Assembly (NCBI RefSeq): GCF_042453785.1
Contig: NC_091671.1
Span: 34,673,001-34,737,000, forward strand
Length of the DNA stretch: 64,000 nucleotides
Source of the DNA: Malus domestica
Taxonomy: Eukaryota > Streptophyta > Magnoliopsida > Rosales > Rosaceae
Reading direction: 5' to 3'
Below, piece by piece: positions 1-64,000 of the stretch (position 1 is the stretch's first letter; every line of letters starts with the position of its first letter). The notes under the pieces are model-generated. The model ran no database searches, had not been told where the DNA came from, and worked only from the letters and a program-made list of their open reading frames with translations. A program made the position numbers and the translations under genes.

Positions 1-1436
1 AACTCTACGTAATTTGATCCTGAAGATCCACACATTGGATTTTTGATCCATAACTTCCCAAAGTCCACATTATGCTTCTAAAACAACATACTATATTCCC
101 ATCGCGATCCGACTGTCGGATCTCCACCAATTACTATAATTAAGTGGCGGTCAACAATTTATTTTACTAACTTAGAAATCCAATTAGGGAAGATACGCAC
201 GTCGGATTCCCGATCCGTAAGTTTCTATGATGCACAAATATTATGTTATATCACACATTAAGGTTTGGTGACGATCCAACGGTTGGGTCGTAGATTCATA
301 TTTTGACAAAGTAAGGTATCGTAATGAAACTAAGTCCAAACAATCAAATTACGTCATACGGATATCAATTATGAAACCAAGGCATTTATTTGAACTTAAA
401 AGGACGTCTTTAACCCACTAGCCAGGCTACCCCGACTTGCCAGAAAAAATCAACTATTTTTAAAAATTACCAAAATTTACAGAAATGAAGCTCTCAATGA
501 GTAGAACAAGTTTTATACCTATGGCCAAGTCCAATTTGGCCGGGAAAAGCCTCCAATTGCCATAAACCCGCCGAAACCCTAGAATTGGGTGTTCTCCAAT
601 TCGTCAAAATTGTAGCTCCGCCGCCCCCAAACTGATTTGGGCTTTGATCCAGGCCTCAAGAGGAGTTGGACAAGGGTGGTGGTCATCGGCGATATCTACA
701 AAACCGGTGGAATTGCCGCCGACACCCATAAATCTCGTCGGATTATTTTCCACTAAAACAAAACCAAATTCCTTCTAATTTCAGGTGGAAATGGAAAAGG
801 GAGGGATAGGGAGTTGTTTGGTAGGGGTGGAAGGTTGTTAATCGCCAGAAAAATGGACGGGAAACCAGTCGGAATTTGTTGTAGCCACGGGTCGGGTCGA
901 GGAATGTCGGGTCAAGGGGAAAGGGGGTCCGGGTTGTGTGTTCCCTCCCCTCCTCCCGTTGGTCTCTCCCCCTTTTCTTTTCTTTTTTCCCTGTCTCTCC
1001 CGCAACTCCCCTCTTTCTTATTATTTTTTTTTTCTTTTTCCTGATTGGTTCCCTTAAACTCCCCCATGAATTGGGTTGGTTCTCCCTTTTTTTCCTTGGT
1101 CACCATTTCCACGGGGAGTTTTAAAGAAATTTAAAATTTATAGTCTAGAAACACCACTTCAGATGTCCGCAACTGTACCGCTATAATCCGGACTTGCAAA
1201 CGGCTTTCGCCTATAAGTTCGTGATTTCAAGATCTATCCAAAAATATAAATTGTGACCTCGAAAGGTCTACGAATTTTAGATAATTAATTTCCAAACTTC
1301 AACTTCGTGACTAGTTTAATTTAAAATCTAAATTCAAATAAATTAATATAATTTCTCGTAAAATAATATAAAGTCTCAATAATACGAATATGTAAATTAT
1401 AACAGTCAAATCCAGGAACAAGATTTCACGTTTATT
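1..1436. other. Intergenic, retrotransposon-like, no gene
   Basis: No reading frame here looks like a gene. The stretch has a pyrimidine-rich run at about 940-1110 and a GC-rich part at 560-760, and its texture resembles the LTR or leader of a decayed LTR retrotransposon. I see no second copy, primer-binding site or polyprotein fragment in the window, so that reading is only inference. Confidence 0.35.
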
Positions 1437-1698
1437 TGTCACATCCCGTGCCCGTTCCACCACCGTAGCACGATAGTATCCGCTTTGGGCTGACCATTCC
1501 CTCACGGTTTTGTTTTTGGGAACTCACGAGCAACTTCCCAGTAGGTCACCCATCCTGGGAGTGCTCTGGCCTCCTTCTCGCTTAACTTCGAAGTTCCTAC
1601 AAAACCCGAAACCAGTGAGCTCCCAAAAAGCCTCATGCTAGGTAGGGATGGGAATATACATTGAAAGATCACTCCCTTGGGCGATGTGAGATGTCACA
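1437..1698 (-). mobile_element. Cassandra-type TRIM LTR carrying 5S rRNA-like sequence
   Basis: The block begins TGTCACATCCCG and ends GATGTCACA. On the minus strand it therefore reads TGTGACATC...GGGATGTGACA, an LTR-like TG...CA. Positions about 1524-1597 match the complement of plant 5S rRNA, including the stretches around AACTTCCCAG, GGTCACCCATCCT and GCTTAACTTCG. A 5S-derived promoter inside a short LTR is the hallmark of Cassandra TRIM elements. Only one LTR is visible and the flanks (ttatt / aagac) do not match, so this is a solo or truncated copy rather than a complete element. It is not a 5S rRNA gene, because the ends of 5S are replaced by LTR sequence. Confidence 0.72.
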
Positions 1699-3249
1699 AA
1701 GACATTAGAGGAAACTCTTCTCTTTTTTATATTAGACAAGTGGGATGCTTGAGTTTATATAGAACTTAGGCCACATTTTTTGAAACAGTATGATTATTGC
1801 CTAAAGTTCCAACGAACAGATACAACTCATGAATTTGAATTTAACTATAACACATTACTCTTATTTTTCTTTCATACACAAATTAAATATTATAATATTA
1901 ATTATAATATATAATTTCCAACACTAACAACAGTGCATCACTCGGAAGTTCATCACTTTATGCCCGACTGTTCGTCACACACCAGACTTGACATTCTTTA
2001 TGAAATAAAAAAACAATGTCATGTCTCACAAATATCATGTATCCATGTCTAATGTTTGATAACAAATATGCGCAACTAATGAATCACATGACATGGTGTT
2101 TTCTTCGAACTGTCTTCCTTAAGCTCTCATGTCAGTCTAATTTGATTTAACAGCTTGCCTAGACACGCCTCTTGGGACAGTAGCTAACTTGACCATCTTA
2201 GATAAACATGCTAAACTAGCGATCATTAAACCACATACCATTGCATCATTATATATAGGTATGTATGTGTGTGTGTGTGTGTATGTGTGTGTGTACACAC
2301 AAGGTTAATGCTATACAATCAAGTACAGCTTTTAAGGATGCTTGAAGACGATATTGAGTTGGATGAACAAGAGAACCCTAGTCTGCAAGTAATCATCCAA
2401 GGAAAGTCTTCTACTCACTCAAGCACTATGCTCTTATGGTGATAGAACCCTAGACTTAGAGCCAATGCTTTGTGAGTAGGGAATTCCTTTTATTAATTGA
2501 TGACTAGCAGCCAACTTCCATCTATCATGGGTGAGTTGGTTATTGTCCCATATCATCACAACGTGGAAGTTATTGAGTAGTGGAGGAACAATTTGTATTC
2601 AAAGCATTTTGAATGTGTTTCCACAAAAATAGGATGTTAACTTTTCCACATATTCAAACTCTATAGGATTATATTATCAACATGTAACCTCTCCTTTATC
2701 ACAACTTGTTAAGTCCAAATAAGATTCTTACATTCTCGTCTCCAGGTGATGGTCTTCTGTCACTCAAGAACCGATAAAGAATTTATGCGTAGAAAGTGAC
2801 AATAACAACAACTTTTTCTCCCCCTTCGTTTTGGCAGTGTTGGAATTCATGGACAGATGAAACACCTTAGCAGAAACCAGAAACGGTTATGGCATTGCAT
2901 TATGGTAAGGGCTACTTAGTCTGGCGGCTTAGAGTAGCAGCTATAAAGCAAAGCCTCATGGATGCCATGGTTTCTGTATCAAATGGAAAAGCATCGACGG
3001 AGAGTTTAGTTTACTGTAGACCAACACTGCTTTTGTATCGACAATATAGGACACCCCATATTTTGTATATATGGACTCCCATCTGTTATCTGTAAGACAT
3101 TAAAGACAGCGAATCTTGTGATGTTCTCTGTTCAAATGGCAACTACATTCTTTTCTTTCATTACACACTTATTTAATTATGTTTGTTCTTTTCATTTGAT
3201 TTTTAGTCAGTTGATCAGAAATAGGGAGGGATATATATATATATATATA
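1699..3249. other. Intergenic; GT microsatellite
   Basis: There is no supported gene. A (GT)n microsatellite lies at about 2264-2295. The part from 2820 to 3110 is less AT-rich and could be decayed exon sequence, but all frames carry stops and I recognise nothing in it. Confidence 0.5.
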
Positions 3250-3462
3250 GGAATCTTTTAACAAGAAGGATCCTCATTTTTCTAAAAAAATAGTGATACC
3301 CTCTTGATCGTTAAATTGGCTTTAATGAAATTGTGTGCTTGAGATTGTATGGCTTGTGATTTAATTTCAACCACACAATTTCATTAAAGTCAATCCAACA
3401 ATCAAGATGGTGTTCTCATTTTTTTTTAGAAAAATGGGATCTCTCTTGTTAAAGGGTTTCAT
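3250..3462. mobile_element. Hairpin MITE between AT and GT microsatellites
   Basis: The two halves are imperfect reverse complements of about 80-90 bp. The left half runs from CTTTTAACAAGA through TTAAATTGGCTTTAATG, and the right half mirrors it from CATTAAAGTCAATCC to TCTTGTTAAAG, with a loop of about 45 bp. It is bordered by (AT)n at 3232-3249 and by (GT)n(AT)n at 3463-3489, which suits a TA-target insertion but hides the exact ends. Confidence 0.6.
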
Positions 3463-4499
3463 GTGTGTGTGTGTGTGTATATATATATAAAGGTTTCGTA
3501 GTGACACTGATAAACCACTGTCTCCTGTTGCAGAAGAACAATCCAAATCCACAGGAAGCGTGTTATACATGCATTTGCTACGAAATTAAATTTGATATGA
3601 TTAATTTTATGTCCTATTTTAATAAAAACGAATTTAATTAATAAAAGCAAACTAATATGCAAAATTAAAAATGGGAAAAAGGAAACAGTTTTGTAGAAAT
3701 CAAGTTAAGAACGCATTAGGGATCCGCCATCACCTTAACAATCCTATATAGTTTTTCAAATCACTTATGACCTATACATGCATATTTCGAAAGTTAGGTT
3801 TTCCTAATATATGCCTACTTGTATGAACATTTTTTTGTCCATTAACCATCACTTTTTCAGTTTCTAATTTGAAATTTGGGCGCTCAATTGTTCAAAAACA
3901 TCCAAATAAAATATAATAGGTACATTCAGAGCGTTGCAAAGAGTAAAACGTATTAATCACCTTCGTGTCATACATGGGATTCACCTATCAATGTGGCCTC
4001 AGTTGTAATCCAATGAACTTATGCAACTATAGTTCTCTACCTAACCAACTACTAGCCTAGTTGGTGTGAAACTTTAATAAACATAAAATAACATGTGTAC
4101 GTTCTCAACTTAACCAACTACTAGCCTAATTGGTGTGAAATTTTAACAACCATTACATAACATGCACGCCTCAGTTGTAATCTAACGAACTTAAAACATA
4201 ATTATAATTCTCAGCTTAACCAACTACTAGCCTTGTCGCAGTATGAAATTTTAACAATCGTAAAAGAACATGAGTTCCTCATTTGTAATCCAATGAAGTT
4301 ATACATAGTTATAGTTCTCCATTAAACCAACTAATAACATAGTTCTCAGCTCAACCAACTACTAGCATAATAAGTGTAAACTTTAACAAAAGGGTACACA
4401 ACAAACTAATCGATAAAGCTAGAATACCGGAGGTCCATTCCAGTCTCTCTGCCTAAGATATATCCAGCATTAAAAAAAAATTAAAGTTTTTCCTTTCTT

Positions 4500-4627
4500 T
4501 TTGGTCGTACCCAGTGCACAAGGCTCCCAGCTTTAAGCAGGGTCTGGGAGAGGTGAATGTCGGCTAGCCTTACCCCCATTTATAGAGAGGCTGCTCCCAA
4601 GTCTCGAACCCGAGACCTACCGCGCCA
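4500..4627 (-). mobile_element. Truncated Au-like SINE
   Basis: On the minus strand the fragment carries a tRNA-type box B (GGGTTCGAGACT, 4602-4613), a GTAAGGCTAGCC segment, CTCCCAGACCCTGC and the terminal GTGCACTGGGTACGACC followed by a pyrimidine tail. That order is the body and 3' end of Au-type plant SINEs. The head with box A is missing, so it is 5'-truncated. The equivalent place in the right arm of the inverted repeat (about 6190-6235) has no SINE, so it arrived after the inverted duplication or was lost from one arm. Confidence 0.68.
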
Positions 4628-4754
4628 ATGTCAGCAATTGCAGGCCGAATGCAGAAGGAGAATATTTCATTAAGTACAGTTCCAAGTTAATGAACAAACC
4701 CGATGGAAAGTACAAAATTACCCATGCTTATATACCAACAGATACAGAAGCATT

Positions 4755-4831
4755 AGTTTAGTTTGTTTTATACAACAACAACAAAGCCTTTTCCCACTAA
4801 GTGGAGTCGGTTAAGTTTAGTTTGTTTTATA
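4755..4831 (+). mobile_element. 41 bp retroposon stub with 18 bp target duplication
   Basis: The 18 bp AGTTTAGTTTGTTTTATA occurs at 4755-4772 and again at 4814-4831, flanking 41 bp that contain AACAACAAAGCC and CCCACTAAGTGG. The mirrored site in the right arm (about 6042-6060) has a single copy of the 18-mer and no insert. A long target duplication around a short stub is what a severely 5'-truncated non-LTR retroposon leaves. Confidence 0.6.
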
Positions 4832-4885
4832 AATAAAAAAATTAACTAGGGAGAAAAACTATTACATTTGGTATACTCACAAATT

Positions 4886-5357
4886 GGCAGCTGATTCTGC
4901 CTTGAGAGGATTCAACCCTTGATCATATTTTCCTAGTGTTGTCTCAACATGGATCATCACGGGCACAACACTTTGCAGGTTCCATCCAAGGACCAAGAAT
5001 CCAGCTTGTTTCGGAGTTTCACGAAAGTAAATCGTTTGGGAAACCTATTGCACTGTGATGGCCACACCATCCAAAATAGTCAAATTGATCTGCTATAAGT
5101 AAAACCAAATTGCGTAATTAAACAAAATGGTACATAAAATAAATATTGAATAATTGATCCATTAGAGAGATTCGTTAAAAAATTATACCTGATCGATTAA
5201 GTATTGCATCACATCTATGTAGGTGCTCACATCCCCAGAGGTGGCTAGATAGTTATGTGGAGCATTAGTAAGCCTATACAACTTTGTCTCCATATTAGAG
5301 AGCACAAACCCATATGAGTTGGTTGTTCTCGAGTCGATCACCACGAAAATTAAATTT
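4886..5357 (-). pseudogene. Decayed unrecognised gene fragment, left-arm copy
   Basis: Two exons can be read on the minus strand. Exon a is about 5357-5189, ending CGATCAG before gtataat. Exon b starts at 5092 after cttatag and runs to about 4886. Joined, they encode a stretch with motifs VVIDSRTTNSYGFVLSN, LYRLTNAP, DVSTYIDVMQYLID and, in exon b, QAGFLVLGWN and VVPVMIHVETTLGKYDQG. An in-frame TAG at 5045-5047 interrupts exon b. I do not recognise the family. The conserved splice signals and the second copy in the right arm argue that this was a real gene before the inverted duplication. Confidence 0.5.
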
Positions 5358-5460
5358 TCTCCAGGAGTATGCAAAATTTAGAGTGTCGTGGGCACCCTTC
5401 GAATACCCTGAAACAATATGATGTTTCATATTGTCTGCTTAAAGATTGGTTGGTTTTTAT

Positions 5461-6795
5461 TATTGTTTCAGGGTATCCGAAGGGTGCCCACGGCACTCTA
5501 AATTTTGCATACTCTTGGAGAAATTTATTTTCATGGTGGTCGACTCCAGAACAACCAATCCATATGGGTTTGTGCTCTCTAATACAAAGACAAAGTTGTA
5601 TAGGCTTACTAACGCTCCACACATCTATCTAGCCACCTCCGAGGATGTGAGCACCTACATAGATGTGATGCAATACTTAATCGATTAGGTATAATTTTTT
5701 TAACGAATCTCTCTAATGGTTCAATTATTCAATATTTATTTTATGTAATATTCTGTTTAATTACCCAATTTGGTTTTACTTATAGCAGATCAATTTGGTT
5801 ACTTTGGACCATCACAGTGTAGTGGGTTTCCCAAAGGATTTACTTTCGTGAAACTCTGAAACAAGCTGGATTCCTCGTCCTTGGATGGAACTCGCAAAGT
5901 GTTGTGCCTGTGATGATCCGTTGAAACAACACTAGGAAAATATAATTCAAGAGTTGAATCATCTCAAGGCAGGATCAGCTGCCAATTTGTGAGTATACCA
6001 AATGGAATAGTTTTTCTCCCTAGTTAATTTTTTTTTTCTTTTTTTTTATAAAACAAACTAAACTAATGTTTCTGTATCTGTTGGTATATAAGCATGGGTA
6101 ACTTTGTACTTTCCACCGGGGTCATTCATCAACTTGGAACTGTACTTAATGAAATATTCTCCTTTTGCATTCGGCCTACAATTGCTGACACTATCACAGA
6201 AGGACTTCTTATGAGATTTTTTTTTTAACTTATAATTCTTTTCTTTTCTTTTTTTTTTTATAGAAAGAAAAAAAAAATTTACTTAAAATTTTTTTTAATG
6301 TTGGATATATCTTTGGACAGAGAGACTGTGTGATTGACCTCTGGTATTCCAGGTTTATAGTTAGGTGGAGGACTATAACTATGTTTAAGTTCATTGGATT
6401 ACAAATGAAGAACGCATGTTCTTTTATGATTGTTAAAATTTCATACCGCGACAAGGCTAGTAGTTGGTTAAGTTGAAAATTATAATTATATTTAAGTTCA
6501 TTAGATTACAACTGAGGCGTACATGTTATTTAATGGTTGTTAAAATTTCACACCGACTAGGCTAGTAGTTGGTTAAGTTGAGAACGCACACATGTTATTT
6601 TATGTTTATTAAATTTTCACACCCAACTAGGCTAGTAGTTGGTTAGGTAGAGAACTATAGTTACGTATAAGTTTATTGGATTACAACTAAGGTCACGCTG
6701 GTGGGTGAATCCCACATATGAGACGAAGTTGATTAATACGTTTTACTCTTTGCAACACTCTCTGAATGTATAAATATCATATTTACTATGGATTT
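5461..6795 (-). repeat. Right arm of a giant inverted repeat
   Basis: This arm is the reverse complement of 3905-5418, with scattered substitutions and small indels. The outermost match is the CTTTGCAAC...CTCTGAATGTA region at about 6750-6780 against TACATTCAGAGCGTTGCAAAG at 3921-3941. It lacks the two retroposon inserts of the left arm but has its own poly-T expansion at 6240-6300. I see no short terminal inverted repeat or target duplication at the outer edges, so a transposon origin is not shown. Confidence 0.9.
5490..5985 (+). pseudogene. Decayed unrecognised gene fragment, right-arm copy
   Basis: This is the mirror copy of 4886-5357, read on the plus strand. Exon a ends at 5688 and exon b starts at 5786 after ttatag. 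Exon a carries FMVVDSRTTNPYGFVLSN, LYRLTNAP and DVSTYIDVMQYLID, but its last codon is TAG where the left copy has CAG. Exon b has further stops, and it lost the frame of the VVPVMIH segment through a short deletion near GATCCGTTGAAAC. The two copies carry different disabling changes, so neither is likely to make a full protein. Confidence 0.5.
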
Positions 6796-7522
6796 TTGAA
6801 CCAAGAATTCAAAAATTCCAAAGTCATAATATAGAAGGTAAGGGTGTATGGAGTGAATGGCTTCAACTAAGCTGTTAGTCGATACCGAGATAACTCAAAT
6901 GAGTAATAAACAATAAAGGCTATACATCTAACATTTACTATAAAAAAACGACTATCTTTATAACCAACCACACCATGTATAGAGAGAAACGTATCAACTG
7001 TACAGTTTCTCTCACTAGAAATGGCCATAGCCCATCAAAATGGAAAATATTTGTATTACCTTACCTTGCAGCAGAAGCAAGCTTAAAAGCATAGTACTGC
7101 AGCTGCATGCAACCTTCAGTCACCACGACTGCTCACACAGTGACTGGTGAAAACGCCCAATACTGCAAATAAGTACGGCCCCGACTAACGGAACTTCCTG
7201 CAATATATAAAAAGCAGGAATCAGTAAACTTTCAAGCTGTTAAACCACCACTAGAATTTTGGCTAAAGGACACCCTTTTCAATGGTGTCTATTATAAACA
7301 ATGGGCACTGACATTGGTGGCAAACCCCAATTGCCACCAAACAACCACTAAATAGAAGTTCATGTCCTATATAGAAGTCTCTATTGCTACAATCACCACC
7401 AATTAGATAATGGTGGCACAATGAATAGTTACACCTTTGAAAAATTATATAATTTCTATACATCGGTGTCCATGTTGTAATATGTTTTTTTTTTAAAAGG
7501 ACCCATTAATCTGGGCACCCAA

Positions 7523-7565
<43 letters not shown>

Positions 7566-7962
7566 ATAGACTGCACAGAATTGCATGTTTGCTGTAGTCT
7601 TCCATAACTAATCACACATTCAAAAAAATAAGGTCTAAAACCAATGAGCTATACTAAAAAATATGAAACTAACCGTCAAAGTACAAAACAGGCACCAAAT
7701 TTGAAGGAAATTGCCACTTAAAAGACTTCACATTTTCTTGAACACCTTCAAACATGTTTTTTAAGATTGACATGCTCCTCATAATACTTGAGCCTCAGTA
7801 ATTGCTATCTCTACCTGCAAACACATAAGCACGTGGATCAAATGACTAAAATATACACAAAAGCATGCCTTTACAGTTTTATTGTTTCCTATAATCTGCA
7901 TAAAAAGCATATACTTGCAAGTATGAGTCTCTAACACTCCACACGAAAAACTGATGTGGCAA
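6796..7962. other. Intergenic; AT microsatellite
   Basis: No gene is supported. An (AT)n run lies at about 7527-7560. The 7250-7480 part has inverted CATTGGTGG/CCACCAA and TTGCCACCA motifs reminiscent of the subterminal region of a DNA transposon, but I could not find matching ends. Confidence 0.4.
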
Positions 7963-10486
7963 CACTACTACAAAATTATCTATTGCTGGCGGTCCAAAAA
8001 CCAACAAGAAACATATATTATTGTCGGATATTATGCAAAATCCGACAGAAAATGGATGCAGTGACGGATATAATAAGCGACAGATTTGCCAGCGTCAGGA
8101 AATGAATTTTCCGACAGAAAATAATCCAAAACTGACAGAACTTGTGTCGGATATAATCGACAGAAAATATATTAATAATGAATAAATAAAAGCATTTTCT
8201 GTTGGATAAAACCGACAAAAAATACTCTAAAACCGACAGAAAATACATATAACCGACAGAATTTGTGTCAGCTATAACCGACAGGAAATTTTAATAATGA
8301 ATAAGTAAATCATTCTCTGTCGGCTACAACCGACATAAAATATATTAATAATAAAAAAAATTAAAAGGACATGAGAGCATTCTCCCTTCTCGTTGAGCAT
8401 TCTTGTCCCCTTCAAAATGATTCCAAATGATCCAGTACTTACAACATGTTCTGCCATATAACTTATCGTCTGTAATTAAGAACAAAAGGTGATGCACGAA
8501 ATACACACATTTTTTCTGATTGTATATAAGAATGATAGCCAAGTATTTGTCCGTAAAAATAGAATGAAAAGTTGGAAAAGTACCAATAAAAAGAACCAAA
8601 TTGAGAAAACTGGAAATATTCTCTACTCATTATTTGCCTCACTTCTATCTCTTACAAAGACATTGATTTTGTCAAATTTCAATTGAGAAAACTGGAGGCA
8701 AAAGGATGAAACAAAATTTGAAAAAGGCATATATGTCATCATATCCTTAGAATACCACAAAATACATCTCAATGCAGTAAGGCAAAAATCAAAAACCCAA
8801 ATGGAAGTCAGAGTCAAAAGCCAAAAAAATAAAAAACCCACCTGGGAAATTGGATAAGTTTGATGGGTTTTTTTCTGCTGGTGGTGGTTTTTTCAGCTGC
8901 TTCCCAATCAATGAATTAAAGACAGAGGAGAGCCTTAAAATGGTAGTTTCATTCATCCACCAAAACCAAACGGAGCTTTAGACGTGTGTGGGGACCTTGA
9001 CCTATCATAAATCCTCAGAAACAAAATTAACAATCACTCAAAGGGAAAGTACGGGGAAGCACTACATCAAAAGGTCAAGTGGCGTACCAGAATTTTGATT
9101 CCGATGTAATGGTTGAGAACTTCTGCATCAAAGGCAGCAGCAGCAAGAGCAGATGATGATGCCGCGATGGGAGTTCAAACTAAACAGCAAAAAATTAGAG
9201 AGAATTGAAGCAAAGAAATATCCAAAAAATTACATTCACATATCCCAAAACAATATAAAACAAAAAAAAATGGAACTTAAATCTGGAAGGAGATGAACAA
9301 ATCGAAGCAAAATTATTTGTACTTGGCAATTGAGAAAAACACCCTGTTCACCTTAATTTTTTTTGCAAGAACCCTCTTTACCTTAGTTTCACCCACAACC
9401 TTCCAAGGCTTCCATTCTTCTCGGCCCAGGTTGGAAACAACAATGATTCACCTTCCTCGTCCCTAATCTTTGACATGCATACAGAAAATGGAATTAAAAT
9501 TTGAAATCTAGAATCGATCCAAAAATTGAAAGTTTTTTTTTTTTTTTTTTGAGAAATCACTTACACTAGGGAACAGCCATGAGGAGAGGATCATTTTTAC
9601 CTCTTGGTTGAGATCCAATTACGGCAGACTATGCCGGAAATTGGCCGGAATACCCACAGTCACCATTTCTTAGATCTGAAATTGAGAAAATTCGGCTACA
9701 AATTTGGAGAAACTAACTTGAGGGTTGGAAAGAGGAAGGGAAGAGGATTCTGGAGGTATAGTTTGACGCTCGTTGGTGACAGGAGGACGGAGCGGCTGCT
9801 GCATGAAAAAGAAGAGGGAGAGAGAGGAAACGGGAGGGAGGAGAGAAAATGAAGGGGGAAGAGAGCGGAGGGAATGAAGGGAAGGAGTTGGAATTTTGTG
9901 AAGGGGAGAGGTTTAATGGTTTTTCAATTTGTGAGGTTTAATGGAATTTTGGAGAAACTACAGAGGCCATGTGATGTAAGATGGAAGGATTTTATTTTGG
10001 AAAAAATGCGGCAGAAATCCCCCCAAAATTCTCTACCAAAATTTTAAATTTTCCTCCCAAATTTTGTTACGATTTTAAAAAATAAAATAATAATTGTTTT
10101 ATTTATTTATTTTTAATCAATATAACATTTTAAAATAATAAAATTTTCATTTCTGTCGGTTATAACCGTCAGAATACTAAAATAATAACCGACAGAAAGT
10201 AAAATAATAAAATAGTTAATTTCTGTCCGTTTATAACTGCCACCATTAACTTAAAAACCGCCAGAATATGTCAAAAATATTATAAAAAAAAAGATTCAAT
10301 AATACTGTCGATTATAACCGACATGATTTTTTTATATCTGCCATTAAATATCCGTCAGGACTTTATGTCGGATATAACCGACATGAATTTTCGAATATCC
10401 ACCACTAATTAAATGATGTGTCGGATATAATTTATCCTACAGGATTTGTCTAATATCCGCCACCTAAAGCTAATATTGTAGTAGTG
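7963..10486. mobile_element. Complete non-autonomous CACTA element
   Basis: The element starts CACTACTACAAAATTA and ends TAATATTGTAGTAGTG, terminal inverted repeats of about 14 bp with the CACTA signature. It is flanked on both sides by CAA, the 3 bp target duplication expected for CACTA (7960-7962 and 10487-10489). Both subterminal zones (8010-8345 and 10150-10450) are crowded with direct and inverted copies of GTCGG(A/T)TATAACCGACA-type motifs, the arrangement of transposase-binding repeats. There is no transposase reading frame in its 2524 bp, so it must be mobilised in trans. An internal segment (about 9340-9930) has a second copy outside the element. Confidence 0.85.
9340..9930 (+). repeat. 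Internal segment duplicated at 11.8-12.3 kb
   Basis: This stretch matches 11782-12310. Shared text includes TTTCACCCACAACCTTCCAAGG, GACATGCATACAGAAAATGG and the purine-rich coding-like run giving the peptide GRGFWRY. It may be a host fragment captured by the CACTA element, or sequence from an older element. The short open frames in both copies differ and I do not regard them as genes. Confidence 0.7.
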
Positions 10487-10689
10487 CAAGTAGATCAATT
10501 TTTCAGCAGATAAATTTATGAGTCTCAACATTTCACAAGTGGTATACTTGCGAGTACATAAATTTTCGATCAATGGATATGGTTATCAATTATGACATCA
10601 AAAACACATTCAAAAGGTAAGACTCACTGTTTTGAACTAGTGGCTTGATGTTATCAATTTACATCAAGGTGAACCATTTATCTAATTTT

Positions 10690-10918
10690 TGGGTCTTATA
10701 TATTACAAATTCAACATCAACACAAGCACCAACAAATTTCAATTTGTTTTCATTTGTTTTTATTCCTTTTTGTTCAACCCAATCAACTTCCTTGAGAAAT
10801 AAAACAAAAGGTAAAGAGAGATAGAGAGAGTTCCCAACCTGGCTCAACTTCGCCTTTGGAAACTAGGCACTGGAAATAGAGATGGACTTGGTGAATATAG
10901 ATAGACTTGGTGGCTCTG
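10690..10918 (-). pseudogene. Exon 1/intron 1 fragment of a 3-hydroxyacyl-CoA dehydrogenase gene
   Basis: On the minus strand this matches the end of exon 1 and the start of intron 1 of the dehydrogenase gene at 52087-54529. Shared exon stretches include AGAGCCACCAAGTC and CTAGTTTCCAAAGG followed by AGCCAGGTTG. Shared intron text continues towards 10690 (CATCAACACAAG against CATCAACATAAAG). The copy has a small internal duplication of the CACCAAGTC segment that destroys the frame, and the rest of the gene is absent. It is a stray, long-diverged duplicate rather than a gene. Confidence 0.65.
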
Positions 10919-13118
10919 AAAACTAAACAATAAGATAAATTTATTAAGTAATTTTATTATGCTCAGATTTTTTTTGCTTCACAAGCTATACAATAAGCAC
11001 AGAACAATCGCCCCACCAACTGGTCCTCACATTACCCACCTAATATCATATATGATATCCTTACCCGAAAAAAAAAAGAGCAAGGAAAAAAATATACAGC
11101 AACTAAAATTACAGATGAGAGTTAAACTCTAGAGTCACTTAAGCTAAAAGTGTGTGCAATAAAAAAACTGAAAATTAAAAAGGAATTTTACCTTCAGCCA
11201 CAAAACTGTGCGGTTCTCTTATCCCTCAAATATACAACAATGAAAGAAGAGAAACTAAGAACGCTAAATAAATTTAAAGAGGAAATTACTTAAAGAGGTA
11301 ATGTATAAATCAAGTTCATAAGGATACCTTTGGATCCCTGTTTTCAGTTAATGGAAGGGGATGAATCCGTTACACCTTTCCAATCGAACTCACAACCTAC
11401 AAGAAAGAGATTTATGCTTATCTTTAGCATATTTGCCATTCAACTTGCACTTAATTCTATGAAAGAGAACAAACTTAGAGCATTACAAGGAGGGAAGACT
11501 CCCTCAATGCATTCGCTATTGACAAATTGTTTCGGACGAGCTTTTTCATTTTTTAAAAGAAGCAACAACTGAAATTGGAACTGCAAAAAGAAATGCCAAT
11601 AGTTAGTGAAAACTGTTAATATGACAGTGCGAAGAAAATGAGATTTCTAAGTGCTCCACAAGAAGCAATATTGTTATAGATAGAAAAAAGAATAACTAGA
11701 ACCTACTAATCCAAAAGATTCAAGACTGGGAGCTTCAACTTTAACTGTAATATCAGTTACCTTGTGGTTAAGGAGAAAATCACCCTATTCACCTTAGTTT
11801 TTTTAGAAGAACCTTGTTCACCTTAGTTTCACCCACAACCTTCCAAGGCTTCCATTCTTCTCGGCCCAGGCAACCTTCTTCGTCCCCAATCTTCGACATG
11901 CATACAGAAAATGGAATTAAAATTCAAAATCTAGAATCGATCCAAAAACTGAAAGATTTTATTTTGAGAAATCACTTACACTAGGGAACGGCCACGAGGA
12001 GAGGATCATTTTTACCTCTTGGCCGAAAATTGGCCTGAAACCCCGCGGTCACCGTTTCTTAGATCTGAAATTGAGAAAATTCAGCTACGAATTTGTAGAA
12101 ACTAACTTAAGGGTTGGAAATAGGAAGGGAAGAGGATTCTGGAGATATAATTTGATGGTCGTTGGTGACCGGAGGACGGACGCCCTACTACATGAAAGAG
12201 AAGAGGGAGAGAGAGGATACGGGAGGGAGGAGAGTGAGAATGAAGGGGAAGCGAGCAGAGAGAATGAAGGGGAGGAGTTGGACTTTTGTGAAGGGGAGAG
12301 AGGTTTAATTGTTTTTTTATTTTGTTTTATTGGTGCCCAATAAATTCTATTGGTGCCCCCAGTTACTCACAAATGCACAAGAAATTACTTTTTAAGAATA
12401 AAGCATACACTAATGGTTGGTGTCTCAAATTTGAAGGCTACCAATATCAATGGCATCCAACTAAAAAGACACCAAAAAATGTTAAGAGTGCTATCTTTCT
12501 ATCTATAGTCATCAATTGCAAATAATGTGCAAACATTGATGTCCTATAGCCATAATTCTCAGCAGTGGACATCAGACAGAATGCTAATGATAAGATATAC
12601 AAAGTTACAGAATAAAACTAACATATGATGGGATATTAATTGTGAAGCTGAGACAACACTTTGTACAACGTCTCTGTGTAGCCAGTCAATATTTGTACAC
12701 AAATAATTAGAGATGAACCTTGACCTAGAATATGAATTACCAGTTAGAGAAGATAGAATAAGATCAAACAAATAATAAAATTAAAATAATAAAAACAATA
12801 ATCACCATCCAACAATTAGCCTTCTCATCACAGAGAGTAGTTGATTGGCTCTATTGCGAAACAGCTTAATACTATCAAAATTAGGAACTTGCAAGGTGCC
12901 ATAAGCAGCGCTCTGTTTTTGCAAGAACATCAAACCCTAAGTAATCTGCTATAAAATAAGCGGACCCACACATGAACCATAATCCAATATATCGATTAAA
13001 CTTGAAGAGATGCAGAAAGTTATCCAAATGAAACCCTAAAATAAAAAACACAAACAGAAAAAATAAGATCTTGATACGTATAAAGGAAGTTTAAGGAAGA
13101 GGAGGATGTGGATGTTAC
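10919..13118. other. Intergenic repeat-derived DNA
   Basis: There is no supported gene. It contains the second copy of the 9.34-9.93 kb segment at 11782-12310. Repeated TTGGTGCCC motifs at 12320-12355 suggest the subterminal part of another DNA element with no identifiable ends. The 80-codon frame at 11330-11572 is isolated, has no recognisable motif and is probably chance. Confidence 0.5.
11782..12310 (+). repeat. Second copy of the 9.34-9.93 kb segment
   Basis: It matches the interior of the CACTA element but lies about 1.3 kb outside its right end, so the segment exists independently of the element. The copies differ by point changes and by a deletion of about 25 bp after CTCGGCCCAGG (TTGGAAACAACAATGATTCACC is present only in the first copy). 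Confidence 0.7.
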
Positions 13119-13183
13119 CAGACAGAGAGAAGTCACCGGCGAGGATCTTGATAAAAGATGGTTTTCTTTGGCTTTCTAGCCAT
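13119..13183 (-). pseudogene. Orphan first exon of a B3 gene
   Basis: The 65 bp match exon 1 of the intact B3 gene at 18461-18526: ATG, then an MARKPKK start, then GTGACTTCTC and a donor after CTG (gtaacatc). A one-base insertion after codon 7 and a two-base loss near the end shift the frame, giving a stop at codon 17. Upstream homology continues to about 13295 (GAGGAGACAAGACC is shared with 18669-18682). No exons 2-4 follow, so only the 5' end of a fourth B3 copy survives. Confidence 0.75.
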
Positions 13184-14497
13184 TTGAACCAACCGGTCCT
13201 CAAAGATTCAAGAGAGTACTCCTCCGCTAGCTGCTATGCTATGCTTAGTATAGGTCATGTCAGGACTCGTGAGGAGACAAGACCCTGCAGCAATTTTGTT
13301 ATCAAAACGTGATGAGAATGAAGGAGAAAGAAAGAAGGAGAGAGAGGTTTGGTGTGGGAAGCAGGAACAATTTATCATCAAAACGTGATGAGAATCAAGG
13401 AGAAAGGAGGGGGGAGGAGGGGGAAGGAGAGGTTTGGTTAGGAGCTGGAGAGGAAGAAAAACGCTGGGGACTTCGGAGTTCCTAGATATGTTATGTTCAA
13501 CAGCGTTGTGTTGACTTAGCTCTCTTTCTTGACTTGCTGAAACAATTCTTTTTCTTACTTATCGATTTCTTACAAAATCCTTGAAAAATATATTGTAAGA
13601 ACTTAAGATTTATAAACTATGAAGGATAGAGATTTTGATTTTGGTGTGTGACTTTTTAGGATAAATAGTGTGTTATATGGAGAAAAAAAGAAAGGATTAG
13701 ATTGTAAATAATGTCACGTGACACGTTGTGATTCGTTAAAAATCTTATCAAAATTTATCATCAAAGATTCTAAACCGATAGTGACACGTGGTGCAACATG
13801 ATTGGTTAAAAATCTTATCGGAAATCTATTATCAACGATTATAAACAAGTAACGACACGTGGCACAACGGAATCTGTAAAATAAGTCCCTAAATTCATTA
13901 AAAATTGCTAGTATTATCCTACTATTATATTCAAAGTTATTTTATCTAATTTTTCGTCAACTAAATTCACTTGACACACTTTAAAGTGTAATTGTGTTCT
14001 TTTTTCGCCTATAAGCACTTAGTATTTCATATAAGTTGTGATCTAACGTCTAATTTACCCTTTAAAGTTAACTCCACGCACTTTTTTTTTTATGTAAAAT
14101 TATCAATCTACCATTCAATGTGGGCATGACAAGATCAGTTAAAAACCATATCCGAAGTTACAAATAAAATTATTTTTATTATTTTATAAAATATAAAAAT
14201 ACTAATATTTTAATACGAAATGCCTTGGCTATACCGTTTAAGAATGGAGGTGCAATATGCAATTACTATTCATTAAAGATAATTAATGTTCACTTGAGGG
14301 GATTGAATTGTCTATTGTCATTAGGAGCCTTTACACACTGAAATTGCTCTAAAGCTCATAGACTCAACTTAGTATTCGACTCGATTTTGGGTTGTAGTGA
14401 CAGAAAATATCTCGACCACGGTCAATTTAACAGGAAAGAAAATCAGCGTAACTCATAATACGTTACCTCACTGTCACTATGTCACATATAAGGATGA
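13184..14497. other. Intergenic; ABRE-like tandem repeat and MITE fragment
   Basis: A tandem repeat of about 63-75 bp spans roughly 13711-13870 (two and a half diverged units), each containing a CACGT core: TCACGTGACACG, GACACGTGG and GACACGTGG. From 13873 to 14105 there is a truncated second copy of the interior of the MITE at 14498-14982. No gene is visible. Confidence 0.55.
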
Positions 14498-14982
14498 AGT
14501 GCCAATTTTAGTTCTTGAACTATCACCTTAGTAAAAATTAGGTTCCTAAATTATTTTTTCTGTAAAATAAGTCCCTAAATTCATTAAAAATTGCTCGTAT
14601 TATCCTACTATTATATTCAAAGTTATTTTATCCAATTTTTCGTCAACTAAATTCATTTGACACACTTTAAAGTGTAATTCCGTTATTTTCTTGCCTATAA
14701 GCACTTAGTATTTCATATAGGTTGTAATCTAACTTCTAATTTACCCTCTAAAGTTAACTCCATGCACTATTTTTTTTATGTAAAATCATCCAACGTGTAT
14801 CACATACAATACAAGTAAGGTAACTTAAATCGACGGAAAATTGAACAAGTAGCTTCAAATACAATATTAGGGATGTAATTGGTAGATTATTATAATTCCA
14901 TGATTGATTTTTCTGAAAAAAATATTTGAACGACCTAATTTTCACTCAGGTGATAATTCATGAACTAAATTAGCAGTTCACT
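14498..14982. mobile_element. MITE with 25-30 bp terminal inverted repeats
   Basis: The left end AGTGCCAATTTTAGTTC...AACTATCACC mirrors the right end GGTGATAATTC...GAACTAAATTAGCAGTTCACT. The interior (14560-14790) matches 13873-14105 at about 90 percent by eye. The target duplication is not clear. Length is about 485 bp and there is no coding capacity. Confidence 0.6.
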
Positions 14983-16805
14983 GTATACAGCTAGCTAGTA
15001 CAGTAACTATTAAAGTCGCTGAAGAAGGGTAGTTGGCTAGTTGCTTAACAATTAAAGTTAACTAGTGCAGTTCATCAGAAAAATTGCAGCTAGCTAGCAC
15101 AGTAACTATAAAAGTAACTAGCAGCTTCAATCGGACTTCGATATCTTTTGGTGGTCTCTAAGTTCCGTACGTCTTTTCTGCAGAAGGGTAAAAGGATAGG
15201 GAGTTAAGAAACTTGGCGAGCTAACAGGGTATTGGTTTGGTTCTGGGCAAAATAATGGTACAGACGTCATCATCCCCCTTCTCCTATCTTGACGAGCAAG
15301 AGCGAGTTTCTTGCATCCCTTCCCCTAAACAAATTATAATTTCAAAATTTACATTAACAGAAAAATATGCATTCATATTTTTCTCGTGCAAACGATAAAA
15401 CGGTGAATCATCTCACTATAAATGCGTTCTCTTATTTCCTTGTTTTTACACTTAGGTAGAAAATGAACCATCTTGGTTATCTCATGTACTGTATATTAAT
15501 GTAATACATTCAAACTCGAATAAGGAAGTTTTTTTAGTGCCATCTACCAAAGTTATGACTCTCTTGTAAATAAACATGAAACTAGGTTGTGGCACGATCT
15601 GGCTCTTTTGTAAGTACAAGTTATGACGTTGTTTCTCTTTGTCAATTGACTGCTACCAAGTTATGACTCGAATGTAAGCAAGTTGGTTGGCAGAGTTAAA
15701 TTATTATGGTCGCTTTTGCAAGACGTATATCCTTCAGCTTTTACAAAACATTACCCCTCCTTCATACACTACTGTCTCTTATCAGTATATTTATTGTATT
15801 TCAGACTTTTCAATCTTGTACATGGTTCAATAATTTGGACCCGGCTACTCCGACTTCCCACTTTCTTATTTTGTACGGTCACGATTAAGCCACGTCAACA
15901 TTTTATATTGATTTTTTTATAAAGATAATAAGACAAAAAATAATAATAATATAAAATATTAACGTGGCTTAACTGTGATCGTACAAATATGAGGGGATGA
16001 GAGTATATGAGAGTGGGAGGGCAGAGAAGCCAGGTTCCAATAATTTTCCAAGTACAATTATTTTTAGGTTATACTGAAATCAACAACTATTTTACTCGGT
16101 CAATAAATTTTTTAGTTCACTCGTTCTTAAGTTAAATTTTAATGCAATGAGTTTGCAGTTTAGTTGATCAAGGGCGTTCATTCTTACACCCAAGACCTCC
16201 AGTTCAATTCCCACCTCTTGAATATATGCTTGAATAAAAAAACGAAAAAAAAAAAATCAACCTCTATTTTGGGATTGACCAAGTATTCACGAATGCTCCT
16301 TTAGTTAGGACGTAACTGTTGATACGAACTCAATTGTGACAAATTAGGAAAGAAAGGTTCCACCAGCACCAATTCACATGGCATTCACATTTCTAGTGCA
16401 TCCTACCCTGAATAAAAAAGCTACCAGAAAAAAAATCAGTGAAATTTCATGGGCACTAAACATAAGTGCAAGAAACTATTAGCTTATCTGGTTAAGAGTA
16501 TTTATTATTGCATTCAAGATCCTAAGATCGGATCTCCCTATATTGCTTCTATAAAAAAATTAAAACAAAATTGAAGATAGTGAAAATAGTATAATCAAAA
16601 TAAGTTGACGTGAATAATCAATGAACGGACTTTACAAAGAAAGTGGACTAAATCCAATAATGACTTACAAAATGAGACTTATATAAAGTTTACTCTTAAA
16701 TTAAATAAGATCATTGTTTAACCAAAATAGATAAGCTAATTATACTGCAGTCACAACATTTTTACAAAAGGATGGTAAATTTGTGATGTGAAACTCTGGG
16801 AGCAA
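14983..16805. other. Intergenic with a hAT-type MITE and SINE-like debris
   Basis: Apart from the MITE at 15837-16038 no gene is seen. Around 16140-16245 a stretch with CCAGTTCAATTCCCACC (box B-like) ending in an A-rich run may be a SINE fragment. The same holds less clearly for 16480-16560. Confidence 0.4.
15837..16038. mobile_element. hAT-type MITE with perfect 8 bp target duplication
   Basis: The ends GGACCCGGCT and AGCCAGGTTCC form short imperfect inverted repeats. Inside them TTTGTACGGTCACGATTAAGCCACG mirrors CGTGGCTTAACTGTGATCGTACAAA. The element is flanked by AATAATTT at 15829-15836 and again at 16039-16046. An 8 bp duplication is the hAT signature. It is 202 bp with no coding capacity. 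Confidence 0.8.
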
Positions 16806-18526
16806 CTAGCTTTCGGCTTTAACATTAGGGCCAGCAAGCACCAGACGACACTTATCGCCTCTCACTGCTCCTTTTCTAAAAATATGAACTTTCATCAAAC
16901 CTTGCTTCACAAACTCAAAAATCATGGTGTCTCCCGGCGAAATCCGGTTCGCTTTCACACAATGCACCCAACCTGTTGACATGTCCAACTGATGAGATGA
17001 AATAACCCTTCTGAGTCTGAGTTGAATAACCCATGATCTCCCAGCTGGATCTTGAAGAGTTACAGCATTCTTAGACATAAGGCGATGATCTACAGCTAGT
17101 TGCTTCGGAATCCTCTGCAATCCATCATGGGTAAATTTGCTTGAAAATTGACCACGAAATTACAAATTAAAAAAATTATTCACGCTAGAAGAGTTTTCAC
17201 GTAAACGATTCATAATCTTTCCTAAAACTTATATTATAGTGCACCCCTAAATGAAGTGGAACGCTGAAGAAAGATTTCTTGGGAATTTTTCTCCAGTTAA
17301 CTGACACTACAAGAAAATAACATCGATAGTTTTTTATTGTATCTCATGATCGGTTTCAATGTTTTCCAATCGCAAATTTTTTTTTCAGAAACATGAACTG
17401 ACTTATGAAGTGGGTGAAAAAGTACTCACCACGCAACGTAGTAAATGTTTCTTGTTTGAAAACGCTAGAAAACATTGATTCTCTAATTTCAACAAGATGG
17501 ATCCGGTTGCTGTATCTTCCACATGATAATGCCTCTTCCCAGAAATGAAGTAATTGCCTACACAATCCAAAACACGATTGAAGGAACGAAGAAAATGTTA
17601 GAGATCAGATACAAAAAATGTTAGAGATCATATACAAATCTTCACTAGTTGCAGAGAACTAAAACAGATTTTAACTTACTTCTGCCAGTCGGTCTGATTT
17701 TGCGCACTTCGTTATAGTTTTCAGTGTCAAGATCACCAGTTTCATCTTTTACTCTAGCTTGATTTTGTGTATTCCTCACGGCTGCTCCGACATCTTTTTC
17801 ACACGCACTTCTATCATAGATTTTGACATCAAACTTAGTTTCACCATCATAATCAAAAACCAAAACATCAGCAGCTTCTAAACGATGATCCTTCACAAAA
17901 CCCTGCCAACCATTGCGGAAGAACAAGCCATTCTCCCTCTCTTCCAATCCCACAGTCCTCCGTATTCCACTAGGGCCTTTGAGATCACATTTGCAAAGTG
18001 ATCGTCCATTGAAGTTCTTCCTAATAAACGCAGGTGGTATACGCTACAAAATTGAATAACTTCTTAAAAGACCATATTTTATTTCAATTAAATAAAAGAA
18101 GAGACCTTATTATATGTTCCTTTTAATATGAGAGATCAAAAAAGAAAAGACCTTATCAATACTAATACAAAAATAATCCTATAGCTTTAACCAAATCTTT
18201 GTAAACCTCACATAAATTGGTTCTCTAAAGATGGACCTACAGTTATTGAATGATAAACATTAATATGAAAAATATACAAACAACAACAACCCTAAACCCA
18301 CACATGAACCATGAACTGGGATATCAATTTTCAACAGAAATTTAATCAATACATTAGAAAATTAAAATGTTATCCAAATGAACCCCCAAAAGTGAGAAAA
18401 ATACAAACACGAAAATTAACATCTCGAAAAGCAAAAAGGGAGGGAGGATGGATCTTTTACCAGACCCTGAGAGAAGTCACCAGCGAGAATCTTGAAAAAA
18501 GATGGTTTCTTTGGCTTCCTTGCCAT
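16806..18526 (-). CDS. Two-domain B3 (REM/VRN1-like) DNA-binding protein, copy 1
   Basis: Four exons can be joined on the minus strand: 18461-18526, 17680-18043, 17430-17557 and 16806-17114. The sum is 867 bp, an exact frame of 288 residues plus stop, with GT-AG introns throughout. Exons 1-2 make the first B3 domain (about residues 9-110; start MARKPKKPSFFKILAGD, then RIPPAF, GWQGFVKDH, LVFDYDGE). Exons 3-4 make the second (about 165-280; RIPKQLAV, DPAGRSW, GDTMIFEFVKQG). An acidic, charged linker lies between them. B3 domains bind DNA in the nucleus, and this pair resembles the REM/VERNALIZATION1 group. The target and process cannot be read from sequence. It is the first of three intact tandem copies. 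Confidence 0.85.
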
Positions 18527-19554
18527 TTGAACCAAATGTGTCGACTCGGCAAGGATTCGAGAGAGTGCCACCTCGCCGCTTAATCGAGTAAGTGTTCAAC
18601 AAACCAGAACAGCTTTCTTCTGGTTCTTAATTTAAGTGGCAGAGAATCAGAGTCCTAATTGAAGTCATGAGGAGACAAGACCTTCAGCTACTTGTCACTT
18701 TTTCCTACTTTCCGTCAATGCTTTTCATCTCAGGAGTCGTGTCTCTCATCTCAGGAGTCGTGTCTCTCCTGTCTTTCACTCTCTCTTTTTTACCACTAAA
18801 AGTTATGAAGTCTGTATTTGACTCTAATTATAGTGTTTCATGTAGTTACTGTTTAAGATGGATTGAGTAAAATTAAGGTCACTTTTTATCTTTTAAAGTA
18901 GGATCCCGCTTTTAACTTTTAGTCATCGAAAATCAAATATGCGCATGAGTTATGTTTTCTACTCCAATGCAAAGGCTTAAAACTTAAAATGAGTTTTAAG
19001 ATTGAGAGTAGTTTATATGGATAAGGTACATCGTCATGTAGTGTTCAGATCTAATGATATATTGGTAGGAGAGAAAAATTGAATTTGGCAATGAATTATT
19101 GGATAGCAAAGGTCATATATAATGAATCTGTGTCATGTAAATTGTTCTCGAGTCTTTGCATTAGAGAAGAAAATCAAAATATATATCCACCACCTTTCTG
19201 AAACCCAAATATGAGAATAGAGGTCTAAAATTTGAATATTTACATTCCATCAAGAAAACAAGATTTGAGTTTGTCTCTAACATGTCCAATACACTAACCA
19301 AATTGTCACACTCAAAATTTGAGATTTTGCGTTAGACTAGAAAACAGAAAAACTGAAAACTCACCAATTTTTTTCCTATTTGTCTTTAGTTTGAAACAAG
19401 CATCTCCAAAGGCATTTGTTGCGCCAATCAACGAAGTGAATTACACAAATGAGCATACAAAAATGTCTAGTGGGACAGTGAAATAGATATGTGAATGTTG
19501 TAGTTAAAACATTTTCTCAAAGTATTAGTATTGACAAGGTCATCAAACTTGGAG
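18527..19554. other. Spacer between B3 copies 1 and 2
   Basis: This is the probable promoter of copy 1 and 3' flank of copy 2. A 20 bp tandem duplication (CATCTCAGGAGTCGTGTCTC twice) lies at about 18727-18768. No gene is visible. Confidence 0.5.
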
Positions 19555-22500
19555 TTAAGCTTCTTCGGGTAGCACAGATTTGCCTCCTAATGCTCCCACT
19601 CTGCGGATATGAATTTGCAAAAGACTTTGCTTGACAAACTCAAAAACGACTTCGTCCCCAGGTAATATCCGGTTGGCTCTACAACATTCTCCCAAACCTG
19701 TTGTCATATCCACACGGCGCTGAGATACCTTGCCGCGAACATTAAGTTTAACGAGCCATGATCTCCCAGTTGGGTCATGAATCATTATACTCTTCTTATT
19801 TAAAAGATCTTCAGCTATGGCTAGTTTCTTCGGAATTGTCTGCAATTTGGAACATCAACAACATCAATGGAGATAAAACTCCATACACAGTGCAATGCTT
19901 GTGGTATTCTAACGATCTCTTTTACCATTTGCAATCATAAGAGGGGAAGTTTTCAAAAATATATATAGTTCGCTTCAGAATTGGATGATAATTAACGTAC
20001 TCACCGCACGGTATTGCCTTGGATTGTTAAAGATTGCTTTAAAACACAAGTTCTTTGATTTGAACACGACGGATTCATTTGATGTTGCTTCTCTGTCATC
20101 GTGTGCAGGTCTCTTCCCCGATATAACATGATTGCCTGCACATTACAAATTGATAAACAGTTTAAGAAAAGAATAAACAAAGCTGCTAGAGAAAATATAT
20201 AGCGAATAACTTACAATTCCTTCTTCCAGAATTGAACACTTTGTTTTCACAATTTTCGTTGTAGTTGTCAGTTTGAAGTTCATTAATTTCTTCTTTTACT
20301 CGAGCCTGTCCGTTGTTAAACAAAGGAATAGAACCGCCAATCCTCCAGCTGTCAGCTATCTCTACATCCTTCTCACAGGCAGTTGTATCATAGATTGCGA
20401 CTTTAAACTTCGATTTGCCATCATATTTGAAAACCAAAAAATCCCCTTTTTCTAAATGATGATCCTTCACAAAATATTGCCAACCATCATCGAAGAATAA
20501 GCCCTTCTTTCTCTCTTCCAATTCCACAGTCCTCCGTAATCCATTGGGGCCTCGAAGAACACATTTGCAAAGTGACCGTCCATTGAAGTTCTTGACGAAC
20601 TTAGGTGGTATACGCTGCAAAATGTAATTGATTTTGTAAAACCAAAGAATATGTGCTTCTCAAAACAGAACTATTAACATGGAAACTCCAATCTGACGAC
20701 TACAAGTCTGCAAATACATTACCTAATCTTAATGGAGATGCCATGCCAATTTCCAATATACCAATTAATTAATTTGTATACAGGATAAAACCTACTTTAT
20801 ATTAACATAAATGACATATGATGTGCCATTAAATATGCGGATCTAAAAAAAGGGTTTAACATGATAGTAAGCGAACAATACAATCACATAAGAAACACAG
20901 TGCTTGAGAAGCACATATCTATTGGTGGTATGTGTTGTGCTAGGATAGCACCAAACCCGTTGGAACCAACTCAAGCTAACCCACAGGAAATTTATCAAAT
21001 GAAATTCAAGAACAAAATATTAAAGACACCAAGATTTTAACGAGGTTCCTCAACAGTCAGTGTAACTGGAGTACGTCCTCGGAGCAGTAGGAGCTCACCC
21101 AATAATCCACTATCAACCAAATGGGAGTTTACAAAGTGTTGGCAATCTCACAACCCAAAACCCCAATACATCCAATAACTCTCACTCACCAAAGAAACAA
21201 ATAGAGAGGGAAATATAGTGAATAATTTCCTCTCTATACAAAGCTCAAAGCTAATACACAAATACAACTTTGATTGAGTGAGTACCAACAAAGAAAGAAA
21301 ATCACCTTTCTTTCTTCTCTTCAAAATGGGGGTGCAGCACCTCTGTTTTTGCTCTATTTTTTCTGCTACGTTTTTTCCTCTCTTATGGCTTCATTACTAC
21401 TCTTCATCAAAAGTAGCAATTACTTCTACTTCAAAAACTCATCCGTGACTTCCCACATAGACCAAGAAAACTTTAGACAAATTCCCTTTTCTTTTCCCCA
21501 AAACAAGGAAGAGACATAATTATTTTGTCTTTTTTTCCTTTTTGATTTGTTTAATCAAAAGTTGGCCACTTGGCCACATACTCCAACAATCTCCACCTTG
21601 GCCAAGTTCCGAAAAACGTCATGATAAGCCAACCAACACAATTAACACACAACATCACTCCCAAACACTAGCAAGAGAACAACTCATGCCGAGCCAAATG
21701 CTCCAAAACTCCTACTGCTCAACGCCTTCTTTATATAGGCAAAATGTGAGCCAAGTTCAAGCAATGAACAAACTTGGCTACACCAACAACCTTAGTCAAC
21801 ATATCAGCGGGGTTGTCTTTAGTTGGAATCTTTTGGAGAATGATTTCCCCTTCACCAACAATTTCACGAACAAAGTGATAACGCACATCTATGTGCTTGG
21901 TCCTCGCATGATGAACCTGATACTTAGCCAAATAAATGGCACTCTGACTATCACAATGTACCTCCACCTGCTTCTGATCAACCCCCAAATCTCTAATCAG
22001 CCCATGTATCCAAATGGCCTCCTTTATAGCTTCAGCAACTGCCATATATTCAGCCTCTGTAGTAGACAAGGCAACAGACGACTGCAAAATGGACCTCCAA
22101 CAAACTGGTCCTTTAGCCATAGTAAACACATAGCCTGTAGTATACTTCCTTCCATCCAGATCACCTGCATAATCTGAATCAACATAACCAACTGCAAAAT
22201 GACCAATACCAGAGTCATCCCTCTCAAAGCATAAACCAACATCTCGAGTACCATGGAGATATCTCAATATCCACTTAGCTGATTGCCAATGCTCTTTACC
22301 TGGATTATGCATATATCGACTCACCATGCCAACTGCATGAGCAATATCCGGTCTAGAGCATACCATTGCATACATCAAACTACCAACCAAATTTGCATAT
22401 GGTATATTTTTCATTTGCAGCTTCTCTTTATCATTTTTAGGACACTGTAGAGAACTCAATTTAAAATGAGGAGCCAAATGGGTACTAACCGGTTTGGTTG

Positions 22501-25500
22501 AATCATGAACTCCAAATTTCCGAATCAACTTTTCAAGGTATTGTCTTTGATTCAAACTGACCAAACCCTTCTCTCTATCTCTAGTGATCTCCATGCCAAG
22601 GATCTTCTTCGCTTCACCAAGATCCTTCATCTCAAACTCATTCTTCATTTGCTTCTTCAATTTTTCAATCTCTTCAACATTTTTTGAGGCAATCAACATA
22701 TCATCAACATATATCAACAAATAAATGAAAGACCCATCTTGCAACTTCTTGAAGTACACACAATGATCATATTGACTTCTAGAATAATTTTGGCCTCTCA
22801 TAAATTTATCAAACCTCAAATACCATTGCCTTGGAGATTGCTTCAAGCCATAAAGTGATTTCTTCAATTTGCAAAACAAATTTTCCTTCCCTTTCACTAT
22901 ATACCCATCCGGTTGACACATATAGATCTCTTCATTCAAATCACCATGTAGGAAAGCCGTCTTCACATCGAGTTGCACAAGCTCAAGATCATATTGTGCA
23001 ACAAGAGCTAACATAATACGAATTGAGGAGTGCTTCACAACTGGAGAAAATATTTCATTGTAGTCAATGCCCTCCTTTTGTGCATACCCTTTAGCAACTA
23101 ATCTTGCTTTAAATCTCACATTGCTTTTCTCATCAGCATCTTCCTTCTTGGCATACACCCATTTGCAACCGATAGCTTTCTTGCCCTTAGGCAATTTAGC
23201 TAACTCCCAAGTCTTGTTCTTCAAGAGAGAATTCATCTCATCACCCATGGCATTGCACCACCTCTTCTTCTCCTCACTCTCAATGGCTTCCTCATAATTG
23301 GATGGAATCTCTTCAGTGATAATAGGAAGAGCAAAAGCAACATAATCACTATACCGAGCTGGCTTGGTAATTTGTCTCTTTCCTCTATTCTTGGCAATAG
23401 ACTCTTGAGGTGAAACTTCCTCTTCAACTTGAATAGAATCTTCAAGTTCAACTTCTTCAACATCCTCATGGTCTCCAACTTCTTCACTTGTAGTGGCTTC
23501 GACATCAGCGGAAATAGGATTTGAAGTACCAGAGGCAACTTTCTCAAGCTCCACCTGTTGGACATCTTTCACATTCTTCTCAGAGACTTTGTACATACTT
23601 TCTTCATCAAATGTCACATCTCTACTGATTACAAGTTTTTTCATCTCTGGGCACCACAACCTGTAACCTTTGACACCACTACTAAAACCAAGAAAGATAG
23701 CATTTTTGGCTCTAGGATCAAGTTTATTTTCAGTCACATGAAAATAAGCAGGTGAACCAAAAATACGGATATAGTCATAATCAGAAGAAGGTTTTCCAGT
23801 CCATACCTCCATTGGTGTCTTACCCTGAACAGCAGCTGAGGGTAACCGATTGATGATGTGACATGCATAATTAACTGCTTCTGCCCAAAATGACTTGCTT
23901 AAACCCGACTGGGACAACATACATCTAACCTTCTCAAGCAAGGTTCGATTCAATCTTTCTGCAACTCCATTTTGTTGTGGAGTTCCCCGAACACTGAAAT
24001 GTCTCACAATTCCTTCCTCTTTACAAACTTTAAAGAAAGGATCGGATGTGTATTCACCACCATTATCCGACCTCAAAATCTTAATCTTTCTCCCAGTCTG
24101 GTTCTCAACCATTTTCTTCCAACCCAAGAAAATGCTTAACACCTCACTCTTATGCTTCATAGTGTAGACCCAAGACCTTCTTGAATAATCATCAACAAAG
24201 GTCACGAACCAATGTCTACCACTCAAAGAGGGAGTCTTTGTAGGACCCCAAACATCCGAATACACATAATCAAGAATGCCCTTCGTCTGATGTACAGCAG
24301 TACCAAACTTCACTCTAGTTTGCTTCCCCAAGACACAATGCTCGCAGAAATCAAGTTTACAAGTCGTGGCACCTTTTAAAAGACCTTGTTTCACAAGCCC
24401 TTGTAGAGCTTTCTCACCAGCATGGCCTAATCTCATATGCCACAGTCTAGTAGTATCTGAATCAGATGTACCCATATTTTCTGAGACTACAGATGCTTCA
24501 CCTGTCACAGTGCTTCCCTGCAATAAATACAAATGGCCACATCTAGGAGCTTTCATCACAATAAGTGCACCATAAATAACTTTCAATGTATATCCATCTG
24601 AATGAAACCTGAAACCCTTAGATTCCAAAGTACCCAAAGAAATAAGATTTTTCTTCAAATTCGGTACATACCGAACACCTGTCAACTCTTTAACCATGCC
24701 ATCATGCAACTTCAAACGAACTGTACCAATCCCTTTTGTTGTGCAAGGATTGTCATCTCCCATGAACATAACGCCACCATCAAACTCTTTCAAGCTTGAA
24801 AACCAATCCTTGTGAGGAGTCATATGATGAGTACAACCCGTATCCAACACCCACTTAGTAGCACAATCAAATGATGAGGAAGTGGTTAAAGCAAAATCAG
24901 AAAAATTTGTTTCAACCTCAGCAACATTAGCTTCAGAACTTTCTTTGCCTTTGGTCTTCAATTTAGGACAATCTTTCTTCCAATGGCCCTTATTACGACA
25001 AAAGGCACATTCATCTCTTTCCAAAGGTTTTCTACCTTTAGAGTTTCCTCTAGGTCGAGACTGTGATTTTTTCCTACTAGAAGATGATCTTCTCTCCGAT
25101 GATCTACCTCTAACAAATAAAGCTTCAGAGGTACTATCATGATTTTTATCTCTATGCCTCATTTCATAATTCATCAAGGCATTTGACACATCTTCAAATT
25201 TCACAGTTTCTTTACCATGCATAATAGTGGTAACAAAATGCTCATAAGAGTCCGGCAAGGAATTCAACAATATTAAGGCCTTATCTTCATCCTTAATATC
25301 CTCATCTAAATTTAACAAGTCGGCAATCAACTTATTAAAAGCATCAAGGTGTCTAATCATTTTTGTACCTTCTTTGTATTGGAAGCGGTAGAGCTTTTTC
25401 TTCAAGTGTAGCCGGTTCTCTGCACTCTTCGTCATATACTTGTCTTTCAATTTTTGCCACAACACACTTGCTACCGTCTCCCGCATCACAAAATACTTCT

Positions 25501-26871
25501 GAGTTTTTGCAAGGCACAACCGAATTGAAGAGCAAGCCCACAAATTTAATTTCTCCCATTCCGGCTTCGACATAGCTTCTGGCTTCTCTCCCAAAGCGGT
25601 AAGTAGATCTTGTTGAGCCAACACATCTTTGACCTCACATTGCCACATCCCAAAGTTGTTTGTGCCATCAAACTTTTCCACTTCGAACTTTGCATTTTGC
25701 ACCGTAGTTCTTGCAAACCCGGAGCTGCTTCCAAAAGGATTTTCATCTTGCCCGTCTGACATCTTTGGCAACTAGACAGTACCCAAGAGCAACCAGTGCT
25801 CTGATACCAATTGTTGTGCTAGGATAGCACCAAACCCGTTGGAACCAACTCAAGCTAACCCACAGGAAATTTATCAAATGAAATTCAAGAACAAAATATT
25901 AAAGACACCAAGATTTTAACGAGGTTCCTCAACAGTCAGTGTAACTGGAGTACGTCCTCGGAGCAGTAGGAGCTCACCCAATAATCCACTATCAACCAAA
26001 TGGGAGTTTACAAAGTGTTGGCAATCTCACAACCCAAAACCCCAATACATCCAATAACTCTCACTCACCAAAGAAACAAATAGAGAGGGAAATATAGTGA
26101 ATAATTTCCTCTCTATACAAAGCTCAAAGCTAATACACAAATACAACTTTGATTGAGTGAGTACCAACAAAGAAAGAAAATCACCTTTCTTTCTTCTCTT
26201 CAAAATGGGGGTGCAGCACCTCTGTTTTTGCTCTATTTTTTCTGCTACGTTTTTTCCTCTCTTATGGCTTCATTACTACTCTTCATCAAAAGTAGCAATT
26301 ACTTCTACTTCAAAAACTCATCCGTGACTTCCCACATAGACCAAGAAAACTTTAGACAAATTCCCTTTTCTTTTCCCCAAAACAAGGAAGAGACATAATT
26401 ATTTTGTCTTTTTTTCCTTTTTGATTTGTTTAATCAAAAGTTGGCCACTTGGCCACATACTCCAACAGTATGACCCTCAGAAACCTCACTTTTCCGGTAG
26501 ACGTGCTATGGTGGCAAATTTGCCTCCTTAATGTGCACCCGCTAGTGAGAAGTAGTTTCAAACACGAACCATGAACAGGTTATTATCAACCTTCAACTAG
26601 CTAGAATTCATGGGCATCTTTCAGAATCTAACATATTGATTAAACTTAAGGGCGCCGAAGATTTGTCTTGGAAGAAAAAAAGAACCGAACAGACAGAAAT
26701 CAAGAAAGCAGAAAGAAGAGAGAGATTCTTGATTCTTGATTCATGAATCTTAAAATTATAGGGAGAAAGAAGTCTGAGGGTGTTACGTACCAGATGCCGG
26801 GAGAAGTCACCGAGTAGGATAGTGTAGAAAGATTGTTTCTTTTGTGAATGCTTCACTAGTTTCCTTGCCAT
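19555..26871 (-). CDS. Two-domain B3 (REM/VRN1-like) protein, copy 2, split by a Copia element in intron 1
   Basis: Exons are 26791-26871, 20215-20614, 20005-20135 and 19555-19839. They total 897 bp, giving 298 residues with all phases compatible. Exon 1 encodes MARKLVKHSQKKQSF...GDFSRHL and lies 6.2 kb upstream of exon 2, because a 5.5 kb Copia element (20933-26467) sits in intron 1. B3 domain 1 has RIPPKF, GWQYFVKDHH and LVFKYDG. B3 domain 2 has TIPKKLA, DPTGRSWLVKL, GDEVVFEFVKQS. Without the insertion the intron would be about 640 bp. The frame is intact, so the allele may still work if the long intron is spliced. The element is in the same orientation as the gene, so its polyadenylation signals could cut transcripts short. 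Confidence 0.82.
20933..21588 (-). repeat. 3' LTR of the Copia element
   Basis: It is the downstream LTR in element orientation, 656 bp, identical by eye to 25812-26467. The 81-codon frame inside it appears unchanged in both LTRs and simply reflects their identity. Confidence 0.93.
21731..25771 (-). CDS. Copia gag-pol polyprotein, 1346 residues, intact
   Basis: This single frame encodes the polyprotein that is cut into capsid and enzymes for retrotransposition. In order: a gag core (about 30-210); a CCHC zinc knuckle (C255, C258, H263, C268); an aspartic protease with D310-T-G in LDTGCTHHM; the GAG-pre-integrase LWHMRLGHAG (443-452); an integrase with D506, D569 and E605 (DD35E spacing); reverse transcriptase with YVDD at 1021-1024; and RNase H ending near ADMLTK (about 1322). 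The integrase-before-RT order defines Copia, and the tail resembles the Tnt1/Tork group. The start lies 40 bp inside the 5' LTR. No stop or frameshift is present, as expected for a young copy. Confidence 0.95.
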   Translation of the reverse strand: MPKMSDGQDENPFGSSSGFARTTVQNAKFEVEKFDGTNNFGMWQCEVKDVLAQQDLLTALGEKPEAMSKPEWEKLNLWACSSIRLCLAKTQKYFVMRETVASVLWQKLKDKYMTKSAENRLHLKKKLYRFQYKEGTKMIRHLDAFNKLIADLLNLDEDIKDEDKALILLNSLPDSYEHFVTTIMHGKETVKFEDVSNALMNYEMRHRDKNHDSTSEALFVRGRSSERRSSSSRKKSQSRPRGNSKGRKPLERDECAFCRNKGHWKKDCPKLKTKGKESSEANVAEVETNFSDFALTTSSSFDCATKWVLDTGCTHHMTPHKDWFSSLKEFDGGVMFMGDDNPCTTKGIGTVRLKLHDGMVKELTGVRYVPNLKKNLISLGTLESKGFRFHSDGYTLKVIYGALIVMKAPRCGHLYLLQGSTVTGEASVVSENMGTSDSDTTRLWHMRLGHAGEKALQGLVKQGLLKGATTCKLDFCEHCVLGKQTRVKFGTAVHQTKGILDYVYSDVWGPTKTPSLSGRHWFVTFVDDYSRRSWVYTMKHKSEVLSIFLGWKKMVENQTGRKIKILRSDNGGEYTSDPFFKVCKEEGIVRHFSVRGTPQQNGVAERLNRTLLEKVRCMLSQSGLSKSFWAEAVNYACHIINRLPSAAVQGKTPMEVWTGKPSSDYDYIRIFGSPAYFHVTENKLDPRAKNAIFLGFSSGVKGYRLWCPEMKKLVISRDVTFDEESMYKVSEKNVKDVQQVELEKVASGTSNPISADVEATTSEEVGDHEDVEEVELEDSIQVEEEVSPQESIAKNRGKRQITKPARYSDYVAFALPIITEEIPSNYEEAIESEEKKRWCNAMGDEMNSLLKNKTWELAKLPKGKKAIGCKWVYAKKEDADEKSNVRFKARLVAKGYAQKEGIDYNEIFSPVVKHSSIRIMLALVAQYDLELVQLDVKTAFLHGDLNEEIYMCQPDGYIVKGKENLFCKLKKSLYGLKQSPRQWYLRFDKFMRGQNYSRSQYDHCVYFKKLQDGSFIYLLIYVDDMLIASKNVEEIEKLKKQMKNEFEMKDLGEAKKILGMEITRDREKGLVSLNQRQYLEKLIRKFGVHDSTKPVSTHLAPHFKLSSLQCPKNDKEKLQMKNIPYANLVGSLMYAMVCSRPDIAHAVGMVSRYMHNPGKEHWQSAKWILRYLHGTRDVGLCFERDDSGIGHFAVGYVDSDYAGDLDGRKYTTGYVFTMAKGPVCWRSILQSSVALSTTEAEYMAVAEAIKEAIWIHGLIRDLGVDQKQVEVHCDSQSAIYLAKYQVHHARTKHIDVRYHFVREIVGEGEIILQKIPTKDNPADMLTKVVGVAKFVHCLNLAHILPI
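25812..26467 (-). repeat. 5' LTR of the Copia element
   Basis: It is the upstream LTR in element orientation and should carry the element's promoter, directed into the gag-pol gene and on towards exons 2-4 of the host B3 gene, which lie on the same strand. Confidence 0.93.
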
Positions 26872-27920
26872 TCCGCCTTTTGGTATCCTTTCGAACTAGA
26901 TAGTTCGCTCGGGACTCTACGAACAAATGATTGGCTTATTGAAACAAGAGCAGCTGACAACCCTTCTGGTCTTCAGTGAATCAGACGCTTCAAAGCTTTT
27001 TATGAGTTTACTGCTTGATATCTGCAGCTCGTTTTTGCTTTTCTTTAATCCTATTTGTTCTTATATATCGGTTTCTTGTGGCTCAATTAAAAGAGCTTTC
27101 CCTTTCGTTTTGGGGAGCTTTATGTTTCCTAGTTTTATTTTTTTCGAGAATTTTGGCACCCCGTACAAAACCTCCACAAAAGGAGCTTTCTCTTCCAATT
27201 AAAAGAGCTTTCCCTTTCTTTTTGGGTAACTTAACCTTTTCTATATGACCAAATGCGAATGGACCTAAGGATACCTAGCCCACGATAGCCATACAGACAG
27301 CCCATAAGATTTTCAGTAGGCCCAAAAGCTGGGAGTCTAATCAAATGTCCAATCTTGATGCACCATGACAGCATGCCAATTGCCAAAAAGCTAGTTTTCA
27401 AATGTTTTAATTTGTTTAGTTAAAATATGTGCTGGTCTGGTTTTTCAAATGGAATGCTGATGGCATGAAATGAAAGAATCACAAGTAGGTAAAGCGATGG
27501 CAAAGTTAAGTAATTTCATGGACAGCTTCTTCTGGACGAAAATTTTGAGGCATTAGGGGATACTCTCACGAGACCTAAAATTATTAATGTGTGTGTATAT
27601 ATATATAATATGTAAAACAAATGCCCATTGTCATTTAAAAATGTGCAAATCACAAAAAAAATTAACTCACAAACATACTAAAAAAAAGATAAAAAAAGAA
27701 TCACTCATCCAAATCTCATCATCTAAATTAAAGGTAATATCTTCTTCTTCTTCGTTGCCAAGCATTTCCAAAAGAAAAAAAAAACAAATTCATAGTCAAA
27801 CGCTGCGCTTCAGTCGTTCGTTTCGGCGCACCTCGTTCATGTCTAGGTAAGTTTATGCTTGCTCTGCTGGGCAGAGGTGTTTTCATCATTGCTCCGCCTT
27901 CAAAGCCGCTTATACCAATC
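26872..27920. other. Upstream region of B3 copy 2, paralogous to 29.4-31.4 kb
   Basis: It shares long stretches with the DNA upstream of copy 3, for example GAGTTTACTGCTTGATAT / GAGTTTATTGCTTGATAT at 27003 and 30339, and AATGGACCTAAGGA at 27258 and 31158. It therefore belongs to the tandem duplication unit. An AT microsatellite lies at 27592-27608. No independent gene is supported. Confidence 0.6.
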
Positions 27921-29436
27921 TTAAGGCTCGTTTTCTCTAACATTCCGAGGAAGTAATCGCAGTGATTTGCCTCCTAATGCTTCCACTCTGTAGATATGAA
28001 TTTGCAAAAGACTTTGCTTGACAAACTCAAAAACGACTTCGTCCCCAGGTAAAACCTGGTTGGCTTTACCGCATTCTCCCAAACCAGTTGCCATATCCAC
28101 ACGACACTGAGAACCTTTGCCGCGAACGTTAAGTTTAACGAGCCATGATCTCCCAGTTGAATCCTGAATCATTATACTCTTCTTATTTAAAACATCTTCA
28201 GCTACGGCTAGTTTCCTTGGGATTGTCTACAATTTAGAACATCAACGACGTCAATGGAGAAAAAATTCCATATATAGTGCAGTGCTTATGATATTCTAAC
28301 GATCTCTTTTACCATTTGCAATCATAAGAGGGAAAGTTTTCAAAAATATATGTATATATATATAGTTAGTTAGTTAGTTAGCTTCAGAATTGGATGATAA
28401 TTAACGTACTCACCGCACGATATCGCCTTGGATTGTTAAAGATTGCTATAAAACACGAGTTCTTCGATTTGGACAAGACGGGTTGAGTTGATGTTGCTTC
28501 TCTTTGATCGTGTGAAGGTATCTTCCCCGATATAAGATGGTTCCCTGTACATTACCAACAGTTTAAGAAGAAAAGAACAAACAAAGCTGCTAGAGAAAAT
28601 AAATAGCACATACAGATCTTTCTTAAATGTCGAAGCGAATAACTTACATTTCTTTCTTCCAGAAATGAACACTTTGTTTTCACAGTTTTCGTTGTAGTTT
28701 TCAGTTTCAAGTTCAACAATTTCTTCTTTTACTCGAGCATGTCCGTTGTTAAACAAAGGAACAGAACTGCGAATCCTCCAGCTATCAGCTATCTCTACAT
28801 CCTTCTCGCAAGCAGTAGTATCATAGATTGCGACTTTGAACTTTGATTCGCCATCATATTTGAAAACCAAAAGATCCCCGTTTTCTAAATGATGATCCTT
28901 CACAAAATATTGCCAACCAACATTGAAGAATAAGCCATTATTTCTCTCTTCCAATTCCACAGTCCTTCGTAATCCACTGGGGCCTCGAAGAACACATTTG
29001 CAAGGTGACCATCCATTGAAGTTCTTGACGAACTTAGGTGGTATACGCTACAAAATTTAATTGCTTTTTTTAAAACCAATATATATGTGCTTCTCAATAC
29101 TAAACTATGAACATGGAAACTCATCTGATCTGATGAATATATGGCACGTTAGTGTTACCAAAAACAACATAACACTGATTGTTAAATTTGAGTTACTACA
29201 AGTCTACAAACTCCTTGAGCAAGTCCCAGTTCCAGCTGAGATTGCATTCACTTTATCAATATAATACGGCAATACAAACATGGTACACACAAGGATACTG
29301 CCCAACCCGGCTTTTGGTAATTATAGTGAGAAAAAAGTCTGAGGATGTTACATACCAGATGCCGCGCGTAGTCACTGAGTAGGATGGTGTAGAAAGATTG
29401 TTTCTTTTGTGATTGCTTCACTAGTTTCCTTGCCAT
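27921..29436 (-). CDS. Two-domain B3 (REM/VRN1-like) protein, copy 3
   Basis: Exons are 29356-29436, 28648-29047, 28414-28544 and 27921-28226. They sum to 918 bp, 305 residues plus stop. It is close to copy 2, with the same exon sizes for exons 1-3 (81, 400, 131 bp). B3 domain 1 shows RIPPKF, GWQYFVKDHH, LVFKYDGE. B3 domain 2 shows TIPRKLAV, DSTGRSWLVKL, GDEVVFEFVKQS. The C-terminus differs: after GGKS it ends in a 12-residue tail, RLLPRNVRENEP, encoded by sequence that resembles the upstream repeat at 31375-31420. The gene end therefore lies on the duplication junction. AT-rich and GTTA repeats occupy intron 3 at about 28345-28382. Confidence 0.84.
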
Positions 29437-29618
29437 TCTGACGTTTGGTATTCCTTTCGGACTAGATAGTTCGAGTATTTAGAGAGCCTAGCCAACAACC
29501 GTAAGAACTACAAACACAAGTTCCTAGCCCACTATAGCACAGTAAATGTAATGCGGGGATGAAAACTGAGAGATGATTATTGAAATCTCAAGCACAATTA
29601 GACCCAAAGAACATATAT

Positions 29619-29905
29619 GGTGCGTTTGGTATGCAAACGGGACGGGACGGGACGGGACGGAACGGGACGGGACGGAACGAAGGTGTAATTTTTGAAAAAG
29701 ACATGGGGTATATCTGTCTTAAAATGGTAAAACATTGTGTTCCACAGACGTGGAACAAACCCGTTCCAGGGGGGCAGGTGGGACGCAAAAACACCCAAAA
29801 TCTGTCCCGTGGAACAGCCCGTTCCACCTATTTTTGGCGCACCAAACGCGGGACGGAACGCCTCGTCCCATTCCGTCCCGTCCCGTCCCACGTACCAAAC
29901 GCACC
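29619..29905. mobile_element. Foldback MITE with GGGAC tandem repeats
   Basis: The ends GGTGCGTTTGG and CCAAACGCACC are perfect inverted repeats of 11 bp. Inside, tandem GGGACGGGACGG...GGAACG on the left faces CCGTCCCGTCCCGTCCC on the right. Open frames on both strands through these repeats are by-products. No clear target duplication is visible. Confidence 0.65.
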
Positions 29906-30699
29906 CTAGAGAACTACTCTCTGTTTATATAAAATAATTCAAAATACATAATCCCTTCTTCCTTAACAATTCTAGCCTTTTAATAGGCCTAGCAACAACC
30001 TAATTAAATACTAGCACAACTTCCTAGTCCACTACAACATAAGAAATAATAATCACCAAGTTCCAACTCAACCACATAACTAAAATACACAATGTTCTAA
30101 ATACTTGATTACTAGGGATATTAACTAGATTTGAAAACTTAAAGAACCATCCCGAATATCAAGATCCCTACTTAATCAACCTCCTTAATACACTGCATCA
30201 AAATGACTATTACTAAATGACAACACAATTCCTAATTAAAACACTACTTAAGAGAAACCAAGTTACTAGGAATATTAAATCGAATTTGAAGCGGCCACCA
30301 AACCACAATTAATGGCACTGCATCTAGACCTTTTTATGAGTTTATTGCTTGATATATGCAGCCTGTTTTTGCTTTTCTCTACTCCTATTTGTTCTTCTTA
30401 TATATCGGTCTCTTGCGGCTTAATTAAAAGATCTTTTTCCTTTCTTGTTGGGTAACTTTACTTTTAAGTTTGTTTCCTAGTTAGGAAGGCTAAGTTTATG
30501 GATAAAATTTACAAACTAAATGATGTGTTACCAATAAGAATGAACACGTTAATTAACGTTTAAGTAATAAATCAATCATCAACTTTCATGTTCTTTATTT
30601 TTTTGAAATTTTGTCTACAAATTTAGTTTCCCTAACATTATCCTTTAGTTTTTGATAAAAAGGAGCCTTCCCTTTCAATTAAAAAAGTTTTCCTTTTTG

Positions 30700-30875
30700 C
30701 CACTTAGTATTACGATCTAGTGATATTCTTCTTCACTTGTAAGTGAGAGGTTTTAGGTTCGATTCTCGTCAAAAGCGAATTTGAACCACATTATTGTTAG
30801 CCTATTGTGAGGTTAAACTCATCCCCTCCCCTTAGTGCAGATAATATCATTTCTTCTTTAAAAAAAACAAAAAGA
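30700..30875 (+). mobile_element. Probable tRNA-derived SINE
   Basis: The stretch has an internal box B-like AGGTTCGATTCTCG (30747-30760), a conserved-looking body (GAACCACATTATTG, CCCCTCCCCTTAG) and ends in a T/A-rich tail at about 30850-30875. A box A is not obvious. I recall similar dispersed sequences in Rosaceae genomes, which is recollection rather than a search result. Confidence 0.45.
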
Positions 30876-31640
30876 TTTCCCTTTCTCTTTGAGTAACTTT
30901 ACCTTGTTAGGTTAAATTCAACGGTCTCAAAAAAAAGTTTGGACCCCTTATGAAGGGTAATGTTAAAGAGATCAAGTTTTGCAAACCAAATTATATGAAT
31001 GTTTATTATTGAATGACTACTTCAGTTTTGATCAGTCTGCAAATTTGTTAAAAATTTTGATCTCAACATTATTCTAGTACAAAACCTCCACAAAAGGCCA
31101 CTCCTTGTAGCCTATAACTACATCTAGCTACACGTGTCTCTAAATGACCAAATGAAAATGGACCTAAGGAATACCCAGCCCACAATACCATAACTAACAG
31201 CCCATAAGAGTTTCAGTCGGCTCAGTAGTTTAGAGTCTCATCATCTTCTTCATTGCCAAGTCTCTATTAAAAAAAAAAGGCCCAGTCGAATGCCTCAAGC
31301 GCACGTCTAAGCAAGTTTAAGCCTACTCTCGCTCGGCAGAGGCGTTTTCATCATCACCCTGCCCCAAAGCCGTCTAGGCGCGTTTTTTGAAACATTGGGA
31401 GAAAGTGACTGCACTAGTATTTCTCCAAAGAACCGCACAATGAAGGATCAAACCCTACGTGTCTATTTAGAAGCTGTTAAAAAAATACATGTTTTAGGCT
31501 TAGTTTAAGCACAACACACGGATTCCATTCTTGCAGTCAGTCTAACGTCCTTCCTTCTATTAAGCAATGCATGCATCTAACAATGCATAAACTTCTCACG
31601 GTTATATGATCTTATCACGTCTTAATTTCTGAAAATTTGT

Positions 31641-33953
31641 TCACACCAAAACTGCTTTTTCATTCTCTTCAACATCTGATAAATCTGGTAAATCCAACAC
31701 GCTCCATTTCGTGCGCAGTGTTAAGAACAAAAGCGTGCCGGCTTGACAGGAGAGGCCACAGATCAAACCAATCCACAAACCCTGCAACGAAAAATGAAGC
31801 ACCGAAATGTGATTTGAAAAAATAAAATAAAACCAAAACAATCAAATTATTAATGTATTATCTTACCTTGGCATGTAATTTGAACTTAAATCCAAGAAGA
31901 CTGGAGATTGTCATACCAATCAAATAGAATGTTGCTAAGTTTACATACACAGTCAAGTGTTGCCACCCACATCCTCTGGCCACACCTGAAATACCGAAAA
32001 TCCTCTAAGTTACGGGAAAAAGAGCAATGTAGAACTAACCCTACAAAAAAGTGGTTGATCTTAACCTGATAAGACACCTTGAACGGAATCCACGACTATG
32101 GAAATTGTAAGCAATGGTACCATAGAAGCAAATTGATCTGCTATTATATGGCTGTCGCTGAAGAAGTGAGTCCAGGTATTGTGACCAAGTGCTAGAGCCA
32201 AAACAATAGCAAAAGAAAGAAGCAGAGAGAGCTTAAAAGTCACAGCCACTGCATTCTTCGCTTTGTTGGGATTCCCTGCTCCTAATTCATTTGACACCCT
32301 TGTGCTACGCCACAATAAGTAAACCTTGTTTTAATGAACGAAACAGAACGTAGTAATCGAACAAATTAAAGGGAAAACACAACACAAGAATTGTTAGTCG
32401 ACCAACCTTGCAGCAGCACTTAGGCCATACATAATCATGTATGCAATTGCTTCTGTATTCACACTGAAGAGATGATTATAAAAAGGTTACTTGAGGTAGG
32501 AAGCAAGAATACGTTTAGATGACAAAAAAGGTACATTGAAGCTTACCACATTGCAATTAGTGAAGTGGTTTCTTTCGAATTCGGCATCAATCCTCCCATC
32601 AACACCAGAATTTCAAAAGCCCATTCCTCCAAACTGGATATATTTTGCACTAGTTTTAAGTTAAATAATGCAATTAAGTACTGAATCCTATTGACAATAA
32701 CTCTGCTAAATTATAGTTGTTATGCAGCACCTGAATCTGATGTCTATGCTTTAAAGTATAAACCCTTCATTTGGTTTATAATTCGGTTTTGAAATTCTTT
32801 CAGTTTTAGTTGTATCTTCTATGTTACGGTTCTATATCTGATGCAGAAAAGGTTTCCAAAAAGCTGAATGCAGCATTGTTAACTTTTAACACTAAAAGTA
32901 ATGAAAAATGTGATACTTACCATACCATTAGTGCTGAGGGGAGGGCAAGTTTTAAATCATAAACAACATAATGGAATGATTCTAAAGAGAATCCTTGCCA
33001 TGTATGCTCAAACTTCTTCGAGCAGACGACATACATGGCCAACGCAACAACGGATATCCATAACGAAATTGAAGCTGCTAGTGGAGCTCCCTTGTAACCA
33101 AGAGCTGTCCAATGTACCAAACCATAAGCAATGCCAACATGAATAACAACGGGTACAAGCGAAAAGAGTAACGGCAGGACAACAAATTGTGTCTGAATAA
33201 ATCTCAAGATGTTTTGCAGGAATCCATACGCAAATAATCCCGGAATCAGAAACTTCATAAAAACAGCAGCGGATTTGGAAATTTGAGGATCTTGATAGAG
33301 TAAAATAAGTATAGGTTCAGTATAGAACCAGATTATAGATATGATGAAACAGAAAAAGAAAGATATGATGCATGAAGCTTGTAGATAAATGCCCAACATT
33401 TTATACAACTTTGCACCAAACCCTTGGCCACAAAGCGTCTCTAGAGCTCCACTTAACCCAACCTACACCAAAGTTTCAAACAATTAGAATACTAAAAGCA
33501 AAATAATAACCACACATTCTTTTTCTCCCTACACTCATGTTTTAGTTATGTTTGTCCTTCTACCATTTTCCAAAATTTGTATTAGATTTTGAAGAAATTA
33601 AAAAATATTACTATGGTATGAGTGAGGAAAAGTGGAAAAGTTACCATGAAAGCGAAGCCAGTGACAATGGCCCATGAATTGGCAAGGGTTGCACCGGCCA
33701 GCTCAAGGTCGCCAAGGTGGCCGGCGAACATGACTGACACCAAAGTGATCAAGTAGTAAAAAAGATTGGTAAAAACCATTGGCAGTGAAAACATGACCTG
33801 TTTCTTGGCCTCCTCCACATCCAACACTCTCTTCCACCACCACCTTGGTAATTTTTTAGCTCCTTCTTGATCTCCATCACCGCCACCACCTGCCTCTACT
33901 AAGAGCACTTCAGTATTTTCACTCCTCTCTAAACCTCCAGAGCTTGCCAACAT
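31641..33953 (-). CDS. MATE family efflux transporter, copy 1 (DTX14-16-like)
   Basis: Seven exons join cleanly: 33645-33953, 32921-33462, 32547-32633, 32407-32463, 32066-32304, 31867-31985 and 31641-31781. The total is 1494 bp, 497 residues, the usual length for plant MATE/DETOXIFICATION carriers. These twelve-helix membrane proteins export organic cations, flavonoids or other metabolites in exchange for protons or sodium. Family landmarks are [20 protein letters not shown] in exon 1, [13 protein letters not shown] at the start of exon 2, [13 protein letters not shown] at the start of exon 5 and [11 protein letters not shown] at the exon 5/6 join. The substrate and membrane cannot be told from sequence. 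A broken paralogue lies at 44224-46668. Confidence 0.92.
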
Positions 33954-35486
33954 TGCTATATTTCTACTTCCTCTTCTTTTCTATATGTTCCCCTTCCTCT
34001 TCTGCTGCTGCTTCTCTTTGTTTTCTTATACTTTTCCTAACTGTTCCTGAGAGATATCGGCAAAACTATAAGGTGACATGACAAAGCTGACTTGTTTATA
34101 GACTTACCACTTATCGTCCAAAATTAATATTTGTATTCTTCGGTTTGTTACGTGGAAAAGAAATTTGATATCTGCACATATTGGCATATTCCCCATATTT
34201 TATATTTTGTATCAATTTTCTAAAGAGGTACGATTTACATGTGTTACACAAGAGATCAAAATAATGTTACATTTACCACATTTTTCATATATAACATTAG
34301 GACAATTTCTCTAATATAGGTAGGATCCACCAACATACTGAATCTCATCTCATGTGCTAACTTAACCAAAGTAATAAGAGAGTTAAGGCTAGAGTATGCA
34401 GTTATGCTTCGGATGCTTCGTCATAGAATAGACCAATACCCAACTATTTTTTAGATCAAATTTACATGTGTCAAACATACAGTCTGAATCATATTGTCAG
34501 TATAATAAGTAGCATAAATCCCACCGTCTAAAATTATATTGGTATTGCTTTGAGGTTTGTTTTCTTGTATCTTTGTTTTAAGTGTATCGAGGCCTCCAAA
34601 TATGTATGTTTTCTGGGTAATTGAATTTACTTTGATTAAATAAATAAATTTAAAAAATTAAAAAAAAAAAGGATTAAATCAAGATTTACAAATCGAAAGA
34701 AAAATTAGTCGGCCAATATCTAGTAGGTTTTGTACTTTGCAAATGAAAAAGCGACTGGTTGATGTTAAGGTTTACATACTATCCGACATCCTTTCAACCA
34801 ATTATATTAGTCGTGAATTGGGATAAACCACAAAATAAGTAAACCATAATAAGTTTACAGTAAGTTAAGGTTCCATCACAAAACTAATTGACAATATATA
34901 AAGTTAGTCTAATAACTTATAAGTACACGTAAAATACCTCATTTTCCCAACGTGAAATTCACACTTCCAATATATTTCATCCACAAATGAAGCTAGAAAT
35001 AACCCTATATCCTAATACTAGGTTGTTCAAATTATATATAAACATTTTCAATTTTGTGCAGCAGTTTGGTTGGATTCATCAATATCCGAGCCACTCCCAC
35101 TCGTGCGACTCGTGCATTGTATCTTCCCAACCGCCTGAGATCACTCCAACAGCTTTTTCAGCTATCATTTGTTTTTATCTTCTGCAATTGTCTATTTTCT
35201 GGTAAGCACGATTTTCAGAATTGATGAACAAAAGCAAAAGAACAATAAATCAAGGCAAATAATTGTTGAGAAATTGTAGTTGGCCGACAAAGGATTAACC
35301 TTCACGTGATAAATAATGGAGACGCTGCCACTGGTGGCCGCATGCAGCAAATGCTCTGAGAACACACATTTATTTCATTTATGTTTATGATCTTCTCTTT
35401 TTTGTCAAAATATATTTATGATCGATAAGCAGAGATCTCTCGATCCGTGTAGCTAGTTAACGTAGTCATGTCTAAATAATTTCTTG
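33954..35486. other. Upstream region of MATE copy 1
   Basis: AT-rich DNA with no gene. It should contain the promoter of the MATE gene, but no specific site stands out. Confidence 0.5.
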
Positions 35487-35819
35487 AGTAAATTACATTT
35501 TACCCTTTCAAGTACGAGATCAATTGCAATCTTATATAATATGTTTAAAATATTTCAATTTTATATATTTAGTTATATTTCTTTTTAGTTTCATACATCT
35601 GTTAAAAAATCAATTAAGTTAATCGTTAAATGATGACAGGTTAAATGTAAGGTTCATATTTGTGCTGACATGAATGCCAACTTTGAACCATGTGAATAAA
35701 AAATAATAATAAAATATTATTTAATAAAAAATCAATTTTTTTATAATTAAAAACTTAAAATTTTGAAAAGATGATCGGGCAGCTTGGTGAAGGAATTTTT
35801 TTATTTATTTTTTGCCGTC

Positions 35820-36470
35820 GTCCCCAATAATCCAGTCCTCTACATCAGTTCACTCTCCTATACACTTCCAATCACCATCACCAGAACCCACGATCTCACA
35901 ACTCGCTCGTAGCTGGGTCCGTTCCGTCACTCTCGAGTTGGATCTCAACATGACTCAGTAGGGCGAAAGGAAGATCCGATGGAGGGGCTCCACTCGGTTC
36001 AACCCCAACACCTCAATTCCATCCGACGAGGTGGATGTGGACAACCCCCGCCTTGATGTTCTCATGCTAAAGCTCCGTGCTGTTCGCGGCCAATGAGGTC
36101 ACGAAAGACTCGCCAAGACAGTGATTGAGGACGACGCTGAATGAGGACGGATCGTTGTCAGTTCAAGAAGCTGTAGCAGTGCATGAAGCTACCGCGGCGG
36201 CATCGTTTGTGACGGAAGAAGCCGACGAGGGGGGAGAAGAAGGTCGTCGGGAGAGATGGGTGCGGCGTCGGGGACGGCAAAGCCGGTAAGGATGTCGTTG
36301 ATGGACTTGTTGGAGACGAACAGGCAGATGGGGATGGAGTCGAATCAAGGAGGAGGCGGCGACAGAAGAAGCGTCCCAAACCAAGAATCAAATTCTTGGT
36401 TACGGACAACCACATAGGAAATGGGATGGAGTCGAGAAAAAGATGGGGTTATTGGGGCAAGCTTTGCCCA
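35820..36470 (+). pseudogene. Gene-like GC-rich fragment captured in the outer element
   Basis: This stretch is much richer in G and C than its surroundings and reads on the plus strand as broken coding sequence: the segments RWRGSTRFNPNTSIPSDEVD, LMLKLRAVRG and SLMDLLETNRQMG are separated by stops and frame changes. I do not assign a family with confidence. It looks like cDNA or exon sequence from a host gene carried inside a non-autonomous element (Pack-MULE style). An alternative is that the element jumped into an old pseudogene. Confidence 0.45.
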
Positions 36471-36714
36471 GATCCTCTTTTCAATTTTTTTTTAGTTTTT
36501 AATTAGGAGTAATTAGGTTTTCATCCTTATTTTTACTACTCTATTGATTAAAACCTTATTACTTTTCAATTTTTGATCAAGGTCCTTTGTATTAATAATA
36601 TCATTAATTATTTCAATAATAAAATATTTTTTATTTCTAAATATATTCATTTAATATTAAAAATGTTACAATTAGTATATTTATATTTATGGCTAAATTT
36701 TTTATCATATATTT

Positions 36715-36975
36715 TTATTTTTAGTTTGTACCCATTTTTAATTTGCAACCCTTTTTTAATTTGTACCAATTTTCCTTTCAATTTTAATTTGTACCCATAT
36801 ATTAATTTCTTTTTGTGCCCATATTTTTTAAAGTTTTATTTGTATTGTACCCATATTTTTTTATTTATTTGTACCCATTTTTATTTTTGCTAAATGTACC
36901 CATTTTGAAGAATGTACCCATGTTTTGATACAATAATTTTTTGGTTATTTTTTTATGAATGTACCCATGTTTACA
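36715..36975 (+). repeat. Degenerate array of TGTACCCAT motifs
   Basis: About ten copies of (T/A)TGTACCCAT or near matches lie within 260 bp, separated by T-rich spacers of 15-40 bp. The regular motif with irregular spacing resembles subterminal protein-binding repeats of DNA transposons. The 106-codon frame across it is low complexity and not a gene. Confidence 0.6.
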
Positions 36976-37219
36976 CACACACACACAATAGTATATTTAT
37001 ATTTTAATATTTTTAATCCCACAAATTATGGTTTTTTATTTAAAATCTCATTACTATAAACAACTATAAGTTTTAATTTTTAATTTAAAAAATATAGTAA
37101 CGTACATAGAAATAAATTATCAATTAATTTTAGGGACTTGGATAAAAATTTGAAAAACAACAAGGTTTCAGTCAAAGATTGTTCATAACTAGGGACCGCA
37201 TCTAAAGTCTCCCTTTTTT

Positions 37220-37729
37220 GGTAAATTACATAGTAGCCCCTCAGGTTTGAGATCTATTGCAATCTTATACAACATTTTAAAAACATTTCACTTTCATACC
37301 TCAAGTACTATTTTATTTCAATTTCATACAACTGTTACATTTTCCATCCATGGATCTGTTAAATGCTGACGTGGCTGCCACATATATGTCATGTGGCTGC
37401 CAAATGTCTGCCACGTGGCAAATAAAATAATTTTTTAATTTTTTAAAAAAAACCTGAAATTGGAAGAAGAAGAAGAAGAAGAAGAAGAAGAAGAAGAAGA
37501 AGAAAAAAGGGACCGAACCCCTGCAACCCAGAAGAAGAAGGAGGAATAAGAAGAAGAAGAAGAAAAAAGAAAAAAAAGGACCGAACCCCCTGCAGCCCAG
37601 AAGAAGAAGGAGGAAGAAGAAGAAGAGAAGAAGAAAGAGGAGGAGAAGGAAGAAGAAGAAGAAAAAAAAAAAGGGAAGAAAGGGACCGAACCCAGAAGAA
37701 GAAGGAGGAAGAAGAAGAAGAGAAGAAGA

Positions 37730-37762
<33 letters not shown>

Positions 37763-38128
37763 AAGAAGAAGAAGAGGAGGAGGAGGAGGAGGAAGAACAG
37801 AAGAAGAAAGAGGAGGAAGAAGAAGAAGAAGAAAAAAAAAAAAGGGACCGAACCCAGAAGAAGAAGGAGGAAGAAGAAGAAGAGAAGAAGAAAGATGAGG
37901 AAGAGAAGAAGAAAGAGGAGGAGGAGGAAGAAGAAGAAGAAAAGAAAAAAAAAAGGACCGAACCAGAAGGAGGAAGAAGAAGAAGAGAAGAAGAAAGAGG
38001 AGGAGGAGGAAAAAGAAGAGAAAAAAAAAAGAATGATCGAACCCCCTGCAACCCAGAAGAAGAAGGAGGAAGAAGAAGAAGAGAAGAAGGAGGAGGAGGA
38101 GGAGGAGGAGGAGGAGGATGAGGAGGAT

Positions 38129-38190
<62 letters not shown>

Positions 38191-38610
38191 GAAGAAGAAG
38201 AAGAAGAAGAAGAAGAAGAAGAAGAAAGAGCAAGAAAAAAAAAGATATGTGGCAGACAGGTTTTTTAAAAAAAAAATTAAAAAATTATTTTATTTGTCAT
38301 GTGGCAGACATTTGGCAACCACGTGGCATATATGTGGCAGCCACGTCAGCATTTAACAGATCCATGGCAGACAGGTTTTTTAAAAAAAAATTAAAAAATT
38401 ATTTTATTTGCCATGTGGCAGACATTTGGCAACCACGTGACATATATGTGGCAGCCACGTCAGCATTTAACAGATCTATGGATGGAAAATGTAATGGTTG
38501 TATGAAATTGAAATAAATTAGTACTTGAGGTATGAAAGTGAAATGTTTTAAAGATGTTGTATAATATTGCAATAGACCTCAAACCTGAGGGGCTACTATG
38601 TAATTTACCC
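37220..38610. mobile_element. Inner long-TIR element containing a purine tract
   Basis: The ends are inverted repeats of about 230 bp: GGTAAATTACATAGTAGCCCC... at 37220 mirrors ...GGGGCTACTATGTAATTTACC at 38589-38609. They share CATTTTCCATCCATGG, TGCTGACGTGGCTGCC and GTGGCAGACA-type text with their complements. The right arm contains a tandem duplication of about 120 bp (38250-38367 and 38368-38480). The interior is the purine tract 37459-38239. The terminal GGTAAATTAC is shared with the outer element, so both belong to one family and one inserted into the other. Confidence 0.75.
37459..38239 (+). repeat. 780 bp purine-only GAA/GAG tract with a longer-period unit
   Basis: The plus strand is almost entirely A and G, mainly AAG and GAG triplets. 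Six interruptions of the form GGACCGAACC(CCCTGCAACCC) at about 37509, 37579, 37683, 37847, 37956 and 38035 show that it grew as a minisatellite of 70-165 bp units around the GAA core. Long reading frames on both strands (poly-Glu/Lys/Arg, poly-Ser/Leu/Phe) are artefacts of composition. Such tracts can form triplex DNA. Confidence 0.92.
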
Positions 38611-39840
38611 TTGATTTTTTCATCAACGAATCCTTTTTTCATTATTTTTAATTCACAAGGTGCAAAGTTGGCATCTATTTCAGCACAAATGTGGACTTTA
38701 TATTTATCACATTATCACTTAACGGTTAACTTAACAGATTTTTGAACGGATTTATGAAACTGAAAAGAAATATAACTAAATGTATGAAATTGAAATGTTT
38801 TAAAGATGTTGTATGTAATTGTAATTGATCCTATACTTGAATGGGTAAAATATAATTTACCCTTATAAACAGCAAAATTATATATAAAGATCATCATTTT
38901 GTATCGATGATTGGGTCACACAAAATGATCGTCGATAAAGAGGGCCACCGTCGTACTGATATGATAAAAGACTGGTTTGGTATTGCTATGCTTTAAAAAA
39001 AAATTGTTTTTACTGTGTTGTGAGAATAAGCTTATTTTTGCTGCTTCACATTTTCAGCTTTTTTCACACAAAACTGTGAAAATAAGTTGTTTTTAAGTAT
39101 TTACCAAACACCTTTTAGAGCTTCAATTTTTTTTATACCCATTTTTTAAAAAATTCCCTCGGTACCAAACCAATACAAAGTAGACACATACCCAGCCGAC
39201 TCGTTTAAATTGGGCATATGACTAAACGGGAGCGTATACAATGTGGAGGTTTTGTGCAGGGGTAAGATGCACAGTGTGATCGAGCAACTTGAATGATATA
39301 AACAACGATATTAGTATTAAATATCAACGTTATACTCAGTAAGGGAGTCAAGATTTACATAAAGAGAGATCTTGTACAAACTGTTTGGACCCGATGTCGC
39401 ATCATCTAATCATAAAACTTAGGCCGTTGGATAGCTCTAAAAAGAGATTTTCTTGGCATTATTACTGATTTTATTCAGTAATATCATATAAATATCTTTA
39501 GGTTTGAAGATAGAAGCAAAGTTTGGAAAAGTTATCTGGTGAGTGAAAGGCAAAGTTGTGGGGGTCTTTGGACTCTGTTGCAAATAAGCAGGTAATCGGT
39601 TGGACTCGTGGCATATTGCTGAGCCTATGTAAAAGGGTATTGCGTAGCTGGCAATTTGCCAACCCCATGCAGTTAACATGTGCAGCAAGGAGGTATTGCG
39701 ATCCTCAAGTGAACATAATATCAAGTCAATTGCATATTTGAATGAGTTTGCATGCAGAATCACAAGGGTAATTAGCACAAGTAGCTAGGCAACATGGGAT
39801 GATCAACATATGGATAAAAATGGGATATGCCATTCTTATA

Positions 39841-39988
39841 GCGGTGTGATATCCACACACCTTATTTTACTTCTTACACACCTCTTGATAATTTCTATCC
39901 GTTGATATTCTTCAATTCATTTTATCCGACGACCAAAAATTAAAAAAGTGTGTGAGAAGTAAAATGGGGTGTGTGGATATCACACCCC
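39841..39988. mobile_element. Mutator-type MITE with 9 bp target duplication
   Basis: The ends GCGGTGTGATATCCACAC and GTGTGGATATCACACCCC are near-perfect inverted repeats, extended further inside by ACTTCTTACACACC and its complement. It is flanked by ATTCTTATA on both sides (39832-39840, 39989-39997). A 9 bp duplication points to a Mutator-like transposase. It is 148 bp. Confidence 0.85.
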
Positions 39989-40019
39989 ATTCTTATATAT
40001 TTGAAATACTAATTGACAG

Positions 40020-40660
40020 ATGTGTGATGTTATCGGAAGAAGAGTTTTGGTTTATCATCAAAAGATGTTCTGGTGATCCACGACATGGACTCTACATCAC
40101 GTCCAAGTACATATTCAATTCCTATAAATAGAAGTGGTTTAGCAACGTAGAAAGACTTCAACTTAACACAAAAATACTTTGCGCAAAATTTCACTCTACG
40201 CGAATCGTTTTCATTCTCTGAGAAGCCACTAACTCTCATACCTAATGTTTGAAGTAACATTAGAGACTTGGATAGCTATTAATCCAAATTGAAGGTATTT
40301 TTCGGTCGCCTGAATCTATGATTCCAATGCTGTTAATCCAAATCAAAGATGTCATCAGTTGTCACCCTCTCGACAAAATGAGGTGTTACCAGGTTATTTA
40401 GTGTACGGCACATTGAAAGATAAACTCAAAGTGAGGAGTTACCGGGTTATTTAGTGTTCGGCACATTGAAAGCTAAACTTTTATTGAACTTCGCAGAACT
40501 AGCAAACTTATCTTTAGGTTATAGGACCCAAGGCCGAGAACTGAAGTCAGCAACACATTTGACACCACCACCACATCAATTTTACTCGCCAACTGAGTCA
40601 TGCATGACATTCACCAGAAGAACGTAGTTAGCTTATTAGTCACCAAGTCGTTTACGCTTT
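40020..40660 (+). mobile_element. LTR retrotransposon fragment
   Basis: A TATA box-like CCTATAAATAG lies at about 40121. The 40410-40600 part matches 42330-42520 (GTTCGGCACATTGAAAGCT, AGGACCCAAGGCCGAGA). Together they look like remains of the same LTR element on either side of the duplicated block 40785-42190. No LTR boundary or coding part can be defined. Confidence 0.5.
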
Positions 40661-40784
40661 TTTGTTGGTGATCATGAAAATATTAGAAAAATCACATTTT
40701 CGTACCACATTTTTTATGGATAATATGAATTTTATTATTCAAACAGTTACTCAGTTACTCAAATCATGAAAACACATTTGTAAA

Positions 40785-42190
40785 CTCATTCTAGTTGAAG
40801 TATTCTTTGCCTTTCTAATTGAAGTTTTCTTTTTTGATAAAGAAAACAAAATTCAATGAAGAAACGTATCCTTTGCCTTCTAAACTTATATTCTCCCATT
40901 AACAAATGGAAATTTAACTAGAGAGAGTTTTGACATTTTTGTATAGTGGTTGAGATCAATTTTGCATCCATCACTTGCTCATTTGTCATTTTTTAAATAA
41001 TAGGTTGGTTCTCCTCTGCATACCTTTATGTTTCTTTCACTATTATGATTTGATTTATTTAAACTAAAAAGATTCACTAACAATCTGATCAAGTAATATT
41101 GTTTTAAGTTTGTCCGCTTTTTGTAGATGGTGAATTTGATAAATATCTAACTACAGTTTGTTCAATATGTGTCTTAACTCAAATCCCTTTCGATATCGTT
41201 GTAATAAAGATACCAAAGAAAAAGGGCTATAATCACTATCTTTACTGTTACAATGGCTTTTATACTCTTTCCAGATCCATTTAAAACCCAGCTGGTTCAT
41301 AGGCCAACCATAATAGTAAGTATCCAACTCGTGATTAATAGATTCGAATTTGAGACTTCTCACTTATTAATACTAGTAACAAGTTTCCTTAATCTTTGAA
41401 ACCAAAATTAAAACTATCCAATTTTTGTTTGGATGAAGAAAATAAATTTGGAATTTTGAAAAAAAAATCAGAATTTATAAATTGACGTATATCAATTTCC
41501 TTGTTTGGATTCATAAATATAGAAATTTAGAATTTCCGCGTAGAAACTTGGAATTTGGGACTTTCAATTCCTAAGTTTAAATTCAATGTAAATATGTGTC
41601 ATTTCAGAATTTCCATAAGTGAGAGTTTAAAAATAACAAATTTCCATTTCAAATTACATTGTTCTTTTAGGCAAACCAAACAAGAAAATTTACTTAGATA
41701 AAAAAAAAAACAAGAAAATTCACAAATTCTAAAAAATAAAATTCCGTCATTCATGGTGGTACACACTTAATATAAATCAAACTTGAAGAACTAAATAAGG
41801 GTTTAACAATCAACAATCAAAATACATGTTTTATAATCATATATAATCTGATGTTGTAGCTAGGTAGCTGCATTGTTGTCATTCTTTCTTCTCTTCGTTG
41901 GATTCAACCTTCTTCTCTTCCTTGGCCACTTTGGTTGCCGCCGCCTTCACCCTCGCTTTGCCCTTCTTGGGCTTCATGAAGCAGAAGCAGAGCAGCAAGG
42001 ACACTGGAACAAGAACTACATAGCTTTTCCTTCACCTAACTATTCTCTGCTCTCAAATTTCCCTCGAAACTTTATGTATAGCAAAAGTACTTGAGCTTTG
42101 CCTTGCATTTCTATCTTCTTTCTTATCTAATTATTAAACTTGTGGGGTTTTCAGAAATGAAAAAAACAAAAAAAAAAAAAGAGGAGAAAA
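40785..42190. repeat. Segmental duplication, copy A
   Basis: It matches 48806-50475 over most of its length: CATTCTAGTTGAAGTATTC against CATTCTAATTGAAGTATTC at the start, and ACACTTAATATAAATC with AACAATCAACAATCAAAATACATG near the end. The downstream neighbours are MATE genes in both cases, so the original unit contained the MATE gene plus this block. Copy A has an extra AT-rich insertion (about 41400-41745) with inverted TTTGTTTGGAT/CCAAACAAG ends. Confidence 0.85.
41879..42021 (-). pseudogene. Broken copy of the small Cys-rich protein gene
   Basis: It is the paralogue of the intact frame at 50137-50304. Codon 2 is TAG instead of AAG, and one base is lost in the Cys-rich segment, so the frame collapses twice over. 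It also has one copy of the 24 bp Lys/Glu unit where the intact gene has two. The total length difference of 25 bp equals that unit plus the one-base deletion. Confidence 0.75.
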
Positions 42191-44223
42191 TACCGTCAGT
42201 TTGGATTAACAACACTACTTCAAGTTCGGCTGATTACCTATCCAAGTCTCTACTGACGAGGAATCCTTGATCCTCTCATTGAAAGAGTCATCTCATCAGC
42301 CTCTCGGTGAAGTGAGATGCGAAGTGAGGTGTTACTAGATTACTTAGTGTTCGGCACATTGAAAGCTGGACCTTTATTGAACTTCATAGAAACTAGCAAC
42401 CTTGTCTTTAGGTTCTAGGACCCAAGGCCGAGACGTGTTCCTTTCTCGGCCGTGATCGCTCGGATACAAAAAATCAGCAACGCATTCGACATCACTATTG
42501 CTACCACATCAATTCTACTAGCCGACCGAGTTCGGTGGCGAGTTGGCACACCCACATTCAGCAGAAAAACGCACTTCGCACTACATAGGCTTAAGTAGTT
42601 TTTAAAGTCAACATAGACATATAAGAAAAATAATTGAAACTCATATGATACCCAAGAGATTGATTAATAAATTTCTCAACTTTCGTAGAGAGAGGAAAAA
42701 TAAAAGAAGTTCATAAAGCTTTAGTTCATCCTCATTCCATCTCGATAAGGAGAAACACATCTTAAGATTTTACTGTGAAAATAGATATGAAACTGAATGA
42801 AACAGTAAACAAATTAAAAAAAGGTTAGGGTTTTATAGAATTTTTGTGTGTAATCTCATGCATAAGATGTTTTGTAGACTGTGGAAAAGAACGAGCCTAA
42901 TGTATTGATAATCTATTTTAATACAAATATTATGATCCATATGGACTAACCTAGCTAAATGCATATAGTACATATATCCAACAACAAAAATGCTAAAGAT
43001 GTCCAAACTGATGTATATGCTGCTTAATTAAATGTAGTGTTTCATTGTAAAACCAACACGAGCCTGAGACCATCCTGATTCCTTTGTAACGGTTATACTA
43101 ACAACGTATTTACCCATCAATAATTACCTATCAACAACATCTACTAAATATGTTATGCATGAGATTACTTATGCCAACGTTGTTGACACTTCAAGCCCCT
43201 TAAAAGAAATCTTATATATAGCAACCTAATAGATTTCTTGATCCACAATTTATCTTTTTATTTGTGTAAGCTCAACAAGTCGAGCTCAAACAATGTTTCT
43301 CCACTCATCACGAAGATTAAGGCTTCGAAGCATCCAAGACCTCCTACTTATTTTTATTTGAAACAAATAGTGGGCCTGCATTTTTTGAGACTGATCTAAC
43401 TGCTGATGAATATCATTGTGCATATAATATAGCATGTGCAATTAGCCATGTGTACTAAAGAAAAACGCATAAATGTAATGTACTTGATCTAAGCCACTTT
43501 CCGCTCTTGTATCGTAGTCTTGTTTCGTATTCATATGCAGACTATGCCGGTGATCCTAATGATCATAAGTTCACAAAATCTTCATATGCACTTACGATGT
43601 CCTGGTTTATGGTGTGGTAATAGCAACGTCATCTCTCTTACCTCCAATCCCCTGTTTTAAGCACCCACGTCGCACTCGACACGTTGAAGTCGACTACCAT
43701 TACATCTATGAGACGGGCCATATTGCTCCTGATGGACCAGCTCAAGCACAACCGTCCAGCTTGCGAGGGCATGCTAAACGTGTTGAGACTCAATCTCCTC
43801 TATTATTTTATCTTAGGGGATAGTATACATGTGTATAACTCTTGTGGTCATTGTTATAAAGATTAATACAATTATGCCTCAGATTTATTGTGGTGAATTT
43901 GTATTGAATGGAACAAATATTACATGAATTTCTCTTATTGTAGTCACTTTCCTGCTACTAGGAAATGAACAACCACCTGATGGAAACGTATATGCATCTT
44001 AGTTTCTTTTAGCTATAGTTCCAATTCTCAATCTGTAAAACTTGTTCACCAGTAGCACCCAAATTCCGCTCGACTGACTAATTTTTGATAATTTACTTTC
44101 GAGAAAACTCCAACATCCAGAGTATTTTTCTCTGCAATAAATAAGTTCTTCAAAATTCCATAAACTAGTCAAATAGGTTGCCTATGTGGTCTATGTTGTT
44201 TACTACTTCTATGTGACCTTCAG
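42191..44223. other. Intergenic with retrotransposon remains
   Basis: A fragment of the same LTR element as at 40.0-40.6 kb occupies about 42225-42600. A decayed Copia RNase H segment lies at 43530-43720. The rest is AT-rich without a gene. Confidence 0.5.
43530..43720 (+). pseudogene. Decayed Copia RNase H fragment
   Basis: The plus strand encodes DYAGDPNDHKFTKSSYALT and, after stops and a frame change, RHVEVDYHYIYE. These match the start and end motifs of Copia RNase H (compare YVDSDYAGD and KHIDVRYHF in the intact element at 20.9-26.5 kb). Most of the domain between them is gone. It belongs to a different, older Copia lineage. Confidence 0.6.
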
Positions 44224-46668
44224 TTAGGCCAAAACTGCATCTGCATTACGAGGTAAATCCAGTTGAGTCCATTTTGTGCGTAGCGTAACCACCAAAAGTA
44301 GGGCGGCTTGGCATGAAAGACCGCAGATTAAACCAATCCACAACCCCTGCACCAGAAGAAATTAAGCATAAAACGTGAACTGAGTTAGATAAACAAAACA
44401 AATCAACTACTAGCTAGCTGCTTGCTCCACTTCTGTGTTCAGCTAAAGGTTTTGGTAATCTTAGTATTGAGTGCGCAAATGCCTCAACTTTTTTAGAAAC
44501 CCAAGGATTTAATCCTATGGGTGTGTAAAATTAAGCTATAAGGTTAATGGTCTCACCTTAGCATATAGTTTCAACTTAAATGCAAGAACACTTGCAATTG
44601 TCATGCCAACCAAATAGAATGTTCCCAAGTTTACATATACAGCCAAGTGCTGCCACGCACATCCTCTGGCCACACCTGAAATACAAAAATTCGCTCTCAT
44701 GGATACTTGAGAAATAGAAGGGAAAGAGAATAAGCTCAAATGCAAAGTAGCAGATTGACAACATCATAATAGAAATGAGAATGATGATTCGAACCTGATA
44801 AGACGCCTTGCACAGAATCAGCAATTATTGAAACTGCAAGCAATGGTGTCATGGAAGCAAATAGTTTTATTATTACACTGCTGTCGCTGAAGGAGCCGGC
44901 CCATAAATTGTGACCAAATGCCAGAGCCAGATCAACAACGAGAGCGAGAAGTATAGAAAGCTTAAGAGTCACAGCCATTGCATTCTTGGCTTTCTCAGGA
45001 TTGCCTGCTCCCAATTCATTTGACACCCTTGTGCTAAACACAAAATAAAAGTAATATTGGATTCAATGTGTTGCAGAATCGAAAAACTCGAAGAGATAAC
45101 TTGGAATTTATTGTTCTACCAACCTTGCAGCAGCACTGAGGCCATATGTAATCATGTATGCAATTGCTTCTGTATTCACACTGAAGATATGATTAGATTA
45201 GGAAAAATCTCCTAGAGTCAAGCGAAAAATTATAAGTTTAGAGCTAGCCGAATGCTTACCAGATTGCAATTAGGGAAGTGTTTTGTTCGGCGTTTGGCAT
45301 CACTCCTGCCATGAACACCAGAATCTCGAAGGCCCAATACTCTAAACTGGAAAGACAAAAAAGTTGAAGACTTGCAAATTAGATCTCATACACTCAGAGA
45401 GTAAGAAAAACTGAAGAACACTTACCATACCATTGCTGCAGAGGGTAGAGCAAGTTTCAAGTTGGTGAGGACATAATGAAATGATTCTAATGAAAACCCT
45501 TCCCACGTAACCTCAAACTTCTTTGCGCACAAAACGTACGAGGCCAACATTAGCATCGATATCCATATTGAAATCGAAGCTGCCAGCGGAGCTCCCACGT
45601 AACCAAGACCTGTCCAATGTACCAGACTATATGCAATTCCAACATGAAGAACCACTGGGATCACCGAGAAGTAGACCAGTGGCATGACAACAGATTGCGT
45701 CTGAAGAAATCTCAAAATGTTGTGCAGGAAGCCATATGCAAACAATCCCGGGATAAGAAATTTCATATAAAGCGCTGCATATTTTGAAATTTGAGGGTCT
45801 TGATGAATTAAGATAAGTATTGGCTCTGTATAGAACCAGACTACGGGAATGAAATGATGGAAGAGGCTTGTAGATAAATCCCCAGCATTCTATATAACTT
45901 TGCGCCGAATCCTTGCCCACACAACGTTTCTAGAGCTCCACTTAATCCAACCTAAACCAAGAAATAATAATAGACAAGAAAACAGTTCAAAGAGAGGCCT
46001 GCAATCTATTAATCAGCGCTGTTCTTCGCCTTTCTAAAGTACCAAGAAAAAAAAAAGAGAACGTTTGATTTAGAAAAATTGAAAGACAAAAGCAAGTGAA
46101 TTGAAAAAGCCATGTAAGTCTCGATATACTACTACGCACTAAGAAATTCGGTTACGAACTTTTAATCAAAAATAAAATTGGGTGATGGTAAACAAACAAT
46201 AAGCCACGTATAAAACTCCCATTTTATTGCTTATTTATTGTTTTTTCATGTTTCCGCTTATATTCTTTATTAAAAGTTTCTGACCGGTTCTATTTGCGTA
46301 TTTCTTGATTACTGTTCTATTGGTTTTCCTAACAGTACATACATGGGAGGACATGATATAAGAGAGTGGGAGGGAAAGGATCACCTTACCATGAAAGCGA
46401 AGCCGGTGACGGTGGCCCAAGAATTTGCAAGGGTTGCACCGGCAAGCTGAAGCTCACCGAGATGGCCGGCAAACATGACAGAAATCAGAGGGATCATGTA
46501 AAAGCAAACGTTGGTCAGAATCATCGGCAACGAAAACAACACCTGGTTTTTTGCCTCCTCTAAGTCCAGCACCTTATTCCACCACCCCTCTTTTCTTCCT
46601 TCGTGATTACCTGCGTCCAACAACGGGGTCGTATTGTTGGTGTTTGCTACCATGTCTCTGTTCTCCAT
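44224..46668 (-). pseudogene. MATE transporter, copy 2, frameshifted
   Basis: Seven exons align with copy 1: 46390-46668, 45426-45951, 45260-45346, 45124-45180, 44795-45033, 44557-44675 and 44224-44346, all with intact splice sites. Exon 2 lacks 19 bp relative to copy 1 in the second transmembrane region, after ASSIISF. The frame then hits TAG at 45841-45843, leaving about 129 residues. Downstream sequence in the shifted frame is well conserved ([43 protein letters not shown]), so the break is recent. The start was taken at the ATG giving [10 protein letters not shown], matching the length of copy 1. A longer frame upstream begins at 46716. An assembly error could mimic this deletion. Confidence 0.85.
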
Positions 46669-46916
46669 TGTTGTCTTGTCCTGCTTTTCTTTTATTCTTC
46701 TGCTGTGCAATATCAATATGTCGTCTGTTTCTAATTAAGATATGGCATGTGGTGTGTGGTGTGTGGGAAGAAAGATAGAACATATATAAATAAAAGGGAG
46801 TTTAACAAAATACTTCCGGTATTGTTCACTTTTAACGAAAAACCACATTTTTACCTTTAACTGGCACTATTCACTATACCTTTAAAAAGAGTTTTTCGTT
46901 AAAAGAGAAGTTTTTT
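46669..46916. other. Upstream of MATE copy 2; MITE remnant
   Basis: From 46797 to about 46914 the sequence GGGAGTTTAACAAAATACTTCCGGTATTGTTCAC... matches the start of the MITE at 53653-53804, and the last part GTTTTTCGTTAAAAGAGAAG resembles a mutated opposite end. The promoter of the transporter copy must lie here, shortened by the LTR insertion beyond. Confidence 0.5.
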
Positions 46917-47836
46917 TGGACTTTCACAACCACTCACAGATCGAGTCCAAAAACACCACCATTGTGATCCTCTCATCCTCACGATCACGACCATACCAAC
47001 CGATTCTCTAATGGTTGAGTTTTGAGTGGTCAACACAGAGCGACTCGGAAGCTCCGACTCGGTCGAGTTGGCGTCGTCGTGATCCCGGCCGAGTTACAAG
47101 GTTTTAGGATGTGGGGAAGCTCATACTCAACTCCTCGTGGCCATTAGACTAGTTTTGGAGAAGCGTTGATGTCGAAACAGGCACGTTCAAGGAGTTGAGC
47201 TTTTGAGCCATTTTCAAGCCATTTTCAGGCCATTTTCAGGCCATTTCCCGTCCACTTTTGGACTTTTGGAAGGTACAACTTTGTTCTACTCTTCACGAGC
47301 TTCATTTCCATATAAATTTCGTGAAAAATGGTTGAGAAATGAGCAAGATATTAAGGTTTGAAATTTTACCCAGAAACCGACGAAGATTTCCAGTTTCCAA
47401 CGAGTTCAGACGGTGGCGGATGGTCGCGACCGGTGATGACCCACCGGAGAAGATGACGAATATTCCGCCAGACTTGACGGAAACGGCGTCAGGTAACGCC
47501 GTTAACGTCCATTAACTGTTCAACAGAATATTTCCGTCAGCTTCTACTGTGCACGTGCCTACGCCTGTGGCCATGGGTTGCGCGGCGTGTGAGGGCGCGT
47601 CCAGCCTTCGGCCAGTGAGTGGTTTTTATGTACGGGTTCGTGACTTCGAGTAGAACATTTTCGTATATTCAAACCTTCTGTTTAAGCAAACTATGGGGAG
47701 TTATTCCTAGTTTTTGTCTATGTCCTTATTAACTAATTTAATTTAGTTGTTTTGCATATAAGGGGAGACTTACCCCCAGGACAAGCGAGACTAGGGAGCT
47801 ACGATCCTAAGACATACCAGTGAGTGGGTATTTTCT

Positions 47837-47875
<39 letters not shown>

Positions 47876-48804
47876 ATAGTTTCCACAAATGCTTTTAAGT
47901 TGATTTATGCATGTTATGCCACGTTTTACTTACTTTTAAAATAATGCCATGGTGGTTGAGATTTATATTTGATTATGGCATATTCATATGCATTTTACCT
48001 GCTCATAAATATTATGCTATTGTGTAATGCCAAGTCATATTACGGGAAACGCAGGTAAGTTCAGGTGAGTTTATTGTGTTGTTTGGAATGATTGAATTGT
48101 ATGGCATGCTCATATTCATATAGTTCGCTCATCATTGCTACACCGGTGTTAGTGCTCGCCCCGGGCCAGGGTCAGTCCTTCACGTGATGTTCACCTCGCA
48201 CGCTCGCCTTGGATCCAAGTAGGTGCTAGTCCTGTCGTACATATCACATTAGATGACTCCGACTCGTGTGTTAGCATAGATGGATGAGCAATAGGTGCAG
48301 TTGTATAGGTCATATTAGGTGACTCCGAATGCTTGCTAGTATAGATTGTTGAGCACATGATTTTATTCATATTGCCGTTGAGATATTTTATTGTTTTACA
48401 GCAAGGGGTTAGTATGTTTAGAAAATAAATGAATTTTATAAACCTTTTATTTTTGTGCACTCACCCTTCTGTTTTTCGCCTCTCCAGGTCCTAGATAACT
48501 GACCTACTCTGTGGCGTTCGAGGATTACCCAGTGATTTTGACATATTCCCATTCATATTGTAGGAGCTTATCTCCAATTGTGTATTAAGTACATCTCTAA
48601 TTCGACTGTTTTACCCTTATGTTATCTATGCACTGAATATTTGTAGTTATGGGTTGTAACCACTACTGTGCACTCGCCTTATTAGTTAATTAAGTTCTAG
48701 TTTCGGTTTTAATTTATTCACATCTTTCTTACATCACTTGCACTTTTGGTTACGTCACATTCACGTGACGGCTATCATACCTTGATTCTTGTCGGGGCGT
48801 GTCA
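46917..48804 (-). mobile_element. Probable solo LTR of a large LTR retrotransposon
   Basis: This is a compositionally distinct 1.9 kb block with no gene. Read on the minus strand it starts TGACACGCCCCGACAAG, a typical LTR head. It ends on the plus side near TGGACTTTCAC, giving TG...CA ends. It interrupts the duplicated MATE/small-protein unit exactly where copy B resumes (48806). It contains a tandem CATTTTCAGGC repeat at 47209-47245 and an (AT)n run at 47842-47873. I found no target duplication, so the left boundary is uncertain. Confidence 0.5.
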
Positions 48805-48805
48805 C

Positions 48806-50475
48806 TCATTCTAATTGAAGTATTCTTTTCGATAAGAAAACAATTCAATACAGAAACGTATCCTTTGCCTTATTAAAACTTATATTCTCCCATTAAAAAA
48901 AAGGAAATTTGACTAGAGAGAGTGTTGATATTTTTATATAGTGGTTGAGATCAATTTTGCTTCCATCACTTATTTGTTTGTTATTTCTTTATTATAGGTA
49001 CTGAATTCTGTTTCTCCTCTGCATACATTTATGTTTCTTTCACTTAATTATGCTTTGATTTATTTAAACAAAAAAACTCACTAACAATCTGATCAAGTAA
49101 TATTGTTTTAAGTTTGTCCGACTTTAATATGTAGATGGTGAATTTGATACCTAATTACAGTTGGTTCAACATGTGAATTAATGCAAATCCCTCTCGATAT
49201 CGTTGTAACAAAGATACCAAATAAAGACGGCTTAATCACTATTTTTACTGATACAATGGATTTTATACTCTTTCCAGATCCATTTAAAACCCAGCTGGTT
49301 CATAGACCAGCCATAATAGTAGGTATCCAACTCGTCATTAATAGTCTAACATGAGAGCTCTTACTTACGAATTGAGAGAAGAGTACTACTCTCATTAATA
49401 CTAATGACACGTTTTTAATCTTTAAAACCAAAATTAAAATATCTAATTTCCTAAAGGTATATATAACTCTTTATACTACAGCTGAATTTTCCTTGAATAT
49501 TCAGTTGTTCATTCTGTCTGGAATACAATTCGATCTCAAACCCAGATAGCAAAAGTACAGAAGATTGTAAGGCAGGGACCGTTTGAATTTGGTTATTATT
49601 TTACATCATTGTGGAATCTGCATATTCTGCATTAAACCAAAGAAATAAAAATTTAGTTCATGTACACTGTTATAAGCAAATTATAATCACTCTGAACAAT
49701 CTTTAGAAACAGATCTGGTGATACATTAATCAGGTTAGATATGGTATCGATGATAGTGATAACCGGGACTTTGATACGGAGCTGGAGCTTCTACTATGAT
49801 GAATGCGCTAATTATGCGAGTACTTATTGCCTTAAACCTTAAATCTGCAATAATTTGAAAGAAAACATGTATAATTGAAAGCATTAGAGAGTACTACTGG
49901 AAATTTGATTTGAAACCCCAGCTCTCAAATATTACAACAAAATGCAGCATTCCCACATTAGAATCGAACCACGAAAATGCATGCACGCTTATTAGCATAT
50001 CAAACTCGTCATTCATGGTCGTACACACTTAATATAAATCGAACTTGAAGAACTAAAGAAGGGTTTAACAATCAACAATCAAAATACATGTTTGATAAGC
50101 ATATATAATCTGATGTTGTAGGTAGCTGCATTGTTGTCATTCTTTCTTCTCTTCCTTGGATTCAACCTTCTTCTCTTCTTTTGCTTCAACCTTCTTCTCT
50201 TCCTTGGCCACTTCCGTCGCCGCCGCCTTCACCCTCGCTTTGCCCTTCTTCGGCTTCATGAAGCAGAAACAAGAACAGCATGGACACTGGAACAAGAACT
50301 TCATAGCTTTTCCTTCACCTAATAATTCTCTGCTCTCAAATTTTCCTCAGAACTTTATGTGTAGCAAAAGTACTTGAGCTTTGCCTTGCATTTCTATCTT
50401 CTTTCTTATCTAATTATTAAACCTGTGGGGTTTGCAGAAATTAAAAAAAAATAAAAAAAGGAGAAAATACAACCG
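48806..50475. repeat. Segmental duplication, copy B
   Basis: It is the partner of 40785-42190. The homology is broken by copy-specific DNA at about 49450-50010. Within it, TATTATGGCTGGTC and CCAGCTGGGTTTTAAATGG on the minus strand match a 70-codon open frame of copy A (41151-41363), but the frame is closed here, so I do not call that frame a gene. Confidence 0.85.
50137..50304 (-). CDS. Small Cys-rich, Lys/Glu-rich protein of 55 residues
   Basis: The frame is ATG AAG TTC TTG... to TGA. The N-terminus MKFLFQCPCCSCFCFMKPKK has five cysteines and several aromatics in the first fifteen residues. That is followed by a basic segment (KGKARVKAAATEVAK) and a tail made of two near-identical 8-residue units of KEEKKVE(A/S), encoded by a 24 bp tandem repeat. 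There is no classic signal peptide. A clustered N-terminal Cys segment could be a lipid-attachment or metal-binding site, which is only inference. I do not recognise the family. Support for being a gene comes from the clean frame, the codon-sized internal repeat and the visibly decayed paralogue at 41879-42021. Confidence 0.6.
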   Translation of the reverse strand: MKFLFQCPCCSCFCFMKPKKGKARVKAAATEVAKEEKKVEAKEEKKVESKEEKKE

Positions 50476-51436
50476 TTGGATTCCACTCCAATCACTCTCA
50501 AGTAGCAATAAAGGTGATCTCTGCCTAATAATGCCAGCTTCGGAATGGGACTGGGGCTAGGGCTCAGTGGGGCTCGCCAATGGCCATGATCAGCAAATGA
50601 AGGTAATTCTTCAAAAAAATGTTAGCAATTTTCTTACACATTTTTATTTTACTTTCTCGAATCTCTTTTTCATCTTGTAATATTGCACGACAATTTGAAC
50701 CGTCTATTTTTTTATAAAGTTTTTTAAAATACATATACGCAAAAGTTTAACTAAATTCAATAAATAAACAAATTATGTTTCTTACTGCAACACTGAAATT
50801 TTGACAACTTTATATGAACAGTTAAGCGATTTCATTTTATTTTGTTGGTTATTTGCATAATTAATCTTTAAAGGGTAGCCTAAAAATCATAACATTTCAA
50901 ATTATCAAATATCATTGCAGAATAAAAAAACAACCAAAATAGTTAAAAGAAAAAATGCAAGTGAAAAAGTAAGTAACATTCCCCTTCTCTGAAAAGGCTG
51001 TCCCTTGTGGGGTCATGATGAACCATGCATACTGAGCAAGAGCAAGTACTCTTGTTTTCTTTTTCACACTCAGGTCTATCAGTGAGCTGGCAAGCACTAA
51101 ATGCAAACATGTTTTACAACACTAATTATTTGCTAATGTTAATCAACAACTAATGATGTTTGACAAACAAATAATGCAAGCTAGCCTATAGCCATAGAGT
51201 TATCGTATTTTGCTCGACAATATCCCCCATTTGGCTCCAGTGCTTCCGGGTAAAAAGTGAGGGAGCCATGTGAGTTCCAACCCACTTGGGGAAAGAACTA
51301 TTCTCCATTGGTGTTAGAGCATAATGAATCCAAAGCTGGACTACGGGTGCATGAGTGAATGCGGTTAACCACTTCAGTTACAAGTTCCGTGTGATTTGCA
51401 ACAACAATGTACTGATGGATTTTAACTTCTTTTGCA

Positions 51437-51671
51437 GGGAGTTTGATCCTTGCCAGATCCCCTCTCTAGGAATCTTAGGGATCAACGAACATGGACCGTT
51501 GATTAAAAATCATGCGGTCACAATTTTATTTTATTTTTTTTTCACGCAAAACGATGATGCTTTACTTTTAAAAATATAAAAAACATTTAATTAAGACCAC
51601 ACGATTTTTTATCAACGGTCTGTGTTCGTTGATGGATCCCCAGGAATGGGATCCGGTGAGGATCTAAATCC
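51437..51671. mobile_element. hAT-type MITE with 8 bp target duplication
   Basis: The ends GGGAGTTTGATCC and GGATCTAAATCC are imperfect inverted repeats. Inside, GGATCAACGAACATGGACCG mirrors CGGTCTGTGTTCGTTGATGG. CTTTTGCA flanks both sides (51429-51436, 51672-51679). Length 235 bp. Confidence 0.8.
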
Positions 51672-51905
51672 CTTTTGCAGTACATTGTCTAGTTAAAATA
51701 GAGTGCATATTAGTATTACCTATCACTGTTACTTTTACACTTCATAAAAAGTTCAAAACAACTAAAACAAACGAGAAGCAAAATGCAGTAATCCAGGGAA
51801 TTACATGTGGTTTACGTTTTGATTGGAAAAAGAAGGTACTACTTTTCAATCATTATTAGAAAATTGTAAAACAATCCACAACCACTTTATAGATGATGGC
51901 AGTAA

Positions 51906-52056
51906 CGGATCTCTTCCACCAAATTTCATCCAACGGCCAAATATTATCACAACTTTTAAGGGGTCAAAACAGGTGGGACGTTAGATGAAATTTGGAAGGT
52001 CCGGATCACTTGATTCGGTGGCCTTGGTGGAAGAGATCCGGAAAGGATCTCTTTCC
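51906..52056. mobile_element. MITE with GGATCTCTTCC ends
   Basis: CGGATCTCTTCCACCAAATTT at the left faces GGTGGAAGAGATCCGG and GGATCTCTTTCCG at the right. GCAGTAA occurs on both sides (51899-51905, 52057-52063), a 7 bp match that extends to 8 with one mismatch, suggesting hAT. Length 151 bp. Confidence 0.65.
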
Positions 52057-52086
52057 GCAGTAAGCTATCCTCGAAACGCCACAGGT

Positions 52087-54529
52087 TCAAAGTTTAGATG
52101 AAGGTTTTACTGATTCAGGCGTTTGACGGTAGTCGTATACCCCAATACCTCGTTTTCTTCCAAGGCGACCTGCATCAACGTACTGTACAAGAATGGGGCA
52201 CGGAGCGTATTTATTGTCCCCAAGGCCAGCATGAAGAACTCTCAGAATAGACAAGCAGATATCCAATCCAATAAAATCTGCAAGCTCAAGAGGACCCATT
52301 GGATGATTTGTTCCCAGCTTCATTCCTGCATCAATGTCTTCTTTGGTCGCCACACCTGTGTAAAGTGCATAAAATGCTTCATTTATCATCGGCATTAGGA
52401 TCCTGTTCACAACAAACCCGGCATAATCTCGAGAGCATATTACGGTCTTGCCAAACCTGCAAAGTCAACAGCCAACAGTTAAAGAGATGGCAGAGGATTT
52501 ATTTGGGTATATGAGTGGGAAATGTAACTTAGTATAATTGTGAAAGGAATATGCCGGGAAACAAAAGGAAGATTTCATTCATTAAGCAATTCAACATATC
52601 CAAGCCCTTAACCTCTCTGCCAAGGCTTTTGTGATATCAAATGTCTCATCTGATGTGTCTGCTCCTCGCACAATCTCAACAAGCTTCATTATAGGAGGAG
52701 GATTCATAAAATGCATGCCAATCACCTGCAGATCACAGTGTTAATTTGACACGATCAGATTTCTAACGTCACATATTTTGGTTGATGGTTAATCAACACG
52801 AGAAATTAGAAAACAAAGAACTAAAAAGAAAAAAACTTTCACAACTTGTTCTCAGTTCACACATTATTCTCTGAACATATCATAAGCATAATCTCAGAAT
52901 AAGAAGAAGAAGCATAACCTGGTGTGGTCTGCTAGTTGCTGATGCAAGACGAGTAATGGAGATGGAACTTGTATTAGAAGCCAGTATGGCCGAACGTTTT
53001 GCAATCTTATCTAGTTGAAGAAATAACTTTTTCTTCACATCTTCAGATTCCACAATAGCTTCAATAATAATATCTGCCGAACAAAAATTTTCAACATTTG
53101 ACGTATATTGTAGACGCTCTAAAGCATCTTTTCTTACATCCTGTTAAATGGAAAACAAATGCTTTGTCAAAACATCAATAATTGAACAGGCATAACTTGC
53201 ATGAATCCACAAACCGGGAGGAAACAAATCGCAACAGGGTACAGAAACCAACGAAACCTTAAACAAGAAGAACATTTATGTTCTCACATTTTATCAATTC
53301 TGAGTTTGGAAGGAGATGGGTGTAAACCCTCCAACTCCTATTAGGGAAATAAACTCTAATTTATATAATGGAAACTTTGAATTTCTCCCCCAAAATGGTT
53401 CCAATTAGTGGTTTTTACTTTGAACTAGTAGTGTGCCAAGAGCTTTCCAAGCTCAAATGCATAAAGTTGCCATCATCGCCATCTTAGTTTTACCTCAAGG
53501 ATAAATACTAAGATATCCTTTCCAAATGGCTACGTAGGATGTAGTGTACCATTAAAATATAAGGGTATCTCAAAAGAAAAACCATTCTCGTGGTACGGCC
53601 CTCCATTGCGAGTGTATCTGTGTTAACATGTGTATGATTTCCTTTAATTCTAGGGAACTTTAACGAAAAGCACCCGGTATTGTTCACTTTAACAAAAACC
53701 ATATTTTTACGCTAAAAAGTCAATTCTGGTACTATTCATTTTACCTTTTATTTTGTCCTTATCATTAAAACTCAAAGTTTTCAAATCCTTTTCATTAGTT
53801 TTCCTTTAATTCTATACATGTATTGTGAGCAAAATATTGAATGTAACTATAGTTTTTCTTCACCAATATGGCAATAACTCCGTAAGTCTGTCATAAAACT
53901 AAAGCTTAAGAGCAGCTTGAAATATTGCTAAGAAGCAGTTCCAAGCATGCATAATCTACTTTGTTAAAGCCCTGAGAAAGTCAGGTAGGGTTTCTACAAA
54001 GTTACATAAAACAAAGACTGATTGGCTTGAAGAAGGCACCACCTTCAACCGGTAAACGAGATGAAATTAATGATCAATGAGAAGAAATCACCTATTATAG
54101 CATGTTACAAACTTTAAATTCAAGGAACCTCACACCCCACGAACTATTAAATTTAATAACTCAATTAGCTTGCAACTACAGTTAGTTTAATGCATATGAT
54201 TATCCAGTTAACAAAGTACAAATATCCACATCAACATAAAGAACCAAAAAATTCAATCTTTTTGTTCCATTTTCTTCCCTCTTATCATATTTATTGGTAA
54301 CCAAATTAGAAAGTAGAGAAAGAGAGAGAGCAACCTGGCTGAGCTGCCCTTTGGAAACTAGGCGCTGGATGGAGCTAGAGATGGACTTGGTGGCTCTTGA
54401 GAGAGCCTCCGGGTCGGTGTCAAGGAGCCAAACGTCGAAGCCATACGTGGCGGCTAGTTGGGCTATTCCTGAGCCCATTTGGCCGCTGCCCACCACTCCG
54501 ATTGTCTTAAATTTCTTGATCTCCGCCAT
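52087..54529 (-). CDS. 3-hydroxybutyryl-CoA dehydrogenase-like, peroxisomal
   Basis: Four exons join exactly: 54335-54529, 52919-53140, 52613-52725 and 52087-52456. They give 900 bp, 299 residues. The enzyme family oxidises L-3-hydroxyacyl-CoA with NAD(P)+. The Rossmann motif [16 protein letters not shown] is at residues 11-26. The acidic end of strand two is LLDTDPE (35-41). [17 protein letters not shown] and the catalytic [17 protein letters not shown] follow. The C-terminal dimer domain has [23 protein letters not shown] and GRLGRKRG. The length fits the short bacterial-type family, not the multifunctional protein. The last three residues are SKL, a canonical peroxisomal signal. Intron 1 carries a MITE at 53653-53804. 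A stray copy of exon 1 lies at 10690-10918. Confidence 0.93.
53653..53804. mobile_element. Mutator-type MITE in intron 1 of the dehydrogenase gene
   Basis: The ends GGGAACTTTAACGAAAAG and CCTTTTCATTAGTTTTCC are imperfect inverted repeats. A perfect 10 bp TTTAATTCTA flanks both sides (53643-53652, 53805-53814). A related remnant is at 46797-46914. Length 152 bp. Confidence 0.8.
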
Positions 54530-55054
54530 TAACTCAACGCTGAACTCTCTGCAATGTCACTGCGCCCGTACAAATGGGTTCGACAGGACGACTGGATAAG
54601 CCTTGCGGTGTCCCTCACGCGCTGGATAAGTGCGTGCTAGTAGTATCTTCATTGTTGGTCTCTTGAGTCCAGTCAGGACAAACTATCAATTGTAAAACGG
54701 GTTGTCCAGACGGAACAAAGCCCTAATATCTGGGCTTTGGGCCTTCTTACCTAGTCTTATTTTTTGTGTTTACTTTTCAAATTATGACTAACAAAAATTA
54801 TTTTTTAAGAAACCTTTGGATAATTATAGTAATTCATCTAAATTAGGATGAAAAAAAAGAGATTCAAACTCAGGTAAAGATAGTGAAACACACTATTTTA
54901 GAAAAACTTGAGTGCATATAGTGAAACACACTGTTTTAGCCAAACTTGGATGTAGATGGTGAAACACACAACTTTATGTTTTTCCAACCGGTTTTTTATT
55001 TTATTTTATTTTATTTTTTATTTTTTGGTAAAGGGCTTGTAGTAAAAGCTTTAA

Positions 55055-55415
55055 GGTCATCTCCAATAGAGAGGGTTAAAAATGTAAAGCCAAAAAATTA
55101 ACTTGATTTGCTGAAAAATTCATTTCCAACCCGATGGCTAGACTATAATTCTATGGAGCCCATAAGACTATTATTTGGTCAAAAGGGCATCATGCTGACC
55201 AAATTTAACCCTTCTCTTAGACCTTTTTTGGGGGTTAGCTCCTTAGTTGTAATAAATAATTCTAATTCAACGGCTAGATTTGAAAACATCTAATAGTAGT
55301 TTAATTAAATTAACCAATAAATTTAAAGAATAAACTTAAAACTAATAAAAATACATTTTTGTAAGGCTATAATTATGGACGAGATTGTATTTAGTCATTT
55401 CGATTGGAAATGACC
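55055..55415. mobile_element. Harbinger-type MITE, TAA target
   Basis: The ends GGTCATCTCCAAT and ATTGGAAATGACC are inverted repeats. TAA flanks both sides (55052-55054, 55416-55418), the 3 bp target duplication of PIF/Harbinger elements. Length 361 bp. Confidence 0.7.
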
Positions 55416-56822
55416 TAAGAGTACTTATTTATGCCCTTGAGATCCTATGTTCTATTTCTCCTCCCCGGTATAATTTTTATATAATAAAATTAAAAATCTA
55501 ATTTTTCATATGTGTTTAATGAGAACAAAATTGTGACAGTAATGACTAATGACAAAACTTTTGAGGAACATTTCAGTCAAAGCAAATGGGTTCCAAACTT
55601 CAACACATTTCATCCATTTTCATTACCTTATTGCCAGCTTTGAAGGGTATACCATGCATATTCGAAAACCTAATTTCTTCATATGGATATTGACAATCAA
55701 ACAGCAACAAAGAAGAAGAGTGCGAACGAGAATATCAATTACTCGGTGAGAGGATGTTACTAAGAAGAAGACTTTTTTAAAAACCCTAAACTTTGAAGAA
55801 ATTCTGAATTCAAATATTATAAACGATAGTGACAATACACAACGCTCAACTTAAAAAATAAGTGGGCACTCAACTCAATTACTCAATCCACTAGCCAAAG
55901 GACAGGCAAAAATAAATATTAACAAAAAAGTAGTGCTATTCATACTTTTTTTTTTAATCCTTCGCACTATTAATTTTTGTCCTTAAATCATTTTCATTTC
56001 ATTCAATTCAAAAGCAAAATATCAAAATGTGTATGAAAAATAAAAACTGGTGTACGGATAGCATCACCTCTTAATAAAAGAAAATATGCATGCAGATTGA
56101 AAGTGCGTTAACCTTTTCCATCCCACTACTTGAAAGGCAAATCCCATCAATAAGCTATCATGATGTTTTCTATCGTGGGAAAATGTCATCAATTTAAGGA
56201 TGAATCCTTGATTTGTGTAAGCCTTTACTTGTGAGTTGCGAGGCTTAATCATCAAGACTTACCAAAAGTTATGAACACATCAACACAAGGAGAAAAGAAA
56301 TTTGTGAACTGCCAAAATAACATAATAAAATTTTCACCCATGTCAACTTACAACTTTACTAGCTATAGCTTTTACCAACCGTGCCCCAAAAATATTGAAA
56401 AAATCTTTGACTTTCATCGACATGTTCGGATAAAGAACGGAGTGGTGATATGAAATTAAATATGGTTGAACGTTAAAAGTCAAATTTTAGTGGTTGAAAG
56501 ATTTTTTGTCAATTTTTTGACAGAGTTTTTTTTTTCTTCTTTAAATCAGCAGTCAAATTTGGGTTCATTTGGAAGTATTTTAAAAATGACTGAAAATTAT
56601 TTTGGAAAAAAATATTTTTGGGTCTTAAAAGCACCTGAAGTGCTTTCTTTCTAGAAGAAGCGCCGATTATGCACTTCTTCCAAAAAGTACTTCAAGTGTT
56701 TTTTTTCAGAACTCACTTATTTTTTTTACTAAGAATTGGTTCTAAAAATATTTTCACAAAAAACACTTTCATTTATTTTAAAATTACTTTCAAACAAGCA
56801 TTTCTAAACGAGCCATTCATTA

Positions 56823-57480
56823 GGCCATCTCCTACCGAAGGCCAGACCAAAGGGCTCGTAGGCCCCACTAGACAAAAAAGAGCCAACCAGCTGGCCCAAA
56901 CCAGCAAGCCAACCCCGGGCCAAGCCACAGGCTGACATCATGATGACGTCATATTTATTTTACGGTTTTTTTTTTTACAGTTTTTTTTTTGGGCCAAAAT
57001 TTTCTAAAAAATATTTAATTATGGTTTTAGATTTTTTGGGCCGAGAAAGGTGATTTGGTCCAAGTTTGGGTGTTCATTTTATAAGCATGTTTCCTTGCTC
57101 ATTCATCTCCCACGCCCGATGTGGGACAATTATAATGGGTGTAGTTGTAGTTCCCTTCATAAGCATGTTCCTTTCATAATTTATTTTAAATATTTAATTA
57201 TATTACATTTAATTTCTTGTAGTTGTAGTTTCTAAATTTAAATAATAAATTATGTTTGGCCTGATGACCCTTTGGCCTAATGACCCTTTGGCCTGATGAC
57301 CTTTTGGCCCTTGGTTGAAGACGGTTTTTTGTGACATGGCTAAAACGAGCTCCATAACCCTTTGGCCATCGGTTGGAGATGGTAAGAAATATGGTCCTGC
57401 ACTATTCATTAAATTATTAATTTCTTGGAGGCCAGAGAGCTAAAACGAACCATCTAACCAGCTTTCGATTGGAGATGACC
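56823..57480. mobile_element. Harbinger-type MITE, TTA target
   Basis: The ends GGCCATCTCCTACCG and CGATTGGAGATGACC are inverted repeats of the same type as 55055-55415. TTA flanks both sides (56820-56822, 57481-57483). The interior has repeated CCTTTGGCC(T/A) motifs at 57255-57375. Length 658 bp. Confidence 0.7.
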
Positions 57481-59971
57481 TTAGTGGTTAGATATTCTTT
57501 GTAGTATCTTGTATGATATTTTACATTTCTTTAGTTATATGTTATATATTGCAATCAAAACTTTAACTACTTTAAATATGACCCTACGTCTGTATTAGGT
57601 AAAATTTGAATTGCATACTTCAACCCCATGATTGTTTTACAAGAAGAAAACATGTTTTGACATAAGTTGTTATTACCCACCTAACAAAGAAAACAAAGCA
57701 TGAAGGTGTCATATATAATTGTATTGGTTTTAGTTTTTGGATCAAGTTCTTTTCAACTAAACGCACACCTTTTGATGTATTTGTTGAATTACTCGTGACA
57801 TGATGTGATTGATAGTACACCTACCTCGCTTACTAATTCATGATAGGATCACAAAACGAAAATTTATTTATCAAATCACACAATTTATATTTTCTTGTTC
57901 ATTTGAGATTGAGTAATAATCCTTTTGTTTTTAGTTTAAACAAAGAAATTGTTGAATATTATATGAACTTATATATTTCTTTAATTTGTTATATGAATTC
58001 AAATTCAAAACAATTTGTTATACTAACTTTTCCAAATTATTAAATTATCATCTTATCTTAACTCTGTTAAATTTTCTATTCAAAATAAGTCATGTGTCTT
58101 GCATATAACTTGTATTCAGGGTTATTTCGAACATTTCAACATAAAGAATATCATCCAACTTTACCATAAATTGGAGGGTCACCAGTGACAATATTTTGAG
58201 TCATCTTCACTTCAAAACATAGATAAATGAGTACATGTCGTTCCCCTTTTTCAAACGGATAACTCTTAGATCATCGTATACAAGATCAACCATTCTTTTG
58301 TATTTTTTTAGAAGCCCTATAATTATTTGTCGAAGAAAACTTATTAGAAGGGAAGTGAGTGTTGAAATGATCAAAATAATCCTGAACACAAGTCTTGTGC
58401 AACTTATTTTGGATGGAAAACTTAAAAAAGTTAGGGTGAGATAACAAATTATTGATTTCGAAAAGTTGGTATGACAAATCACTTAAAATTTTAGTTTATA
58501 TAACGAATTAAAATAGGTATATAACCTCATATGACATTTTTTCAAATTTTTTATACAAGGGTGGAGGAAAGATAGTGTGAGAGATGTAGAAGGAGAAAGT
58601 CACAATAAGGATTGTGGATGAATGATAGTTTTTATTTATTTTCCTCCGTCATACTATCTTTCTTTATCCCTCTTACTGTTTTTCATAAATCAATTATTAG
58701 AATTCAGGTACTAAATTTTCTTCTGAACGTAACATTTTGTTGATGTATATGCTCTCGAATTTGCTCATATGTAGTGCATGAATGTATTGACATGAATCGA
58801 AAATTTAAACTCCTCAAAGCTAAATAAAAAATCAGATGGCAAAACCAAACAAAACCCAAACAAAGAATTTGGGTTTTAATTTCTTTAAAAATAAATTTGT
58901 AAAAATGGTAAGTAGAAAAATAAAACATGTGTTGGGTAATTTCACGTGGAAGGTTGAGTAGTTGACCCGAAAATCCGGTGGCCCAGGCAAAAACTTGACA
59001 TATTTCCGGATCACGGCTAATCCGTTAAACCTAAACCCGTGACGTCCGCCTAGCGCCGCTCCATCCACCGCCTCCCATCAAATCTCCTCCGATCTAATCA
59101 CTTTGACTGTCCACTCTCACCGCTCTCATCCACCACCCTCAACTACAACGCGTGTTTACCACGCAGCACAATCCTCCCACACCTTGTCACAGACAAAACT
59201 AACGAAAGTGCTTCCAACGCAAGTCAAGCGAGCGTGAAACTGAGAGTAGGGATCCTCGTTAGACCGCACCCAAACATTGCCCAACCTCACCAAACCGGGC
59301 CCCACCACGAAACAAAGAGGGAAAGAAAGAGACAGATGTTGGTATCGGGGTATTGACAAAGAGTGTGACTTCAGCAAACTCCGAAAACATCCAAGAAAAA
59401 TTTGGCCATGAGAACAAAAAAAAGTCAGCTCTTTGAGAAATGAGTCCCCCGTTTCAAATCTAAAATATGCGATTTTTTATGATATTTTGACACAGTCACG
59501 TAGCGTTACTTATTTTCAATACAAAAGTTTTAGAAGAAATTATCTATGTTGTACATGTTTATTATGATATACGAAATAATATAGTAGAGACAATACTTAG
59601 ATATCACTAGTGAATATTCTATGTACTCATTTTCTGATTTGGCTCAAACAGGAAATGTCAAGTGTTCTTTGTTTTGTTAAGTTCAAGAAAATCTAATTAC
59701 ATGTTTATTTTCTTAAAATCATAAAACATGTGTTACAATATCATCGGGTAAAATTAAAAGGTGAATACTCACTATTGAGTACCTAAGTATTATCCATATA
59801 TTACGTGTATAATATTGATATACTATTTTATGTAATAAGTGATATATACAATCAACTTTTAATAAAATAAAGTCGTTAATTAACATGACATACACACATT
59901 GCTTTTTGCATTAAACGATGCACAAATGTAATACAAAAATGTAAAATATTACATTTAAGAGAGTCCACTTA

Positions 59972-60346
59972 GCCCCAGTTTGGGGTTGAGGTGATTTTAA
60001 AAAAAGCTCCTATGAAAAAAAGCTAGGAGTGTTTTTGGTGTTTGGTAAACTTAAAAAAAATGGCTTATTTTGGAAGCTGCTGTGAGAATAAGCTGAAATC
60101 AAAGGAAAAAGCTGAAGCTGCAATTTGTAGCTTTGGAAAACTGGCTTTTTTTCAAAGCACATAGAACTACAGTGCTCCTTTAATGAAAAGATCCACTATC
60201 AGACTGCTTTTTTTTTCTAAAAGCACTTTTACAAAAAAGTTTACCAAACACTCTGCTGATTTATTTCACAGCCGCTTATTCTGACAGCACAGCCGCTTAT
60301 TCTCACAGCAGCTTTTTTTCAAAACACAGCAATACCAAACCAGCCC
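59972..60346. mobile_element. Harbinger-type MITE upstream of the receptor kinase
   Basis: The left end GCCCCAGTTTGG and right end CCAAACCAGCCC, with AAGCTGCTGTGAGAATAAGC mirrored inside, form imperfect inverted repeats. TTA flanks both sides (59969-59971, 60347-60349). A shorter relative is at about 38969-39177. It lies roughly 1 kb upstream of the receptor start codon. Confidence 0.7.
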
Positions 60347-60419
60347 TTAACCCTCATCTTTCTTTGGTCGAAACCATCCAAAGTGGATTTGTGTTTGTCC
60401 AATAAAATAAAGATTCTCA

Positions 60420-61305
60420 AGAAAGAGAAAGAAGTTTCCTTTTCTGTTCTGCGCTACTGTTTATTTGATTTGAATTATCTCCCTGCTTTTTTCTTTCCTT
60501 TTTTTATTCTCTCTTTTGTTTTTTTGTTTTTTTTTAATCAAAAATTTGGGGGAGGGTTTTGAAATTGGAGGAGTCCCATTTGTGGAAAAAGTAGCCACTC
60601 ACTCACACTCACGCACTGTTAGATGTTAGGTTGCATAAAGGCATGCCAGTGCTTGTGAAATTCTGAACCTTTTTTATTTTCTTCACATTTCACTGTAGGC
60701 TTTGAGAATTCAGAGTTCAAGGTTTCAGGTAGGCCATAAAAGCTTCCTCCTTTTATGATTCCTTTTCTTTACTCTTTGTTTTTGTGGTTTTTTTGATGGT
60801 TTTGGGTTGTGGGTTTGAAATTTCAGCAATTGGGTATTTCTCTTTTGGTGTGAAGGAGAAGAAGGAGGATGCTTGCTTCTGCAGCAAAATAAGGGGTTTT
60901 TGCTCTTGGGTTTGCTGATTTCTGGTCAGTGGGTCTTTGACTCTTTGCTGATTTTTTAAGAGGTAAGTTTTCATTGCTTCACTTGCAAGTTGTTAGTTTA
61001 ATGAGCTGCTTTGGGATGTGAGTATTTATCAAGTTCTTTTCTTTTTCTGTTTGTGTGTATTCAGATTGAAGCAACTTTCTGCACTTCCATATTTGTGGTC
61101 TTGGGATCTCAATTCCCAAGTGGGCATTGGTGATTGCACTTGTTTTACTGAATTACTTGGAAGTTTTGCTTCACTTGAAGTTGCAAAGCTGGGTTGTTGA
61201 AGTTAAGGTCTTTTGGGATTTGAGTGCTGAAAGTTTCTTCGTTTGAATTTCTTATGGGAGTGTTGGTGTTGAATTGAGTTGGGGGGATTTTCTTTGGTTT
61301 CATCA
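60420..61305 (+). promoter_or_regulatory. Promoter and probable spliced 5' leader of the receptor kinase
   Basis: The sequence shifts from AT-rich to T/G-rich leader-like DNA. Plausible splice signals are present: a donor at CAG|gtaggc (about 60728), another at AG|gtaagt (60961) and an acceptor at tattcag (61064). Leader introns are therefore likely but not proven. An upstream ATG-rich frame at 61018-61200 is probably leader or intron sequence rather than a gene. Confidence 0.4.
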
Positions 61306-64000
61306 ATGGAGGTATTGGGGTTTACTCCAATGGCATTCCTCAAATGGGTTCTCTTGGCCTGCTGTATTGGTTCAGTTTTCGGTCTTAATTCCCCAACCCA
61401 ATCCTGTTATCCAAATGATTTTCTTGCATTGAGGGAGTTTGCAGGAAACCTCACAAATGGGTCTATGATCACAGCATGGCACAACACATCAACTTGCTGC
61501 CAATGGGATGGTGTTGTCTGTGGGAATGTGAACAATGGGACAGTTGTTGCTAGTAGAGTCACACAGTTGATTCTTCCCAGCATGAGTCTCAGTGGAACGA
61601 TTTCACGCTCTTTGGGTCGATTGGATCAGCTGAAGTTGCTTAATCTTTCTCTGAATCATCTTGAAGGTGGATTGCCTGCAGAGCTCTCAGACTTGAAGCA
61701 CCTGGAGGTTCTTGACTTGAGCAATAACATGCTGTCCGGACCAGTTTCAGGTGCGCTTTCCGGTTTGAATTCGATCAGAGTTCTGAATATTTCAAGCAAT
61801 TCAATCCATGATGATTTGTCTGAGCTTGGAGGAGGATTCTCACATCTTGTTGTGTTCAACATAAGCAATAATTCATTCACTGGTCAGTTCAACCCTCGGA
61901 TTTGTAGCTCTTCCAATGAAACCCACATTCTAGATATGTCTTGGAACCGTTTGGTGGGAAGTCTTGAAGGCTTAGACAATTGCAGCAGGTCTCTCCAACA
62001 ATTGCACCTGGACTTCAATTCATTTTCAGGCTATCTACCTGAATCTTTGTATACGTATTCGGCTTTGGAGCAGCTTTCAGTCTCTGGGAACTCTCTTTCC
62101 GGCCAGATAAGCAAGGAACTGAGTAAGCTTTCTAGCCTCAAGACCTTAGTCATTTCTTCAAACCAATTTTTGGGTGAACTTCCAAATGTGTTTGGGAACC
62201 TTAGACGACTAGAACAGTTAGTTGCACATTCAAATATGTTGTCTGGCCCATTAGCTTCAACCTTGGCACTCTGTTCAAATCTTCGAGTGCTTGACCTTCG
62301 AAACAATTCTCTATCCGGTTCCATTGATCTAAATTTCACTGGACTTCCAAAACTCTGCACACTTGATCTTGCCACTAATCATTTTTCTGGTTTCCTTCCA
62401 AATTCACTTTCTAATTGTCGTGAGTTGAAAACGTTAAGCCTTGCTAGGAATAAATTAAGGGGTTCAATTCCGGAAGACTTTGCCAAACTCACATCCCTAT
62501 TCTTCCTCTCATTGTCGAATAACAGTTTTGTGAACTTATCTGAGACACTATCTGTGCTGCAGCAATGCAAAAATCTCACAACTCTAATTCTTTCAAAAAA
62601 TTTCTTTGGTGAGGAGATTCCGAAAAATGCAAGTGGGTTTGAAAGCTTAATGGTTTTAGCACTCGGGAATTGTGCTCTCAAAGGCCAAATTCCAGTTTGG
62701 TTATTGAGTTGCAGGAAGTTGCAAGTCCTTGATTTATCTTGGAATCGCTTGGATGGTCCCATCCCTTTGTGGATAGGTCAGATGGAAAACTTGTTTTATT
62801 TGGACTTTTCAAATAATTCACTCTCGGGAGAAATCCCAAAAAGTATGACAGAGCTGAAAAGCCTCATATCTACAAATTGCACTCATGCAAACCTTATTGC
62901 TTCTGCTGGCATCCCGTTATTTGTAAAACGGAATAGGAGTGCTACTGGCCTGCAGTACAACCAGGTCTCAAATTTTCCTCCGTCAATACTCTTGAGCAAT
63001 AACAGAATAAATGGAGCAATGTGGCCTGAGATCGGACGATTGAAGCAGCTCCATGTTTTGGATTGGAGCCGGAACAACATTAGTGGGACCATCCCAAGCT
63101 CCATCTCGGAGATGGAGAACTTGGAAGCATTGGATTTATCATTCAATGATCTCTATGGTTCGATCCCTCCATCACTTAGCAAGCTCACATTCTTGTCAAA
63201 GTTTAGCGTGGCAAATAATCACCTCCATGGAGTGATTCCCAATGGAGGACAGTTCTTAAGCTTTCCCAGCTCAAGTTTTGACGGTAACTCGGGGCTTTGT
63301 GGGGCAATGTACACTCCATGTGGTGATATCAGCAGTACAAGTCTCAAGCCTGTAACTCCATCCAGTTCAAACAGTAGATTTGGTCGAAACAGCATCCTTT
63401 GTGTAGTAATCAGCATAGGAGTTGGGGTTGCATTGCTTCTTGCAGTTGGTTTGCTTAAAATGTCAAGGAGGGGAGCAAAGGATCAAATTGATGATTTTGA
63501 TGAGGACAGCAGGCCGCACAGGATATCCGGAGCCCTTGCATCGTCAAAACTGGTGCTGTTCCAAAATTCAGACTGTAAGGATTTTACAGTGTCAGACTTG
63601 TTAAAGTCTACAAACAATTTCAACCAAGCCAACATAATTGGTTGTGGTGGTTATGGACTGGTTTACAAAGCCAACCTACCGAATGGAGCAAAAGCTGCAA
63701 TCAAGAGACTTTCTGGGGATTGTGGACAGATGGAACGTGAATTTCAAGCTGAAGTGGAAGCCCTCTCAAGAGCTCAGCACAAGAACCTTGTCTCTCTTCA
63801 AGGTTACTGCCGGCATGGTAATGACAGACTGTTAATCTACTCCTACATGGAGAACGGAAGCTTGGATTATTGGCTGCATGAAAGTGTTGATGGTGTTTCG
63901 CTTCTAAAATGGGATGTAAGACTTAAGATAGCTCAAGGTGCGGCTCGTGGGCTAGCCTACTTGCACAAGGGTTGTCAGCCAAATATAGTGCATCGAGATA
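61306..64000 (+). CDS. PSKR2: Phytosulfokine receptor 2-like LRR receptor kinase, 5' part
   Basis: An uninterrupted frame of 898 codons runs off the window edge. It is a plasma-membrane receptor kinase that binds the sulfated peptide phytosulfokine or a related peptide. Order: signal peptide (1-26), N-cap with the paired cysteines TCCQWDGVVC (63-72), about twenty LRRs (88-640), an island domain at about 520-558 (SAGIPLFVKRN, LQYNQVSNFPPSI) where PSK binds in PSK receptors, a juxtamembrane Cys pair, a transmembrane helix (697-718), then the kinase with GCGGYGLVY (779-787), K800 in AAIKR, and HRD at 896-898. Length and island match PSKR2 more than PSKR1. The start gives MEVLGFTPMAF, with a second ATG eight codons on. 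There is no intron in the visible coding part, as in known PSK receptors. The rest of the kinase is outside the window. Confidence 0.93.
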   Translation, partial: MEVLGFTPMAFLKWVLLACCIGSVFGLNSPTQSCYPNDFLALREFAGNLTNGSMITAWHNTSTCCQWDGVVCGNVNNGTVVASRVTQLILPSMSLSGTISRSLGRLDQLKLLNLSLNHLEGGLPAELSDLKHLEVLDLSNNMLSGPVSGALSGLNSIRVLNISSNSIHDDLSELGGGFSHLVVFNISNNSFTGQFNPRICSSSNETHILDMSWNRLVGSLEGLDNCSRSLQQLHLDFNSFSGYLPESLYTYSALEQLSVSGNSLSGQISKELSKLSSLKTLVISSNQFLGELPNVFGNLRRLEQLVAHSNMLSGPLASTLALCSNLRVLDLRNNSLSGSIDLNFTGLPKLCTLDLATNHFSGFLPNSLSNCRELKTLSLARNKLRGSIPEDFAKLTSLFFLSLSNNSFVNLSETLSVLQQCKNLTTLILSKNFFGEEIPKNASGFESLMVLALGNCALKGQIPVWLLSCRKLQVLDLSWNRLDGPIPLWIGQMENLFYLDFSNNSLSGEIPKSMTELKSLISTNCTHANLIASAGIPLFVKRNRSATGLQYNQVSNFPPSILLSNNRINGAMWPEIGRLKQLHVLDWSRNNISGTIPSSISEMENLEALDLSFNDLYGSIPPSLSKLTFLSKFSVANNHLHGVIPNGGQFLSFPSSSFDGNSGLCGAMYTPCGDISSTSLKPVTPSSSNSRFGRNSILCVVISIGVGVALLLAVGLLKMSRRGAKDQIDDFDEDSRPHRISGALASSKLVLFQNSDCKDFTVSDLLKSTNNFNQANIIGCGGYGLVYKANLPNGAKAAIKRLSGDCGQMEREFQAEVEALSRAQHKNLVSLQGYCRHGNDRLLIYSYMENGSLDYWLHESVDGVSLLKWDVRLKIAQGAARGLAYLHKGCQPNIVHRD

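Follow-up and report, generated by a model that had tools for sequence, protein, structure and literature searches.

Plant inverted repeats with gene-like arms can be processed into small RNAs, and two such loci are among the closest counterparts of the one that we report here. In soybean, an inverted repeat of the aquaporin gene NIP6-1 on Gm14 is composed of 621-bp repeats lying about 1 kb apart, with mapped small RNAs and with matching genes elsewhere, and the inverted repeats of CHS provide a further precedent from the same report (PMC3534067). For the Arabidopsis locus IR71, a precursor was detected and is processed into endogenous inverted-repeat siRNAs (PMC4687873). The inverted duplication of pseudogenes is also among the proposed origins of MIRNA genes (PMC3237417).

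The locus described here lies in a 64-kb stretch of the Malus domestica genome (the window), which corresponds to positions 34673001-34737000 of contig C11 (NC_091671.1) within a 651-Mb assembly of 19 contigs. We consider it likely that a pseudogene fragment was duplicated here in inverted orientation and has since been decaying neutrally; siRNAs are possibly made from it. The structure, the divergence of the arms, the insertions, and the lack of a conserved core are observed directly, and a single event, the parent gene, and neutrality are the parts of this reading that we infer.

Structure of the inverted repeat

A local alignment in which positions 3880-5440 were compared to 5440-6830 in reverse-complement orientation identified two arms that are reverse complements of each other from end to end, the left arm measuring 1,533 bp and the right arm 1,349 bp, with a short loop between them:

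3886-5418, minus strand (gene sense): left arm (alignment and inverted-pair listing)
5419-5460, no strand: loop of 42 bp, adjoining the 3' end of the former intron upstream of exon A (alignment and inverted-pair listing)
5461-6809, plus strand (gene sense): right arm (alignment)

The arms are identical at 1,196 of 1,314 aligned pairs (91.0%; K2P, 0.097), and the 118 mismatches comprise 80 transitions and 38 transversions. Gap columns number 35 in the left row of the alignment and 219 in the right row, and the left arm exceeds the right by 184 bp. Among the 16 inverted pairs found in positions 1-12000, 10 represent the arms in register, another 5 arise from cross-matching between tandem units of the arms, and 1 is unrelated. 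Similarity does not continue past the outer ends, given that 3401-3885 and 6810-7300 align with a score of 20.4 compared to a mean of 30.8 for 100 shuffles. The inverted repeat is therefore real, and the head-to-head arrangement with a 42-bp loop noted in an initial annotation of this DNA is borne out by the alignment. Its description of the arms as near-complete reverse complements holds for their end-to-end alignment but is slightly generous in view of the 9% divergence and the longer left arm.

Several other repeats and duplications occur in the window. A MITE-like hairpin at 3277-3432 has two 70-nt arms that are 79% complementary and 16 nt apart, flanked by TA and TG runs. Two 300-nt stretches at 20933-26111, which are 100% identical and 4,879 bp apart, surround an open frame of 1,346 codons (21734-25771), an arrangement suggestive of a very recent LTR retrotransposon. 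Short GA-rich tandem repeats at about 37.4 to 38.3 kb are framed by a pair of inverted arms, 233 and 227 nt long, at 35488-38860, and duplicated MatE transporter genes, 79 to 85% identical in four stretches, are located at 31861-33841 and 44551-46586. A Pfam search with nine open frames of the window matched seven of them: three B3, two MatE, one 3-hydroxyacyl-CoA dehydrogenase, and one LRR-kinase.

Arm-specific insertions and age of the duplication

The left arm carries the following repeats and insertions:

4032-4405, plus strand: diverged direct repeats of the outer left arm, 66 to 88% identical to the copies taken as reference (repeat listing and alignment)
About 4503-4623, minus strand: dispersed-repeat fragment, left arm only (genome matches and aligned copies)
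4773-4813, no strand: 41-bp insertion found in the left arm alone and flanked by direct repeats of 18 bp at 4755-4772 and 4814-4831

Counterparts of the direct repeats are present at 6360-6692 in the right arm, so these tandem units are older than the inversion. About 90 bp around 4321-4412 in the left arm is absent from the right. The dispersed-repeat fragment is presumably a SINE, judging by a tRNA-like motif; a tRNA scan of the window at bacterial settings returned no genes. Among the matches listed in the genome search, 41 of 44 fell on window positions 4487-4626, i.e., on this fragment, which is a lower bound given that 40 of 474 candidates were scored. Four of the five aligned copies run along 4503-4623 and go on beyond the point at which the window copy stops, while the fifth is from the other strand and is misaligned. 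The site of the 41-bp insertion is single in the right arm. Both left-arm insertions most likely postdate the duplication. Plant substitution rates lie between 4e-9 and 1.3e-8 per site and year, and at these rates the K2P distance of 0.097 would date the duplication, very roughly, to 4 to 12 million years ago.

Decayed exons and the probable parent gene

The same two exons, here called A and B, were found in both arms, with splice sites placed by eye:

5189-5407, minus strand: exon A, left arm; donor CAG/GTATAA
4881-5089, minus strand: left copy of exon B, which contains an LCB2/SPT2-like stretch at 5029-4949 and, upstream of it, one in-frame stop
5472-5688, plus strand: exon A, right arm; begins after TTTCAG, with a stop directly before GT
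5789-5988, plus strand: exon B, right arm; acceptor TATAGCAG, donor GTGAGT; LCB2/SPT2-like stretch at 5841-5918

The peptides DVSTYIDVMQYLID and QAGFLVLGWN are common to the two arms. In the left arm, the frame is open over most of exons A and B except for two stops in that same frame, one inside exon B and one near the start of exon A. In the right arm, exon A terminates in a stop codon, and exon B is without 8 bp that are found in the left copy, which shifts its frame. These lesions agree with the earlier view of the arms as two dead copies carrying broken exons of one gene.

That gene had been called unknown. The Pfam search of the exon peptides gave no match up to an E value of 10, although HMMER filters may drop weak hits. 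Searches against PDB chains, for which no protein family was specified beforehand, point to a parent resembling LCB2/SPT2. A profile built from both arms had four hits, all of them SPT2/LCB2 (E values of 0.0021, 0.0022, 0.72, and 0.73), and the left peptide alone had two, both to serine palmitoyltransferase 2 (E values of 0.034 and 0.035). With a composite query of mixed frames, SPT2 came fourth and fifth of five hits (E value of 1.6), below two glycosidases and a galactosyltransferase. When Arabidopsis LCB2a was searched by tblastn in the 64-kb window, the arms ranked first and second (E values of 0.005 and 0.064), and a second LCB2a query sequence left these ranks unchanged. A frameshift-tolerant comparison with LCB2a scored 63 for the right arm and 54 for the left, and the maximum among 300 shuffled proteins, run for the right arm only, was 51. 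The signal sits in exon B, which aligns to residues 376-402 of chain 7yjo_B. Against SPT2/LCB2, identity is 46% over 26 residues and 41% over 27, and exon A alone scores no better against LCB2a than shuffles do, 200 of 1,000 (right) and 142 of 1,000 (left) of which reach its score. The parent was thus probably an LCB2/SPT2-like gene, a reading with moderate support from one exon.

We also weighed whether the exons could come from a proteasome beta-subunit-like gene, which would be compatible with any origin of the inverted repeat. In pairwise alignment, the left peptide scored 62 with beta-1, 55 with beta-6, and 49 with beta-4 (7qve_r), values reached by 0, 0, and 3 of 1,000 shuffles, respectively, in a comparison chosen after the left peptide had been seen by eye to resemble proteasome beta subunits. 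The score of the same peptide with LCB2a was 57 (0 of 1,000 shuffles), below that for beta-1, and the right peptide, taken without the SPT2-like stretch, favored beta-1 (15 of 1,000 shuffles reaching the score) over LCB2a (243 of 1,000), with corresponding counts of 25 for beta-6, 117 for beta-4, and 271 for beta-5. However, beta-5 reached only 28 with the left peptide, a score attained by 378 of 1,000 shuffles, and proteasome chains were absent up to an E value of 10 from the three PDB searches, yet 22 distinct beta-4-like PDB sequences exist. The empty Pfam result counts against a proteasome parent as well. In tblastn searches of the window with beta-1 and with beta-4, the arms are absent from the top five places of either query. 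A proteasome origin of the exons is therefore an unlikely alternative that retains some weight, and we prefer LCB2/SPT2 as the putative parent.

Predicted fold, arm divergence, and genomic relatives

If positions 3905-6795 were transcribed as one RNA, the product would be predicted to form a long double-stranded stem, as had been proposed from the letters of the DNA. The modeled minimum free energy was -1873.9 kcal/mol for the plus strand and -1898.6 kcal/mol for the minus strand, and this predicted pairing was far above chance, given that 10 dinucleotide shuffles of the plus strand had a mean of -648.2 kcal/mol and a lowest value of -675.1 kcal/mol. The predicted structures contained 23 (plus) and 21 (minus) uninterrupted arm-to-arm helices of at least 21 bp, the longest of which spanned 55 and 64 bp, respectively. 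This geometry of long, near-complementary arms would suit an endogenous inverted-repeat siRNA locus, in which a single RNA is diced by DCL2/3/4 and silences relatives or the locus in cis, and the soybean and Arabidopsis loci introduced above offer precedents (PMC3534067, PMC4687873).

Two results argue against an siRNA locus of this kind. First, pairing between the arms decays as expected at random. Identical positions made up 199 of 217 in exon A, 199 of 217 in the exon B range (4880-5106, which includes about 17 bp of intron), 78 of 83 in the intron range, and 370 of 402 in the outer part, indicating that the exons are no better kept between the arms than the intron. We set aside 310 left-arm positions, covering the stretch peculiar to the left arm, the region of the SINE, and the 41-bp insertion together with the bases around it. 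The remaining mismatches were random along the arms when compared to 2,000 permutations, both by the longest identical run (48 positions, spanning a removed insertion; P = 0.67) and by dispersion (P = 0.11). Runs of at least 21 identical positions numbered 16, compared to 14.8 expected (standard deviation, 2.2), and the arms contained no miRNA-like core or block of preferentially kept pairing.

Second, the inner part of the arm has no close target in the genome. A search of the 651-Mb assembly with 4850-5420, a query of 571 bp that covers exons A and B of the left arm with their intervening intron, gave four matches from two candidates, both of which were scored: the two arms themselves and two other pieces, C11:33758443-33758576 and C11:33758974-33759107. 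The latter are 134 bp each and 70% identical to window positions 5283-5420; these exon A-like pieces lie on opposite strands, 397 bp apart and 0.92 Mb from the locus in the window. The assembly thus holds no near-identical relative or parent of the inner 571 bp. By the general rules for plant siRNAs, an identity of 70% is too low for efficient targeting. Since only these two pieces were found, the inner arm has no evident silencing target. Silencing of intact relatives by siRNAs, an idea raised in the initial annotation, loses ground on these findings together with the lack of a miRNA-like core and of excess exon conservation. We regard a functional siRNA locus as quite unlikely, and we favor instead a duplicated pseudogene fragment in decay.

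Origin of the locus

A foldback or Pack-type DNA transposon, in which long inverted repeats hold captured exons, could account for the symmetry, for the exons with their introns, and for the diverged subterminal tandem units, and the second inverted pair with exon A elsewhere would fit it too. One 8-bp word also occurs near both outer ends (3891-3898 and 6808-6815), but the left occurrence falls within the aligned arm, 590 of 2,000 shuffled pairs of the flanks likewise shared an 8-mer, and inspection of the adjoining bases by eye revealed no terminal inverted repeat. No shared word of 9 to 12 bp links 3861-3930 with 6751-6830. Judging by the strands of the matches, the sense directions converge in the distant pair and diverge in the window; its junction therefore differs from that of the locus described here, and the pair does not represent the same element. 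The inner part, moreover, has no further copy in the genome. With no target-site word of at least 9 bp, an 8-mer no rarer than in shuffles, and no outward extension of the similarity, we consider the transposon reading very unlikely.

The second exon A-like pair, 0.92 Mb away, is not accounted for by a single duplication event. In a further reading, at least two separate inverted duplications on this chromosome would derive from one dead fragment, with copies divergent here and convergent there, and their hairpin siRNAs would act mutually or on a remaining diverged gene, which strikes us as highly improbable.

A young MIRNA gene arising under the inverted-duplication model would agree with one proposed route of MIRNA origin (PMC3237417). 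The block of preferential pairing that would speak for such a gene is missing from the arms, and none of the 12 Rfam matches listed up to an E value of 1 for positions 3001-7500 attained the gathering score, although a new gene need not match. The arms are also far longer than a MIRNA foldback, and we give this reading next to no credence. Chimeras that join a sequence to its own reverse complement occur in sequencing libraries, but an assembly artefact of this type, which the initial annotation had allowed for, can practically be dismissed because the arms are 9% apart, with transitions and transversions at 80:38, and because two insertions are present in the left arm only, one of them between 18-bp direct repeats at a site that is single in the right arm.

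We therefore return to the inverted duplication of a pseudogene fragment, for which we propose the following course. The fragment would have comprised two exons and pieces of intron, probably from an LCB2/serine palmitoyltransferase-2-like gene, together with about 800 to 950 bp of adjoining DNA that contained the tandem units. Its duplication in inverted orientation may have placed the junction inside an intron and left the 42-bp spacer. With neither copy under visible selection, the arms would then have drifted to 91% identity, and two insertions would have entered the left arm. If the locus were read from a neighboring promoter, the hairpin RNA could be cut by DCL2/3/4 into 21- to 24-nt siRNAs, which would act mostly on their own locus because the genome search with the inner arm turned up no close relative.

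Comparison with known systems

The locus offers a clear case from nature of a gene fragment that was duplicated in inverted orientation and is now partway through its decay, and the later insertions put the events in order. If small RNAs are made from it, it would be a hairpin locus with no close target for its inner part and could help in asking if loci of this type survive by chance. Otherwise, it would be ordinary genome debris. Unlike SPT2/LCB2, to which its exon B is compared above, it is not a working gene.

The locus has the geometry of the inverted repeats described in other plants but showed none of the functional marks within reach of the analysis. It shares with the MIRNA-origin model the inverted duplication of a pseudogene fragment but differs in that it has no miRNA-like core and its decay looks random (PMC3237417). 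Soybean NIP6-1 has matching genes elsewhere, whereas the genome search with the inner arm of the locus described here gave no close relative; both are plant inverted repeats that resemble gene exons over hundreds of base pairs (PMC3534067). The resemblance to IR71 lies in a very long stem formed from one transcript, which in our case is a predicted fold (PMC4687873).
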